NCBI GenBank assembly: GCA_013368375.1 | Contig: JAACJP010000011.1 | Location: 558,001 to 622,000, forward strand | From: Tricholomella constricta | Lineage: Eukaryota; Basidiomycota; Agaricomycetes; Agaricales; Lyophyllaceae | DNA: 64,000 nt | Direction: 5' to 3' | Shown here: piece after piece, positions 1 through 64,000 of the stretch | Layout of the letters: every line of letters starts with the position of its first letter | Numbering within the stretch: the first letter of the stretch is position 1 | Position numbers and translations under genes: made by a program | Notes under the pieces: generated by a model | The model's input: only the letters and a program-made list of their open reading frames with translations | The model's database searches: none | What the model was told of the DNA's origin: nothing

Positions 1-1
1 G

Positions 2-2682
2 AAGCTGAGTGGCCACCGCTGGTTGTCCCTCTTTGACTTTGCATCAGGCTTTTACGCGGTGGAGATGGCGGAGGAGTCACGACCTTACACGGCATTCTAT
101 GTCGAGGGCAGAGGTTATTTTTGGTACCGCCGAATGCCCTTTGGACTCACGGGGGCGCCATCCACCTTTGCGAACGTAACTGCGAACAGCCTGCACGATT
201 TGCTGGCTCAAGACATCATCGAGCTCTTCGTCGATGATGGGGGGATGGCTGCGAACGAATTTGGGGAGATGATTGCGAAACTGACGCTATTGTTCCGCAG
301 AGCCCGGGAAAAGAAGCTGTCTATTTCCGCGGCGAAATCAGAATTCTGTGTTTCGTCGGGCGTATTCGCTGGCGCTTCAGTCGAAAGGACGGAGTACAGC
401 CCGACTTGACAAAACTTACCGCGATCGTGAATTGGAAGACACCAGAAGATGCGCTGAACCTCGCGGCATTCCTCGGACTCACAGGATGGTTTCGAGACCT
501 GATCAAGGGGTACGCGCTAATCGAGAAACCACTACGCGACTTGTTGCGCGAAGTGGAAATGCCGTCAGGATGCTCAAAGTCGGTGTACCGACGGACGATG
601 TCAGGATGGCAACTTGCCAACAGATGGACGACCGAGCACGATAGGGCGTTCATTGAATTGAAGAGGTTACTGACATCGGAACCCGTACTACGAGCACCGA
701 AGTGGGACGGGACGCACTTCATCATCACAAGCGATGGGTGCCAGGACGCCTTCGGCGCCGTACTCGCACAGCGATTTACCACAGAGTTACCAGGAGGGAA
801 AACCGTTACGAAACTGCACCCGCTAGGTTTCGCGTCGAAGCGCACCTCGCGGGCGGAGGGGAAGTACAAACCTTTTCTCCTTGAGTTCGCAGCGCTGAAG
901 TTTGCGCTTGACAAGTTTTCCAACATTGTGTGGGGGTTCCCTGTCGAAGTCGTAACGGATTGCCAAGCACTACGCGACGTGCTCACCAATGACAAGCTTA
1001 GTGCGACACATGCATGCTGGCGCGACGGTATACTGGCTCACCAAATCGTCGATGTCAAGCATGTACCGGGTCGGACGAACGTGGTGGCCGATGGGCTTAG
1101 CAGAGCAATGGAGGGTAAGCCCAACGAGGAGGGCGATGGTAGCGAGTGGGTGGTAAGCGAGGATTGGGAAGCTGCAACCGGACTGGTCCACGACATCTTC
1201 CGCGTGGCAGAGTGGTCCAATGTCGACGCTCTGCGCCACCGTTTTGCGGCGGAACCGATCTTCCTCGAAGTCATCGAGTCCCTACATGAGCTGGACACGG
1301 GAAAAACAGCGAGAGAACGAAGACGGGCGAAACATAGGGCAATGGATTACATGATTGAGGACGACAGGTTATACAAGGTGGGGGGAGGACATAGGGCAAG
1401 GGCGAGAGCACGAGTGGAGTGCGTGACGAAAAACGAAGCAATCGAAATGGCCAGGGTGGAACACTTGAATGGCGGACACTGGGGGCGCGACGCCGTCAAG
1501 CGACGACTGACCGACACGATATGGAGCCCCGGGCTCGACGCGTCGGTCATGGATGGCATCAAGGGATGCGGGAAGTGCAAAAACTTTGGTGGTACGCATT
1601 TACACTCACTGTTGAATCCAATTACGCGACGCCACCCTTTCGAGCTCCTGGTTGGAGACTATTTATCGCTACCGACCGGCACGGGCGGTTACCACACGCT
1701 GGGAATGTACCTTGACACGTACTCGCAGCACGTGTGGGCGCACAAGTTCAAGACGGCGGGCACGGCGAAGACCACGGTCGAATCACTTGGCCGCATATTC
1801 CAAGATTTCGCTCCTTCGGAATCATTCATGGTTGACGGAGGACGGCACTTTGACAATAAGGAGGTCAGGGAGTTCTGTGGCAAATGGGGGACAGAAACGC
1901 ATGTGGTAGCGGCCTATTCACCCTGGGTGAATGGGCTGGTCGAAGGTACGAACAAGATATTGCTCCACGTCTTAAAACGGCTCTGCGCTCCGAATTTAGG
2001 CGAGGACGAATATGAGGCCATGTCCACCGAAGATTTACCAAAGACATGGCCGAAGTACCTGGACGAGGCAATCCGGATACTCAACTGGCGCATGCTCCCC
2101 GCGCTCAACCACACGCCAAAGGAGCTTCTACTAGGACTGGTCATCGGTACACCAAGATCGAGCACAACAGAAAGCACATCCATTCTGAAGACGGACGACA
2201 TAACTACGCAACTCGCCTACGCTGCACAACAAAGGTTGGACGGGTACGCCGCTGCAGTGGCGCACGCGGTGAAGCGGAAAGCGGCCTTCGATAAACGGGT
2301 CCTAGCAGACGGGAGAGGGGAGGTTACATTTCGACGCGGTCAATTGGTACAGGTATACCGGAGCGACTTGGACTACACGTTCAAGACCGAACGTAAACTG
2401 CTGCCGAAGTGGTCCATACCACGCAGAGTAACCGAACGCATCGCTAACTCCTACAAACTCGAGACGCTCGAAGGCGCACCACTAGACGGTAACTTCAGTG
2501 CAAGGAGGTTGCGGGAATTCGTACCACGGGAAGGAACGGAGTTGGCGACGAAGCACAAGGAGGCGATGAGGAGCGCGGCTGAGGAGGAGATCTTAAGGGC
2601 ACAGGCTGAGGAGGCGGAGGTGGCCCGGGACAGGAGTCGGGAGGATGAGGATGGCTGGGTGACGGAGGAGGAGGACGAGTAG
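2..2682 (+). pseudogene. pol: gypsy pol (RT-RNase H-integrase), frameshifted
   Basis: Reverse transcriptase: the active-site box reads FVDD (about position 228), preceded by the RMPFGLTGAPSTF motif. RNase H follows, with acidic residues in SDG, LLEFAAL, TDCQAL and VADGLSR. The integrase has an N-terminal H-H-C-C zinc motif (about 1465-1585) and the catalytic triad D (VGDYLSL), D (MVDGG) and E (WVNGLVEG). The frame changes once, near 383, where one G appears to be missing: upstream reads in frame 2 and downstream in frame 1, with continuous homology across the break. The rest is open to the stop at 2680-2682, and the C-terminus is highly acidic. The pol is therefore nearly intact but has lost its continuous frame. 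Confidence 0.85.
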
Positions 2683-2738
2683 TGGGCAGGAGGAAGCGGG
2701 AACGCGACTGGGACGTCGCTTTGTTCGGGGGGGGCATA

Positions 2739-2920
2739 TGGAGTAGCGCGGCAGCGCCACTCTGAGCGCGCAGGAGCCACCGCAGACGCTATTTGTACAT
2801 GTTTGGCAGGGACTTCCGAGCATTAGTCAGCCGTAGATAACAATCCGGGAGATCAGACAGGAAGATCTTCACGAGAATACATTACCATTCCAAGCCAGAA
2901 GCAAAGAGCAATTCAGCCTA
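2739..2920 (+). repeat. truncated 3' LTR of gypsy A (inferred)
   Basis: It is placed by the polypurine tract (G run 2727-2734) and a TG start at 2739. No second LTR copy is in the window, so the call rests on position alone. The right end is lost at the junction with the RT-coding sequence of fragment B (about 2920). Confidence 0.45.
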
Positions 2921-2923
2921 CTC

Positions 2924-5312
2924 CAGCGGTACTTCACCAAGCTGGACGTTCGATGGGGGTACAACAACGTTCGGATCAAGGAAGGCGACGAGTGGAAGGC
3001 AGCGTTTCGGACAAACCGCGGTCTCTTCGAGCCGCTCGTCATGTTCTTTGGCCTCACGAACAGCCCCGCCACATTTCAGACCATGATGAATGATATCTTC
3101 CGCGATCTGATCGCCGAAGGTGTTGTTTGCATGTACCTCGACGACATCTTGATTTATACCAAGACTCTAGAGGAACACCGTCGGGTCGCGCGACTGGTAC
3201 TGGACCGACTCCGCGAACATCAGTTGTTCTTAAAGCCCGAGAAATGTGAATTCGAGCAGACCAAGATCGAGTATCTCGGACTGATCATCTCGCAAGGGCA
3301 AGCGGAGATGGACCCTGTTAAGGTCGCTGGGGTGTTGGAATGGCCGGCGCCGAAGAACAAGAAGGAAGTGCAAGCATTCCTAGGCTTCACTAAATTCTAC
3401 CGACGGTTCATCCAGGACTTCTCGCATCACGCCCGACCCCTGTTCGATCTGATCGCCTGGCGATGGGGAGAGTCGGAGCAGTCAGCCTTTGGCCTTCTGA
3501 AGTCGGCAATCACATCGGGGCCCGTTCTCATGTTCCCCGACGACGACCGACCGTACCGCATCGAAGCCGATTCGTCTGACTTCGCAACGGGCGCGGTCCT
3601 GTCGCAAGAGTCGCCGTCCGACGGCAAATGGCACCCTGTCGCGTTCTACTCGAAGAGCTTGAACGCCATTGAGCGGAACTACGAGATCCATGACAAGGAG
3701 ATGCTAGCAATCATCCGGTCTCTGGAGGAGTGGCGACACTTCGTAGAAGGCGCAAAGCACAAGGTGGAGATCTGGACCGACCACAAGAATCTTCAGTACT
3801 TCCTCACCGCGAAGAAACTCAATCGACGTCAAGCCCGATGGTCGCTCTACCTCGCCAACTTCGACTTCGCCCTCCACCACCGTCCTGGCCGTAGCATGGG
3901 CAAGCCCGATGCGCTATCGTGTCGCTCCGACCACGGCAACGGAAGTGCTGACAACGCCGACATCGTACTGCTCAAACCTGAGTTCTTCGCAGTTCGCGCG
4001 ACTGAAGGTCTTGTATTGGTCGGAGAAGAGGATGACGTGCTGAAGGCAATTCGCAAGGGCAACCGCGATGGCACACAGGAGGATGCGGTTGCGAAAGCGG
4101 CGCAGCTGGTCAAGGCATCCAAGATCGCTGGTCTCTCCCTTCGCTTTGGCGAGTGGGGAGAGGAAGGCGGTCTGCTCACATTCCGTGGACGGATCTATGT
4201 CCCGAACGTTCCTGACCTCCGCCGACACACTGTGGAGCACCACCACGACTCCAAGGTCGCCGGTCACCCAGGTCGCTGGAAGACATTAGAGCTGGTGTCG
4301 CGCAACTACTGGTGGCCCCAGATGTCGCGCTTTATCGGTTCTTACACCAGCACCTGCGACATGTGCTTGCGCACGAAACCCCGCCACCAACTCCCCATCG
4401 GACAGCTGCAGCCGCTCCCCATTCCTGAAGGCCGATGGAATGTCGTGTCGGTCGACTTCATCACCGAACTCCCCGAGTCCAATGGCCACGACGCCATCAT
4501 GAACGTCGTGGACTCGGTCGGAAAGCGCGCGCACTTCATCGCGTCGCACACGACTTGTTCGGCTTTGGGGGCTGCAAACCTTTACCGTCGCCATGTCTGG
4601 AAGCTCCACGGTCTCCCAGATGCCTTCGTCTCTGATCGAGGTCCACAGTTCGTCGCTGAGTTCACGCGCGAACTGTACCGACTCCTGGGTATCAAGCTGT
4701 CGGCTTTGACGGCGTACCACCCGCAGACCGACAGACAGACCGAACGCGTCAACCAGGAGCTGGAACAGTTCTTGCGGGTCTTCTGCAATGAGCGTCAGAA
4801 CGACTGGGAGGACCTTCTGCCTGACGCCGAATTCAGTTACAACAACCATGTACATTCGGTGACGCAACAGACCCCCTTCCTGCTTGACACTGGTCGGCAT
4901 CCACGCATGGGCTTTGAGCCGCGCCGGGGCGCTTCCAAAAACGAGTCGGCCGACGAGTTCGTAGAGCGCATGAAGGAAGCACAGGAAGAAGCCAAGGCGG
5001 CGCTTTCAAAGGCCAAAGACGACATGGAGCGGTGTTACAACCAGCGACACGCCCCAACGCCCGACTACCAGCCTGGCGACAAGGTGTACTTGGACGCGAC
5101 CAACATTTCCACGACCCGACCGTCTAAGAAACTGTCGCATCGCTACCTTGGCCCTTTTGTCGTGCAAAGGCGAGTCGGCCCGCTCGCATACCGCCTCCTG
5201 CTGCCTCAGTCCATGAAGCGCATCCACCCAGTCTTCCACGTCGTAAAGCTCATCCCGCCGTCGCTGATCCGATCGAAGGTCGTCGGTCCGATCCCCCTGC
5301 TCCCCCCGACAT
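2924..5312 (+). pseudogene. pol: chromovirus pol B: RT (partial)-RNase H-integrase
   Basis: The frame is open from about 2924. Recognisable RT starts at TKLDV (2936) and includes the YLDDIL active site. RNase H (EADSSDFA, EMLAI, TDHKNL, KPDALS) and an HHCC-DDE integrase (HHDSKVAGHP, CDMC, VDFITELP, SDRGP, TERVNQE) follow. Compared with copy C, 12 bases are missing in frame at about 3451, removing four residues between the RT connection and RNase H. A single C is lost near 5250, so the frame ends at 5314 and the chromodomain is cut off from the integrase. The 5' half of pol and all of gag are absent, so the element cannot move by itself. Confidence 0.9.
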
Positions 5313-5515
5313 AATCGACGATGAACCCCATTACGAAGTGGAAAAGATCCTCGACAGCCGCACCTTCCGCAAGAAACTACAGTACAAGGTCCTGTGGAAA
5401 GGCTATGGTTACGAAGAAGCTTCATGGGAACCTCGCAAAAATGTCGCCGCCCCTGATCTGGTACGCAAGTTCCACCGCGACAACCCCGACGCTGCCCGCC
5501 ACATTCGTGGCATGT
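5313..5515 (+). pseudogene. chromodomain of gypsy B, out of frame with integrase
   Basis: The chromodomain is readable from about 5338: VEKILDSR, KVLWKGYG and EASWEP mark the three strands and the aromatic residues that in other chromodomains bind methylated histone tails. It continues the integrase in a shifted frame. The stop codon at 5518-5520 comes from the inserted LTR (starts at 5516), so the original tail was removed by that insertion. In copy C the same domain is still joined in frame. Confidence 0.85.
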
Positions 5516-5710
5516 TGTAGCGGTGCTACAGGACGACCTCGCGAATCACACTACAACCGAGCTTGACCAGATGTCATTTTTCTGCTAGTTGTACATGAAG
5601 TTGCGACGATCTACTTAAAATAATAGATATAAACAATAGATATAGGCAACGCCGAAGGCGTTGCCAAACAATGCCAACACAGGTGACCAGTATGGACCTG
5701 CGTCCTTACA
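5516..5710 (-). repeat. LTR (3' LTR in element orientation)
   Basis: 195 bp, TG...CA borders; it matches 9222-9416 except for three bases near its left end. It contains a perfect 9-bp stem with a GAA loop (5645-5653 / 5657-5665). Confidence 0.95.
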
Positions 5711-6367
5711 TACCCCCCTTTAAGATTGCACTCAGCAATCTTTACACCCGGGCAGATGTCGAGGGAATGTCGTATATATTGCGCGTACAGTACGCGCAAC
5801 AATAGTCGAATTTATTGCGCATATTTTATGCGCCACAGTTGTCGCGTCTGGGTATTGGTACCCCGACGATATGGAATAATGATAATGTTAGGTCATGGCC
5901 CTAACGTAGTGTCGATTCTGTCGACCGCGACTTGTTCCTCCAGTCTCTGAGAGATTGGCGTCCATGTTCCGCGGACGTACTGGCTAGGGTTGGACACATA
6001 ATGCCCAACGATGACTTTCGCGCCTGAGTTGGTTTGATAGTCGCCAATCGAGTCGTTAGCCGGTGATTTATGGCTTCATCGATTTTTTGGCTCCGTCTTC
6101 GACTCCTCGTCGACAGCTATTGCAACTGCCAGACCAGGGCTGGTTGAACCACCGCAGAAGACTGAGGCGCTATTTATCGCGCCGACGTATACGCCACAAG
6201 GATTTCAGCGATGGATATCGCTGCGACTGTGGTTAAAGTCGCGTAGGCTGCCACCTCGACGTTTATCAACGTCGACACATAACCGATACGGCTGCCGGAC
6301 TGATGCGTCTCATATTGCATCTCAAAGACCTGGATAGGAACTGTTGGGCACAACGAGCCCAACACGC
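5711..6367 (-). other. 3' non-coding part of the pol-less element
   Basis: There is no gene. It holds the polypurine tract (minus strand, next to 5710) and strong perfect hairpins, for example 5722-5729 / 5735-5742 (8 bp) and 5779-5788 / 5790-5799 (10 bp with a one-base loop). Confidence 0.7.
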
Positions 6368-9100
6368 TCAATCGGAGTCGGTGCACTCATTATCATCATA
6401 ACGAGCGCTTTCGTCGCTTTGCTCGTCGTTCGAACGAGCGTCTTCTGGGCCGCTATGTGCAGCGCCATTCTCCTGCTCGTCGTTAGACCGAGCGTCTTCC
6501 GAGCCGCTATGCTCAGCGCCACTCTCCTCCTCCTCTTGATAGCTACCACGTTCACGGTAGCTATCATATTCCGCCTCGAGAGCGTTGGTTTCCCCATCGC
6601 TCTCCACTTCGTAGACGTGAATTTCCTTCCCGTCTTCATCGAGGTACTGGTACTCGTGGCATGCGTCCTCACATTCATATGTTTGGACATGCCATGCTTC
6701 TGAGCATTCCGAATGACCTTCGGACCGCTCACCATTCCCGTCGTCTTCCCCTTCCGGTTCATCGCCATATGTGCGATGAACAATTTGGCGCATACACGCC
6801 AATCGCTCGGTGGACATTTCATTCCGAGCTGCCGATGGTGTCGATACCACCATGTCGTAATTGCCCCTAATCGCGCTCATACTGCGCGAGTAGGTTCTCG
6901 AATTACCCTCTACCCAGTCTAGGACATGGTCGGGGGTACGTGTTCGCTCCTGTCCAATTTGCGAACTCGATCTTGACCTTCCCGTTTCACTGGGTCGGTC
7001 ACCAGATCCTCCATCGGATACAGCGCTTGACGCCGTCTCCGCAACAGGCTTGACGCCCATTAACCCCGTGTCCGCACAGAGTTCCTCTCTGTGATGCCGG
7101 AGGTGGTACCTCACCCACCTCCAGACCCGGCGCACATCGTCTTCCGGCCGATCGTGCATTAGCTCCCGGAACGTCTCGTTCCAGTCGCTTCCGTCGTCTA
7201 TGCGTCGTGCTATCCACCACGCAATGTGGAAGTCCGCCTCCGGGTATGCTGGCGTCGACACTTTTGCGGTCGTCGTCCCGTGGCGTTCACTCTTCTTCGA
7301 TGGGCGTTCACCACCCTCATCTCCTCCCTTGCGGACGTTTGTCCGCACCTCCGGTAGTGCCGGATGCTTGTCTCGTACGTCTTTAACTGGACGTGCTGTG
7401 CTCGCATTTACTGCTGGGCTCTGCCCAGCGTTTTGCAGACCAAGTGAGCTCCTTGGTCCGTTCGTGTGCCTCCCCGTAATCTGGGATGCGTTCGCGGTCG
7501 CTTCTCCGCCATCGATGACGGCACCTCTTCTTGGGTGCCTCCGTGGTCGTTCCGGTTGAGGGCGCATGCTGGCGCTCTCCGACACCGATGTGGCGGCCAT
7601 AGCGCCACTATAGGATCTAGGTGTATCATACCTAGATGATGAATAAGCGCGTGCTACTGAACGCGCTGATACAAGCCTATCCCTAGGCTTGGTGGGAGGA
7701 CGCTTGCTGTCCTCCGGTACACCTTCTCGGTGTGATTCGATTCGATGCGCACGACCTTGCCGCGCGCCATCGACTATAGTATGGTCTATCTGAACCATAC
7801 TGCGTCGGTACTCGTTCCTTGCGCCCTCCCGACGCGTCTCAACGGTCGGAGGTCGTACCTTCGACCCCTCCGACATCGTGTCGCTGGCGCTTCTCTCGCC
7901 AGCGGTTGTTGCGCCTTTACTGGGCAACCTCGTTCGTAACACGTCGCTCTGCGACGTTTCCTTCATCGTCTCGTCTGTGGAGTGGCGGCTGGTATTCTGA
8001 TACCTCTCCCCTCCACCAGAACGTCGTTCGGATACGGCGTTCTCCTTGGTTCGTGTCTCCTTGAGCATTCTCCGATGCTCTGCGATACCCTCTACGTTGC
8101 CCAATTGGAGGGCCTCCTGCCTGATCTGTGACCTCCGTCGCATACTTTGCTCTTGCATGGGCGACGGTACTCGCCAGTTGCGGTCGTCGTGTCCGCCACT
8201 ATATGTGACGTTCACCGATGCGAGGCCATTACCCTCGCGTCTTTCGGAACGCTTCACGATGGAACGGAAGGGGGCGGCACTCAAGCCGTCCGAGCGTTCG
8301 TTTTTAAGACCATTAGTTGATGGTCTCGTCGACTTCATTGGCGATGGCGCCTGCGGCACCATCATACTTGCATCGCACGATTGCGATGCTCCTCGTTTTG
8401 CGTCTTTCGGACGCCGCTTCCTATAGTTTTTAACGACCTCACTAAGTGTCGTTATCGTCTTATCAGCGTACGATTCACCGACTACTATACGGTGCAGGTA
8501 CGCTGCCCCGTACTTCCTGTACATTTTGTCGGTGGTCTCGAGCAACCTCCGACGCCGGTACTCGCTCTGGACATCAGTTGTCGCCCAGAATGCTTCGAGT
8601 TTCACCTCCCAAATCGAAGGTGCAGTGTTCACAGTCGGTGCAGTTTTTTGACCGCACCATTCTTGATAGAATACGCGTAGCACGTCCATATATTGTCGTA
8701 GGTACTCGGTATGTCCTACATCCATGTATACTGGTCCATAGTACCTTGATACAACGTGTTCGGCGCACGCTTCGAGCCTACGTCGTTGATTTTCATCGGT
8801 TATCTTAGAAGCCGACCAAAATAGCTGGAGCTCACGCCGTAAAAGGGCGAGCTCGATCCAATCTTCGTGCACAGGCGACGAAGATTCGCCTGTGCCGTTC
8901 CAAAGAAACGGCTCGAGTTTGCTCGAGGGAGCCGCCGCCGGCGGTTCTGCCGTGTGACGTGGCATCAATTTTGATGCTTCGAGCATCGAAAAGTCTCTCG
9001 GAGCCGCAAGCTGCGGTTCCGACGAGTGACGTGGCCGCGTGTCCGCGGCCTCGTGTGTCCATACGCGTGTCGCATGGTCCTGGGTGGTTCTCGGTGTCAT
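6368..9100 (-). CDS. 910-residue gag-like protein of the pol-less LTR element
   Basis: The single long frame runs from ATG at 9100 to the stop at 6368 with no interruption, although stops are common in neighbouring elements. It is not recognised as a known enzyme. Residues about 85-150 and 163-230 are two diverged copies of one domain (LQLFWSASKITDENQRRRLE and LEAFWATTDVQSEYRRRRLL). The same domain opens the gag at 12585 (VKQFWDTTDVVSEHQ, then YADRYLEALSVVV). The middle is long, Arg/Ser-rich and probably disordered. A WIARRIDDGSDW-containing helical block lies near residue 660. The C-terminal 150 residues are very acidic and end in a repeated HSG.EDARSNDEQ unit. There is no zinc knuckle or protease. 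It may be a structural or packaging protein; that function is inference. Confidence 0.8.
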   Translation of the reverse strand: MTPRTTQDHATRVWTHEAADTRPRHSSEPQLAAPRDFSMLEASKLMPRHTAEPPAAAPSSKLEPFLWNGTGESSSPVHEDWIELALLRRELQLFWSASKITDENQRRRLEACAEHVVSRYYGPVYMDVGHTEYLRQYMDVLRVFYQEWCGQKTAPTVNTAPSIWEVKLEAFWATTDVQSEYRRRRLLETTDKMYRKYGAAYLHRIVVGESYADKTITTLSEVVKNYRKRRPKDAKRGASQSCDASMMVPQAPSPMKSTRPSTNGLKNERSDGLSAAPFRSIVKRSERREGNGLASVNVTYSGGHDDRNWRVPSPMQEQSMRRRSQIRQEALQLGNVEGIAEHRRMLKETRTKENAVSERRSGGGERYQNTSRHSTDETMKETSQSDVLRTRLPSKGATTAGERSASDTMSEGSKVRPPTVETRREGARNEYRRSMVQIDHTIVDGARQGRAHRIESHREGVPEDSKRPPTKPRDRLVSARSVARAYSSSRYDTPRSYSGAMAATSVSESASMRPQPERPRRHPRRGAVIDGGEATANASQITGRHTNGPRSSLGLQNAGQSPAVNASTARPVKDVRDKHPALPEVRTNVRKGGDEGGERPSKKSERHGTTTAKVSTPAYPEADFHIAWWIARRIDDGSDWNETFRELMHDRPEDDVRRVWRWVRYHLRHHREELCADTGLMGVKPVAETASSAVSDGGSGDRPSETGRSRSSSQIGQERTRTPDHVLDWVEGNSRTYSRSMSAIRGNYDMVVSTPSAARNEMSTERLACMRQIVHRTYGDEPEGEDDGNGERSEGHSECSEAWHVQTYECEDACHEYQYLDEDGKEIHVYEVESDGETNALEAEYDSYRERGSYQEEEESGAEHSGSEDARSNDEQENGAAHSGPEDARSNDEQSDESARYDDNECTDSD

Positions 9101-9160
9101 GTCGAGATGTTGATGGTAGCCAAAAGGGGTTTGATTGGCCAGATTGAGAAAAGAAGCAGA

Positions 9161-9200
9161 TATAGCGGGATATAGCGGGATATAGCTGTGTATAGCAGTA
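9161..9200 (+). repeat. short tandem repeat in leader of the pol-less element
   Basis: A 10-bp unit TATAGCGGGA occurs twice exactly and then twice in degenerate form (TATAGCTGTG, TATAGCAGTA), between the ATG at 9100 and the 5' LTR. Confidence 0.8.
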
Positions 9201-9221
9201 GAGCTGGATAGCTCAAAAAAA

Positions 9222-9416
9222 TGTAGCTGTGCTACAGGACGACCTCGCGTTTCACACTACAACCGAGCTTGACCAGATGTCATTTTTCTGCTAGTTGTAC
9301 ATGAAGTTGCGACGATCTACTTAAAATAATAGATATAAACAATAGATATAGGCAACGCCGAAGGCGTTGCCAAACAATGCCAACACAGGTGACCAGTATG
9401 GACCTGCGTCCTTACA
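9222..9416 (-). repeat. LTR (5' LTR in element orientation)
   Basis: 195 bp, partner of 5516-5710, with the same GGCAACGCC hairpin (9351-9359 / 9363-9371). On the minus strand it is followed by seven T and GAGCTATC. The relative at 12476 has seven T and AAGCTACC in the same place. No TGG-type primer-binding site is present. Confidence 0.95.
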
Positions 9417-9492
9417 CATGTTCACATTATCCCCGGCTGTCTTCGCCACCGTCACCCCGCACTGAGTCGTTGCGATTCAAAAGGGGGGGTGA

Positions 9493-9882
9493 TGTTAGGG
9501 GAACACCTGTTCGTGCCCTCCTACGCTCATCGACCGCCCCTCGACACGTGTGATCGCTCCTGCCTGATCGCGATCCCGACCCTGATGCTCTGACTCCTGT
9601 CGTTTCCCTCCCTTCCCTGTTTAGGCCTGACACTGTTTCCCGATCACCCGACATCCCGACGACGGTTACCATCAGACAGCATCCGGAACCGCTCGTTATT
9701 ATCACATGTACAGTACACTAGTATATAGCCGGCCCCCTGGCATCTGGGAATCCTTTACACTATTCTCTTTGGATTCCCCTTTGCCAGGTAAGCCTTACTT
9801 ACCTTCGTTTGCTGTACATCAATATAACTTTGGATTCCCCTTTGCCAGCACGACTAAGCTCTGCTCTAAGGTCGCCCTAACA
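9493..9882 (+). repeat. 3' LTR of gypsy B with polypurine tract
   Basis: Starts TGTTAGGGGAAC and ends GCCCTAACA. The polypurine tract AAAAGGGGGGG (just before 9490) precedes it. The same LTR in copy C (29993-30471) is 479 bp against 390 here, so this copy carries internal deletions. It holds a repeated block around TTGGATTCCCCT (9768 and 9831). Confidence 0.85.
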
Positions 9883-9921
9883 CGAACTCTCCGCATACTC
9901 GAAGAAGGCCATGTAGCGCAT

Positions 9922-11090
9922 ATGAAAACACATGCGAAGTATGTTCGGACCTCCTCCCCCATTGTGACGCCTCTCAAAAGCGAAGACCTCCCGACCACAA
10001 AGGGTGCCTACTCTGCGACGAATACCAAACAGACAGCTGGTGATAAGAAGGCCTGGACCATTGACGAGCTGCTGAGAAAAGGGCTCAGTTACGTGCACTG
10101 GGATGGATTGTGAGCACCCGAGCACCCATACCAATTGCACATCAGTGCCTGTTTAACTTTTTTTCCTGCAGTAAAGATATGCCGTTAATTGATAGTGAGG
10201 GACGAGTCATAGCTGTCCTTGTTGGTCAACCGCATGACTCAGGCTACGCTCAGGCTGTCGCAGCAGTTTATGATGCTATGGCATGCGAGGCCCAGGCCAC
10301 CACCTTTCATCGAAACGACACAAATCATCGACGCGGGTGCTTTCCTGCTCTCAATGTCGGTGTCACCTATGGCAAGGGCACAATCAAACCAGTCACAATG
10401 AACAATCACGGCCATAGCGAGATGGTATCTCGCCTTCTTTCTAGTAGAGACCTTCAGCAACTGGCGGCCTTTGACGGTGGTAAGCTTACTTTTATCTTGC
10501 CAGATTTTAATCTCTCTGATGATTTTCGAAAAATAGCCAGCTTCCAATTGTGGGCACCCAACATCTACGATTACTACAAGAGCCACCTCGATCCTCTCTG
10601 AGCGAAGATGCCTGATCTCCGATGGAACTTTGAACGTAGCATCTTCACAAGTGCTGCTTTCAACTTTGGCCCAGATGTTTGGACTTTTGGCCACCGTGAT
10701 GCGCAAAACTGTCCCTTTGGCTGGTGCGCTATCAAGGGCATGGGGCCATACGATTCTACCAAAGGCAGCCACCTTATTCTCTGGGAGCTTGGCCTTGTGA
10801 TTGAGTTCTCTTCAGGCGCTCTTGCTTTAATTCCATCTGCCACCATTTCTCACTCCAATGTTCCTGTGCAACCGGGAGACAGCCGCGCATCCTTCACACA
10901 GTATTGTGCAGGTGGGCTATTTAGATACGTCAACAATGGATTCAAAACTGAGGGTGAGCTTGAAAAGGTGGACAAGGCAGGATACCAAGAAATGTGTGAA
11001 CTGAAGAAGACACGGTGGCAGATGGGGCTGAGTCTTCTTAGTAAATTTGATGATATTGTAAGATACTCGAGCACAAATGTACCACTGTAA
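9922..11090 (+). pseudogene. 2OG-Fe(II) dioxygenase-like protein (TET/JBP-type suspected), one stop
   Basis: Exon 1 9922-10109 and exon 2 from 10172 join in frame across a GT-AG intron (10110-10171). The frame then runs to 11090 apart from one TGA at 10599-10601, where CGA is the likely ancestor. The C-terminal half has what a double-stranded beta-helix oxygenase needs, in order: an HxD (HRD, codons 10692-10700), then SATISHSN with a distal His (about 10850), then an Arg in DSRASFTQY. Iron would be bound by H, D and H, and 2-oxoglutarate by R. Basidiomycetes carry expanded TET/JBP-like families tied to transposons; placing this gene there is inference from those motifs. It begins 40 bp right of LTR 9493-9882, so its 5' end may have been removed. 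Confidence 0.5.
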
Positions 11091-11192
11091 TGTAATTACA
11101 CTTGTAACGCCAGAGCATAAATCTAGGTCAGAACAATTATATGAGGCAATGAGGCAGCAAGTAAGAGTAGGAAAAATACTTCAGAAAGTGAA

Positions 11193-11801
11193 CTAAGGAT
11201 ATGATTCTGCTACCTTGAGAACTTCCACAAACCCCGTGCCATTCTTGCGCTGCAAAAAATCGCAGAACCCACGAGGCGTAAACTGATGCTCATATTGCTC
11301 ACGAATAAATCTAAGAGCAAGTTCAACATTTCAGCGGTGTTTTGCGGCAAGCTTATCTACCAGATTCACGACCTTGCTTCGCCGAGAGGCTTCTGTCTTT
11401 GTGCGTCTGAGGTTCCTCTTCCATCTTGCTCCCCAAGTGATATTCAATTCTCGCATGGGGAGGTGTCCATTGAGCCCGTCCCAGATGTGCGTGATTTTTG
11501 CGATGGTCTGAAATTCATAGTGGGGGAGCCATGTTCCTGATGATGAAATCCAGTCCCATTTGTGTGCTCGAAGACGGGCCTTGGGATATTTCTTCCCAAG
11601 CTCGAACCAAGCTGTCGTTGAAAGCGATGGAATAGGTGAAGGTGTTGGCAGGATTGGGAGGACTGGGTTAGCAATGAGAGGTGTTGACAAGGGCGGAGGT
11701 GGAGGTGACATCGACAACAGTAGCAGAAACGGCGAACTGGAAGATATATCAACCTCCATCTCTATGTTGCTGGTATACTGCCAGCCCCACCTACATACCA
11801 T
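11193..11801 (-). pseudogene. GCR1_C-type DNA-binding domain protein, one stop
   Basis: The frame from 11801 carries a Pro-rich N-terminus and then a block (YEFQTIAKITHIWDGLNG, MRELNITWGARWKRN, RRSKVVNLV) resembling the GCR1_C domain (DNA-binding, related to proteins of Crypton tyrosine-recombinase transposons). A TGA at 11333-11331 interrupts it after KHR. The same frame then continues NVELALRFIREQYE to a stop at 11195-11193. The stop again fits CGA to TGA. The gene lies tail to tail with the oxygenase-like gene. The N-terminal start is uncertain: the first 60 residues are low-complexity. Confidence 0.45.
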
Positions 11802-11875
11802 TTACTTACTTCCTGACCATTATCTTATCTCCCGTACCACGTGACATGCATACTGTTTTTCCTCCGTAGATGTAG

Positions 11876-11969
11876 AGTTCTTTAGTTACTCTCCATCTAA
11901 CCTGGACCCCAGGTATGCGTCTACGCTAATACAGTTCTTTAGTTACTCTCCATCTAACCTGGACCCCAG
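11876..11969 (+). repeat. 37-bp direct repeat, two copies
   Basis: 11876-11912 and 11933-11969 are identical (AGTTCTTTAGTTACTCTCCA, then TCTAACCTGGACCCCAG), 20 bp apart. The rest of 11802-12254 shows no gene. Confidence 0.85.
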
Positions 11970-12254
11970 TCCACTTTAGATCCGTAAGAAGCTCATCAAG
12001 TTGTCTCACGGTGTTCAGTCAATCCTCAAAACACACTCAACACTCTAAAGGTGACCTCGAGGCATCTGGCTGGCCCATGAGGGGGACTGTCACGGAAGTT
12101 GCAACTAGAGGTTGTGATGAAGGCTGGGTGGACGTCATTGAAGGGGGAGGGTGGACTGGAGATAACATCAGACTAGAAGGAACAGAGGCAGATTATTGAT
12201 ACAAACCGAGATCATGGACATCGACGTGTCTTGTCCTTCTTTGGCGTGAGCGCC

Positions 12255-12476
12255 TGTAAGGGCGCTTACTATCTTATCTACTAATTTGATCTAATCGTAT
12301 CTTATCGACACGATTACGCTATTGTTTGGCAACACCTTCTGGTGTTGCCTATTTAATCCTCTACATTACATAATTAAACAGCAGACCTTGTACACCTATA
12401 CGTAGCAATCGACAGACTTGTCAAGCTTATGTCTAGCGTGCACAGCAAGGTCCCCAATCTTGTAACTCCGTTTACA
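12255..12476 (+). repeat. 5' LTR
   Basis: Starts TGTAAGGGCGC, ends TTTACA. It contains a perfect 9-bp hairpin 12328-12336 / 12341-12349 matching the one in the 195-bp LTRs. The borders are inferred by comparison with those LTRs; the partner LTR is not in the window. Confidence 0.7.
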
Positions 12477-12584
12477 TTTTTTTAAGCTACCTTGCTTTCT
12501 ATTGCTGCGTACCCACGACATCACGCAGACCCACATTCCATTTAGAACACCCATCATCAAAAGAACCCACGAGATCCAGACCCG

Positions 12585-15500
12585 ATGACACCAACTCCCA
12601 CATCCGGAAAGAGCCGAACCCCGGTCCTCGAGGATGCGCTCACAGCGCATCCTCCATCACAACCTCCACTGCAACCAGTGGAAGTCGGATCAGTCGCTGG
12701 TGGACAAAGTCCACCAGCGCAGAATACACTAGGATTAGAATCGGAGGAACTTTGGCCGACAGCAAGCACCAATGTGCCTGGGAGCTTGGCCGACAAATTG
12801 GCCAGGTCACAACGACCTGGCTCCACGTCGGGAAGCAGATGGCCAGACAGCCGTCTATCAAGCAGAGCGTTCGGGGTATCCACCCTGAGCATAGTCAAGA
12901 TGGAGTCAGACGAAGACGACTTGTCCGACCCCGAGGCCAATGAAGAAGAAGCCAGCGACAGGGAATTGCTTGCGCTAAAAGTGAAGCAATTCTGGGACAC
13001 CACCGATGTTGTTAGCGAACATCAATGAAGACGACTGGAGGAACGAGCGGATAGGCTCGTTCTATGATCAACCGGAGCACAGTCCGTTGGAGAAATAGTC
13101 GCACAGGAGTATGCCGACCGATACTTGGAAGCGCTGTCCGTAGTAGTTACGGAATACAAGAAGAAGTACCCTAAGGGAACTTCGACTTCAGCAGTCAGTT
13201 CGATCGCTGGGACTCCTATACCTAAGAAAGCTCCGCTCAACAAAGGAAAAGGTCGTTGGGATGACCTTTTCACTCCTCAAGCAGTGGCCTCTGGATCGAA
13301 CCAGCCTCTTGATGAGGCGGCCATGGCAGTATCTGCGCTGCATCAAGCGCGCCAGTTAGGAGAATCTGACGACGATTATCGTCGTCGGGCCGCGGCAGCA
13401 AAACGCGAAAGAATGACTCGTGAAGAGCATCTTGCGCAACCACAAGGTACCTGATGGGCCCCTGTTAGTGAGTCTACATTAGACCCACCCACTGAGCGTA
13501 AGGACACAAGTTCGCAACCAGCTGGCAACGAAAGTGTGCCAGCTATTCAAGTACCTATGGAGGCTAAGGATGGTCGTGTTCCATTAGCAAAAGAGTGGAA
13601 CAACCGGATCGCTTACCAGCGTCTGAGAAATGCTGATCTATCACGGAGCAAGTTCACGAATTATGACGACCAAGGAGTCGTCTTTGAAGGACATATGCCT
13701 GTGGATGAGATGGCGAGGCAATGGGCCTCGCAAACTCAAGGTTCGGATGGTGGGTTGGTAACTGGACCTGAGGCCGTCGAAAAAAATAATTCGACAGCTA
13801 CAGCTAACGGTCGTCGAGACATGCGGGTTCGAATAAGTGAACCCGCGGAATATGCGCAGCCTCGAGCTCAGACTCGAGGCTACTCAATGCCTGCTCCGAT
13901 CCGCCGGAGTCAATCAATTGCGGATGGAATACATGCTGCCGGAGAGCAGCATAAAACTAAGATGCATGAGCGATTGCATCAATTAATGCACGAGCGCTTG
14001 TCGGTACGACTGTCGCTCCCGGACGGGATGGAATCTCGGCGTGCGGACTCAAAGTCCGTAGGCACTTATAGTGGAAGTGCAAAGTTCGGCGACCTAGAAG
14101 AATGGCTGTCGAGCCTTGTCGTTATGCTGGCAGTGAGCCAGTTTGGAGGAGAAGAACGCGACCAAGAGCGCGTTCTGATAACATCCGAGTTTCTCGATGG
14201 CAAAGCTCGAAAGTGGTACAATCGCCACGTTATACATGTGAACCGCGAGAAGCAGTTCTGGACGTTTGAAGACGTCGTACTTGGATTGTATGACCGGTTC
14301 GTGCTACCCTCAACCATGCAAGATGCTCGTAACGACTTCAATGCCGTTACTTACTCGGCGAGCAAAGGAATACAAGGTTTATATGATGACCTTGTGGACC
14401 ATGCCATGAATATGGCAGCAAGAACGGACGATTGGATGTTCTTGGAGAAATTCCTCAAGACACTTCCGCGTGAGATGCGGAAGGCATTATTCGACGACGG
14501 GCTATCACCCGAAATCAACACAGCCCAAGAGTTCCTAGCGGTGGGCTTAGCACACCAAGCCACCCAGAAGACGGCTGATTACTTTGAGCGGAACATAACT
14601 GCTCAGCGAAGTCAACCGAGTCAAACACGGAAACCAGATGGGGGGCGAGTAAACACCCCACAAAACAATTTCAACAGGCCTCGATGTGTGTATGGCGCAC
14701 TTAATGAAAAACCATACGCCAAGCCAGCGTATCAGGACCAACCGGGACGTGGAGAGCAAAAGCCCCACGTTGAAAAACCAGCGGTGAAGACAGGAGATCG
14801 TCCGCGTTACAATCAAACCAAAAACCATGATCATCACAACCATCCTCCGGGTGAAGTGTGCTTTAATTGTGGAAAACTAGGGCATTTTGCAAAAGATTGC
14901 AAACAGCCCAAGAAACAGCGAGCGTTCCTACGGGCCGCACGTACAGCGGCACCTGACGCAGCAAGTGAGGCGGACGATGAAGATACTTCTCCCGAGGACC
15001 CGGACGGATGAGACAATGGACGCCCTGATACAGGGGCGGACAATGAAGACGAAGGCGATGAGTTCGTAGACATGGAGGTCTACGAAAATGAATACTATGC
15101 TCGGGACGATGAGACCGAGCGTATGTTTGCAATGACAGAAGTAATTGCGTCAGAAGAACGCAATGATAAACCACCAGTTCGCAAAGTGAAAGTGCGGACG
15201 GGTAGGGACAAGATTGCTCGTCCCGTAGTTCTGATAAAGGACAAGGAGTGCCTTGTCACCTACATTAACGTAGGTGGATATGAGGCTTGGACCCTCTGGG
15301 ATTCCAGGAGTACGACTACCGGACTTACGCCGTCATTCGCTCAAGTGGCCGATATTCGAGTGTTTCCGCTGGAGGATCCATTAATCCTCCAGCTCGGAAC
15401 TAAAGGAAGTCGGGCCACAGTAAATTTTGGCACGACGGTGGAAGCCGCTCTTCCAGGGTTTAAAGGCAAGGTTTACATGGACCTTGCTAACTTTGATCGA

Positions 15501-16273
15501 TACGACGTGATTATAGGCACGCCGTTTATGCGCGCAAATAACGTCGTGCTGGACTTTAACCGTGACGAAGTTGTCGTCAATGGAGTCGCTACACCAGCGG
15601 TGATTAAAGTAAAAATGGAGGATACCGATGGCCGAGTTAGACGCCATCGGTCATTGGAGAAACGAAGAGAATGGCTAAAAGTAACAGTAGAAGATGACGA
15701 TGATCCTGATAACGAGGGTAGGCCGATAAACAGCCTACCGAAGGATCACCCAGCACTTCTATTATCCGATGAAGAGTTTCAAGAAACTCTTAAGGAGGGG
15801 GATAAGCCACCTCCGAAGAAGAGAAAACCCCAATGACAACAGCAGAAGGCACAAAACGAGCCTTCGAACGAACGAGCACGGACTCACGAGCCATGCGAAG
15901 AACGTCAGCGCGATAATGAAGCGCGTAAGACGAGCGGGGCCGATAAGGATACGGAATCAGAGCCGTATACGAATGCGAGTAATCGATCATTTTGGGATAG
16001 ACCAAATCCACATCCACAATATGAGTGGATGTTCGACCCACGGATGCCGCAAGAATGGAACGCAGTAATAGCGTCAATGCGGGCTCACGAAGGAAGAAAT
16101 GTAGGCACGCGAGGACAAGCGTACCGAAATCCATGGCCTGAGGAAGTATCGGAGCCAATGGAAATGAATTTTCCAGTGAATATACAACGGGCTAAACGGC
16201 CGTTGTATCGGTTACCAGTGAAGGATGAGAGTGACTTTGCTCTCGTAAAACTACGAGCTAGGTTTGATGTTAA
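12585..16273 (+). pseudogene. gag-pro: gag-protease polyprotein with five in-frame TGA codons
   Basis: One reading frame (ATG 12585) stays open to 16273 except for TGA at 13026, 13065, 13452, 15009 and 15834. There is no frameshift and no TAA or TAG, and each TGA sits where an Arg (CGA) codon fits. In order: an N-terminal domain shared with the 910-residue protein; a retrotransposon gag core (FGDLEEWLSS, ARKWYNRHV, LPREMRKALFDD; about 14090-14600); a CX2CX4HX4C zinc knuckle CFNCGKLGHFAKDC (about 14855-14900); and an aspartic protease (about 15230-15560) ending DVIIGTPFMRANNVVLDF. The protease active site reads DSR rather than DSG (about 15300), which should be inactive. It stops inside the sequence leading into RT. 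Confidence 0.85.
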
Positions 16274-16618
16274 TGTCACGACCGCCCCTAAACTCGCAAT
16301 CACTTACGCTTTCCCACGCACGTCCACCGTATATATGATGGCACCACTTCTTTTCAGACTCTTTACCTCGATATTACCATTTGTTACGACTAGTTCCCGT
16401 TCCCGTTTCTTATTCTCTCTTACTCTCTCGGTTTACTCAGCTCCGCAATTGTATCACTTGTGCTCATTCGTTCGAATAAGCTCCGGTGAACATCCTCGTC
16501 AACGCTCACGACCTTCGATTACCCTATCGGAGCCCGTCTTCCTTGACGACGTCAGGCCTGTCCGCTTTGGTGGTCTCGGAATAACTCCGCAACCAGCGTG
16601 CTACGCAAGGTCCTAACA
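16274..16618 (+). repeat. 5' LTR of chromovirus D
   Basis: 345 bp. A TATATATG box at 16329-16337 lies about 28 bases upstream of TACCTCGATATTA (16364-16376), the predicted transcript start. Confidence 0.9.
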
Positions 16619-16631
16619 TAATATCGAGGTC
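16619..16631 (+). promoter_or_regulatory. self-priming primer-binding site
   Basis: TAATATCGAGGTC directly follows the 5' LTR. It is the exact reverse complement of GACCTCGATATTA in the 3' LTR and pairs 12 of 13 with the 5' LTR copy, just downstream of the TATA box. This is the arrangement of Tf1/sushi elements, where the 5' end of the mRNA folds back as primer. No tRNA 3'-end match is present. Confidence 0.75.
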
Positions 16632-16647
16632 TCCCCACCCACCGGAC

Positions 16648-19509
16648 ATGTCCTCGACGATAGTGGAGCCCAACACCACAGTCCGCTATCAAAACTTCGA
16701 AGGTCCCTCTTTCACACAAAGAAGACCTTCACCACCACCTTTCGAAACCTCCCCTGCCTCAACAGGACACATGATGCAAGGGACCTTCGGAACCAACAGG
16801 TCCAGGCTGGAACACAACATTTTCCAACCAGGCCAACACGAGGGGGACTTTTCCTCAGCCAGTCAGGACCCTCGACGACCCCTACCCCGGACCCCCTCAA
16901 ACATATTCAACCCGTCCTACCAACTCGCCACCCCCAACTATCCCCCCTTACCACCATCTGCAACGGCCTCCGGACCTCCGCCTTCAAGTAACCAGACTCC
17001 CGGGTCATACTACGAAAGGTTGAGGCACCCGGAGATGTTCCAGAGGAGGGATAGGGCTCGGGAGGAGGGACAGGGACACTTCGCTCGTCAACAAAACCCC
17101 TTCCTACACGGTTCAGACCACGAAAGAATACTCTACGAGCTCCGCATGACGCGGGAAGAGTTTTCACGACAAGCGCACGAGCTCCTAGTCGAAACCATGG
17201 GGATGGATCATCAACCCCGAACACCGGAACAATGGGCCAACCTCGTGTTGTCGACCATACAACTGCACGAAGCCCATCGATTACCCCCACAACTGACGGT
17301 GTTGCTACAAATGGGGGGAAACGAAAGAAGGTTACGCGCCCTGGCTGGAGAAATCCAGACGTCCAACGAGGGAAGAAGATTCTCCGACCCCCAAAGCGCG
17401 GGACGTTCCTTCCACATGCCAATTCAGGAGCCCGTTCCCTCCAGAATCGAAACTAGATTCGAAGAACCTCCACGAGCAACAAGCACGGTCAATACGCAGA
17501 CAGCTTCGGCTCTACTCAGGAGGATGAACCAAGGGAACGCACCCCCCAGCCAAGAAGGGTTCGAACCCACTGTCACACCAGGGACAGACGCTCGAAGAGC
17601 TCCGACGTTCGGGTTCTGGGGAGCCCACAACTTACAAAGAATCCCCGAAGAGAACCCCCCTGTCGAAGGACCGTTTTCCAGGCCAAATTCGGGTTTTCAG
17701 GGCCCGCAGAGGACCTTCGCAAACCAAGAAGGAGTACCTCCGAGGGAACCTGAGAACATTCCCCTACCTCCGTCGGAACGGGGAATCCCAACGCCACTGT
17801 CGTACGCCCACAGCTACGAACTACGCGAAGAAAACTCGGAAAGAAGAGAGGGAGCACCCCCTAGGGCACGAGAAGACTGGCGCCAAACACCACCTCATCT
17901 GGCAAATCAGAACAGGAGGTCACCGCAAGGCCCACGCCCAATCTCCCCAAGAGAACGACGTGGAATCGGAGCGGACCCCGGCCCCGGTCAAAACGTAAAC
18001 ATCCTCGACGGAAGGCAAGGGACCCAACAACAATTCCCCCAGTTCGAACAATACAGAACTGGCTACAACCCCGGACCAGCCCCACCCATACCCGGCGGAC
18101 GACCGAACCCCCAGTACAACGGACCACCTCCACAGCCCCAACCACCTCCGGGATCTTCGGGACCACCTACCCCGAGAGGAACTCAATGGGGAAACGGCCC
18201 CGGAGGACCAGGAGGGGGAGGAGGAGGTTATTGGGGAAACGGCCCCGGAGGAACAGGAGGTCCTGGAGGAGGGGGAGGTCACGGAGGATACGGACCACCA
18301 CAAGGACCAGGAGGCCCGGGAGGCCCCGGAGGTCCCGGAGGGGGAGGAGGAGGCCACGGAGGAGGAGGAGGAGGAGGCCCACCCGGAAATCCGGGAGGAG
18401 GCCAATTCGCAAACCCTCAACGACCCCCACCTCCACCGCAACAGCTCTTAGGCCCAAACCAAAACCTGACCCCGGAACAGTACCGACACCTCCTAAACCT
18501 GGAATAAATCGACATCAGGAAACCGGACCCCTTCACTGGAAAAGAATTGAGGAGATGGAAGACCTTCGTCACGGAATGCCTAGTAACGTTTCAAGCCAAG
18601 GCGATCACCTACGAACAGGATCACCTGAAGGTGTCATTCGCGAGCTCCTACTTAAAGGACGGAGCTATGGACTACTTTCGGCTGCAACTCACGTACAACC
18701 CCCAACACCCAATGTTCACGAATTGGAAAGGATTCGTACACGAATTAGGATCACGCTTCGGAATACCGAACTCGAGAGTGGAAGCCGAGAACAACATTTC
18801 GCGACTGAAAATGAAGGAATGGGAAAAGTTCACAGCATTCATCGTCAAGTTCGAACAAGAAGCATACGAAACAGGCTGGAACTGGGTAGCACTACAGTTC
18901 ACACTCCGGAAAGCGCTCCCCCAGTGAATCCTTAACGTCCTGGCCATCGCACCAAGCCCCGAAACCTACGAAGGTTACCGAGATCTGGTCACCCAAATCG
19001 ACCGGAGGTACTGGGAACATCGCATAGAAAATCCAGAGTCCTACAAACCCCTCTGGGCGAATAATGCGAACACCTCCAACACCTCCGCACGACCTCCGAT
19101 GGGACCTTCGGCCGGACCCGCAAGCCGCACGACGCCGCAAACGGCTCAGGGGAACAGGAACGCACGCTTGAACGCCGAAAGTCACGATCAGGACCCGGAC
19201 TCAGGTAAGGAAGGTAAGGCGCAAGACCAAGAAATCGCATGGGATGACGAAGAGGCACTACAAGCCAACAACTTCGGGTTCAAGAAGTCAACGCGCCCCT
19301 GGGTGAAGATCGATGAAGACGTAAAGCAACAACGAATTCGAGACAAGGCCTGCATCCTATGCGGTGACCTGGAACACTGGATGCGCGACTGCCCAACAGC
19401 AAACACCATGGGCAGAGCCACCTACCTCATCGGCGACGACATCTTCGAATTCCATCACAAGACAGAAGAGGGAAACGCGGGGGCGATTCAGGACTTACCC
19501 GGGCTCTGA
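16648..19509 (+). pseudogene. gag: gag of chromovirus D, two nonsense codons
   Basis: The frame is continuous from ATG 16648 to 19509 with TAA at 18505-18507 and TGA at 18925-18927, both explained by C to T (CAA, CGA). The N-terminal 480 residues are Pro/Arg-rich. About 18180-18410 codes a Gly-rich tract of GGPGGPGG and GGGG blocks. The gag core follows (LRRWKTFVTECLVTF, AMDYFRLQLTY, HELGSRFG, FTAFIVKFEQEAY). A CX2CX4HX4C zinc knuckle CILCGDLEHWMRDC ends it (about 19350-19392). This is unusually long for a gypsy gag because of the Pro/Gly-rich front. Confidence 0.85.
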
Positions 19510-19562
19510 ATCGCGAAGATCTGAAACCGGGCCTTGACACTAAACTACGCGCAACGGCATTA

Positions 19563-20441
19563 TTGACAACGGACACCCGCACTGTAACACTCTCCTCCCA
19601 CTCGTCCCTGGCATTCCTAATACACCTCACGCCAAACGGAGGAGGAGAAAAACCCGAAAATACGCTTATCGACAGCGGAGCTACCGACAACTTCATGGAC
19701 TCCGACATGGCGACATCACGCGGGCTCCACCTTGAGGAGCTCAAACCCCCAATAAACCTTTGCCTATTTGATGGAGAACTCTCCGCATTGGGCAAAATCA
19801 CACACTATACCACCAACGACGTCAAATTCAGTGACAGCACCACGCAGAGGATAAGGTTCCTCCTTACGAAACTCCACGAGACAGCTGCGATAGTGTTGGG
19901 ACTATCATGGTTGAAGGAGGTCAACCCCCGAATAAACTGGAAAGACCTCTGCATCACGCTACGAAGGGGGTCAAACGGCAAAATTGAAGGATCACTACCG
20001 GACCTCCGAAGGAAAAAGGAAGTCGTCCCAACGACAACAGGCACAGGAGATCAACGCTTACCCTCGCGGTCAGCTCGCTCCTTCACGATCGAAGTACAGT
20101 TAGAAGGATCCTCAACGCGACTACGGGCACTTATCGATAGTGGAGCGGCGGGAAATTTCATAGCACAATCCTCGTGTACGAAACCGGAACCTCTCGCCAG
20201 CCCCATGACCCTACAACTGTTCGACGGAAACCCCAGCGGAGGTGGAGCCATTTCACACCATAGTCCCGAAACAATCAAACTTGAGAACGGACTAGAGTAT
20301 AAGGTCGACCTCCTCATAACACAGTTACACCCGGCCACGCCACTAGTGCTCGGATTACCTTGGTTACAGGAAGCAAATCCGGACATCGACTGGCGGGAAA
20401 TGTCCATGACCATGGAACAAGGGGCAGGACTAGCCGCGATA
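19563..20441 (+). pseudogene. pro: two tandem retroviral-type aspartic protease domains
   Basis: Two protease folds follow each other in one frame. The first has LIDSGATDNFMD (about 19665-19700) and ends IVLGLSWLKEVNPRINW. The second has LIDSGAAGNFI (about 20130-20160) and ends LVLGLPWLQEANPDIDW. Both keep the catalytic D-S-G and the ALGLPWL flap-side motif. LTR proteases normally act as dimers of one domain per polypeptide, so a tandem pair could be a single-chain dimer; that is inference. The frame is broken at 20442 by a TA-flanked insertion and resumes at 21281 once the insert is removed. Confidence 0.8.
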
Positions 20442-21278
20442 AGATAGGCCTCACTCACATGCGACGAACCTCAGGGTCTGTTGCGTGACAAAACTCGCAA
20501 AGTCAATAGGCTTTTGACACAGACTCATTTGAAAAAAAGTGGTACTGCGAGTTGGTAGATTGACATGTATTCTATTACATAGGGGTGCTACTTTTTGAGC
20601 AAGGGAGCTCGTTGAATAACCTATCGAGTGTTAAGATTTTGGGGCACCAAAAGATGAAGTCACTCGCGCCCAAAAAGGAAATTCAATATTGGTGGGCCCG
20701 TCATGCCCAAGGTCAAGGCCTATAAAATTTCATGGACAAGGAACCTCGGAGCATATTCTAAGAAGAAGAAAGTAGCAAAGAACAAGGGAGTTAACGAGGA
20801 GAATGTGAGTAATCCATGAGCTAAACAGTGGACTTACCTACAAAATACTTCAAGGTGGTGCCTTGAAGGTGGTGCCCTCCAGGACAAACTCTCTCGCGAA
20901 GATGACACTTTCTATTGGTTGTAATGCGCCAATTTGCAACATGTTCTCGCCGCTTTATGGATGCTTATTGTACAGGCCTCAATGGACAGCAAGCAGCCAG
21001 TGGGCAGCAACAAAATACTGTGGACATTGTGTCCTTCCTGAAGGGATCATGGAGAGCTTTGAGTCAGTGTGGGCCTGATAATTTATAATACCTTAATCCA
21101 TACTACATGCTCACTAAGTACATGCATAAAATATCCTCATGTTGTCAATTTCTCGTTGAATTCCACAGTGCGCGTCAATTGTCCAAAGTGTCCAGATCGG
21201 GCATGGGAAACCTGCTCAGTATAATGTCACATCAAGTCACAGACCCTGAGGTTTGTCGCATCTGAGTGAGGCCTATCT
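20442..21278 (+). mobile_element. TA-flanked DNA transposon (837 bp, non-autonomous)
   Basis: The terminal inverted repeats are about 45 bp: AGATAGGCCTCACTCACATG at the left and its near-exact complement at the right, with a few mismatches. TA is duplicated at 20440-20441 and 21279-21280. Removing the insert joins GCGA-TA-TCGC, a 10-bp palindrome, and restores the protease-to-RT reading frame. The TA duplication and short ends suggest a Tc1/mariner or pogo-type non-autonomous element. No transposase is inside. Confidence 0.85.
20703..20924 (+). CDS. possible 47-residue two-exon frame inside the TA element
   Basis: ATG 20703 to 20804 gives a Lys-rich 34-residue exon ending at GTGAGT. An AG at 20882 continues the frame for 13 codons to TAA 20922-20924. 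The splice borders are good, but nothing identifies the product. It could be a captured host exon or chance. Confidence 0.2.
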
Positions 21279-24200
21279 TATCGCTTTCCCGAAAGACGCA
21301 ATGGAGAACCGTGACCCTTGAGGAGGAGGAAGACGTCGAAGCTCCGAAACCAGCCAACCCCCTTTCGGAAAAACAACCCCTCCTCAGGGACCTCCTGGAC
21401 AACGACAACGATCAGAACGACACCTCCAGCGATAACATGAAGGAGGAAGACACTCGCCCAAACACCAACGAACCCCAAGAGGAAGTACCAACACCGACAA
21501 CCGAGTCACCAGAGGAGATAACGGGACAGAAACGCACCCGAAAATCACCCCCACCGAACTACTTCCCTCCAAACGTTCCGAGGTCCAAATTCAAACCCCA
21601 CCCCAAACGGAAATCCGCAACGTCCCCAACGACAGAAACACAGGAAGAAGAGGAAACCAACCCGGAAACAGAGGCCGAAGACGAAACCGGAGAGGGAGAA
21701 GAGGATGTCGAAACACAAAACATCCGCCTGATCGGAGCGGCGCCATTCGCGAACCTCATCAGGGACAGAGCCACAGCGTTCCAACTACACATCTCCCCCA
21801 CCGAAAAGGAAGAACACCTCCATGCCAATAACACCTCCGACGATGAACCCAAGCAACCAAAGACAGAAAAGGAAATCTTCGAGGAAGTCGTACCTCCGGA
21901 GTACAGGGACTTCGAAGACGTATTCTCAGCGGGCGAAGCGAAAACCATCCCCCCACACCGACCCTACGATCACACAGTGGAACTCGACGAAAACACTACC
22001 CCTCCCTTCGGAAAGATATACAACATGTCCAAACTGGAGTTGAAAGCATTGAAGGATTACATCGACGAGATGCTCGGAAAAGGGGTTCATCCGACCTTCG
22101 AGTTCGTCAGCGGGAGCTCCGGTACTGTTCGCAAAGAAGAAGGACGGATCACTCCGGCTATGCGTGGACTATAGAGGATTAAATCGGATCACCAAGAAGA
22201 ACCGTTACCCTCTACCTCTGATCGGAGACCTCATAGACCGACTTCAAAAAGCGAAAGTATACTCGAAGATCAACCTCCGAGTGGGCTACAACAACGTCCG
22301 CATAGCTCCGGGACACGAATGGAAGACAGCCTTCCGCACTCGTTATGGACTTTTCGAATACCTGGTAATGCCTTTCGGCATGACAAACTCACCCGCGACA
22401 TTCCAACACTTCATGAACGACATCTTCCACGACATGAACGACGTGTTTGTAGTGATCTATCTCGACGACATTCTGGTTTTCTCGGAGACCTTAGAGGAAC
22501 ATCACGGACACGTTCGGAAGGTCCTCGAGAGGCTCCGGAAACACAACCTTCATCGAAACCGGAGAAATGCACATTTCACACTACGGAGATCGAATACCTA
22601 GGCGTCATCGTATCCCCCGGCGGAGTAAAGATGGATCCAGGAAAAGTCGACGCGATCCGGAAGTGGCCTAGACCAACGAAGGTCAAGGAACTCCAATCTT
22701 TCCTAGGCTTTGCAAACTTCTATCGGCGGTTTATCGACAATTACTCGGGCATAACGAAGAGGTTAAACAAACTCACGCAAAAGGACACAATCTGGAAATG
22801 GGATTCCGAATGCGAAGGAGTCTTCGAACTATTGAAGAAAGCATTCTCCTCCGCACCCATCCTACGACACTTCGATCCTCAACTACCGGTGATATTAGAG
22901 TGCGACGCTTCCGACTTCGCCATAGCGGGGATCATCTCCCAATTTGACGAGACATCACAAGACTATACAGACCCGGAAGATTAGGAGCGAAACCAGATGC
23001 CCTCACGCGACGGCCAGACGTGTATCCCAAGAAAGGGTTCAAACAGGATCATAATTCGTTCAACAACCGCATCATCATACCCCCCAAACGATTGAACGCG
23101 GCCCTAATACTGAACGAGGAGCTCCTACTAAACAACATCCGGAACACACCCCGAGACGAATTCTTCGAGAGACACGCACCCAAACCCGGAGATGAGACCT
23201 CCGCGTTCTCCCTATCCGATGATGGCAAACTACTCCTTCGCGACGGAAGAATCTACGTACCGGACCATTCCAGATTACGCCTCGACATCCTACAGCAACA
23301 TCACGACCACAAACTGCGCGGACATCCAGGGATCAGAAAGACCACACAACTCATCATGAGGACTTATTTCTGGCCCGGATTAAGGAAGGAGGTCACTCGA
23401 TACGTCCGAAGCTGTTATACCTGTAAAAGAGCGAAGGTCCCACGCCATAGTCCATACGGACTATTGAAACCACTCCAGATTGGGCGAAGGGCGTGGGCCT
23501 CCATATCCATGGACCACATTGTAGAATTACCGGAATCGGATGGGTACGACGCCATACTGGTCGTAGTATGCCGCCTCACCAAGCAGGGCATCTTCATACC
23601 CTGTCACACAACGGACACAGCAAAGGAACTTGCTCAACTATTCTTGGAACATGTCTTCTCCAAGCACGGACTGCCCGACGACATCATATCGGACAGAGGC
23701 ACCCTCTTCGTCTCCCGTTTCTGGAGCTCGCTATGTAAAGCCCTGGACATCAAATCAAACCTCTCGACCGCGTATCACCTGGAGACCGACGGCCAGACGG
23801 AACGAGTAAATCAGACACTGGAACAATACCTCCGGATGTACGTGAACTATCTCCAGACCAACTGGCGAATTCAGCTCCCTCTGGCGGAATTCACGTACAA
23901 CAATACGACCCATTCGACCACGGGAGTTTCCCCTTTCTTCGCGAACAAGGGCTATCACCCCCGCTTGACAATCTCTATAAAAGATATACCGGCGAAAGAA
24001 GCCCAGGAGGTAGCCGTAGACCTCCGGACCCTCCAGGACTACCTCCGCAAAGAAATAGAGATCGCAAACGAAGCTTACAAACGATTTGCAGACAAGAAAC
24101 GGGACCCTACACCAGACTGGGCCGTAGGAACGGAAGTATGGCTCGACTGCCGGAACATCAAAACGAAACGCCCCTCCAAAAAGCTGGACCACCGGAGACT

Positions 24201-24567
24201 GGGCCCCTTCAAAATCCTGCAGAAGATCTCCAGCCATGCGTATCGACTGGAACTACCTCCGACACTGAAAGGGATTCACAATGTCTTCCACGTCAAGTTG
24301 CTCGAGAAGCACGAGCACGAGAATTTCCCCGGACGATCAAAACCACCTCCGCAGACGATCAAAGTCGAGGGCGAAGAACACTACGAAGTGGGACAGATCC
24401 TAGATTCCCAAACACGAGGGAAACACGTCCTCTACTTGGTACGATGGGAAGGGTACAGCCCCGAAGACGATACCTGGGAACCAGCGGAGAATATAGAAGG
24501 AGCAAAGGACATGGCCCTCGAATTCCACCGACTATTCCCAAGAAAACCACGGGACCCCACAATTTAA
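21279..24567 (+). pseudogene. pol: chromovirus D pol: RT, RNase H (deleted core), integrase, chromodomain
   Basis: An acidic linker leads to RT. One extra G in the run at about 22081-22085 shifts the frame, and RT resumes as VDYRGLN...YLDDILVFS. One base is missing near 22553 and the frame shifts again. RNase H begins (ECDASDFAIAGIISQ), but at about 22965 the sequence jumps to YRPGRLGAKPDALTRR, so the middle of RNase H with its remaining catalytic acids is deleted. From 23020 a continuous 515-residue frame holds the HHCC-DDE integrase (HHDHKLRGHP, CYTCKRAK, SMDHIVELPE, SDRGT, TERVNQT) and a C-terminal chromodomain (YEVGQILDSQ, LVRWEGY, DTWEP). The element has four separate lesions in pol. Confidence 0.9.
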
Positions 24568-24796
24568 AAAGACACTCGACGAACACTCACGCACACCAAC
24601 ACATCACGAAAATTATGCAAATTTTCCCAAGACTAAACTCTACTATACGTATTCAACCACCAGCGCAACAATATCACACAAAAGAAAAAATATCAAGAAA
24701 AAAGAAAAAAAACAAACGAACGAACTCCGGACTGTAAATATTCAGCAAAAAAAAAGAAAAAAAAAACGCAGGCCAAGACGCTGCAGAAGGGACCGA
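24568..24796 (+). other. A-rich spacer between pol and antisense gene
   Basis: There are A-runs (24685-24770) and no gene. It is the converging 3' end of both pol and the antisense gene. Confidence 0.6.
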
Positions 24797-26776
24797 CTAC
24801 TCGATGCGACGACGCTTGGAGGGACCCGCACTGGAAGAAGAACCGCCCTCACGATCACCCCCCACCTCCCCAACCAACCCTATCTCCAGGGGACGCATCG
24901 ACGCAATGTCCTGCTCGTCGTCGGCGATCAACTGAGACTGAGATACGAACTCCGCCAAGGCACCTTCGCGGGTAAGAGAAGGGCGATGAAGAGCAAGGAA
25001 ATGCTCGAACGCGGGGAACGGCGACTCGGGATCGACGGGGGGGCGGAACAGCTCCAGGAGCGAGTGCCGCTCAAGAATCTTGTGGGCGCCATCGATGATA
25101 CTTTGGACTGGCGACGCCTCCAACTCGACGAGGGCGCGACGCAAAGCACCATCCGCGATATACATATCGGACGCGAAGGCGGTACGCGCAAGGTCGAGGG
25201 CTACGAAAAGTCTTAGAAACAAGAAGGAGAAAATGAAGGGAATCGAAACTCACCGTCAACGCGAGTGCGGAGGTCCAAGGCATGACCACGCCAATGATCC
25301 CTAACCTCCTGAAGGTGGACAACGTGCCCCTGCAAACCAGCAACCTCATCTTGAAGAACCGACACCTCCATCCGAAGATCCTCAACCTCCGCGTCACGAT
25401 CGACGTCTACGACCTCCGAAGTCTGCGCCTGCAGATGAAGGAAACGCTCACGTTCATCGGTGAAGTCGGCCAATACGCCACGAAGATGGGACTTGGCACG
25501 CTGACCCTCGACCCGGAGAAGCTCGACTTGAACAGAGAGGGCCTGCGCGCGCGCGACCTCCTGGTCATAGAGGCGTTGAAGACGGAGGTACTCCTCAGAC
25601 GAGGGAGGGGAGGGAACCGGGGCAGCAGGGGGGGTCGAAATCAACATGGCGGGGGGGGAAGGGGGCAAAACTAGTGAAGAAGAGCCTGAGGAGGATGACC
25701 CTTTTAAAAAGAGAGGCTCCGAAGGGCCGGTGATGGGGGAACCCGGAGACTCGGTGCGCACAACGGGCCCAGAACAATGAACGGGGACAAGCGAAACTGA
25801 ACTATCGCAGGAGGAGGAGGGAGAAGGGCCAGGGATAGGCGAAGAGCGCACCTCCTGAACGGACAAGCGCGCACCCCTACGGCCAACAGGCACAGACTTT
25901 CGACCCTGGCCTCGCGTACCGCAAAAAAAGGCGCGAGGCGGGGGAGCACGAGGAGGAGGAACAGCACCGGACCCTTCAGGGGATGTGGAAACAACGGGAA
26001 GAGGAGGGGGGAGCGGTAAACGCAAGGCGCGATGGATGCTGGTAAAGGACATCGCAACGCCAGTGCGAGAGAAAGCAAAACCTTCCGCACGAGAGCACAA
26101 CCACGCCAAGGGAATCCCCAACTGCCTAGCGGCCACTTCTAGGCCATGATCCAACGAAAGCGAACACAGGGAGTGCGCCGCACGGCAGTCGACACAGGGC
26201 AGGGTCCCGCGAAGACGGACCCCCTGAAATCGACAGGACAGCCGACGCTCCCGACAACGATCACACTAACGAAGACCCCAAAATGGAATCAACAATCGAT
26301 CACAGAAAAAGGGTAACACTTACCGGTGCATGCGTCTCACACCACGCCAAGGAAGGGGGAACCCGCACAGCAGTACGCAAGATCTCCGCCAACAGCTCAT
26401 CCGTCAAAAGGGACCCCCAGGACAACGAGGTCGCCGCCGGACGTGACACAGGATCGCTGGCTGGTTCAAACTCAACCTCTGGAGTGGAGGAACGAGGACG
26501 CCGGATCTGTCGAGATCGAACCGGCAGACGGATGACCAGACGATGATCGGGAATTGAGGGAGGTGCGGGAGAAGATTCGGGGACCGCCCCGACACTCCCA
26601 TCGACAAGTGTGATGATCCCAGGAAGAGAGGACGTCGGGGAAACGGGTTGGGGTACGCCAAGGAACGCCACACGCGCCCGATCTTCGACGGACAGATGCG
26701 CCAACTCGGAATCGCGCAAAATCGTGCCAGGGTCAACGGAGGCAGGGGCCGCGATATCGGGATTGAAGGACGACAT
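24797..26776 (-). CDS. spliced antisense gene inside chromovirus D, 608 residues
   Basis: Three exons on the minus strand join in frame across canonical introns: 26776-26324, 26223-25254 and 25200-24797. The donors are GTAAGT and GTGAGT; the acceptors are TTTCAG and TTCGTAG. Total 1827 bases, 609 codons. Exon 2 opens with a CVDCRAAHSLC motif (possible metal site) and has a Pro/Ser-rich middle. Its end is a predicted coiled coil (about 25250-25640) with heptad Leu and charged residues. The C-terminus is acidic and ends GPSKRRRIE, a possible nuclear signal. The function is unknown. It fills the space between pol and the 3' LTR and is read against pol, so its transcript could also affect the sense RNA. 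I do not recognise a homologue. Confidence 0.6.
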
Positions 26777-26998
26777 AAGCAGGACGAAGAGAAGATGGAG
26801 GAGGAACAAACAACCTAAGTTTTTTCTCTTTCGATCTCCGAGATCCTCAAAAACACCCACAAGGACCTACAACCGAGACCGACACGTGCCCCTCACGTGA
26901 CCGTGCACGACCCAGAAAGGAGAATAACCGCCACACTCCCCGTATTCGAACATTTCTTTTTCCGCGTCTCAGTGGCTCGACGCTTGAGGAGGGGGTAA

Positions 26999-27344
26999 TG
27001 TCACGACCGCCCCTAAACTCGCAATCACTTACGCTTTCCCACGCATGTCCACCGTATATATGATGGCACCACTTCTTTTCAGACTCTTGACCTCGATATT
27101 ACCATTTGTTAAGACCAGTTCCCGTTCTCGTTCTCGTTTCTATCTCTTTTTCTCAATATACTTGGCTTCACACTCGTATCACCTGAGCTCGTTCGATCGA
27201 ATTAGCTCCGGTGAACTCTTTCGTCAACGCTCACGACCTCCGAATATCCTTTCGAAGGCCGTTTTCCTTGACAAACGTCAGGCCTGTCCACTTTGGTGGT
27301 TCCAGAGTACATCTGTAACCGACGTGCTACGCAGAGTCCTAACA
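26999..27344 (+). repeat. 3' LTR of chromovirus D
   Basis: 346 bp partner of 16274-16618, preceded by the purine tract GAGGAGGGGGTAA. It carries GACCTCGATATTA where the 5' copy has TACCTCGATATTA. Confidence 0.9.
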
Positions 27345-27540
27345 GTCGGCTGCAGTGAATGCCACAGCGAGCACTTTATTGTCGTCAATGGTGGTACAGT
27401 GTATCTAGTCCACTGCTCCGTTAAAAACAACATACTGTAAAGGCGTCTGCTACGACACAGAGGACCCGCTCGATGTGTCAACTACAGTACACTGTATATG
27501 CCCGCTAGAGCGTTGGTCACATTACAGTGTTGTGTATGTA
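27345..27540 (+). other. unassigned 196 bp between chromovirus D and gypsy C
   Basis: No coding sequence or match to other parts of the window was seen. The left edge lacks the target duplication expected for chromovirus D. Confidence 0.5.
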
Positions 27541-29990
27541 TGTGGATTTATACCAAGACTCTAGAGGAACACCGTCGGGTCACGCGACTGGTACTGGACC
27601 GACTCCGCGAACATCAGTTGTTCTTAAAGCCCGAGAAATGCGAATTTGAACAGACCAAGATCGAGTATCTTGGGCTGATCATTTCGCAAGGGCAAGCGGA
27701 GATGGACTCGGTTAAAGTTGCTGGAGTGTTGGAATGGCCGGCGCCGAAGAACAAGAAGGAGGTGCAAGCGTTCCTAGGCTTCACCAATTTCTACCGACGG
27801 TTCATTCAGGACGTCTCGCACCACGCCAGACCCCTGTTCGACCTGACTGGCAAAGATGTCGCCTGGCGATGGGCAGAGTCGGAGCAGTCGGCCTTTGCCC
27901 TTCTGAAGTCTGCAATCACGTCGGGGCCAGTCCTCATGTTCCCCGACGATGACCGACCGTACCGCATCAAAGCCGATTCGTCCGACTTCGCAACGGGCGT
28001 GGTCCTGTCACAGGAGTCACTGACTGATGGCAAATGGCACCCAGTCGTGTTCTACTCGAAGAGCTTGAACGCGGTCGAGCGGAATTACGAGATCCACAAC
28101 AAGGAGATACTGGCGATCATCCGGTCTCTGGAGGAGTGGCGACACTTTGTAGAAGGCGCAAAGCATAAAGTGGAGATCTGGACCGACCACAAGAACCTCG
28201 AGTACTTCCTCACCGCGAAGAAGCTCAATCGGCGTCAAGCCCGATGGTCGCTCTACTTCACCAACTTTGACTTTGCCCTCCACCACCGTCCTGGCCGTAG
28301 CATGGGCAAGCCCGATGCATTATCGCATCGCTCTGACCACGGCGACGGAAGCGTCGACAACGCTGACATCATCCTACTCAAGCCCAAGTTCTTCGCTGTT
28401 CGCGCGACGGAAGGTCTTGCGCTGGTCGGAGAGGAGGACAATGTGCTGAAAGTGATCCGCAAGGGCAATTGTGACGGAGCGCAGGAGGATGCGGTCATGA
28501 AAGCGGCGCAACTGGTCAAGGCATCCAGGATCGCTGGTCGCTCCCTACGCTTCAGCGAGTGGGGAGAGGAAAGCGGTCTGCTCACATTCCATGGACAGAT
28601 CTATGTCCTGAACGTCCCAGACCTCCACCGATGCATTGTGGAGCAGCACCACGACTCCAAGGTCGCGGGTCACCCCGGTTGCTGGAAGACGCTTGAATTG
28701 GTGTCACGTAACTACTGGTGGCCCCAGGTGTCGCATTTTGTTGGGCCTTACACCCGCACCTGCAATATGTGCCTGCACACCAAGCCACATCGCCAACTCC
28801 CGGTTGGACAGTTGCAGCCGCTCCCGATCCCCGAAGGCCAATGGAACATCGTGTTGGTGGACTTCATCACCGAACTCCCAGAATCCAATGGCCACGACGC
28901 AATCATGAATGTCATGGACTCGGTCGGAAAGCGTGCGCATTTCATCGCGTCGCACACAACCTGTTCGGCTCTGGGAGCTGCAAACCTCTACCAACGCCAC
29001 GTCTGGAAGCTGCACGGTCTCCCCAACGCATTCATCTCCGATTGAGGTCCACAGTTCGTCACTGAGTTCACGCGCAAACTGTACAGACTCCTGGGTATCA
29101 AGCTGTCAGCCTCGACGGCATACCACCCACAGACCGACGGACAGACTGAGCACGTCAACCAGGAGCTGGAACAGTTCTTGCGAGTCTTCTGCAATGAGCG
29201 CCAGAACGACTGGGAGGACCTCCTGCCCGACGCCAAATTCAGCTACAATAACCATGTACATTTGGCAATGCAGCAGACCCCCTTCCTGCTCGACACTGGT
29301 CAGCATCCGCGCATGGGCTTTGAGCTGCGTCGGGGCGCCTCCAAGAACGAGTCCGCTGACGAGTTCGTGGAACGCATGAAGGAGGCGCAGGAGGAAGCCA
29401 AGGCAGCGCTTGCAAAGGCAAAGGACAACATGGAGTGGTATTACAACCAGCGACACACCCCAACGCCCGACTACCAGCCTGGCGACAAGGTGTACTTGGA
29501 CGCGACCGACATTTCTACGACCCGACCATCTAAGAAGTTGTTGCATCGCTACCTTGGCCCTTTTGTCGTGCAAAGGCGAGTCAGCCCGCTCGCATACTGC
29601 CTCCTGCTGCCTCAGTCCATGAAGCGCATCCACCCAGTCTTCCACGTCATGAAGCTCATCCCCGCCGTCACTGATCTGATCGAAGGTTGTCGGTCTGATC
29701 CCCCTCCGCCCCCCGACATAATCGACGATGAACCCTATTATGAAGTTGAAAAGATCCTCGATAGCCGAACCTTCTGCAAAAAACTACAGTACAAAGTCCT
29801 GTGGAAAGGCTACGGTTATGAAGAAGCTTCATGGGAACCTCGCGAAAATGTCGCCACCCCCGATCTGGTACGAAAGTTCCACTGCAACAACCCTGATGCT
29901 GCCCCCACGTTTGTGGCATATTCACACTATCCCCGGCTGTCTTCGCCACCACTACCCCGCACTGAGTCGTTGCGATTGAAAAGGGGGCGT
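27541..29990 (+). pseudogene. pol: chromovirus pol C: RT end-RNase H-integrase-chromodomain
   Basis: The frame is open from 27541 with one nonsense codon, TGA at 29043-29045; copy B has CGA at the matching place (4636-4638), so this is a direct case of C to T. It keeps the TGKDVAWRW stretch whose 12 bases are missing in B. The integrase and chromodomain (VEKILDSR, VLWKGYG, SWEP) are joined in frame here, unlike in B. The frame then passes into the LTR (29993). This copy preserves the ancestral layout best. Confidence 0.9.
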
Positions 29991-29992
29991 GA

Positions 29993-30471
29993 TGTTAGGG
30001 GAACACCCGTCCGCACCCTCCGACGCTCACCGACCGTTCCCCAACTCATGCGATCGCTCCTGACCAATCGCGATCCCGACCCCAATGCTCTGCCCCAAGC
30101 ATCGGTGTACATACTTATATCTTCCTGTCGCCACTTCCCCCTTCCAGCACGCGCCCAATCCTGACTCCAGACGTCCCGACGTCGGTCGCCCGACCTCGTG
30201 CCCGCACCCTGAGCCACGAGGATCGGACAGCATCGGGAACATGTACATACACGCGCCGCTGACCATCCGATACCATTTACGTACCATACACCCTAGAGGA
30301 CCGGCCCTCACGTACCATAACTCGTATATGGCCGTCCTCCTGACATGGGGGAATCCTTTACTCTATTCTCATTGGATTCCCCTCTGCCAGGTAGGCCATA
30401 CTTACGTTCTCTCTATCATACATAATATAACATTGGATTCCCCTCTGCTCTGCTCGGAGGTTGCCCTAACA
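29993..30471 (+). repeat. 3' LTR of gypsy C
   Basis: 479 bp, TGTTAGGGGAAC...CCCTAACA, preceded by AAAAGGGGGCG. It is the full-length version of the 390-bp LTR at 9493-9882. Confidence 0.85.
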
Positions 30472-31421
30472 GCTTTGGAAAGAGTCGGGTTATGATGATC
30501 ACAACGATATGCAATCAGTTGTGATGAGTTCAGTCGGAAACGTGACTGGGGTGTCAGTCGTGCGACACTGGAGTGTATGTACTACATGTGGTGTGTTTAT
30601 ATGGTATGATTGACCCTTAGTGCGATCATGCAGGTGTTTCTTGCTGGGTTGTCGCCCAGTCTGGTACTGCGCAACTCGTTTCTGAGGGAAGTTTCAGTGT
30701 GGCATGCTATTGATCGGATACCAGTGTCGGGAAACAAATGAGACTGACAAGGAGAACTCATGGGTTCTTGATAACAGTTACTTGGCTGAACGGCAATGTC
30801 GAATATAATTTCTGGCGACAAGTGCGATGATGTGTGACAGGTTTTACAATCGGAACAACTCTGAGACAACAATGAACGAGGTTTTTTGAGCTATTGACTT
30901 GTTTTGAAGAGACAGGATGGTGTGGCATGCTATTGATCTGATGTGGTCGTCGGGTCAGATATCTGGGCATGTCATTGATCGGATGTGGACATCGGGTCAG
31001 CTATATCGGATATATGATCGAGGGATCTGTGAGCGCGGAGCTCCGTGAAGCGGTCAGATCAGTGCTGTGGCTGGGTGATCAGAGGAGAGGAGTGTTTCGT
31101 GGTGTATTTCGACTTCGGGAGTGATTTCTGCCATGCATAAGATATACCTCGTTCATACTCGACTAACCTCACGTGCGATAAGCGTTACATGAGTGACATT
31201 TCCAAAACTTTTGAATCTCCACTTTTTAGACAAACAAAATAAAAAATGTGCTCTCCAAGAACTAATCAGAGTACCATTTAGCATTGATCTTGGGGGCCAA
31301 ATTCTTGATTTCTGTGCTGTTGCCAAAGAAGATTCAAAAATATTACCTTTCAGCGTGGTTTTGTGGTCAACACGTGATCTGCTAGAGATGTTGCGACATC
31401 ACAGCACTCAGACAATTCACG

Positions 31422-33982
31422 ATGCCCGCCCTATCAAAGAAAAAGCTAGCCAACCTTGCAAACCTGGGCATCAGAACCTGCAAGAAGATGCAGCATAAGC
31501 CCAGACATGGAAAGGAGAACCAGGTAGATATTCAGATTTAAATACATGTAAAATATCGGAGACTATTTTATCTTATCTTTCAGCCTCTCTCAAGCCCAGT
31601 ACAGTCCGTACTGAAGAGAGATAGGATTTACGCAGCGGCTTTTGCTCAGCAACATTCACACGAAATCACTCAGAAATCCTCTCAGGCAGATGACAATGTG
31701 GAAATGGATATTGACGAAGACAACCAGAGCACATTGGACCCCTCGGAAACTCTTACAGAAGCACCCACTAGAATGCAGTTAGCCCAGGAAGCTGCAGCGG
31801 CTCTTGACCTTGCAGAGGATAATTTTTTACAGGCTGCACTCTTGAGGCAAGCAGAAATAGAGAAGCACAGGTGGGCAGCCGGCGACACTGCAATTGTAAC
31901 ACTCCAGATGGCACAGGCAGCACAGGATGCAGCGGACACCATGCCAGTACCTGCCATGACAATGGCAGCAGAGGAGGCAGAGCAGGTAGCGGTAGCAGCG
32001 GTCGAACTAGTGCAACTCACAGCACACGAGATTGGGACCATCATACAGCCTGCGGATGAAGATGAGTCAGAAGACGGTGCAGTGATTGACGACGTCGAGG
32101 ACTCGACAATCCCCCACAGTGTCACTGACAGCCCAGGCGCAGGCATGCCTCGTACCCCTCCATCCATTGCTACAGCTCGATCTGCACTTGACGACATTAC
32201 GGCACTGATTCGACCGTGAAGAAAAAAGGGGCCCGGCTACATTGACCCAGAGCTCCACTTGCTCACGCGAAAACGCCTCGAGATGATGCAGCTGCTGTTA
32301 TGGACATATATCAATCCTGACAATAACCTAGCGTGGATTGCTGCGTCACAACAGGTAGCCAAATCACAGCGCCGTGGTACATACTTTGCCAAAAAGATCC
32401 GAGAGTGGACTCGGGCTTACATCGAGGACCGCTCAGATATCCCAGTCAACAACTACGGAACCTGGAACGAATCACGGTTAGAACACGAGGACATCAAGCA
32501 AGAACTGACAATGCACTTACAGAGTATTGGAAAATATGTCAAGGCCCTCGACATTGTGCACTACCTTGACCGAGATGATGTCAAGGTAAGGTTGAAGCTA
32601 AAAAAGACTGTGTCACTGTCCACGGCGCAGCGCTGGATGCATAAGATGGGCTATCGATGGACTAAATATCCCTCGGGTCAATATGTTGATGGACACGAGA
32701 GAGCCGATGTCGTCGCTTACCGGCAAAATGTCTTCCTACCAGCAATCGAAAAGCTCGAAGCCCAGGGGAGGTCTTGGAAGGACGGGATAGAGGAATTGCC
32801 GACAGCGTGGCCCCACGATGTCGAAGATGGACCACGCCCGTTTCAGGACATATACGTACTTTGGTACCACGACGAGTCCACGTTCTACGCCAATGATCGA
32901 CGGAAGGTGGGCTGGGTCCACGAGGACGAAACAGCGAAGCCACGGGCAAAAGGAGAGGGTGCGTCGCTGATGGTCGCCGATTTTTTTTCGGCCGATTATG
33001 GCTGGCTTCGGGGCTCTGGGGCTGACAAGGACGGTGCTCGAGTCTTGTTCAAAGCAGGGAAAAATCGCGAGGGCTACTTCACGAATGAGGACATCCTCAA
33101 GCAAACGGCGAAAGCGATGGATGTACTGGAAAAGGAACGAGGCAATGAACGACATGCATTTATCTTTGATAATGCACCCACACACCTTAAAAGGGCAGAC
33201 GACGCTCTATCTGCTCGCCACATGCCAAAGGGAGTGGCCGACTGGGGTGTACATGTGCCACTGCTCGGGGCTGATGGAAAGCCAGAGCATGATCGGCATG
33301 GAAAGGTAATAAAAACCCAGGTCCGGATGGGCCACGGCCGCTTCCCAAATGGCAATCTCCATGACTTCTATTTCCCGGAGGGCCACGAGAGTGCAGGATT
33401 ATTCAAAGGCATGGCGATAATACTCGAGGAGCGCGGGTTCAAGAATTGCCAGGGACGTAAGGGGCTGAGGGCGGAATGCTCGAAGTTTAAGTGCGACGCG
33501 ACGGTCGAAAACTGTTGTTGTCGCTGAGTGCTGTTCAACCAGCGAGATTTTGTCGAAGTTCCATCGCTTTTGGAGGTTGCGTGTCAGTCTCGGGGGTTCA
33601 AGGCCATTTTCCTTCCGAAGTTCCACTGCGAACTCAATTTTATTGAACAATGCTGGGGATATGCGAAGCGTACTTACCGGATGTTCCCTGCATCCTCCAA
33701 AGAAGCTGATCTTGAGTGCAACGTCCTCGAAGCACTCGAATTGGTTCCTTTGATGACGATGCGAAGGTCAGCAGATGCCCAAAAGACCAGAGCAATTTTA
33801 CTCACACACTTTTCAAACTTTTCCATCATAGATTTGCAACACGCTCCTGGAGGTTCATAGATGCATACAGAAAGGGACTTAGCGGAAAGCAGGCAGCATG
33901 GGCAAGTAAGAAGTATAAAGGTCACAGAAAGCTACCAGAGGACATCATGGTGATGTTGGATGGGGCGAGGATGACACCGTGA
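31422..33982 (+). pseudogene. IS630/Tc1-type DDE transposase, three exons, two TGA codons
   Basis: Exons 31422-31523, 31584-33766 and 33832-33982 join in frame through GT-AG introns. TGA at 32217-32219 and at 33525-33527 interrupt the frame; both fit CGA. After an acidic, Ala-rich N-terminal half comes a helix-turn-helix region (VSLSTAQRWMHKMGYRW) and a DDE core: D in YHDESTFY, D in FIFDNAPTH and E in CELNFIEQCWG, followed by FATRSWRFIDAYRKGLSGKQ. About 170 residues separate the second D from E, against 34-39 in typical Tc1/mariner. The insert includes a Cys-rich stretch CSKFKC...CCCR. DNA cleavage and transfer is the expected activity, now lost. Confidence 0.8.
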
Positions 33983-34277
33983 ACACGGGAAAAGGCCTCA
34001 TGGGAAAAGAAGACTGTTTTGATGGATGGTTGTCAATATTGTGCCCAGAGTTTGCGCGGATATCACACATGTTGCGTGATGTCAGATTAAGACGGGCTGC
34101 GAGCTCAAAGGCCAGAGGCGCATCCAGACATCGTTCTGAGTCGAGCAATTGCATGGAGAGGCGTTCATGGAGATCAAAATATCTTGATTAGATGGATAAC
34201 GTGAGGGGTCAGGTGCTACTGGTCACAAACTGTCACTCCACGTGGAGGTTAGTCGAGTATGAACGAGGTATATCTTA

Positions 34278-35218
34278 GGGGCTTGGAATACAAACATGTG
34301 TGGTTGCTGGCTGATTCTCCAGTTATCCCGAAGCCTGTGTGTCAAGAAAGGGGTCATCCGACTGCTGTGGCATGTTTCCGATCAGTACTTTGGTCATGTT
34401 CGTCACTTCTGCCGTGGTACACTTTCATAGTGGTTGGAGCATCGGTCGGAGCATCGGTCGGTGCTCAGCCTTAGGTGGTGCACATCATCTCTTCCTTACT
34501 TGAAACACTGACTGTCCTCAGTCAGTTTGGCATCTATTTTCCGCTAACGATCGTGGTAGGTACTATGCCCGCCACTGCAGTCGGTGAAGCGCCGGTGCCT
34601 TCCGAGCATAAGCGCAAGCGGGAAGTCATCACCAACAAGGAGGATGAGTCAATGGTGGAGATCCAGGAGGCAGATATGGTTGGGGGCAGGAGGAAGCAGC
34701 GCGCGATGGGCAACAAGCGGCAGGCCTGCCTCAAACGGTTTGAGGAGGAATGCCCCGATTATTGGGTGCACGATGAAGCAGTGAGTTGTTGTTTTTTCTG
34801 TTTGGGTTGCCGTATTTCGGACTTAATTGATTTTTGAGTGTGACCGATGTACGGGTGCTGGTGTCGACTGCATTCAGAAGCCCGGCATCAGTACTTGCGC
34901 TTTGTGCAAGATACATGCAAAGAAGTGCGAGGCGACTCGCAGGGACCAGGTAGCCACTACCCCCAAGGCATTGGGTTCGCGATTGCATTGTCGGGTCACG
35001 TCACACCCCACAGTCAAGGACACCGACAAGGAGAAACCCGACATCAAACTGCCTTCGCTGATGCATCAGTTGCTCCCAGTGTCGACCGCTGATCAGGAAC
35101 GCGAGTTGGCAGCGATGGCCCATCGCCTTTCGATGATCCACGCTGCTGATTCCACGGGCATCCACACATGTTCGTATCTCATCAGCCAGCAACCACACAC
35201 GTTCGTATCTCAAGCCCC
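34278..35218 (+). mobile_element. TA-flanked DNA transposon (941 bp) nested in the right arm
   Basis: The ends GGGGCTTGGAATAC... and ...GTATCTCAAGCCCC are inverted repeats of about 38 bp with four mismatches, flanked by TA (34276-34277 and 35219-35220). Removing it rejoins the right arm so that it matches the left arm at 31136-31150. It carries a spliced frame but no transposase. Confidence 0.85.
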
Positions 35219-35261
35219 TATGCACGGCAGAAACCACTCCCGAATTCGAAATACACCATGA
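34565..35261 (+). CDS. Zn2Cys6-like zinc-cluster protein inside the TA element
   Basis: Exons 34565-34780 and 34839-35261 join in frame (GTGAGT...TTTTGAG) to give 212 residues. A basic N-terminal region (HKRKRE, GGRRKQRAMGNKRQ) precedes CDRCTGAGVDC and CALCKIHAKKC. The spacing C-x2-C-x6-C-x8-C-x2-C-x6-C is that of fungal binuclear zinc clusters, which bind DNA. The last codons run 43 bases past the element's end, so the true C-terminus is uncertain. It may be a captured host regulator or an element-encoded DNA-binding protein. Confidence 0.5.
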
Positions 35262-35776
35262 AACACTACTCTCCTCCGATTGCCCAGCCACGGCACAGCC
35301 GGCTGCGTCACGGAACTCCGCACCCACGGATCCCTCAATCATAAATCTGATATAGCCGACCCCACGTCCACATCCGATCAATAACACGCCCAGATATCCG
35401 ACCGATGTCCACATCTGATCAATAGCGCGCCACACCGTCCCGTCTCTTCAAAACGAGTCGTGCGGTACCAAACTTGGTGGTGACTCTCCAATATACCAAC
35501 AAACACCTGCCTGGTCACTCCTAGGAAAGGTAACTCGATCGTAAAGGTATAAAAGGCGCACCATGTAGTACATACAAACACCCCGTACTATCCCTCAAGA
35601 GTCAAATGTAACGGCAGGAAGCAGTTGAGAAAGGGCACGTCCTCCCGACGTCGTTGAATCTGTGGCAGACTTCCGATTTGCTTCCGTCGATCTTTCTTCC
35701 CCCGGCCCGGCCACGCGAGCTTGATCCCAGCCGATCAGACTTTCTGCCCTGATGGGGTCCGAGCCGGGCTCGCGCG

Positions 35777-36510
35777 CAAGAGGTGGTCGATCGTAGAATC
35801 GAACACAGAGATCTGCTCGCGTGGAACTCGCGTGGTTCGCTGATACCCGCACGGCAAGACGGGTGCCGAACTCAAGCCGAGCCACAGCGTGACAGGCGAA
35901 GAGGAGGAGCAAAGGCCAAGGCAAAGACAGGCAAAGAGAATGGACAACACATTTCGTTGCACGTAAAGTATTCCTAGATATTGGAGATATGAATATATAT
36001 ATTGTATGTCACACTAATTAACAGATGGATTGATGTTCTCATCCTGTGTTGACCAGGGCATCCAAGCCGCGCTGTATTACGGAAAGGTGGAGTATTTTCA
36101 AGGGTTGGCAGCTGATGCGGATTTCGATAGGTCAAAGGAGACGATGCCGAGAGATTTCTGTAGCTGCGAAAGGTCGGGATGGTGTAGGAGAGATGTTCAG
36201 GCTGATATGATCTTCGGAGATGGGCAGGGTATAGTGCATCTTCAAGCTGTACATTTCCAAGATGGGGGGCAGAATATGAACAAGATTGTCTATCATTTAT
36301 AAGAGGTGCATTGTGTAAAGAGGTCCAAGAGATTGGATTCGAGAACGAGGAGAGTGCCTGTCGACGCACTTAGCTCCTCGGATAGGGAAAGGCTGTGACA
36401 CGATGTGACTGGGAGCCAGGCCGAAGGTCTTGCCGTGCGGGTATCAGCGAACCACGCGAGTTCCACGCGACCAGATCTCTGTGTTCGATTCTACGATCGA
36501 CCACCTCTTG
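35777..36510 (+). repeat. 84-bp inverted repeat around a 566-bp loop
   Basis: 35777-35860 and 36427-36510 are reverse complements with a single mismatch. The loop holds no convincing gene (a 90-residue frame at 36030-36302 is unremarkable). The near identity of the arms means recent origin or ongoing gene conversion. It could be the ends of a small foldback element. The flanks show no clear target duplication. Confidence 0.85.
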
Positions 36511-36803
36511 CTCGCGCGCGTCCAAACGGCGCACCCGTCGTCACACTGTAGGAGGTCCGACGATGCTTAAAACAATGAACACATTGATGCTCGGAATCAA
36601 TGGCAGTGGGAGGTAGCCATCGACACCTACATTAATAGGAGCTCTTGTGTTTTCATGAGTCATAAACGGACAATCCTTGTTGCCGAGGTGCAGTGGCACA
36701 GACTACAATAGTTCTCATTCGTGGGATTTAAACGTCACGTCCATGTCACGCCCGGCGTATTTAAGCTCTCTGCCACGCAGCTGCATCATCACCGCCTCCC
36801 ACC

Positions 36804-37525
36804 ATGAGCCATTCCAATCACGCCTCTACGTTTCAATCTCAAACCCCTCCGCGGCCTGGAGAGACTCATGAGATGAGGGAGTTTCTTGAAGAGCTCGCGA
36901 TTGAGGTCAAATTTTCGATAGACCGAGTCAGGAGCGTGCTCGCGAGCCAGTATGGTTCGGTCGAGAAGGGTATCATAGCGGTCAAAAACACACGGGCAGA
37001 GAGCCAGAGAGCCAGGAATATCCCAGTCGTCGCGCAGATCGGAGTAGGTTGCTCGTGCTCTTTGTCAACTTTTGCGGCGGTCAACTAATTCTACATTGAC
37101 AGCGTAAACCCCGTGAGGGCGAGGCCATTCAGGTGACGGAACTCGGCCCGAATGTCTCGATCCGCGTTTATGAAGGGGACTTGGCACAATATCACTCTTA
37201 CTCCCTCGACTTCGTCGATAAGAGCGGCCAATACATTCGCACTCCCAAGGACATCAGTCTTTACTCGGACAGCTTTGGCGGCGCCCAAATCTTGTCCATC
37301 GAGGAAAGCCTCCGGAGGCAGAGGAAAGGCTCAGCTGGGTTCAACAAGTCTATGGAGCGACTGCACCAAGGCAAAGCAGCCCCCGATCCCAACTGGGAGA
37401 CCTATAAGGTTCCAGAAGGTATCCGGATCCGGATTAAACAAGAGGGCCACGATGATCGCTTCCTTGACATTCCGACGCGGGGCCCTGCAGTTCTCCATCC
37501 CAAGCTCATGATTTTCCAGGGCTAG
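36804..37525 (+). CDS. hypothetical protein, 220 residues, two exons
   Basis: Exons 36804-37043 and 37103-37525 join in frame across a GT-AG intron. A TATTTAA box lies about 45 bases before the ATG. I do not recognise the protein. The first 80 residues include a helical segment (MREFLEELAIEVKFSIDRVR). The second exon is mixed alpha/beta with KDISLYSDSFGGAQ and ends in a compact tail. No signal peptide or membrane segment is seen. The clean splice and lack of stops, among damaged elements, suggest a working host gene. Confidence 0.6.
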
Positions 37526-37992
37526 TTTTTTTCAGAGCATAACCGAATTCAATACCCTGTTTTTTTTTCCTTTTAGCTACTACCATCCTTGCTCTTAGTT
37601 AACTGCTGCTATGTTATACGCTTTGACTGAACGAGCTTGCGCGACGTGTCGTAGATCCCCAGTCGTGGCATCGCCATTCAAGGTTGTTTCCGTCGCGATG
37701 CTCCTGTCGCATTTGTTCCCTGTTAACAGAAAAAATGGGGGTGCACGTGGATGATGGTCTGTTCGAGAGGAGATGCACAGCGGCCTCGGCGTTTGCTGCT
37801 GTTCGTTTGCAGGAGGTCGCGCGGGCCCGGGTGTTCGCGTTCGCTGAAGGGCTTCGCACCAAAACTTTGGAGCCCTGATACATGTCAAGTCTCAAGCCAC
37901 AACATGTCTATGTCAACCTTGTTTTCCCTTACAAGATACAAATCAGAGCAAAAGAAAGAAAAATACAAATGCGTCCACTCGCGTGTCTCCCT
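37526..37992 (+). other. intergenic between the 220-residue gene and MFS transporter A
   Basis: Two 3' ends converge here. Only short frames; the longest (37738-37878) is not convincing. Confidence 0.5.
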
Positions 37993-40242
37993 TCAATCCA
38001 CGCGCCGCACGGCCTTTGGGACAAACACCCACACCACCAGCATCGTAACCAACATAGCCACCATTCTGCAAAACAATAACGATTATAACCATCAACGTCA
38101 GTGCATTGAACGCAATGTGCATTGGATATTTTGTAACGTACAGTGGTTGGAGGGAGGCAATACCGTACCGGGATGACAAGAGTCCGGTGAGGAAGGGCAG
38201 GGCGGCGGAGCCGACCATGCCGATGCCGGTGATCCACCCTATGCAGACGGTCAACAGCCACCGCGGGAGGATCTTCGAGGAGTGTGAGAGCATGACAGGA
38301 AACATGGGTCCCAGGACGAGTCCGATCAGGGAGACCTGTCGCAAGGTTAGCAGGAAGCATGAAGTGAGGAGGTATGTAGACGCGGGGGCTTACGGCGACT
38401 GCGTTTCCGATGATGGATGGGACGAACCAGATCGTGATTTCGAGTCTAGAGACAGGATTAATAGTAGTTATCAGTGGCGAGGAGGTTACATACATGATTG
38501 CGATGATACTGTAGATGATTACGACTAGATGGCCACCGACCTGTGATATCATCAATATCATGTCACGAAGAAGATGGGCAAGGACTTACGAGCTTGTTAA
38601 GCCACATGAGACCGATGCGCCCCAGCATAAGGCCTGCCCAACGCATTGATCAGTGCAATACAGTTGACACAATCGTACTTACCACCGAAAAAGCCTGACG
38701 AGATATATCCGGCAGAGTGTCCCCCTCCTCGTTCACGTATGATAAATGTTACAATCCAGCCTAATAACACATCTTTAGTGCTGGTAGTTCAAAATATTAG
38801 TCAAAGGAAAGTCGCACCTCCAACTGTGACTTCGATTCCGATATAGATGACTGCAAAGATGGTTAATATATGGACGGCCTTGAGACGGAAGAGTTGGCGG
38901 TATGTATTTTCTCGAGCATGGGGCGGGGAAGGATTGGTCGAATCTGGCGAAGCTTGGCCGCTTTCCGCGAGAAGTTCTGATTAAAAGAAGGGAATGAGAT
39001 CAACGAATACACGATTTGGCGCAGATAAGCTATACCGCACCATCTAGGTGCTTGAAACGAAAGACGAGGACGAGGGCCAGTGTGTTCAAGACAGCCAATG
39101 AGGCAGAAACAAGGTAGTGGAAAGACCATCGGCGCCTTCCAGAAAAGTACGTCGCTACGAAGGGCGATGTGAAAGCGCCGAGACCTTGACGCGCAAGTTC
39201 AATGACAAATTCGCGAGGAAGGCGCGTTGCGATACGTACCGTATGTGGTATGCATGATTCCGAGCTTGGTTTCCATATTGTCTGTTAAGCTGCTCACGTA
39301 TCCATTACATTGTGCATTCTACATCAAACGATATGGTCAGGGGAGAAGGTGAGAAACGGTTAGGGTGCGAAGAAGAACCTGCAGAGATAGGCCAAAGCCA
39401 GTGAAGAAATTGGCCGCCACCATGACGGGAAAAGGGGGGCCTACAGCCTGTGTCGTGTATGATGCGAGTTGAAAGACCGTGCCTATGAGCAGTTTTATTT
39501 GTTAGCTCGTTCCATTTCGTCGAAGAGATAAATAGGCACCGATGACCACGATCTAGACAGTTGGCGTTAGATGCAAAAAATACACATAGTACGACTACGT
39601 ACCTTGCCAAACCCAATCCGGTCATTAAGCGACACATTGAGAGCGCCTCCCAAAATGAATCCCTGCAAAGGTGTTTGAAAGAGGCTACACCCATCGAACA
39701 GATACAGCCGCATACCAAACAGTTTGCTACGAAATATAGGGAAACAATCAGGTATCCCAACTACAAAAAAAACATGAATACCACGAGACGACAACAATTC
39801 TGGAGCATTTGCATACGTGATAATCACGTTGGAACGCGGGGAGCAAAGGGCCAATCGAGCCATCGTTCCAGCCTGCCCCAAAAATACAGGAGCATAATAC
39901 AATAAAGTGAATGACACCGTGGTTCTGGAGGCGCTTGTTGTCGGGCTGCGAAGTCGAGGTGGTCCTCGAGCGAGGAGGGTCAGGCACGTTGTTAGTTGGA
40001 ATAGGAGGCGTGATTTCATCCTCCCTCGTGGGTCTCTCATCTTTGGAGACTGTGATGGTGTGAGTAGCAGAAGTTCGTGAGAAGCGTCGTGCGCGATCGG
40101 ATAGATGCGCGGGCGCGGCATGAAGTTCGTAATTGTCGGAAGAGTCATTGTCCTCTGCCACCAATGTGGGTGACGAGCCGTGTTGGAGGTAGGTGAGAGC
40201 AAAGGCCTCAAGATGTGTGTTTCCTGGAACTGGAGGGTACAT
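37993..40242 (-). CDS. MFS transporter A (multi-exon)
   Basis: ATG at 40242, stop at 37995-37993, with several short introns. Recognised exon blocks in order: a 140-residue cytosolic N-terminus ending at WNDGSIGPLLPAFQRDYH (donor at 39816); FILGGALNVSLNDRIGFGK (about 39655-39605); a small exon IVVIG and then TVFQLASYTTQAVGPPFP (about 39555-39385); and a C-terminal block GLVLGPMFPVMLSHSSKILPRWLL...SLQPL. The last exon, MVAMLVTMLVVWVFVPKAV, is joined by a GTACGT...TTGCAG intron. The order of conserved MFS loops (WNDG, D-R-x-G-x-G-K) matches the sugar-permease-like (FucP-type) fungal MFS group. Substrate unknown. It is a paralogue of 49602-51660. Confidence 0.75.
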
Positions 40243-41306
40243 AGTCAATGCTGTTGGGACCAGAGAGGGACGCCGGGGAGACGCGCTGGTCGGCAGCAAG
40301 AGGATTTAACCAGACGACTGCAGCTGCACGCAGGCACATCATGACGTGAGATTCCAGCTGGCCAGGGTCGGTGTATTACGACTAAGTTGTAATAAGTGCT
40401 GGCCGTAGATTGGCTCCAAGTCCGGGCATGTTAATGGAATTCAAGTTCGATAAGGCCAGCGACCAAAGACAGTATTACCATCATAAGGGGCTTGTCACTG
40501 GGTACTGAAACTCGAAGGTCGATCTGCACAAGTGAGTCAAGCTTAAGAAGGGTACTGGATAACTTGTTCCTCCAGTTTGTCGTTGTTTGCCAAAGGCTTC
40601 CCCTGCCATCTCAAGTCGGGTACCCAGTCTGCCCAAAGTTTATATAAGCCTTTGTAAGCCTTCCACGGCAAAAGATGTTTGATGGGGTGAGAACTGCGAC
40701 GCAAATCGTCCTCGATTGGGTCCTTATCCATTCTCAGCCTTATTTCTCTCTGACTTTTCCTGTCAGCGCTGTGACTGTCGTCACTTGAGCTTACTTCTCC
40801 TGTCGTTCAGTAAGTGTCCCCGCGGTTTACGTTTACAACAGAAGGTACGCCTCATGTGTCCTGCCTCGTGTTATGGTGCTCAAAAATGGTCATTTTACAG
40901 CTTGTTTGAAGGACAGATGAGCAACAGTGCAAAAGATCACTTCAAGAATCAGTAGGCGTGTTAATTACAGGTGGCCAAATGGTTTTAAGTCAGTGGTGTG
41001 TTGTATCTCTCTATCCCTGTTCAGCAAATGTCATGCCTCCCCCAGTGACCCGAAGTTCGAGAACACCTCTCCTCAACATCCCGCTGTCATCCTTCATGTT
41101 ACAGGCACAGGCTGGGGATACCGGATAGCCAGCTATCGACTTCTTGTTTACTATCCCGCGGATTTGCTCGTGCCGGTAACTTGCTCTATTGAGCTCGTTG
41201 TATTCTCACCTCACCACAGCTCGTTTCCCATCCAGCAGACATATACAGACTGTGACATGTCCTTGGTCGTGCCTCCTCTTTTTCCAGCCAAATCAGGAGC
41301 CAAGGT
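40243..41306 (+). other. region between MFS A and the MULE gene
   Basis: It should hold the MFS A promoter; a TGACGT motif is near 40344. A 62-residue minus frame at 40543-40731 (WKAYKGLYKLWADWVPDLRW) is the only frame with protein-like composition. Upstream exons of the MULE gene (perhaps from 41029) are likely but could not be placed. Confidence 0.4.
40543..40731 (-). CDS. small hypothetical frame, 62 residues
   Basis: Starts MDKDPIEDD and contains a Trp-rich segment (WKAYKGLYKLWADW). No recognised family. It could be an exon fragment. Confidence 0.2.
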   Translation of the reverse strand: MDKDPIEDDLRRSSHPIKHLLPWKAYKGLYKLWADWVPDLRWQGKPLANNDKLEEQVIQYPS

Positions 41307-43997
41307 ATGTTGCGACTTCGTTTTGCAGGCCATATTCAAGCTTATGTGTCATACCAGGTGGAGCTACGCTACCTCGCGCACACAGACGAGCAGCGTGTGG
41401 CAATCACGGACCTATATGCAAGCAAGCAAGACCTTTGCTTGACATATCCCACCAGCAAGGTCTCGGCGCAACATGATGCGCAGGCCTTCCTACTGTCTCT
41501 AGGCCTTGACTCTGGATCACGCGAGAACCTGGAGAGCCGTTGGAGTGTTCAGTGGAGTACGTCGTGGAGCTTGCAGAATGGGCAGGATTCTCGCAAGCGA
41601 GTGCTTTATCAATGGTAGATATTATACAGCATGTATTTCCATCTCAATCCTCAATACATCTTAAGTTCCTGTGGCTACGCCGAGGATGCTCGACGAACGC
41701 GTGAGCTCGAAAAACGGGAAGAGCCATACTCGAAGTCTATCGCTGGTGCAAGGCGTGTGGCATATCGGTTCACTGGATGCCTGGCCCACATCGAAATAAC
41801 AGAACGCACAAGTAACGGCGAAGTCACTCGCATTATGGGGTATTCACACCACAATGATGCATGTCGCACAGCAGTGCTAGAGCGTCTACCAGCAGTTCCT
41901 CTTCACGATCATGTGTACCAAGTGGCATTGCAACAACTCGAATGTGGCGCGAGGTCCGTGAATAATACCTCCTTACTCTGCTTCTCGCCTAACAAAATTG
42001 TGATTAGTTTGTCGGCGATTCAAGAACGCAACAGGGACTTTATAGCATCGAGTATTTATCATGACATGCACACATATGATCCTTCAACTGCGAACGTCCG
42101 ATATCATTTTCTCCCAACCGATCATCCTACTCTATATCGCAAGTTCAGTCGCAAACTTGGCATTGATGTTCGCAAAGAGCCTCAGTATAACATCGATGAC
42201 TGGCTCGACCCAAAGTCGCCACATTTCAAACCTTTGATCAGTGAAGCAGTTTTCTATTACACTGCGCGGAGCCATGCCGGAGAACGATTCCAAGTATGTG
42301 TTGCAACACCCGACATGGATCACGCTGCATGGGAATATGGCCACCGCTCTCAGCTTGTCCTTGATGGTACTTTTGGAGTCTGCTCGACACGGCTGCTCCT
42401 CTTTATAGCTATGGTGATTGACAAAAATAGAAAGGGTGTTCCGGTCGCCATGTTTCTCTTTTCGGCGCCAACAGGAAACCGCGCAACACAGGCAGGGTAC
42501 AACACAGCCGTGCTGCGGGAACTGCTCACGAAGTGGAAAGGCCATCTGGGAAAGAATGGAGGAGGTGAACCATTTACAGTCCACGTTGCAATCACCGACA
42601 CCGACACCAAAGAGCGCGCTGCCCTCCTGGATGTGTGGCCAGATATATGCTTACTGCTTTGCAAGTTTCACCTTCGGCAGTGCTGGACCAATCATAGAAA
42701 GAAAGTTCTTCGCTCTGGTGCGAAAGGTGAATTCTGGAAAGATCATGTTCGGGATCAGTTGCGGGGAACAGATTGAGTATGTTTTCGATATTATTTTGCT
42801 TCCTGAGCAGGCTGAAGCGGCACATACAGGCTCATTTCAAGTGTGGACTATGATTCTGCCATGGCTATTATCGAACAATCTCGTTCAGTCATGACAGGGC
42901 TGCTCGCTATCTCTGACAATACTGCGGCAGCTGCAGCCGGGAACGCCGGTATCAAACACTTGAACTATTTGACCTCCAACTGGATGTCTCTCACGATGTG
43001 GAGGAGCTGGTCAGATTATGGTCGGTTGGCAGCATCCGCAGTGCTCAAGATACCGGTTGATGGTGTTGTCCCCACGACAAACCACTTGGAATCATTTAAC
43101 GCTATCCTGAAGCGGAAGCATCTACATGCATGGCTTCGTTCTGGCCATCGGCTTCGATTTGATTTTTTGATTTTCCTGCTCGTCACCCAAATCCTTCCAA
43201 ACATTTATAACCATCGCAAGGCTCAACAGGCATGTACGGATTGGCTCGCCTTTCGATTTTCACGGTTCTCCGGGGGCGTGAACCTCGCGCAAGTCAACCA
43301 GTGCCTCAGGAGTAACGAGTCGAGTCCCAAAGTCTGCTGGTGGATTGCTGATGAAACCCGAGACAAGGACGCCACGAGAATTGTCTCGCTTCAACGAATT
43401 AAACCTGTGCGCGATGCAGAGCCTGGCAGTTATTCAGCCTCTTGCATATCTAGCAGGTCAAACACACTAAGCTCCTCTTCTGTGTCGTATATCGTGAAGA
43501 TGCATGAAATGGGTGTTGGAAGTTGCACCTGCCCCGATTTCTCAACGCGAGGAGGTGCTTGCAAACACCTTCGGGCTCTTCGTATGATTCTCGATACCTG
43601 GGCACACTACAATCACATTCCACCGCTCACGTACCCGAGTTCGGCTATTGCTGCTCGAGAAATCTTAAAAAAATTCAATGTTCTGAATCCAGGGGTCATG
43701 TTACCTCTTGGAACATCTGAATCCCCACCATCCCCTCCCGTGCAGCCCATTCTACAGCCTACAATCGATTGGACTCTTATACAGGGACTCGCCGAAGATA
43801 CAACGACAATTGATGTCCTTGAGGACGTTGCCGAAGATGTTTCTGATTCAACGACATCAGAATCTGATATCTCTAGTTCAGATTCTGAGCAAGTCGATAT
43901 GTCAGAACCTAGAGCTCGAAATTTATTGGTGGGACAACCTATCGATTTCGAGCAATCCAAAGTATTCACCTTTTGTATCCCAGACTTCAAGCAATGA
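41307..43997 (+). pseudogene. Mutator-like (MULE) transposase with SWIM zinc finger
   Basis: An exon from about 41307 to 41614 joins the next (41666 onward) in frame at YQ-C-SCGYAEDARR, giving a FAR1/WRKY-like Cys-His N-terminal module (SCGYA...YSHHNDAC). The MULE core has D in LVLDGTFGVC, D in ITDTDTKERAALLDVWP, the CKFHLRQCW motif and E in TNHLESFNAILKRK. A SWIM finger CTCPDFSTRGGACKHLRAL lies at about 43525-43580. A Ser/Asp-rich tail follows. Between 42772 and 42843 the frame breaks: an intron-like GTATGT...GAGCAG is present, but the joined frame meets a TGA, so this copy is probably inactive. Terminal repeats were not found. Confidence 0.75.
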
Positions 43998-44475
43998 GGA
44001 GCAGTACCTTGCAATTGCTGGGCAGATTCAGCGGCGTGTCGATCATGACATTGACAAGCTCCTTCCAGGTCTGCACGGATTGAGTAACCTTATGCAAGAT
44101 GTCATCCTCCAAGATTCGAACCAAGTTCGAGAGCTCGCGCTTGTCCTCCAGTCAATCACGCAAGGCCTCGACAAAGTCACTCCCAACACGTCGGCAAACC
44201 TGCATTCACAGCTGCTCCCCAGTCGCCCTGTTAGAGTGCAAAGTTCTTCCCATTTGTCTCACAGCCCCGTACGCAAACGAGTTCGTACCAACCTCCTTCC
44301 GCCATCTCCTGAACGTAGACAGGCCCGTAAGGACTCCCATGCACCACTGTAATAAATACTTGGCATCAAAACTATTCCATTTACTTAGCGTTGGCCTTCA
44401 CTCGAGCAGAAGGGAACAGTAAGATTTTGTTGAATATAAAACGGCATGTAACAGATTTCGTATGTAAAGACATGT

Positions 44476-45700
44476 CTACATAGTCAAGTCACAGACATGG
44501 TCACCATAATTCGAACCTGTCATGATGTGCCTGCAGCCGCGGCAGAGCACGAACATTGTCCAGAAGATGTCAGCCGGTAACCCCTCTTCACTGTCAAGTG
44601 CAACGACAGCACTCAGGTTGCCCCGTTCAGGTGTTGAATGTCGAATTGGGAGGTCCGTGTGAGCACGTGGGTCCAAAGCGGCAGCGTAGCCACGGTTGGG
44701 GCCAGGTGAAGGTCTGGCAAGAGAATACCTTGACATAGTGCCCTGGTGTGGAGAACTATAGGCGGGGGGTGCGGAGCTAGGAGAGGCCGTCGATGTCGCA
44801 AGGTCATCAGACGGTGACGAGCCTTTCATTCTCAAGTGAGAATATTCGTGGCGGTAGGGGTTGAGCAAGCCTAGAAAATTCGAGATCAGCACGTGAATGA
44901 CTTGAAAAGCAGCCTACGTACCATTCTCGAGGAAGACCCCACCGTAAAAATCCAATAAAGACCGAGATATGCCTGAAAATAGTATTAGCGAGCACGAGCA
45001 TTAAGGGCTGTAGGACATACCATGCTGAATATCCTCTTCGTTATCAGAACTGTCCAACTTGTTGTCCATGTCAGTCTCCTCTTCATTGTCAGATTTAACG
45101 TGGTCGCTACTGCCTGCGCCGACATTCTCGTCACCGGTCTCGGGGGTATCTATGGCATGAGAGGTTAACTGGAGCTCAGCGTACGTGAAAAGACCCCACC
45201 TTTGAGTTCATATTGGCGGGTCAGTAGTGCATGGCCGTGCTGAGCAATGCGAGTGAAGTTCACTGTGACGAAGTTAATATTGCATCGTGAACATAGTAAA
45301 GAATCAAACATACACCAGAAAGGACAGCGGGGCCCATACTTCGCTTTCTGCCCACAAGCAGCCATCGCACAGCCCTTGTACGCACCGCTTGCCACCACGA
45401 ATGTACGTGCTTCGATATTGTGAAAACAGCGTGGGGAAGGAAATTTGTACTTTCGGATATGGTACCAGATCATATTCGGCTCGACAAGACCACCATATGT
45501 GTTGAGTGGGCTAGCCCAAAAATTAGAGGTGACAGTGTGCGATAGATATAATTGACGTACTAGGGCATGTCGCGCATTTCTCCAGGCGCTGGGTGAGGAA
45601 AAAATGAGGTGAGGTTGTTGGAGCGACTTTGTTGCTGCCGCAGTCGGCTCCAGAGAGGATTGGGCGACGAGGCGCGTTTCTTGCCAGAGGCCTTGGGCAT
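44476..45700 (-). CDS. hypothetical Cys/His-containing protein, 324 residues, six exons
   Basis: Exons 45700-45561, 45510-45314, 45262-45200, 45149-45021, 44972-44922 and 44870-44476 join in frame with GT-AG borders (975 bases, 325 codons). The N-terminus is basic (MPKASGKKRASSPNPLWSRL). The second exon has regularly placed Cys (GCAMAACGQKAKYGPRCPFW). A very acidic stretch around exon 4 follows. The C-terminus has CRGCRHIMTGSNYGDHVC, which could bind zinc. I recognise no family. Six clean joins without a stop argue for a real gene. Confidence 0.6.
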
Positions 45701-45733
45701 GGTGAAGGGGCTAAAGAATACGCACGGTTTGTA

Positions 45734-46048
45734 TCATGATATATCATATTTGAGGCTGAGGACGATGCTGAGCAAAGGCACGAGGCCGAGGATGAGTGTA
45801 AAATGCCCATTGAGAGTATAAACGATCCACTGGCAGGTGTCAAAAGAGGCGAGACTCGACACGACGATCAACTTGAGGGGCACAGTGACCATCGTCACGG
45901 CTTCGAGACGAATGAAGAGAGAATGTCGTCGATCCCAATGATGAGAAGGCGGGCAGCGAAGCGTCGTGGCTCGAGAGAAGGTGAGAAGGCTTACATAAAC
46001 TTTGGGCAGACTGGGTTTTCTCTCAAGTCGAACACTCGTCTTCTTCAT
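45734..46048 (-). CDS. possible small membrane protein, 104 residues
   Basis: The frame MKKTSVRLERKPSLPK... ends with two hydrophobic stretches (VPLKLIVVSSLASF and FTLILGLVPLLSIVLSL). A GTAAGC near 45995 and an AG near 45904 could splice it shorter. Its ATG lies only 20 bases from the ATG of the Yra1-like gene on the other strand, which makes one of the two starts doubtful. Confidence 0.25.
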   Translation of the reverse strand: MKKTSVRLERKPSLPKVYVSLLTFSRATTLRCPPSHHWDRRHSLFIRLEAVTMVTVPLKLIVVSSLASFDTCQWIVYTLNGHFTLILGLVPLLSIVLSLKYDIS

Positions 46049-46067
46049 TTTACTCTAATTACTGCCT

Positions 46068-46977
46068 ATGATGATTGGACAACCATATGCCCGGCTAAAT
46101 GACTTCCACGGGCCTAAACAGCAGCTCCTAGGCAACTTTGCAGGCCATGCAGCTCCGGCGTGGAAGACCAATGTGCTACCCCAAGTTCCGCTGGGAAAGG
46201 GGAAACTGGCCATGGAACAAGGGAGCAAAATATTCTTGAGCAGGCTACCGCTGGACGTTGGAGAAACAGAAGTCGAGGTGCGTCGTCTTCAATTCGAGTG
46301 GCGTGAAATTGTATCCATATTGCTCTTTCACTTAGGAACTTTTCAGGAAGACAATCGGGCCTTTGAAGGAATCCTTCCTGGTTTTCAATTCGCACGGTAA
46401 ATCAAAGGGCATGGCCGTGGTGACCTTTCAACGCCCTGGAGATGCTGCGGTAGCAAAAGCGAAATACGATGGGAAGATTGTGGATGGAAGTGCGTCGAAC
46501 AATCGCGCGATTGTCCTGCCACGCTGACGCTCTTTTTTTTTTTTTTGTTCAGGACGCCCATTGAAAATAGAGATCATAACAGACTCTGGCCCGTCGACTA
46601 TCAATATGGGTCCACCACCAGTGCCTTCGCTCTTGAACAGACTCGGCGGGAAACCAAACCAACCTGTTGTAAACGTGCCCCATCCACCAAGGCACGTGTA
46701 TTTTCAATTTCGATTGGAGATGGATGGCTGATCGTGACTGACCTACCACCATGTAATTTGCAGACACCCACGCGTTCATAATACACGCCCCCCAACACAA
46801 CCGCGAACTTTACCAGCTCTCGCAATCGTACCAACAGGGATACCGGTTCCGCCTAGAAGAGTTCGTCATAAGAAAGGTCCCAAACGCATCAAAAAGTTTC
46901 AAGCCGCCGCCACGAGAGAGCAGCTGGATAAAGATATGGAAGACTATCGTGCGGCGGCAGACATGTCGGGTCTCTGA
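46068..46977 (+). CDS. Yra1/ALYREF-type mRNA export factor
   Basis: Exons 46068-46277, 46336-46489, 46553-46691 and 46764-46977 join to 238 residues. There is one RRM: RNP2 is KIFLSRLP and RNP1 is SKGMAVVTF, and it ends GRRPLKIEIITD. An Arg/Pro-rich linker and the C-terminal box REQLDKDMEDYRAAADMSGL, typical of ALY/Yra1 tails, complete it. Members bind mRNA in the nucleus and pass it to the Mex67 export receptor. The third intron starts GC (46692) rather than GT; using a nearby GT gives a stop. The usual N-terminal UAP56-binding box is not seen, so an upstream exon may be missing. Confidence 0.75.
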
Positions 46978-47218
46978 TGAAACGATACTCTATGAAAGGA
47001 TTCTACATACATGCGATCTACGCGTTTACGACCTACACACCCACCCTCGTTTTGGATTCGGTCCTTGCATCCCTCCAATTCAACTCTACGGTTCTCTCTG
47101 TATTATCTGGCGGCATCTTATCTTATCTCAGACTTATGTAATTTGTAAATCATCATTGGCACACCCTTGTTCCTTGGAGCTCGGTCTCTCTGCAATCTAT
47201 ACCCAACCGTATCACCAC
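46978..47218 (+). other. intergenic, promoter of the phosphofructo-2-kinase gene
   Basis: Pyrimidine-rich stretches and no gene. Confidence 0.4.
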
Positions 47219-49269
47219 ATGGTCGCGCCGCTGTACACCACAGCGTCTGGGCTGCTCTTCCATGCGGGAAAGATCCTGGTCGTGACGATTGGTCTGCCGG
47301 CACGGGGAAAGACCCATATTTCCAGAGCGCTAGAGCGTTATCTTCGATGGATGGGAGTCAAGACCCAGGTTGTCTCGTTGGGCGATTACCGGCGCAAGAT
47401 CTTGGGAGCAACGAAGAAGGTTCCCCCAGACTATTTCACGCTCGGTATGTGGCCGATGACTGGAATGCTCGTGATAGGCTTTTGACGATTTTCGTTAGGC
47501 GAGAAGAGCCCTGAGACTCAGGAGCTTCGCAGAAAGGTCTCCGAGGGTTGCGAGAAGCTGATCTGGGACTTCTTTGCAGGAGGAGGTCAAGTAGTGATTT
47601 ACGACGCTAACAACGGTACCAAAGCTGGGCGGCAGGCGTTGGCGGAGAGGTTCGATCAGGCCGGTATCCATGTTGTGATGCTAGGTGAGCCGTCTGGTAC
47701 TTGTACAACGTAGCGAGAGAACTGGCTGACACTGCTCGACCTTGCGTAGAAACTTTGTGTGACGATAAGGAGATCATCGAGAACAATATCAGGAGTGTGA
47801 AGATATCTTCACCTGACGTATGTATAGAAGTCCCTCATAGTTGCGGTGTAGACTGTAACTCGACGAGGCAGTATCGTGGATGGGATCCAGACAAGGCGGT
47901 GGAGGATTACTACAAGCGCATCCATGACCATGAAAAATATTACGAAACGATCGAAGATAAGACTTGGCCGTTCATTCGGATAACCAATGCAAGCCGTTTG
48001 TGGTTCCTATACTCTCCATGACTTACGATTCCTGACAGGTCGGCGAGAAGATCATGCTTAATGTGAGTGTTATGTGTAGCTACCTAAGTGCAGTAGCTTA
48101 TCACCACATCACGCAGAATATCCAAGGATACCTCCAGGTATACTCCATATGTCAATGCAGGATATCCGGCACTAATGATTTGCCTTTCAGTCGAGGATAG
48201 TTTTCTTCTTGATGAACATTCACAATCGTTTTCGAACGATATACTTTGCCAGAGTCTGTCTCTTTTCCTTTTTTTTCGAACGCGACGCGCTGCTGATACA
48301 AAGCCAGTCGGGGCAATCCCTGATCGAGCATTCGTACAAGGCCGACGCGGACTTGTCGCCTGCAGGTTGGGAGTATGCAGAACGCCTCAAAGAATTCGTG
48401 CTGGACCGCCGCGCGAAGAGTCTAAAGGAGCGCGGATTCAACCCCAACGAACGCAAGCTCGTCGTACGTCCACGGCTCCTGCCATAATTTATCCCACCTT
48501 GACGTGCAGCCCATTCATTAGATCTGGACGTCGACCCATCGCCGCGCGCATCACACCGCCTGGCCCTTCCTCGCCACCGCGCAGGCCTCAAACATCGCCG
48601 AAGGTCTCCCGATGTCGTCATCGCCGGAGCCATCCTCCATGGTCGCTAGCGCAAACCAAACGATGGTGTCCAAGATCTCGAGCCCGGCGCTGAACGTCAA
48701 GGTCGTGGAGAAACCACAGATGCTAGAGATCAACCCGGGAATATGGGACGGTCTCTCCCCTGAGCAAGCCAAGAAGTACTACCCAGAGGACTGGGAGCGC
48801 TTCCTCAAAGACCCCTACTCGTTCCGTGCCCCCCGTGCAGAAAGTTACCATGACCTCAGCGGTGCGTCGCTCCCTTGCGAAACATGTAGGTTGTAAGATC
48901 CTTGTCTGCTGACACGAGGCGGGTGCAGTGCGTCTCGAGCCGGTCCTGATCGAGCTCGAGAAGGAGCAAGAAGACTTGCTGATCATCGGGCACGCGTCCG
49001 TCATCCGCTGCATGCTGGCGTACCTCATCGGCCTGCCCGCCTCCGAGATCCCCGCCATCGAGATCGCGCGCGGGGACCTGCTGGAGGTCGTGCCCGCGTC
49101 GTATGGGGTGCACAGCCAGGCATTCCACTTCTGGGACGGCCCCGGGAGGCATGGGACGGTGGACCAAGGGCTTGCAAAGGACGATCTGAATTTTTATGAG
49201 AATTATGCGGAGGATACGAAGGGGAAGAGGAGGGTGGATACGCCGGAGCCGTCGATACTTAGGGATTAG
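47219..49269 (+). CDS. 6-phosphofructo-2-kinase / fructose-2,6-bisphosphatase-like, 513 residues
   Basis: Ten exons: 47219-47444, 47499-47684, 47750-47817, 47872-47988, 48039-48062, 48117-48137, 48191-48253, 48308-48463, 48522-48861 and 48929-49269. The kinase half has the P-loop GLPARGKT (residues 25-32), SLGDYRR and VIYDANNGT. It makes fructose-2,6-bisphosphate, the activator of glycolysis, in the cytosol. The C-terminal half is the phosphoglycerate-mutase-like bisphosphatase domain. There the catalytic RHG motif reads RSG (residues 235-237, created at the 48253/48308 junction), so the phospho-accepting His is Ser. The same change is known in yeast Pfk26, which lacks phosphatase activity. 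IIGHASVIR is kept. The intron at 47989 starts GC. The start is the ATG just before the P-loop; a longer N-terminus is possible. Confidence 0.9.
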
Positions 49270-49601
49270 GGATTAGAGCGCTTGGGCTGTGCGTGTACTT
49301 ATCACGTTTTTCATTCAGGCCGTTTTTGGTTTGGTTTTCTTCTCAGCTAGAGGATGGGAGGCTGTTGGTTTGAGGCCAAAGGGGAGGCACGACGCTGCGT
49401 ATATGGTTGCGGCAGGAAAATATTTGCCAAGCACCATGATGGGTCCTGGAGTTGATGTTCTTGGGCTAAGAGCTAGTACAAGGTCCCAAGGTTCTGGATT
49501 ATCGGTCAAATTTTGTTTTGTTCAATCCATTAGCACAGCATAGTAGAGGACACATTAGTATAGATCACAAGAAATATCATGCATATACCGTGAGACGAGC
49601 T
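49270..49601 (+). other. convergent 3' ends of PFK-2 and MFS B genes
   Basis: No gene seen. Confidence 0.5.
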
Positions 49602-51660
49602 CTAGTCCGCTCGTCGAGGGCCCCTGGGTACAAGTGCCCACATAACAATCAGCAGCCCCATCATCGACACCAGCCTGCAAACAGAACCACACGACGTCAA
49701 CACCGTACAGTCTATCACGTAGTAGAAAGCGAAACGACGATCAACGACAACGAATACAAAAGTACGCACAACGGCTGGAGGCTCTTGATCCCAAACTTGG
49801 ACGAAATAGCGCCGGTCATGAACGGCAAGACCGCGCTGCCTGCCTGGCCGAAGCCGGCGATCCACCCGATGGAGCCGGTGAGGATCCAGCGCGGGAGGAC
49901 GCGCCCGGCGTGGTTCATGGCGATGGGGTACATGGGCCCGAGGAGGACGCCGACGATGGAGACGGCGACGGCGTTGCCGATGAGGGAGGGGACGAGCCAG
50001 ACGACGAGCTCCAGACTGCGAAGAGGGGGGGGGTGTTCAGTGCTTGGGTGAAGGAGAGAGATAAGGAGGGTAGAACAGGACGCGTACCCGATAGCGAGGA
50101 TGGCGTAGACGAATATGGCGAGGCGTTCGCCGATCTGGGGAGGTGCGGGTTAGAAGGGTTGGAGGGAGAGTAGATGGGGTGGTTGATTCTGACTTTTTCG
50201 TTCACCCAGAGAAGTGCGACGCGGCCGAACATGAGACCTGAGCGGATTGAAAGATAAGAAGGACGAGAAATGGGGTGGGCTGTTCGTAGGACTTACCGCC
50301 GAAGAATCCGGCTGAGATGTATCCGGACGAGGGACCGCCGTTTCTTTCTTCAATGATGAAGGTGACAATCCAGCCTGGATGAAACGAATGTGGAAGTTCG
50401 CTGTTGAAGGAAAGGAAACGGAGAGCTGATTACCTCCGATGGTGACTTCAACGCCGACGTAAACGAGGATGTAGAAGGCAAGAAGATGCACGGTCTTCTG
50501 GCCCAGGATCTGTCTGAACCTGTTGTTATCGTCGCTCACATTTTCTGGGATTACTTGGCCGATTTCCCGCAGGCATTCTGTGTACACGCATTGCTGATCA
50601 GCAGTGGCATCTGGAGATTTGGGAGGCGCGGTGCGTACCATCTTGGCGCTTGAATCGGAAAACAACGATGAGAAGGACGGTGTTCGCGAGTGAGAGTCCT
50701 AGGGACACAAGATAGTGAAATGACCAGTGTTTCAGTTGGGCGAATTGTGTTGCGACAAGGGGCGAGCAGAGTGCGCCAGCGCCTAATAAATGAACCGTTA
50801 GTCGATATTTTGTGTACACCGCTGGAAGTCCAGCATACCATATACGGCGTGTAGGACACCCATTTTGGTTTCTGCGTGGCTTTCAAGACTTGCTACAAAG
50901 CCGTTGGCCTGTGCGTCCTGTTGTCGAAGGATATTAGCCTACCAGGATTCCGTAGTGGAAGATTGTTTGCCTTACCTGCAGGGCAATTCCGACGCCGTTA
51001 ATCGCATAGGCCACAACGAGCGCAGGAAATGGTAGAGCAGGGGCCATAAGGGTGTAGGCCACCACCTGGAACACAGATCCTGCAAAAACGGGGTTAGTAT
51101 GTGTATATGTAAATCGCAGAGTGTGGTACCCAAAGCGATGACCTATGGCAGCGATAGTCATAAGAAGGATGAAACATGTCTAAAGTGGCCAATACCTTTC
51201 CAAAACCAAGCTTGTCTGATAAAGGGACGTTGACCACGGCTCCACCGATGAAACCCTTGAAGATCTGGCTGAGGATCAAGAAAAGTATCCGGGAGACAAT
51301 TGACGCACTACACAGGAGAGCACAAATAGGAGAGAAACTACTGCAAAGCCAACCTTCAAGATGATGAGTAACGTGGACATTGTAAAAGCGGAGAAGCATA
51401 CTAACGTGGTAGACGTTCTGAATTCTTGGTAGGAGCGGCCCAAGGGTTCCGTCGTTCCATCCAGCAAGGAACAACGCTCCGCAACATGCAGCGAACTGTA
51501 TCCTGGCAGCTTTAGCCTGTTCTTTTGTCTGAACTGGGCGTTCAACGCTGGTGGCGTCTGCCCCATCGGTGATCGGGACAACGGGCAACACATAGTCCTC
51601 AGTGACCTGTTTTCGCGACGTTTCGCGACGAACCTCGAGCTCAATGGAGGTCTGCGACAT
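49602..51660 (-). CDS. MFS transporter B (multi-exon), paralogue of A
   Basis: ATG at 51660, stop at 49604-49602. The first exon (51660-51406) ends WNDGTLGPLLPRIQNVYH, like A. Later blocks are GFIGGAVVNVPLSDKLGFGK (about 51250-51190), VFQVVAYTLMAPALPFPALVVAYAIN (about 51080-50985), SPLVATQFAQLKHWSFHYL (about 50765-50705) and MYPIAMNHAGRVLPRWIL...SLQPL. The last exon, LLVSMMGLLIVMWALVP, is joined by GTGCGT...TTGCAG. Intron positions match those of A (after the YH pair and before the last helix), so the two arose by gene duplication. Twelve membrane helices are expected; substrate unknown. Confidence 0.8.
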
Positions 51661-52091
51661 GGAGATGCGGGGTACTGGCTCTGATGTAGATGGAATCAAG
51701 ACGGAAAGGATTGACGCAGGGCAGAGCTTTGAGTGACGGATAAACCTCGGATAAATAAACGAGCAGCTACTTAAAGCTGCAGCATTACCTGCGCGGCGTG
51801 TGAGTGATTTGGAATTTGAATACGTGTAAGCCACGACAAGTGCGGGGATATGCCACCGCAACCGTGCCCACTGGAGAACCGCAAACTCCTACGGAAGTCG
51901 GTGCTCTCGACGACCGGATGAAAGGACCGGTTCAAGGAAAATTGGCATCAGGATAAGCGTCGTGTCACGTCAGCGTGACTGGAAAAGTTCGACTATATCC
52001 TCCTTGGCGGCTCGTTCGTTCAGCATCAGTTCTGGTGAGCGCTTACTTGAATTTCCTTTGTAGGAGATCCTGACAGTATGACAGGCATGAT
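51661..52091 (+). other. divergent intergenic region between MFS B and the helical-repeat gene
   Basis: This is the shared promoter region. No gene or clear motif is called. Confidence 0.4.
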
Positions 52092-54215
52092 ATGTCATTG
52101 AATGGCCTCTGCAGGTCAAATTGTCGTTTCTCAGGCTTTTTTGTAAGCAAGGGACTCAACGACGGAACTGCGGCGGTATTCGATGCTGTTAAACGCGTCA
52201 ACAATCTTCGTACACTAGGACGAACAAGGCCTTCCAAAGTTCTCTATGTACGTACGGCACCGTGTCGAAGGTCTTCTTCGAATTCAACCATCAAGCATCT
52301 CGTTTCCGGAACGTCAACAACCCATTGGTTGTACAATGACCCAAGTCCCGTTTACGATTCGCTTGAGCTGTCGAACGAATCCTTGCTGAATTACGTGAAA
52401 GATGGGAAGTTTGGTGCGGCCGAGCGGCTACGGTTACAGCTCGTGGAACACGGCATCGAAATCAGACCTCATCCAGCCTACGAACAGGCTGCCATTGCAA
52501 ATTTGGCATGGAGTGACATGGAGCAATGCGTGAATAACTTCACGAATTGGTTTTCCCTCATTCCGGAGTACGACAAGAATAACCCGCCGATATATCCAGG
52601 TCCTTTTAAAGATACCCGACACGTCCTTATGCATGCTGGATCGCCTTCTGCACGCCTACCACTCATCTTGCGCTTCGGGGTCATCTCTGCGTCGAAAGGC
52701 TACCTCCAGCCCATGTTCCACGAAATCTTGCCGATTCTCATACGCTTCGCGTCTGCCGAAGTTGGGGCAAACTGGTTGCACGAGATGGAGCGAGCTGTGG
52801 TCCAATACCAATCAACAGCCAATCCAAGAGAGGCCGCGGAGACAGCCAGACGATACCGTGCTTATGGTGTCGAGATTTGCTGCGAAGCCGGCTGGCTGGA
52901 TTATGCCATGTCAATCGTTCAACTGGAACGCGACTTTACACTCCCGACACGAACTTACAAGCTTCTTATCAAGTTGCTGCAGGATGCTGGAAGATCAGAC
53001 GATATCGAGACAATCCAAAACTTTTTCAATTTTGATGCTTCGCAATCTCGTTCTGTCGGCCTTGGTGTGTTCATACCACCCCCGTTCCGTCTTGGACCCC
53101 TTCGTCCACCGGGCAACCATCTGGCTGTCAGCGATGAGGCACCTCAGGCCCTCCCTTTCACTGCGAGCATGGAACATCAGCCACCTCGCATCTACACTTT
53201 GGCTGTCCAAGACGCATTCAAACGTAACATCACTCGCCGAAACGTCGCCATCCAGCTGCGCTTCTTCAAACGCTGGCTCTCCAACAAATCCTGCCCCGAC
53301 AGCGTCCAAATCATCCGCTTCCTCTCCGACTACCGCATCGTCGGCGGCTCCCAGCGCATCATCACCTGGCTCCGCCACCGCGCCCTCTCCGCCAGCCCAT
53401 ACTGCGGCATGGCCTGGATGAAAGCTGAACTCCGCTACCACAACGTCGAGCGCAACTACACCGAAATCCTGCGACTCTACCGCACCTACCTCGACACCGC
53501 CTCCACCTCCACCCTCCCCGGCATATTCCCCTCCATCCTCACGCGCCTCGCTAAACAACACCGCCTCCCCACCGCCCCAAGCCCAGCCGCACGAGCGCGA
53601 GCGCGCGCGCTCCCGAAGCCCGCCCTGCGCGACCGCTGGCTCGTCCTGAAACCAATGATCCGCCTCGCGACGGGCCTTCCCCGGCCGCTCGCGACGCTCC
53701 AGGCGCTCTACGCGTCGTACCGCACCGCAACGGCGGGCGTGGAGACGTTCAACCGCGAGGCAAACGAGGTGCTTGCGGCGTTCGTCGTGGCGTTCGGGGA
53801 GTGCGCGAGCCCGGACGACGCGGTGCGGGTGCTGAAGGACACCGGGGAGACGCCGTACCTGCGCCAGGTGGAGACGCTGGCGGGGGTGCTGGCGCGTGCG
53901 GGGCGGGTTGAGGAGGCGATGGGGCTTCTGAGGCGGATTGAGAGGGGCGCGGAGGGGCGTGGGAGGGGGGGAGGGGAGGGGATGCGGGTGAAGGGGTATG
54001 ATGGGAAGGTGAGCGTTGCGGTGCCGAGGCTGACGACGTATGGACGGGTGATTGAGGGGTTTGCGGAGGCGGGGCTGTTGGAGCCGGCACTGGAGGTGGA
54101 GAGGATGATGAAGCGGCGGTTCAAGTATGGATATGGGCTGAATAGGAAGTTGGATGAGGCGATGAGGGGGTTGTGGGCGTTGGAGATGGATCAAGCGCTT
54201 AAGCAGGTTCGTTGA
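52092..54215 (+). CDS. putative mitochondrial helical-repeat (PPR-like) protein, 707 residues
   Basis: A single uninterrupted frame. The first 60 residues are rich in Arg, Ser and Thr with almost no acid, as in mitochondrial presequences. The body is all-helical with repeated helix pairs of about 35 residues (for example AGWLDYAMSIVQLERDFTLPTRTYKLLIKLLQDAGRS, written here as AGWLDYAM to LLQDAGRS, and RVEEAMGLLRRIE, LTTYGRVIEGFAEAGLLEPALEVE). This is the pattern of pentatricopeptide proteins that act on organelle RNA. The repeats are divergent, so the family call is moderate. GC content rises strongly in the 3' third (from about 53300), giving long chance frames on the opposite strand. Confidence 0.55.
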   Translation: MSLNGLCRSNCRFSGFFVSKGLNDGTAAVFDAVKRVNNLRTLGRTRPSKVLYVRTAPCRRSSSNSTIKHLVSGTSTTHWLYNDPSPVYDSLELSNESLLNYVKDGKFGAAERLRLQLVEHGIEIRPHPAYEQAAIANLAWSDMEQCVNNFTNWFSLIPEYDKNNPPIYPGPFKDTRHVLMHAGSPSARLPLILRFGVISASKGYLQPMFHEILPILIRFASAEVGANWLHEMERAVVQYQSTANPREAAETARRYRAYGVEICCEAGWLDYAMSIVQLERDFTLPTRTYKLLIKLLQDAGRSDDIETIQNFFNFDASQSRSVGLGVFIPPPFRLGPLRPPGNHLAVSDEAPQALPFTASMEHQPPRIYTLAVQDAFKRNITRRNVAIQLRFFKRWLSNKSCPDSVQIIRFLSDYRIVGGSQRIITWLRHRALSASPYCGMAWMKAELRYHNVERNYTEILRLYRTYLDTASTSTLPGIFPSILTRLAKQHRLPTAPSPAARARARALPKPALRDRWLVLKPMIRLATGLPRPLATLQALYASYRTATAGVETFNREANEVLAAFVVAFGECASPDDAVRVLKDTGETPYLRQVETLAGVLARAGRVEEAMGLLRRIERGAEGRGRGGGEGMRVKGYDGKVSVAVPRLTTYGRVIEGFAEAGLLEPALEVERMMKRRFKYGYGLNRKLDEAMRGLWALEMDQALKQVR

Positions 54216-55423
54216 TGCTCGTCGTTTGGTGATTGAGATGCTTGTGGACTGAGGAGTTGTTGTCTTGCTGTAGCCGACGCAACGGTCGATATATGGCTGA
54301 TAACAGGCTGGGATTGCCGTTGATTTGTTCGCTGCAGACCGCCAATGTGTCCTTTGAACCCCGAGCCCCGATCGGGGCCTCGCGGCGCGCGCCCTCCAGG
54401 AATTTTGCCAGTCAACCGAACCCCGTCTCGTGCGCGCAGCATAGCAATGACTATCGGGATTCTTCCTCATGTTCAAGGCTTCTCTTCGGAAGGACTGGAT
54501 TTCTACATGGACACAGAAGGAAAGAAGGACCAGACATTCCAAAATGAACAAGAAAAGTACATACAAGGGGCACATAGCGACCTTCGAGAATGGAGTAGTG
54601 ACGTCGATTTGCGGAAGCATTTTATGAATGAATTATGGAGTGATCGAATGAAACTATGAGCTGAACGACAACGCTGGCGTAGACGTCCATTTTGTGAGGT
54701 GCTCGTCGGTATACGCGAAGTCGAGTTTACGTTTTAATGGTGCGGGCTTGCGAATTCTTGATCATAATGCTGGTCTTGTGATGGTGTGTAAAACCAGGAG
54801 GCGTAGATTATGAACTCGCTGTGTAGCCTGTCCGATTTTAAGCACAGAAACATATTGTCTGCGCTCATTTGATTTCCAGAGGTATACCGGAAGGTCTGTA
54901 CAGGTAGGGATAATGATAAAACCAAGACAAAACAAAGTTGCGTGGAGATAAAAAACAACTGCGCTAGGGAGATAAATGGATGAATGAAATGTGATGAATG
55001 AAACCCGTGGTATGATGAGGATAGATAAGAACGACGCCGATGTGGGGGGGGAAAGGGGGGGAATAGGTGGATGTTGGGATGAGAATGAGAATGAAGTAAA
55101 ACCAAGTATGTGCAGGTGAAATGAAGAGCGGTGATATGGCAGGCAAGATGATGAGTCGATATGAAGAGGGGATTAGATTGGATGGTGCGAATGGATGACG
55201 ATAGTTGATGCGACGTGCGTAGGATGCATTATACATGTGCGATGGTGCGATGGATAGCAAATTGATCTGTTCGTACGTGGCGGTGCGTGCGAGGGTCGTT
55301 AGGACCACGGAAGAATGGGATATCGGCGCGTGGCAAAAGAGCACGAGGTCGACAAGCCAGGCATGAGGCTTGGCACGTTGGCGGTGGCGGTGCGGCTGTG
55401 ATTCAAGCGACTGGGGAGTAATT
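54216..55423 (+). other. 1.2-kb intergenic region
   Basis: Only low-complexity or short frames on both strands. It includes the 3' ends of the helical-repeat gene and the small basic gene. Confidence 0.5.
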
Positions 55424-56302
55424 TTACACGAGTTCAAGGCGTGGAATACTGGTGGCACGGGTGGCCTTGATGAAGCGCTCGCTAGAGGGCGATGGAGATG
55501 TGAAGGTGAACGCGGCATAGATCTGCTTGCGCTCCGGGGTGGAGAAGGCTCGGCCTTCCACGGGTGCGGCATCTGAGGCCGAGGGCAAGGCAGAGGACTG
55601 AGGCGGCGACGAGAAGTAATCTCGGATCTCGGGTTCCACGGAGGATTCCTGTGAAGGCGTTAGTACGTTGGACATGGCTCAGAGTGGGGATGATGTACTA
55701 ACCTTAACGGATCTGAATTTTATCTTATCCTCGTCGACCGTGGGCGTTTCGAGGGAAGCGCCCTGCTCGTAAGCTTGAGACAGGTCTGCCAAAGGCTTCA
55801 CCGTCAGCTCGTAGCACCGCGAGTCGATCTCAGCCTGATTGATCCTCTCCCGCTCCCGCTCTGCCTCCTCCTCAACCTTGGGCATAGGCAAGACCCGGCG
55901 CGATGGCTTCTTCACTGCCTTCTTCGACGAGGTAACTGACCTCCCATCCTTCTTTACAGCAGCCTTGCCCTTCGCGGTCGAAGCGGTAGATGATTTCCGC
56001 TTCTTAACGTCAGGGTTTGGCTCCGTCGAGTCTTTCTGCTTCTTCGCAGACAGCGGCATGTGTACCTTGGTGGCGAGGACCGAGGTCTTGCGTTTCTTGG
56101 GGTTGTTACTGGGGCCAGCACGTTCTCCCGTGAGAGGGTGCACATTCTCCTTCTCTGCGGTCGTAAGAGTTGTGGCATGATTGATATTCAAGGGCTTGTT
56201 CGAAAGGGTCGGGGATACGATAGAGGCGATGGCGGCGGCTTTGTTCTTCGATGAGTCGGTAGACGGGACATCCTGGAATACGGTGAAGGTCCGAAGCGAC
56301 AT
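55424..56302 (-). CDS. small basic nuclear protein with KEN box, 274 residues
   Basis: Exons 56302-55703 and 55648-55424 join in frame (GTTAGT...CACAG). Residues about 51-56 read KENVHP, a KEN degron with downstream Pro as used by the anaphase-promoting complex. Several Lys-rich nuclear-signal-like clusters follow (PKKRKTS, VKKRKSS, KKAVKKPSRR). A helical, acidic segment around EEEAERERERINQAEID comes next. The second exon is Ser/Pro-rich. No enzyme domain is visible. The layout fits a cell-cycle-regulated nuclear protein; the identity is unknown. Confidence 0.55.
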
Positions 56303-57799
56303 TTGAGTGACGAGATGACGAGCTAGTAGATGGGTGTGGTGGCCAGCGATTTCGACTGGGAGAAACAGGCGGCGTCAAGCAGGGTATCCAACGACGAGCG
56401 AAGAAATATTTTGGCGCTCGGCGCCGTTGGGAACGACGATGAGAAAAGTATAAGGTCAAGCCGGAACCAAACCAAACCCACCTTAAATTGTTGGCATCAC
56501 GTGGCCACATCACAAACAAACGACGAGCGGTGGCGTCACGTGCCTAAACAAACGCGTCGCCTTCTCATGCTCGAGTCTTAGCTCGCCTGGTGCCTGAACC
56601 AATATTTTCTTTGGCGGGCCAATGGGCCTGGTCCTTCAAGCTTCCAGTCATATTTCATCCTAGAGGTTTGCACTTGGCATTCCGCACAGAAATGAGGGGT
56701 TGGGCTGGGGCCTGGCGCCACCAGTTGGGTCATGAGGACTGTTGACTAACCTTAATCCTCTGAGCCTAAACTGGTAATAGGTCAGTGGCTCCTGCCACTC
56801 CTCTTAAACTCGTAAAAACCTTACCTCTCCAGTTTCCAAATTAACACTGACCTCTACCCCGCAAGACTTTGTACTGTTCAATCTCACCACGTTCCGTGGG
56901 CATGGACAATAGAGTCCCATGACAGACGCACAGAATTCACTCCAAGGGACGCGGATGTTCCCCCGATCGTTTGATATGCACCAAAGGTCATATGCGAACG
57001 TTGAATCCAACCTCCTGGCACTCTATGGAAGCCGACCCCATCGCACCAGAGGCAGGAGGTGACCACCAGATCAGAAGCGGAAGGACTATCGTCCATTTGC
57101 CCCTGTCGATCGAATGTGCTCCCTTGTTCTCTGCGAAACGAGACATGCGGCTGCTGTCTGCTGCTACTTCACCCTCCTGCTGGTAGCCTGAAACCGTGGA
57201 TAACAGTCTTTAGCTCCAACATAGTTTCATGAAGAAGAACGATTCTGCGGACGAGAAATTTTCGGAGGCGCTGGAGCTGCGCAGTGGGAAGAGTTTTCTA
57301 GAATCGTGCTCCGTCACTTTTCCGGAGGTTATCTGTCTATCTACGCCCAGCCTCCTCGATCGCTCCTCCCATATAAAGTGCACGATCGGAGGTTATCTCT
57401 GGTGCACAATAGGTAAATGTCTCGGGAGTGCACCATTTCCATTTCCCCGAGACCTAATTGCGTAGTCATCACCCGCCCTCGTGGTAGCCGAGATATAATC
57501 CGACCAAGGTATTCGAGGTAACTCCCCTGCGAAACTATCAGAGCCCACACCGTCCTCACTCCTGCATTTGACAGGCCGTTGACGCATCAGAGCGTGCCCG
57601 GCGCCTTGTGAGTAAATCTGTTTTGATACCTCATGTCCTACACGCGCAAAAGGGACGGCGGTCACGTTTGCCCACAGATGGGGGAACACGTTGTCGACTT
57701 ATAATGCATCTTTCCCTCTTCTTTCTTTATTCCGAAGTCTTCGTTTGCACTGGTGCTCACTATTCCTGGTCTCTAGACCTTCTTCACCATACAGCCTCC
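56303..57799 (+). other. 1.5-kb intergenic region upstream of the kinase gene
   Basis: Short frames on both strands (for example minus 56804-57096) have protein-like stretches but no consistent frame or splice signals. The divergent promoters of the KEN-box gene and kinase must lie here. Confidence 0.4.
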
Positions 57800-59979
57800 A
57801 TGTCTCACAAGGCCTCAGCCGCTGTATCCTCCGACGTCCACCCTCCAGTTGGGACTCTCATTGACGGGGACTCCCTCGAGCTCGTGGAAGTATTAGGCGT
57901 GGGCGGGTACGGCGTCGTCTACCGTGCGGTGGAGACCCGATCTCACAACCCCAACTCGTACGCCGTCAAATGCCTCGTTTCGCAAGCCCACCAGACGGCT
58001 CGCCAGCGGCAAATTCACATCCGTGAAATTGCCTTGCACCAAATCGCATCTTCCCACCCGGGTGTTGTCACTCTCCACCGTGTCGTCGAGGACTACAGCC
58101 GCACCTATATCATTATGGACTATGCTCCCGACCATGACTTGTTCACGCAGATTTTGCACAGCTGCCGCTATCTCGGAGACGACGGCCTGATCAAGCATGT
58201 GTTCCTCCAGCTGCTCGACGCAGTGGAATATTGTCACAGCCTCGGTATTTATCATCGCGACTTGAAGCCCGAGAACGTTCTCTGCTTCGATGATGGCTTC
58301 CGCGTGGCCATCACAGACTTTGGCCTCGCCACCACCGATAAAGTGAGCGAGGAATTCCGCACTGGAAGCGTGTATCACATGAGTCCAGGTAAGCATCTTC
58401 ATCTTTCGACTCTCGGACGAGCGGTAGCTTACCCCATTACCTTTCTTCAGAGTGCCAGGGCGGCGACTTCGCGCCCACTGGCAACTATTCTCCGATGTTC
58501 AACGACATATGGTCGCTTGGGATTATACTTCTCAACCTTGCGACGGGCCGAAATCCCTGGAAGTCCGCGACTCCAGACGACCAAACATTCCGCGCCTACC
58601 TCCGGGATCCTATCGGATTCCTCCCCACCGTCCTCCCCATTTCCGCCGAGCTCAATGAGGTCCTCACCCAGATGTTGGAAGTTGACTGGAGGGAGAGGAT
58701 GACCTTGCGCGAACTTCGCCATGCGATCGAGGACGTCCAGTCCTTCTATTCCGAGGACGCTATATTCGAAGGCAGCATGGCCCGCTGCCCCTGGGAGTCG
58801 GGCATGGACATTGACAGCGCCTCTTCCGAAGACACCAAGGAGACCTCGCCCGCCCCCAAGTCGGAGGGCGCGGACTTCGTTTCGCACTGGAGCAAGGACT
58901 CGACCTCTGACATCGTCTTCGCGAGACATGACTCTTCTGGATCTGTCGCAGACGATTCGACGTATGGGAATCCTTGGACCACGTACTCGTCCAGTGGCGC
59001 CACGAGGGCGATCGAGTCGCCCTCTTCTTCGATCGCTTGGCTCGAGCGATCGACCACGCCTGTCTCGCCTGTTTCTTCTGGGACGTCATCTTTACCAGTG
59101 ACCCCCAACAGCATCGACCTGCTGTTCGGAAGCAAGGCCACCGCTCCAGTCCGAAAGGGGCTCACGATCGAAACCAACTTCGCGCAGCAGGCACGGTATT
59201 ACAATCCGAACGCGAGCATGGCCACGTCTCGTTCGACAGGGACGTCCATGATGCAGACCGCGGTCGAGTACGACCCTTATTCCTCTTCCTTCTTCTTTGC
59301 CAGCGCCGTCTCTGAATCGAAAGCGTCGATGGTTTTGCCGGTATCGATGGACGCCTCCTTCAACGACAAGGAAATGGCGTCCCCTTCCATCTGGGCTTCG
59401 ACAGGGACGGAAATGTCTTTTCCGTCCGCCTACTCCTCCAGCAGCAGCTCCGATAGCGGTGAGATGACGTTCACCAGGTCGCAGACTCCCTCGCCCGATG
59501 CGGCGTGGCCTCGATACCACACACAGGTACAGTGCCTCACCCACTCCCAACCAAGTCAGCCTCCCTCGTCCGTTTATGCCGTAATGACCAACGTTGTCTC
59601 CTCCTCAAGGCCTCCCGCGTCCGTCTTCGCGCCCAAAAAATCCCATGATGGCTCCTCCCGTTCCAAAACGGCTAGCATCTTCAATCCTATCAAATTCTTC
59701 CCTCGTTCATCACCGCCGACTCCTCCGCCGACTCATGCAGCTGCGCCGCTTCCAGGCGACCGGCACTCTCCAGCTGAGTCATATCCGTCCGGTACGGGCA
59801 ATCAAGCGCCTTCTGCGCCACCTTTCCAGGCTCTCTGGGTTGGTGTTTCAACGCAGGGGCAGCGCTCCGCGCCGATCGAGATCCCGGCTCCAGCTCAGGA
59901 TCAGCGTTCTGCCCATCTTCGTCCTCCGCGCCACTGGTTCATGCCCGGAAAGCTGTTCGCCTACGCTGGCGCGCAGTGA
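57800..59979 (+). CDS. Ser/Thr protein kinase, Ran1/Sks1-like, 705 residues
   Basis: Exons 57800-58388 and 58451-59979 join in frame. The kinase domain is N-terminal: the Gly loop GVGGYGVVYRA (residues 33-43), Lys57 in AVKC, HRDLKPEN with Asp154, DFG at 173-175, and the activation segment ending SVYHMSPECQGG, followed by DIWSLGIILLNLATGRNPW. This arrangement is that of fungal Ran1/Pat1, Sks1 and Vhs1 kinases, which link nutrient state to growth and meiosis. The 400-residue tail is Ser/Pro-rich and probably disordered. All catalytic residues are present. A further short intron in the tail near 59527 is possible but not needed. Confidence 0.85.
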
Positions 59980-61576
59980 GCTGGCCCTCCATTAAATATC
60001 TCTCACCGCCCAACGTCCTTACGTCCTTCACGGTTTTTAATCCACACTTTCCTTCGTATTTATCTCGTCATCGCATAGCATGTTTCACGTTCATTTTGCA
60101 TTTTATCCATTCATCATCGACATACATTCCCCAGCATCTTTCCCCAGCATCTTCATCATCATTCATCCTCATGGTCAATTTACGCGAGCTTATTTTATTG
60201 ATTGACCAACGCATCGAGTCGGTCCACCACTATCCTTCCGCCTCGCTTCTTTCGCAACACCCCTTCAAGTGCTTTCACGCACGCGCACGTTGTTGTACCA
60301 TCATAAAATCATTCGTCCCCCCCCCCTTGGAATTCGTATTTGGAGGATATGTTACGCCTACTACTATCATACTGTATTCTTTCCCCCCCTTTTTTTTTTT
60401 TTTTTTTTTTTTACCTTTTCGCGGATGCACATCCACGACCTACACTCACAGTTGTAGCCAAGTTGTGCCATAAAATAAATGTACATATACAACGCCACTG
60501 TATGAAATCGCGATGGGCTTTCATGCATCCGAGTCATGTGCCCGAAATCATTGAAGCTGTCAATACATATGCTCAGGGTGCGTTCATGATCAGTTAGTTT
60601 TTCGACTTTGCCGTGGTGATATCAGACACGCCTTGGCCTGCTTTCTGTCATTCGGAATGAGGGAAGAGATGGATATGAAACCTCGGCATAAATCTACCGT
60701 GCGTCTATGTCCTAGTGTGGAAGCTTGAAGGAGTTCTGCTGATGCCTCGACTCAGAACTCGCGCTCATAGCGGTACGAGCTCTCCAGTGACTGGAACGTA
60801 CCGGCTGAGGTGATGAGCTTTCGTTCATGTGCTTTGGTCCTCGTCCAGTCGTGATCGGCAGCAACGATGGCCCTTCAAAAAGGCTTTTAATTGGGGGGGG
60901 AGTACTAGCAGATCGGTTTTTACAGGCGACGGAGACGACACGAGTTGCAGGCTGCTCGGATCCGTTCCATAATCCACTGAGGGGTCTTGCGTTATGAGAC
61001 AGAACAAGGTGACGATGAGATTGAGCGGAACTTTACAGGGCCAGTACTAGACAGCCGCCAAGGAGTCCGCGCGCGTCACGGTCCCGCCCCGCCGAGCTCG
61101 CGGTCGATGCTCAAATACCTCGCTTGATCATGGGGCATTATCCCACTTTCTTTGGCACAGCATAGAAATACCACCACTCCCACTCGATTCTCGGGCTCTG
61201 CGGCTCACTGGCCTACTCAGGAGTCGCGTCCACACATCCGCGGCGGCCAGGACGACCATATTCTGCTGCTGACTTCGCGTTGCATTTCCGGTGAAACAAG
61301 CGACCCGCCTCAGGCTAAGCCGGCCGTGTATTCCAAGAAGGCGCTCATCGTCTTCGACATGATCACGAGTGTCAAACCTTGATGCTTCCTAGTCGCAGAA
61401 GTCGAAGTCCGTTGCGCATTTCGCTCAAAGCTCCTTCTCGATAACTTCACGAGCTCAGTGAACTCTCTTCCAATTGACCACCCGTGTTGGACTCGTTCCT
61501 CCTCCTTTCTCATCGCTTACGTACATCTTGTCATGTGACCGTTCGTACATCTTCGCGTCGTCGCGTCGCCATCCTC

Positions 61577-61721
61577 AGCTGTTCCTGTTTACTCCAGAAC
61601 ACTGAGGATGTACGTATACTCACTATTCTCCTTTACTTGTAACTCATCCAATATCCCCTAGTCCATACTCTAGGTATATTGAATGATTAGCTGTTCCTGA
61701 TTACTCCAGAACACTGAGGAT
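61577..61721 (+). repeat. 33-bp direct repeat in the presumed copia LTR
   Basis: 61577-61609 and 61689-61721 (AGCTGTTCCTG, W, TTACTCCAGAACACTGAGGAT in parts) differ at one base. CCATACTCTAG also follows or sits near each copy (61662 and 61723). Confidence 0.8.
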
Positions 61722-61752
61722 TCCATACTCTAGATCGGATCAGGCCATCAGG

Positions 61753-61766
61753 TTATGGGCCCCGCC
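61753..61766 (+). promoter_or_regulatory. primer-binding site for half tRNA-iMet (copia type)
   Basis: TTATGGGCCCCGCC is complementary to the anticodon arm of a eukaryotic initiator tRNA (GGGCCCATAA), and it lies two bases after a CA end at 61750. Copia elements prime from a tRNA-iMet cleaved in the anticodon loop. Confidence 0.65.
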
Positions 61767-61900
61767 TAGACCGAAAATCAAGAGTGTGCCCCTGGTTTCA
61801 ACGATTACAACCGTCCGGACAGTTCATCAAATCAGATCGGGCTCACTGCTGGTTCTGGACCACTTTCTCTGATCACGATCATCTGTACCTTTCAATTTAG

Positions 61901-64000
61901 ATGGCGGACCCTTTCGCTCCGACTGGCTCTCCCCCACCTCCATCAAGGGCTCCTTCTGCATCATCTCGCTACTCTATGCAGCCTCCCACTCGTGCTCAGT
62001 CGACTCCGGCTCATCACCCTGGCGCTCGTACCACCTCAAGATTGTCCACGTCATCAGTCCCGCATCACCTTCCTCTACGTACTCCTGCCGTTGTTTCTTC
62101 TTTCCCAGCGGCGGGAACATGGTCACATACTTTACATCGTGCCAATTCAGTTGAGTCTCATCGTCTCGTTCCTCTTTCTTCGCGTAAACCATACAGTACT
62201 ACTATCAGTCCATCCCATGCACGCAATCATTCCAATTCGTCTTACCACCCACCTCCCAGTCCATCCCCTGCCCCTCGGGAGATTTCACCCGCATATATGC
62301 AGTCTTCGCACGTTTCTTTACCCGTACATGTTCATTCTCCTTCTCGTCCCCCTACAATACCGATCTCCCCTTCTCCCTTACGGCGTTCTTTCTCTCCCAT
62401 TCGTTCTCCCATTCATGTTCGCATTAATACTCCTCTTGCCCCTCAACCTCGCTATCCAGTTTCTGTCCCGCTTCTGAATTCTTCATCTCCATTGCCTCCA
62501 TCGCATACACCTCTCTTTTATCCTTCTCCGCTATCAGCTCCTCATTCTCATTCCACCCACATTTCTTCTGCGCATACTGTATCACCTGTTTCGGTTCGCT
62601 CTCAGCTTTCTCGCCTCCCTTCTCCTGCTTGTTCTCTCCCTGACCCTCCGCAGAACCCTACCTACAATTTTACCGAAACAAAACTTCCTTCTACTGCTCA
62701 TATTCCGTTACTTAATCGGGCTGATGACTGGGCGGAATGGTACTCTGGCGTGCAGAGCACTATCGAACACACGGGACTTTGGGCATTCGTCGCTCCGGAT
62801 CCACTTCCTGGTGCCTACCTGGATCCGGCTTCTATCCCTACATTTCCTCCCTTTGTCGATTTCGCTGCTCATGGTGTAGGCTCCCCCGAACTCGAGGCGT
62901 ATCAGGCTTGGTGGCGACTCGACGATGTCGTTTCCTATATCATTACGAGTCGTTTGGGCAGTTCTCCCCGTCGCCTTCTTCCCCTCGAAAAACGCGACGC
63001 TTACGGCCATCGTATCTCTTCATCTCAAGGTCTCTTACTCATCCTTCGGGAGAAGTATGGGGTTGGGAATGCGGCTGCTGCGGAACTCCTCAAATCGGAA
63101 ACCCTCTCTCGCAAGGCACATTCTATTGGCGGGATCGTTCCTTACGTTACATCCTGGCAACAAGCAGTTATGCAGACTCAGTCGACGCGCTGGCCTTTCA
63201 CCTACTATGAGCAAATCCAGAAATTCGTCGACGGACTCCCGCATATATCTGCCTTTGACAGCCTTCGTACCTCTGTTCGCCTTGACATAGAACGCCTGGA
63301 GGCTGAACGTCAGCTCACTTTCGATTACCTCTCGAATGAGGTTCTTAAAATCGAAATGGATCTTCGACGCCTTGCGGTAGCTCACCCGGCCCACCGTCGC
63401 TCGCACCCCTCAGCGTCCCTCGCCACTGCTCCCTCCTCCGCTCCCCCCGTTACCGTCCCAACTGCGTCTTCCTCGACTCCCTCCGATCGCCCTCTCTGCG
63501 ATAATTGCGGTTCGTACGGTCACCTACGTCCTAACTGTTGGAGGCCTGGTGGAGGTGATGAAGGTGGAAAGGAGCGTTTTCTTGCACAAAAGGCTGCTAG
63601 TCGTCCCACTGCTCTCGTTACGGTTCCTGATCCCGACCGCCCATTATCGCCTGTTGTAGAATCCGAGACCGACACGCCAATTGATTTGATTGACTTGTAC
63701 ACCGCGTGTCCACTTGAACCGCCTATTGAACCCGCTGCCACCTGTTCCCTTCCCCCGTATACTGAATTCGTCTACGCCACCGACTCTCTCGCTCTTCTAT
63801 CGTTGTCCTCCCGCTTTAACTCCCTCCTCGATTCCGGTTGCACCATCCACATCATCCGTGACCGCGACCTGTTCTGGACATACGATTCTTCGAAGGCGCT
63901 TTCTGTCGGTACTGCCAACTGCGGCATTCTTCGTACTCTGGCCAAGGGGGAAGTACGTTTCAGGACCATGCTCGATGGGAAAGAAGTCATCTATCGACTC
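61901..64000 (+). CDS. gag-pol: Ty1/copia gag-protease, 5' part of polyprotein (runs off right edge)
   Basis: The frame is open from ATG 61901 to the last base of the window (700 codons, no stop). The first 250 residues are Ser/Pro-rich. A copia-type gag domain follows (DDWAEWYSGVQSTIEHTGLW, YQAWWRLDDVVSYIITSRL, TYYEQIQKFVDGLP; about 62710-63250). A CX2CX4HX4C zinc knuckle CDNCGSYGHLRPNC begins near residue 533. The protease has LLDSGCTIHIIRDRDLF (Asp near residue 644) and LSVGTANCGILRTLAKG, the copia pattern. Integrase, RT and RNase H should lie beyond 64000. With no stop or frameshift in 2.1 kb, this may be the youngest element here. Confidence 0.9.
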   Translation, partial: MADPFAPTGSPPPPSRAPSASSRYSMQPPTRAQSTPAHHPGARTTSRLSTSSVPHHLPLRTPAVVSSFPAAGTWSHTLHRANSVESHRLVPLSSRKPYSTTISPSHARNHSNSSYHPPPSPSPAPREISPAYMQSSHVSLPVHVHSPSRPPTIPISPSPLRRSFSPIRSPIHVRINTPLAPQPRYPVSVPLLNSSSPLPPSHTPLFYPSPLSAPHSHSTHISSAHTVSPVSVRSQLSRLPSPACSLPDPPQNPTYNFTETKLPSTAHIPLLNRADDWAEWYSGVQSTIEHTGLWAFVAPDPLPGAYLDPASIPTFPPFVDFAAHGVGSPELEAYQAWWRLDDVVSYIITSRLGSSPRRLLPLEKRDAYGHRISSSQGLLLILREKYGVGNAAAAELLKSETLSRKAHSIGGIVPYVTSWQQAVMQTQSTRWPFTYYEQIQKFVDGLPHISAFDSLRTSVRLDIERLEAERQLTFDYLSNEVLKIEMDLRRLAVAHPAHRRSHPSASLATAPSSAPPVTVPTASSSTPSDRPLCDNCGSYGHLRPNCWRPGGGDEGGKERFLAQKAASRPTALVTVPDPDRPLSPVVESETDTPIDLIDLYTACPLEPPIEPAATCSLPPYTEFVYATDSLALLSLSSRFNSLLDSGCTIHIIRDRDLFWTYDSSKALSVGTANCGILRTLAKGEVRFRTMLDGKEVIYRL

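Follow-up and report, generated by a model that had tools for sequence, protein, structure and literature searches.

In the fungus Tricholomella constricta, the Ty3/gypsy LTR retrotransposons of one clade have genomes tiled with short hairpins, and a pol-less partner has the same tiling. Selection appears to retain these hairpins as the elements propagate, most likely since the RNA must fold for packaging by the clade's Gag, an account drawn from sequence in which our confidence is moderate.

Two hairpin-tiled elements

The original prediction concerned one element in a window of 64,000 nucleotides. This element (5516-9416), with paired LTRs, a TSD, a polypurine tract and no pol, is a non-autonomous LTR retrotransposon. 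Its features are as follows:

5511-5515, unstranded: left copy of the TSD CATGT, the same letters standing at 9417-9421
5516-5710, minus strand: LTR of 195 bp (3' LTR in coding sense), with 3 differences from 9222-9416
5645-5665, unstranded: LTR hairpin, stem of 9 bp GGCAACGCC, loop of 3 nt
5711-5721, minus strand: polypurine tract AAAGGGGGG, then TA (coding sense), adjoining the LTR
5711-9221, minus strand: interior tiled with 44 perfect hairpins (stems of 6 or more, loops of at most 10)
6368-9100, minus strand: 910-codon ORF without a Pfam family, 36 hairpins within
9222-9416, minus strand: second LTR of 195 bp (5' LTR in coding sense), then T7-GAGCTA
9417-9421, unstranded: right copy of the TSD CATGT

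A second hairpin-tiled element in the window is a decayed copy of an autonomous gypsy element:

12255-16270, plus strand: 5' LTR and gag-pro, ending at about 16270, with 46 hairpins
12255-12476, plus strand: 5' LTR, then T7-AAGCTA
12328-12349, unstranded: LTR hairpin of the autonomous type, GGCAACACC / GGTGTTGCC
13536-15011, plus strand: gag remnant ORF with a CCHC zinc knuckle
15072-15836, plus strand: protease remnant ORF (RVP_2, under the Pfam cut-off)

This copy is 96% identical over 4020 bases to locus L039. The autonomous element is 11 kb long and consists of LTR, gag-pro, pol and a third ORF (ORF3) of 999 codons. Gag-Pro carries zf-CCHC (771-787) and, under the cut-off, RVP_2 (905-1012), and Pol carries RVT_1 (314-474), RNase H (566-668), H2C2 (863-915) and rve (932-1029). 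With a zinc-knuckle gag, protease, reverse transcriptase (RT), RNase H and integrase in this order, it is a Ty3/gypsy element. It is integrated in many copies. A pattern match for LTR hairpins of both types found 227 in the whole genome; at many of the genomic places listed, two such hairpins are separated by about 10.75 kb, and one 3' LTR was found with its polypurine tract. Proteins related to the RT part of pol outside this genome numbered 256 at E values up to 1e-40, the best 120 being listed.

The pol-less and autonomous elements have LTR features and one Gag-region domain in common. Their polypurine tracts are the same, and the hairpin at 5645-5665 recurs in the autonomous LTR with one G-C pair replaced by A-T. 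Residues 86-162 and 163-252 of the 910-codon ORF resemble residues 141-218 and 141-230, respectively, of the autonomous Gag-Pro; identity to the N-terminal region of that protein is 42% over 91 residues. No relative of the 910-residue protein outside the T. constricta genome was found among 7994 scored candidates at E 0.001. The viral contigs searched gave no relatives. Rfam 15 gave no match above the gathering score in window positions 5000-17000 or in loci L039, L041, L042 and L010.

Hairpin excess and folding energy

All nine inverted repeats quoted in the original prediction proved perfect at the positions given, and the one at 7673-7690 reaches 8 bp when extended (7672-7691). Under the prediction's own definition of a hairpin (perfect stem of at least 6, loop of up to 10), the shuffle comparisons that it had proposed gave a clear excess: the interior at 5711-9221 has 44 hairpins against 7.8 +/- 2.8 in dinucleotide shuffles (maximum 15, n=60), and the 910-codon frame, where most hairpins were said to lie, has 36 of these 44, where 100 codon shuffles that kept the protein gave 8.0 +/- 2.9 (maximum 16). 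Density is 12.5 per kb in this interior and 2.3 per kb in the window minus both hairpin-rich elements (130 in 56,113 bases). Loops are mostly 3-12 nt long, with lengths of 0-2 and above 15 scarce.

The claim that neighbouring gypsy elements are free of such tiling, the structure being peculiar to the pol-less element, did not hold. The decayed copy at 12255-16270 has its 46 hairpins against 8.0 +/- 3.4 (maximum 20, 60 shuffles), and in protein-preserving shuffles (stem of at least 6) the autonomous gag-pro has 43 against 7.7 +/- 2.5 and pol 38 against 9.0 +/- 2.8. Two further gypsy families of this genome, sisters to the first with pol identities of 58% and 68%, are structured as well. In these families, named P and Q, the pol ORFs of two P copies have 38 against 8.0 and 30 against 8.4, and that of Q has 20 against 9.1. 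The autonomous LTR and all three autonomous ORFs show the tiling, as do the pol-less partner and, for P and Q, the pol ORFs. Three gypsy elements from other clades in the same window are without it, and all nine control ORFs (eight within the window, these three elements included, and one beside L039) had z of at most 2.0 at stem 6 and of at most 2.6 at stem 7, where the highest value came from one kinase-like host ORF.

Folding energies follow the same division. Against synonymous shuffles, sense MFE z was -8.4 to -12.8 in four clade ORFs and -11.0 to -16.7 in the sister families, compared with -1.9 to +4.1 in five controls, which included the three other-clade gypsy elements. In 350-nt fragments, MFED was 18.8-30.7% in all nine clade sequences and 0.4-2.3% in four controls, two of those three elements among them, and exceeded 10% in 131 of 135 clade fragments and 8 of 74 control fragments. 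Hairpin spacing did not depart consistently from random and the codon register of stems had no clear preference. Loops, compared by trinucleotides only, were A-rich, with AGA about 2-fold enriched in two families and nothing further.

Evolution of the stems

As stems taken from one of two compared sequences introduce an ascertainment bias, we used stems defined in an outgroup and pseudo-stem controls. With stems taken from subfamily Z, X and Y differed, summed over three blocks, at 94 of 1524 stem, 111 of 779 loop and 815 of 7421 remaining positions. The proposal that folding constrains the coding sequence appears to be borne out: with stems defined in an outgroup copy, third codon positions of gag-pol changed between subfamilies at 29 of 286 stem, 25 of 157 loop and 272 of 1615 other sites.

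Changes shared among copies were then compared with private ones in two families. The pol-less alignment comprised 19 copies from 30 loci, after second loci of the same copy were dropped and the C22 fragments L023, L034 and L035 left out; the autonomous gag alignment had 14 rows, among which L042, L043, L050 and L054 cover part of the ORF. Columns present in at least 14 of 19 and 11 of 14 rows, respectively, were kept. In the pol-less family (threshold 4, matched pseudo-stems) shared changes were depleted in stems (OR 0.58, p = 0.0003) and private ones were not (1.21, p = 0.25); six comparisons gave shared ORs of 0.51-0.66 (p 2e-7 to 0.025) and private ORs of 1.21-1.88. Without pseudo-stems the shared OR was 0.43-0.63, so that the depletion held with them, at weaker p values. 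Autonomous gag at threshold 3 gave 0.51 (p = 0.004) for shared and 3.07 (p = 0.07) for private changes, the ranges over four pseudo-stem comparisons being 0.38-0.51 and 1.65-3.40. Paired sites are accordingly less diverse than unpaired ones between X and Y, at third codon positions and in both of these families.

Single hairpins turn over among families while their density persists. Close subfamilies X and Z have 26 of 44 hairpin centres in common, X and P have 1 of 44, and X and Q have 4 of 44 where 0.1 would be expected, the latter with base pairs exchanged. Two results weigh against the account that we consider most probable. Single substitutions removed pairs more often than they added them (141 against 49 times), the neutral expectations being 175 and 38.5. 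Moreover, the excess of compensatory changes, which the original prediction had suggested looking for, was limited to ORF3, which evolves fast (26 of 644 pairs against 18 of 1258), and did not appear in the pol-less family (24 of 347 pairs against 35 of 482 slid controls) or gag-pol (3 of 1041 against 29 of 2257). The arm in which gains arise was considered as a signal and dropped, gains leaning left in gag-pol (13:3) and right in the pol-less family (10:22), with a total of 33:38.

Explanations for the folding

In the account that we consider most probable, the molecule under selection would be the sense RNA and bulk folding, not individual hairpins, would matter; the genomic RNA would be folded throughout so that the clade's Gag can package or compact it in virus-like particles. 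Packaging by this Gag would explain why the structure follows the clade and its pol-less partner and not all gypsy elements of the host. The original prediction had proposed a structural or packaging RNA or a defence against silencing, and either may apply; the part of its interpretation that found support is the constraint on coding sequence, and the parts that found none are confinement to the pol-less element and a mutational process. A bolder picture, which we offer tentatively, is that the whole clade has made its mRNA and genome a fully folded RNA of phage-like kind, that bulk hairpins and not a single packaging signal mark this RNA for its particles, and that the pol-less parasite may have matched the fold density in unrelated sequence and so rides along.

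The main rival to packaging is shielding from RNAi, in which hairpins would deny Argonaute access and hinder copying by the host RdRP. It draws on the same structural data, matches to the Piwi domain were found at about six places in the genome and to the RdRP domain at six or seven, and genome-scale structure has been proposed as a shield of viral RNA against recognition (PMC7642675). However, the three other-clade gypsy elements of the window face the same host without such structure, and we regard shielding as rather unlikely.

It is less likely still that selection acts on pairing in single-stranded cDNA, or on that of both strands, for instance to protect or condense the cDNA, and not on RNA specifically. 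Both strands of the element fold nearly equally, and stems are depleted of G-U and A-C changes to the same degree (ratios 0.63 and 0.62; 38 and 36 events), which is odd for selection on RNA only. As a strand test, this symmetry was at first taken as a sign of DNA or mutation; the argument is weakened because the folding energy of the RNA-only phages MS2 and Qbeta is nearly symmetrical too, although G-U prevails in their single-mismatch stems (10 vs 5) and not in the element's (16 vs 23). Moreover, sense MFED exceeds antisense by a small but significant 3.3 points (p = 0.001; 71 fragments, five sequences), the excess being strong in ORF3 and in family Q (22.5 vs 13.5, p = 0.0001); in family P the antisense strand leads, though not significantly (24.3 vs 26.9; 18.8 vs 20.6).

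Selection would be unnecessary if the hairpins were written by a mutation process that makes palindromes, for example through the element's own reverse transcriptase correcting quasipalindromes. Such a process would fit hairpins being restricted, among the gypsy elements tested, to a single clade of pol and the pol-less partner, and some of the gained ORF3 hairpins listed have clustered changes in one arm. We nevertheless consider it very improbable: that shared changes avoid stems and private, single-copy ones do not speaks for folding being selected as the elements propagate. In addition, gained hairpins have no arm polarity (33 left, 38 right), exchanged pairs are few in gag-pol, family Q reaches 22.5% MFED despite fewer perfect hairpins, and conserved pol residues are left intact in stems (broken in 1 of 62 columns, against 13 of 377). 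Chance, or a side effect of base composition or codon use, would supply about 8 of the 44 hairpins and is refuted with near certainty by the dinucleotide and synonymous shuffles.

Comparison with known systems

The element clade resembles the genome-scale ordered RNA structure (GORS) of RNA viruses. As in GORS, folding energy lies well above that of shuffles along the genome, pairings are poorly conserved among relatives and may recur at one place a few bases off (one case in ORF3), and diversity is lower at paired sites. The carrier, however, is an LTR retrotransposon and not a positive-strand RNA virus; as it encodes RT, RNase H and integrase and sits integrated in many copies, it works like GORS without being an instance of it. 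It is also built largely of perfect 6-11 bp hairpins. Its MFED of 19-31% compares with 7-9% for HCV and 15% for SARS-CoV-2, and the highest value reported among vertebrate viruses is 23.4% (PMC7642675, PMC3695492). It approaches MS2 (NC_001417) and Qbeta (NC_001890), at 29.4% and 30.5% by the same 350-nt method, both in MFED and in near strand symmetry; they carry 4.2 and 4.7 perfect short hairpins per kb, about a third of the number in the elements (11.3 in the pol-less and 10.6-15.3 in the autonomous element).

TR-GAG and LARD are non-autonomous LTR elements that lack pol and have a gag-like ORF. The pol-less element is like them in its LTRs, TSD, one long ORF, lack of pol and partner-like LTR features, but differs in that its ORF has no Pfam Gag domain and has only a domain of about 90 residues in common with the partner's Gag-Pro. 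Among LTR retrotransposons, the Ty3 and Ty1 genomic RNAs in yeast likewise have structured regions, stable and highly structured ones making up to 30% of the RNA; as far as the accessible text of PMC11381356 goes, this structure is a mosaic, and genome-wide tiling is not described there. A literature search, mostly of listings, did not turn up any account of LTR retrotransposons tiled with hairpins.

Arguments for pervasive selected RNA structure have concerned RNA viruses, and its purpose is unsettled. A structured clade beside unstructured gypsy elements, together with a pol-less partner, amounts to a natural experiment in one genome: as the host and its silencing machinery are the same and the machinery of the elements differs, packaging and shielding are directly testable against each other. 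Synonymous sites in such elements may be non-neutral, so that ages and dN/dS values derived from them could be biased.

Hairpins in the pol-less element and its autonomous partner

All nine hairpins quoted in the original prediction for the pol-less LTR element are exact, and the excess it claimed holds. With stems of at least 6 and loops of up to 10, the element contains 44 hairpins versus 7.8 ± 2.8 in 60 dinucleotide shuffles, and its 910-codon ORF contains 36 versus 8.0 ± 2.9 in 100 protein-preserving shuffles. Stems are 6-11 bp long and loops mostly 3-12 nt.

5516-9416, coding side minus: pol-less element, with 195-bp LTRs (3 differing sites), target-site duplication CATGT and, on that same side, a polypurine tract
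6368-9100, minus: sole long ORF, 910 aa

The 910-aa ORF matched no Pfam family, and none of the 7994 scored candidates from the protein database reached E 0.001. The family alignment comprises 19 copies from the 44-Mb genome, with subfamilies ~80-100% identical in DNA. Just upstream of the pol-less element (region 3041-5515) lies a gypsy pol ORF with a Tf2-1-like SH3 domain (3041-5314), and an ORF resembling it begins at 27498 (27498-29045). In a kinase-like host ORF (58495-59979), three hairpins have stems of at least 8, where 0.2 are expected.

Contrary to the original claim, the tiling is not peculiar to this element; it also occurs in 12255-16270 (46 hairpins versus 8.0 ± 3.4 in shuffles), in an autonomous Ty3/gypsy element, and in its sister families P and Q. 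The 12255-16270 stretch is a decayed LTR-gag-pro of the autonomous element, 96% identical to L039, a locus elsewhere in the genome. The layout of the autonomous element was read from two pieces, L039 and L041, both with hairpins along their whole length:

LTR, the LTR region alone having 3 hairpins (stem at least 5) in 230 bases
gag-pro, 1041 codons
in-frame UGA, then CUA
pol, 1299 codons
L041:410-3406, third ORF (ORF3), 999 codons, 3' of pol
LTR

At many of the listed loci, LTR hairpins recur at a spacing of ~10.75 kb. Gag-pro and pol share one frame, with UGA-CUA between them in L039, L040, and L043 (L039:4301-4326), a context that favours stop-codon read-through. L042 likewise has an in-frame stop at this junction, and the decayed window copy has TGG (15663-15688). 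ORF3, placed after pol as env is in retroviruses, had no Pfam match and evolves fast (79-82% DNA identity between subfamilies). Among the best 120 of 256 protein matches, the named relatives of pol are from Agrocybe, Leucocoprinus, Phanerochaete, Trametes, and Peniophora.

The two elements have in common an LTR hairpin with one exchanged base pair (GGCAACGCC/GGCGTTGCC versus GGCAACACC/GGTGTTGCC), the interior start T7-(A/G)AGCTA (9181-9221, minus; 12477-12489, plus), and a protein domain of ~90 residues. This domain of the autonomous Gag-Pro is a tandem pair in the pol-less protein (residues 86-252). No tRNA-complementary primer site is evident to the eye at the interior start. Complementary stretches in the autonomous LTR and interior (ACCTTGCT/AGCAAGGT) may allow self-priming.

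Distribution among families and proposed role

P and Q belong to the same pol clade, their pol being 58% and 56% (two copies of P) and 68% (Q) identical to that of the autonomous element. Hairpins in their pol ORFs numbered 38 versus 8.0 and 30 versus 8.4 in shuffles for P and 20 versus 9.1 for Q, with folding-energy z scores of -16.7, -11.0, and -11.3, respectively. No excess of hairpins or folding energy was seen in the window's three gypsy elements from other clades, whose identity with this pol is 21-37% over aligned parts. These family comparisons cover one genome, searched piece by piece.

The structure probably tracks the pol clade and its pol-less partner, not the host. For this reason we infer that a need arising from the clade's own machinery, namely packaging by Gag into particles, would fit best. 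The main rival is that folding shields the RNA from RNA silencing; the host genome does have Piwi- and RdRP-domain genes, but the structure is absent from all three gypsy elements of other clades that were examined.

Strength and strand of folding

Folding was expressed as MFED, the percent excess of folding energy over dinucleotide shuffles (350-nt fragments, mean of the sense strand). Values were 22.4 (gag-pol), 26.8, and 21.6 for subfamilies X, Y, and Z of the autonomous element, 30.7 for ORF3, its most structured part, 22.2 and 22.6 for pol-less subfamilies A and C, 24.3 and 18.8 for the two copies of P, and 22.5 for Q. Four controls gave 0.4-2.3; two of the three other-clade gypsy elements were also measured in this way. 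The same procedure gave 29.4 for phage MS2 and 30.5 for Qβ. Published figures in PMC7642675, whose procedure is similar but not identical, are 7-9% (HCV), 15% (SARS-CoV-2), and, as the maximum among vertebrate RNA viruses, 23.4%. The autonomous and pol-less sequences are richer in perfect short hairpins (10.6-15.3 per kb) than the two phages (4.2 and 4.7); in Q, the MFED of 22.5 comes with fewer of them (5.2 per kb).

Sense MFED exceeded antisense by 3.3 points (p = 0.001; five sequences, 71 fragments), and the phages likewise differed by a mean of 3.3 (p = 0.11, 22 fragments). Many of the sequences compared throughout this analysis are related to one another, so consistency across families should carry more weight than individual p values. 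The sense excess was strong in Q (22.5 versus 13.5) and ORF3 (30.7 versus 24.3) and reversed, non-significantly, in P (24.3 versus 26.9; second copy, 18.8 versus 20.6). Stem changes that create G·U and those that create A·C were equally disfavoured, which counts against an RNA-strand reading. With moderate confidence, we take the selected molecule to be RNA, probably the sense RNA in its bulk folding.

Probable selection and turnover

With stems defined in outgroup Z, substitutions between X and Y affected 94/1524 stem, 111/779 loop, and 815/7421 other sites; at third codon positions of gag-pol, the changes were 29/286, 25/157, and 272/1615. The strongest test compared changes common to at least two copies, which have passed through propagation, with those private to one copy, most of which are assumed to postdate insertion. 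Stems of the pol-less family were depleted of shared changes per site (0.211 versus 0.314 in matched pseudo-stems, OR 0.58, p = 0.0003), whereas private changes were not depleted (0.242 versus 0.210), and against a second pseudo-stem set were in excess (OR 1.53, p = 0.003). Autonomous gag gave 0.071 versus 0.131 for shared (OR 0.51, p = 0.004) and 0.032 versus 0.011 for private changes (p = 0.07). These results point to selection that probably operates while the elements propagate, with folding in bulk as its target.

Correction during reverse transcription could also make the stem pattern. It predicts many exchanged pairs, which were in excess in ORF3 only (26/644 versus 18/1258 in control stems of length at least 5 with loops of 25-124), gag-pol having 3/1041 versus 29/2257. 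The mutational process also proposed in the original prediction is not supported: neither such a process nor host repair, if acting on integrated DNA, would deplete shared changes while leaving private ones undepleted.

Hairpin density persists while most individual hairpins do not, a pattern that PMC7642675 describes for coronaviruses. Hairpin centres common in pol number 26/44 between X and Z, 4 between X and Q (0.1 expected; base pairs are exchanged at the same place), and 1 between X and P (0.2 expected). In the 6368-9100 family, private mutations are slightly commoner on stem sites, chiefly at CpG (0.399 versus 0.315 per CpG site), which suggests CpG decay of silenced copies.
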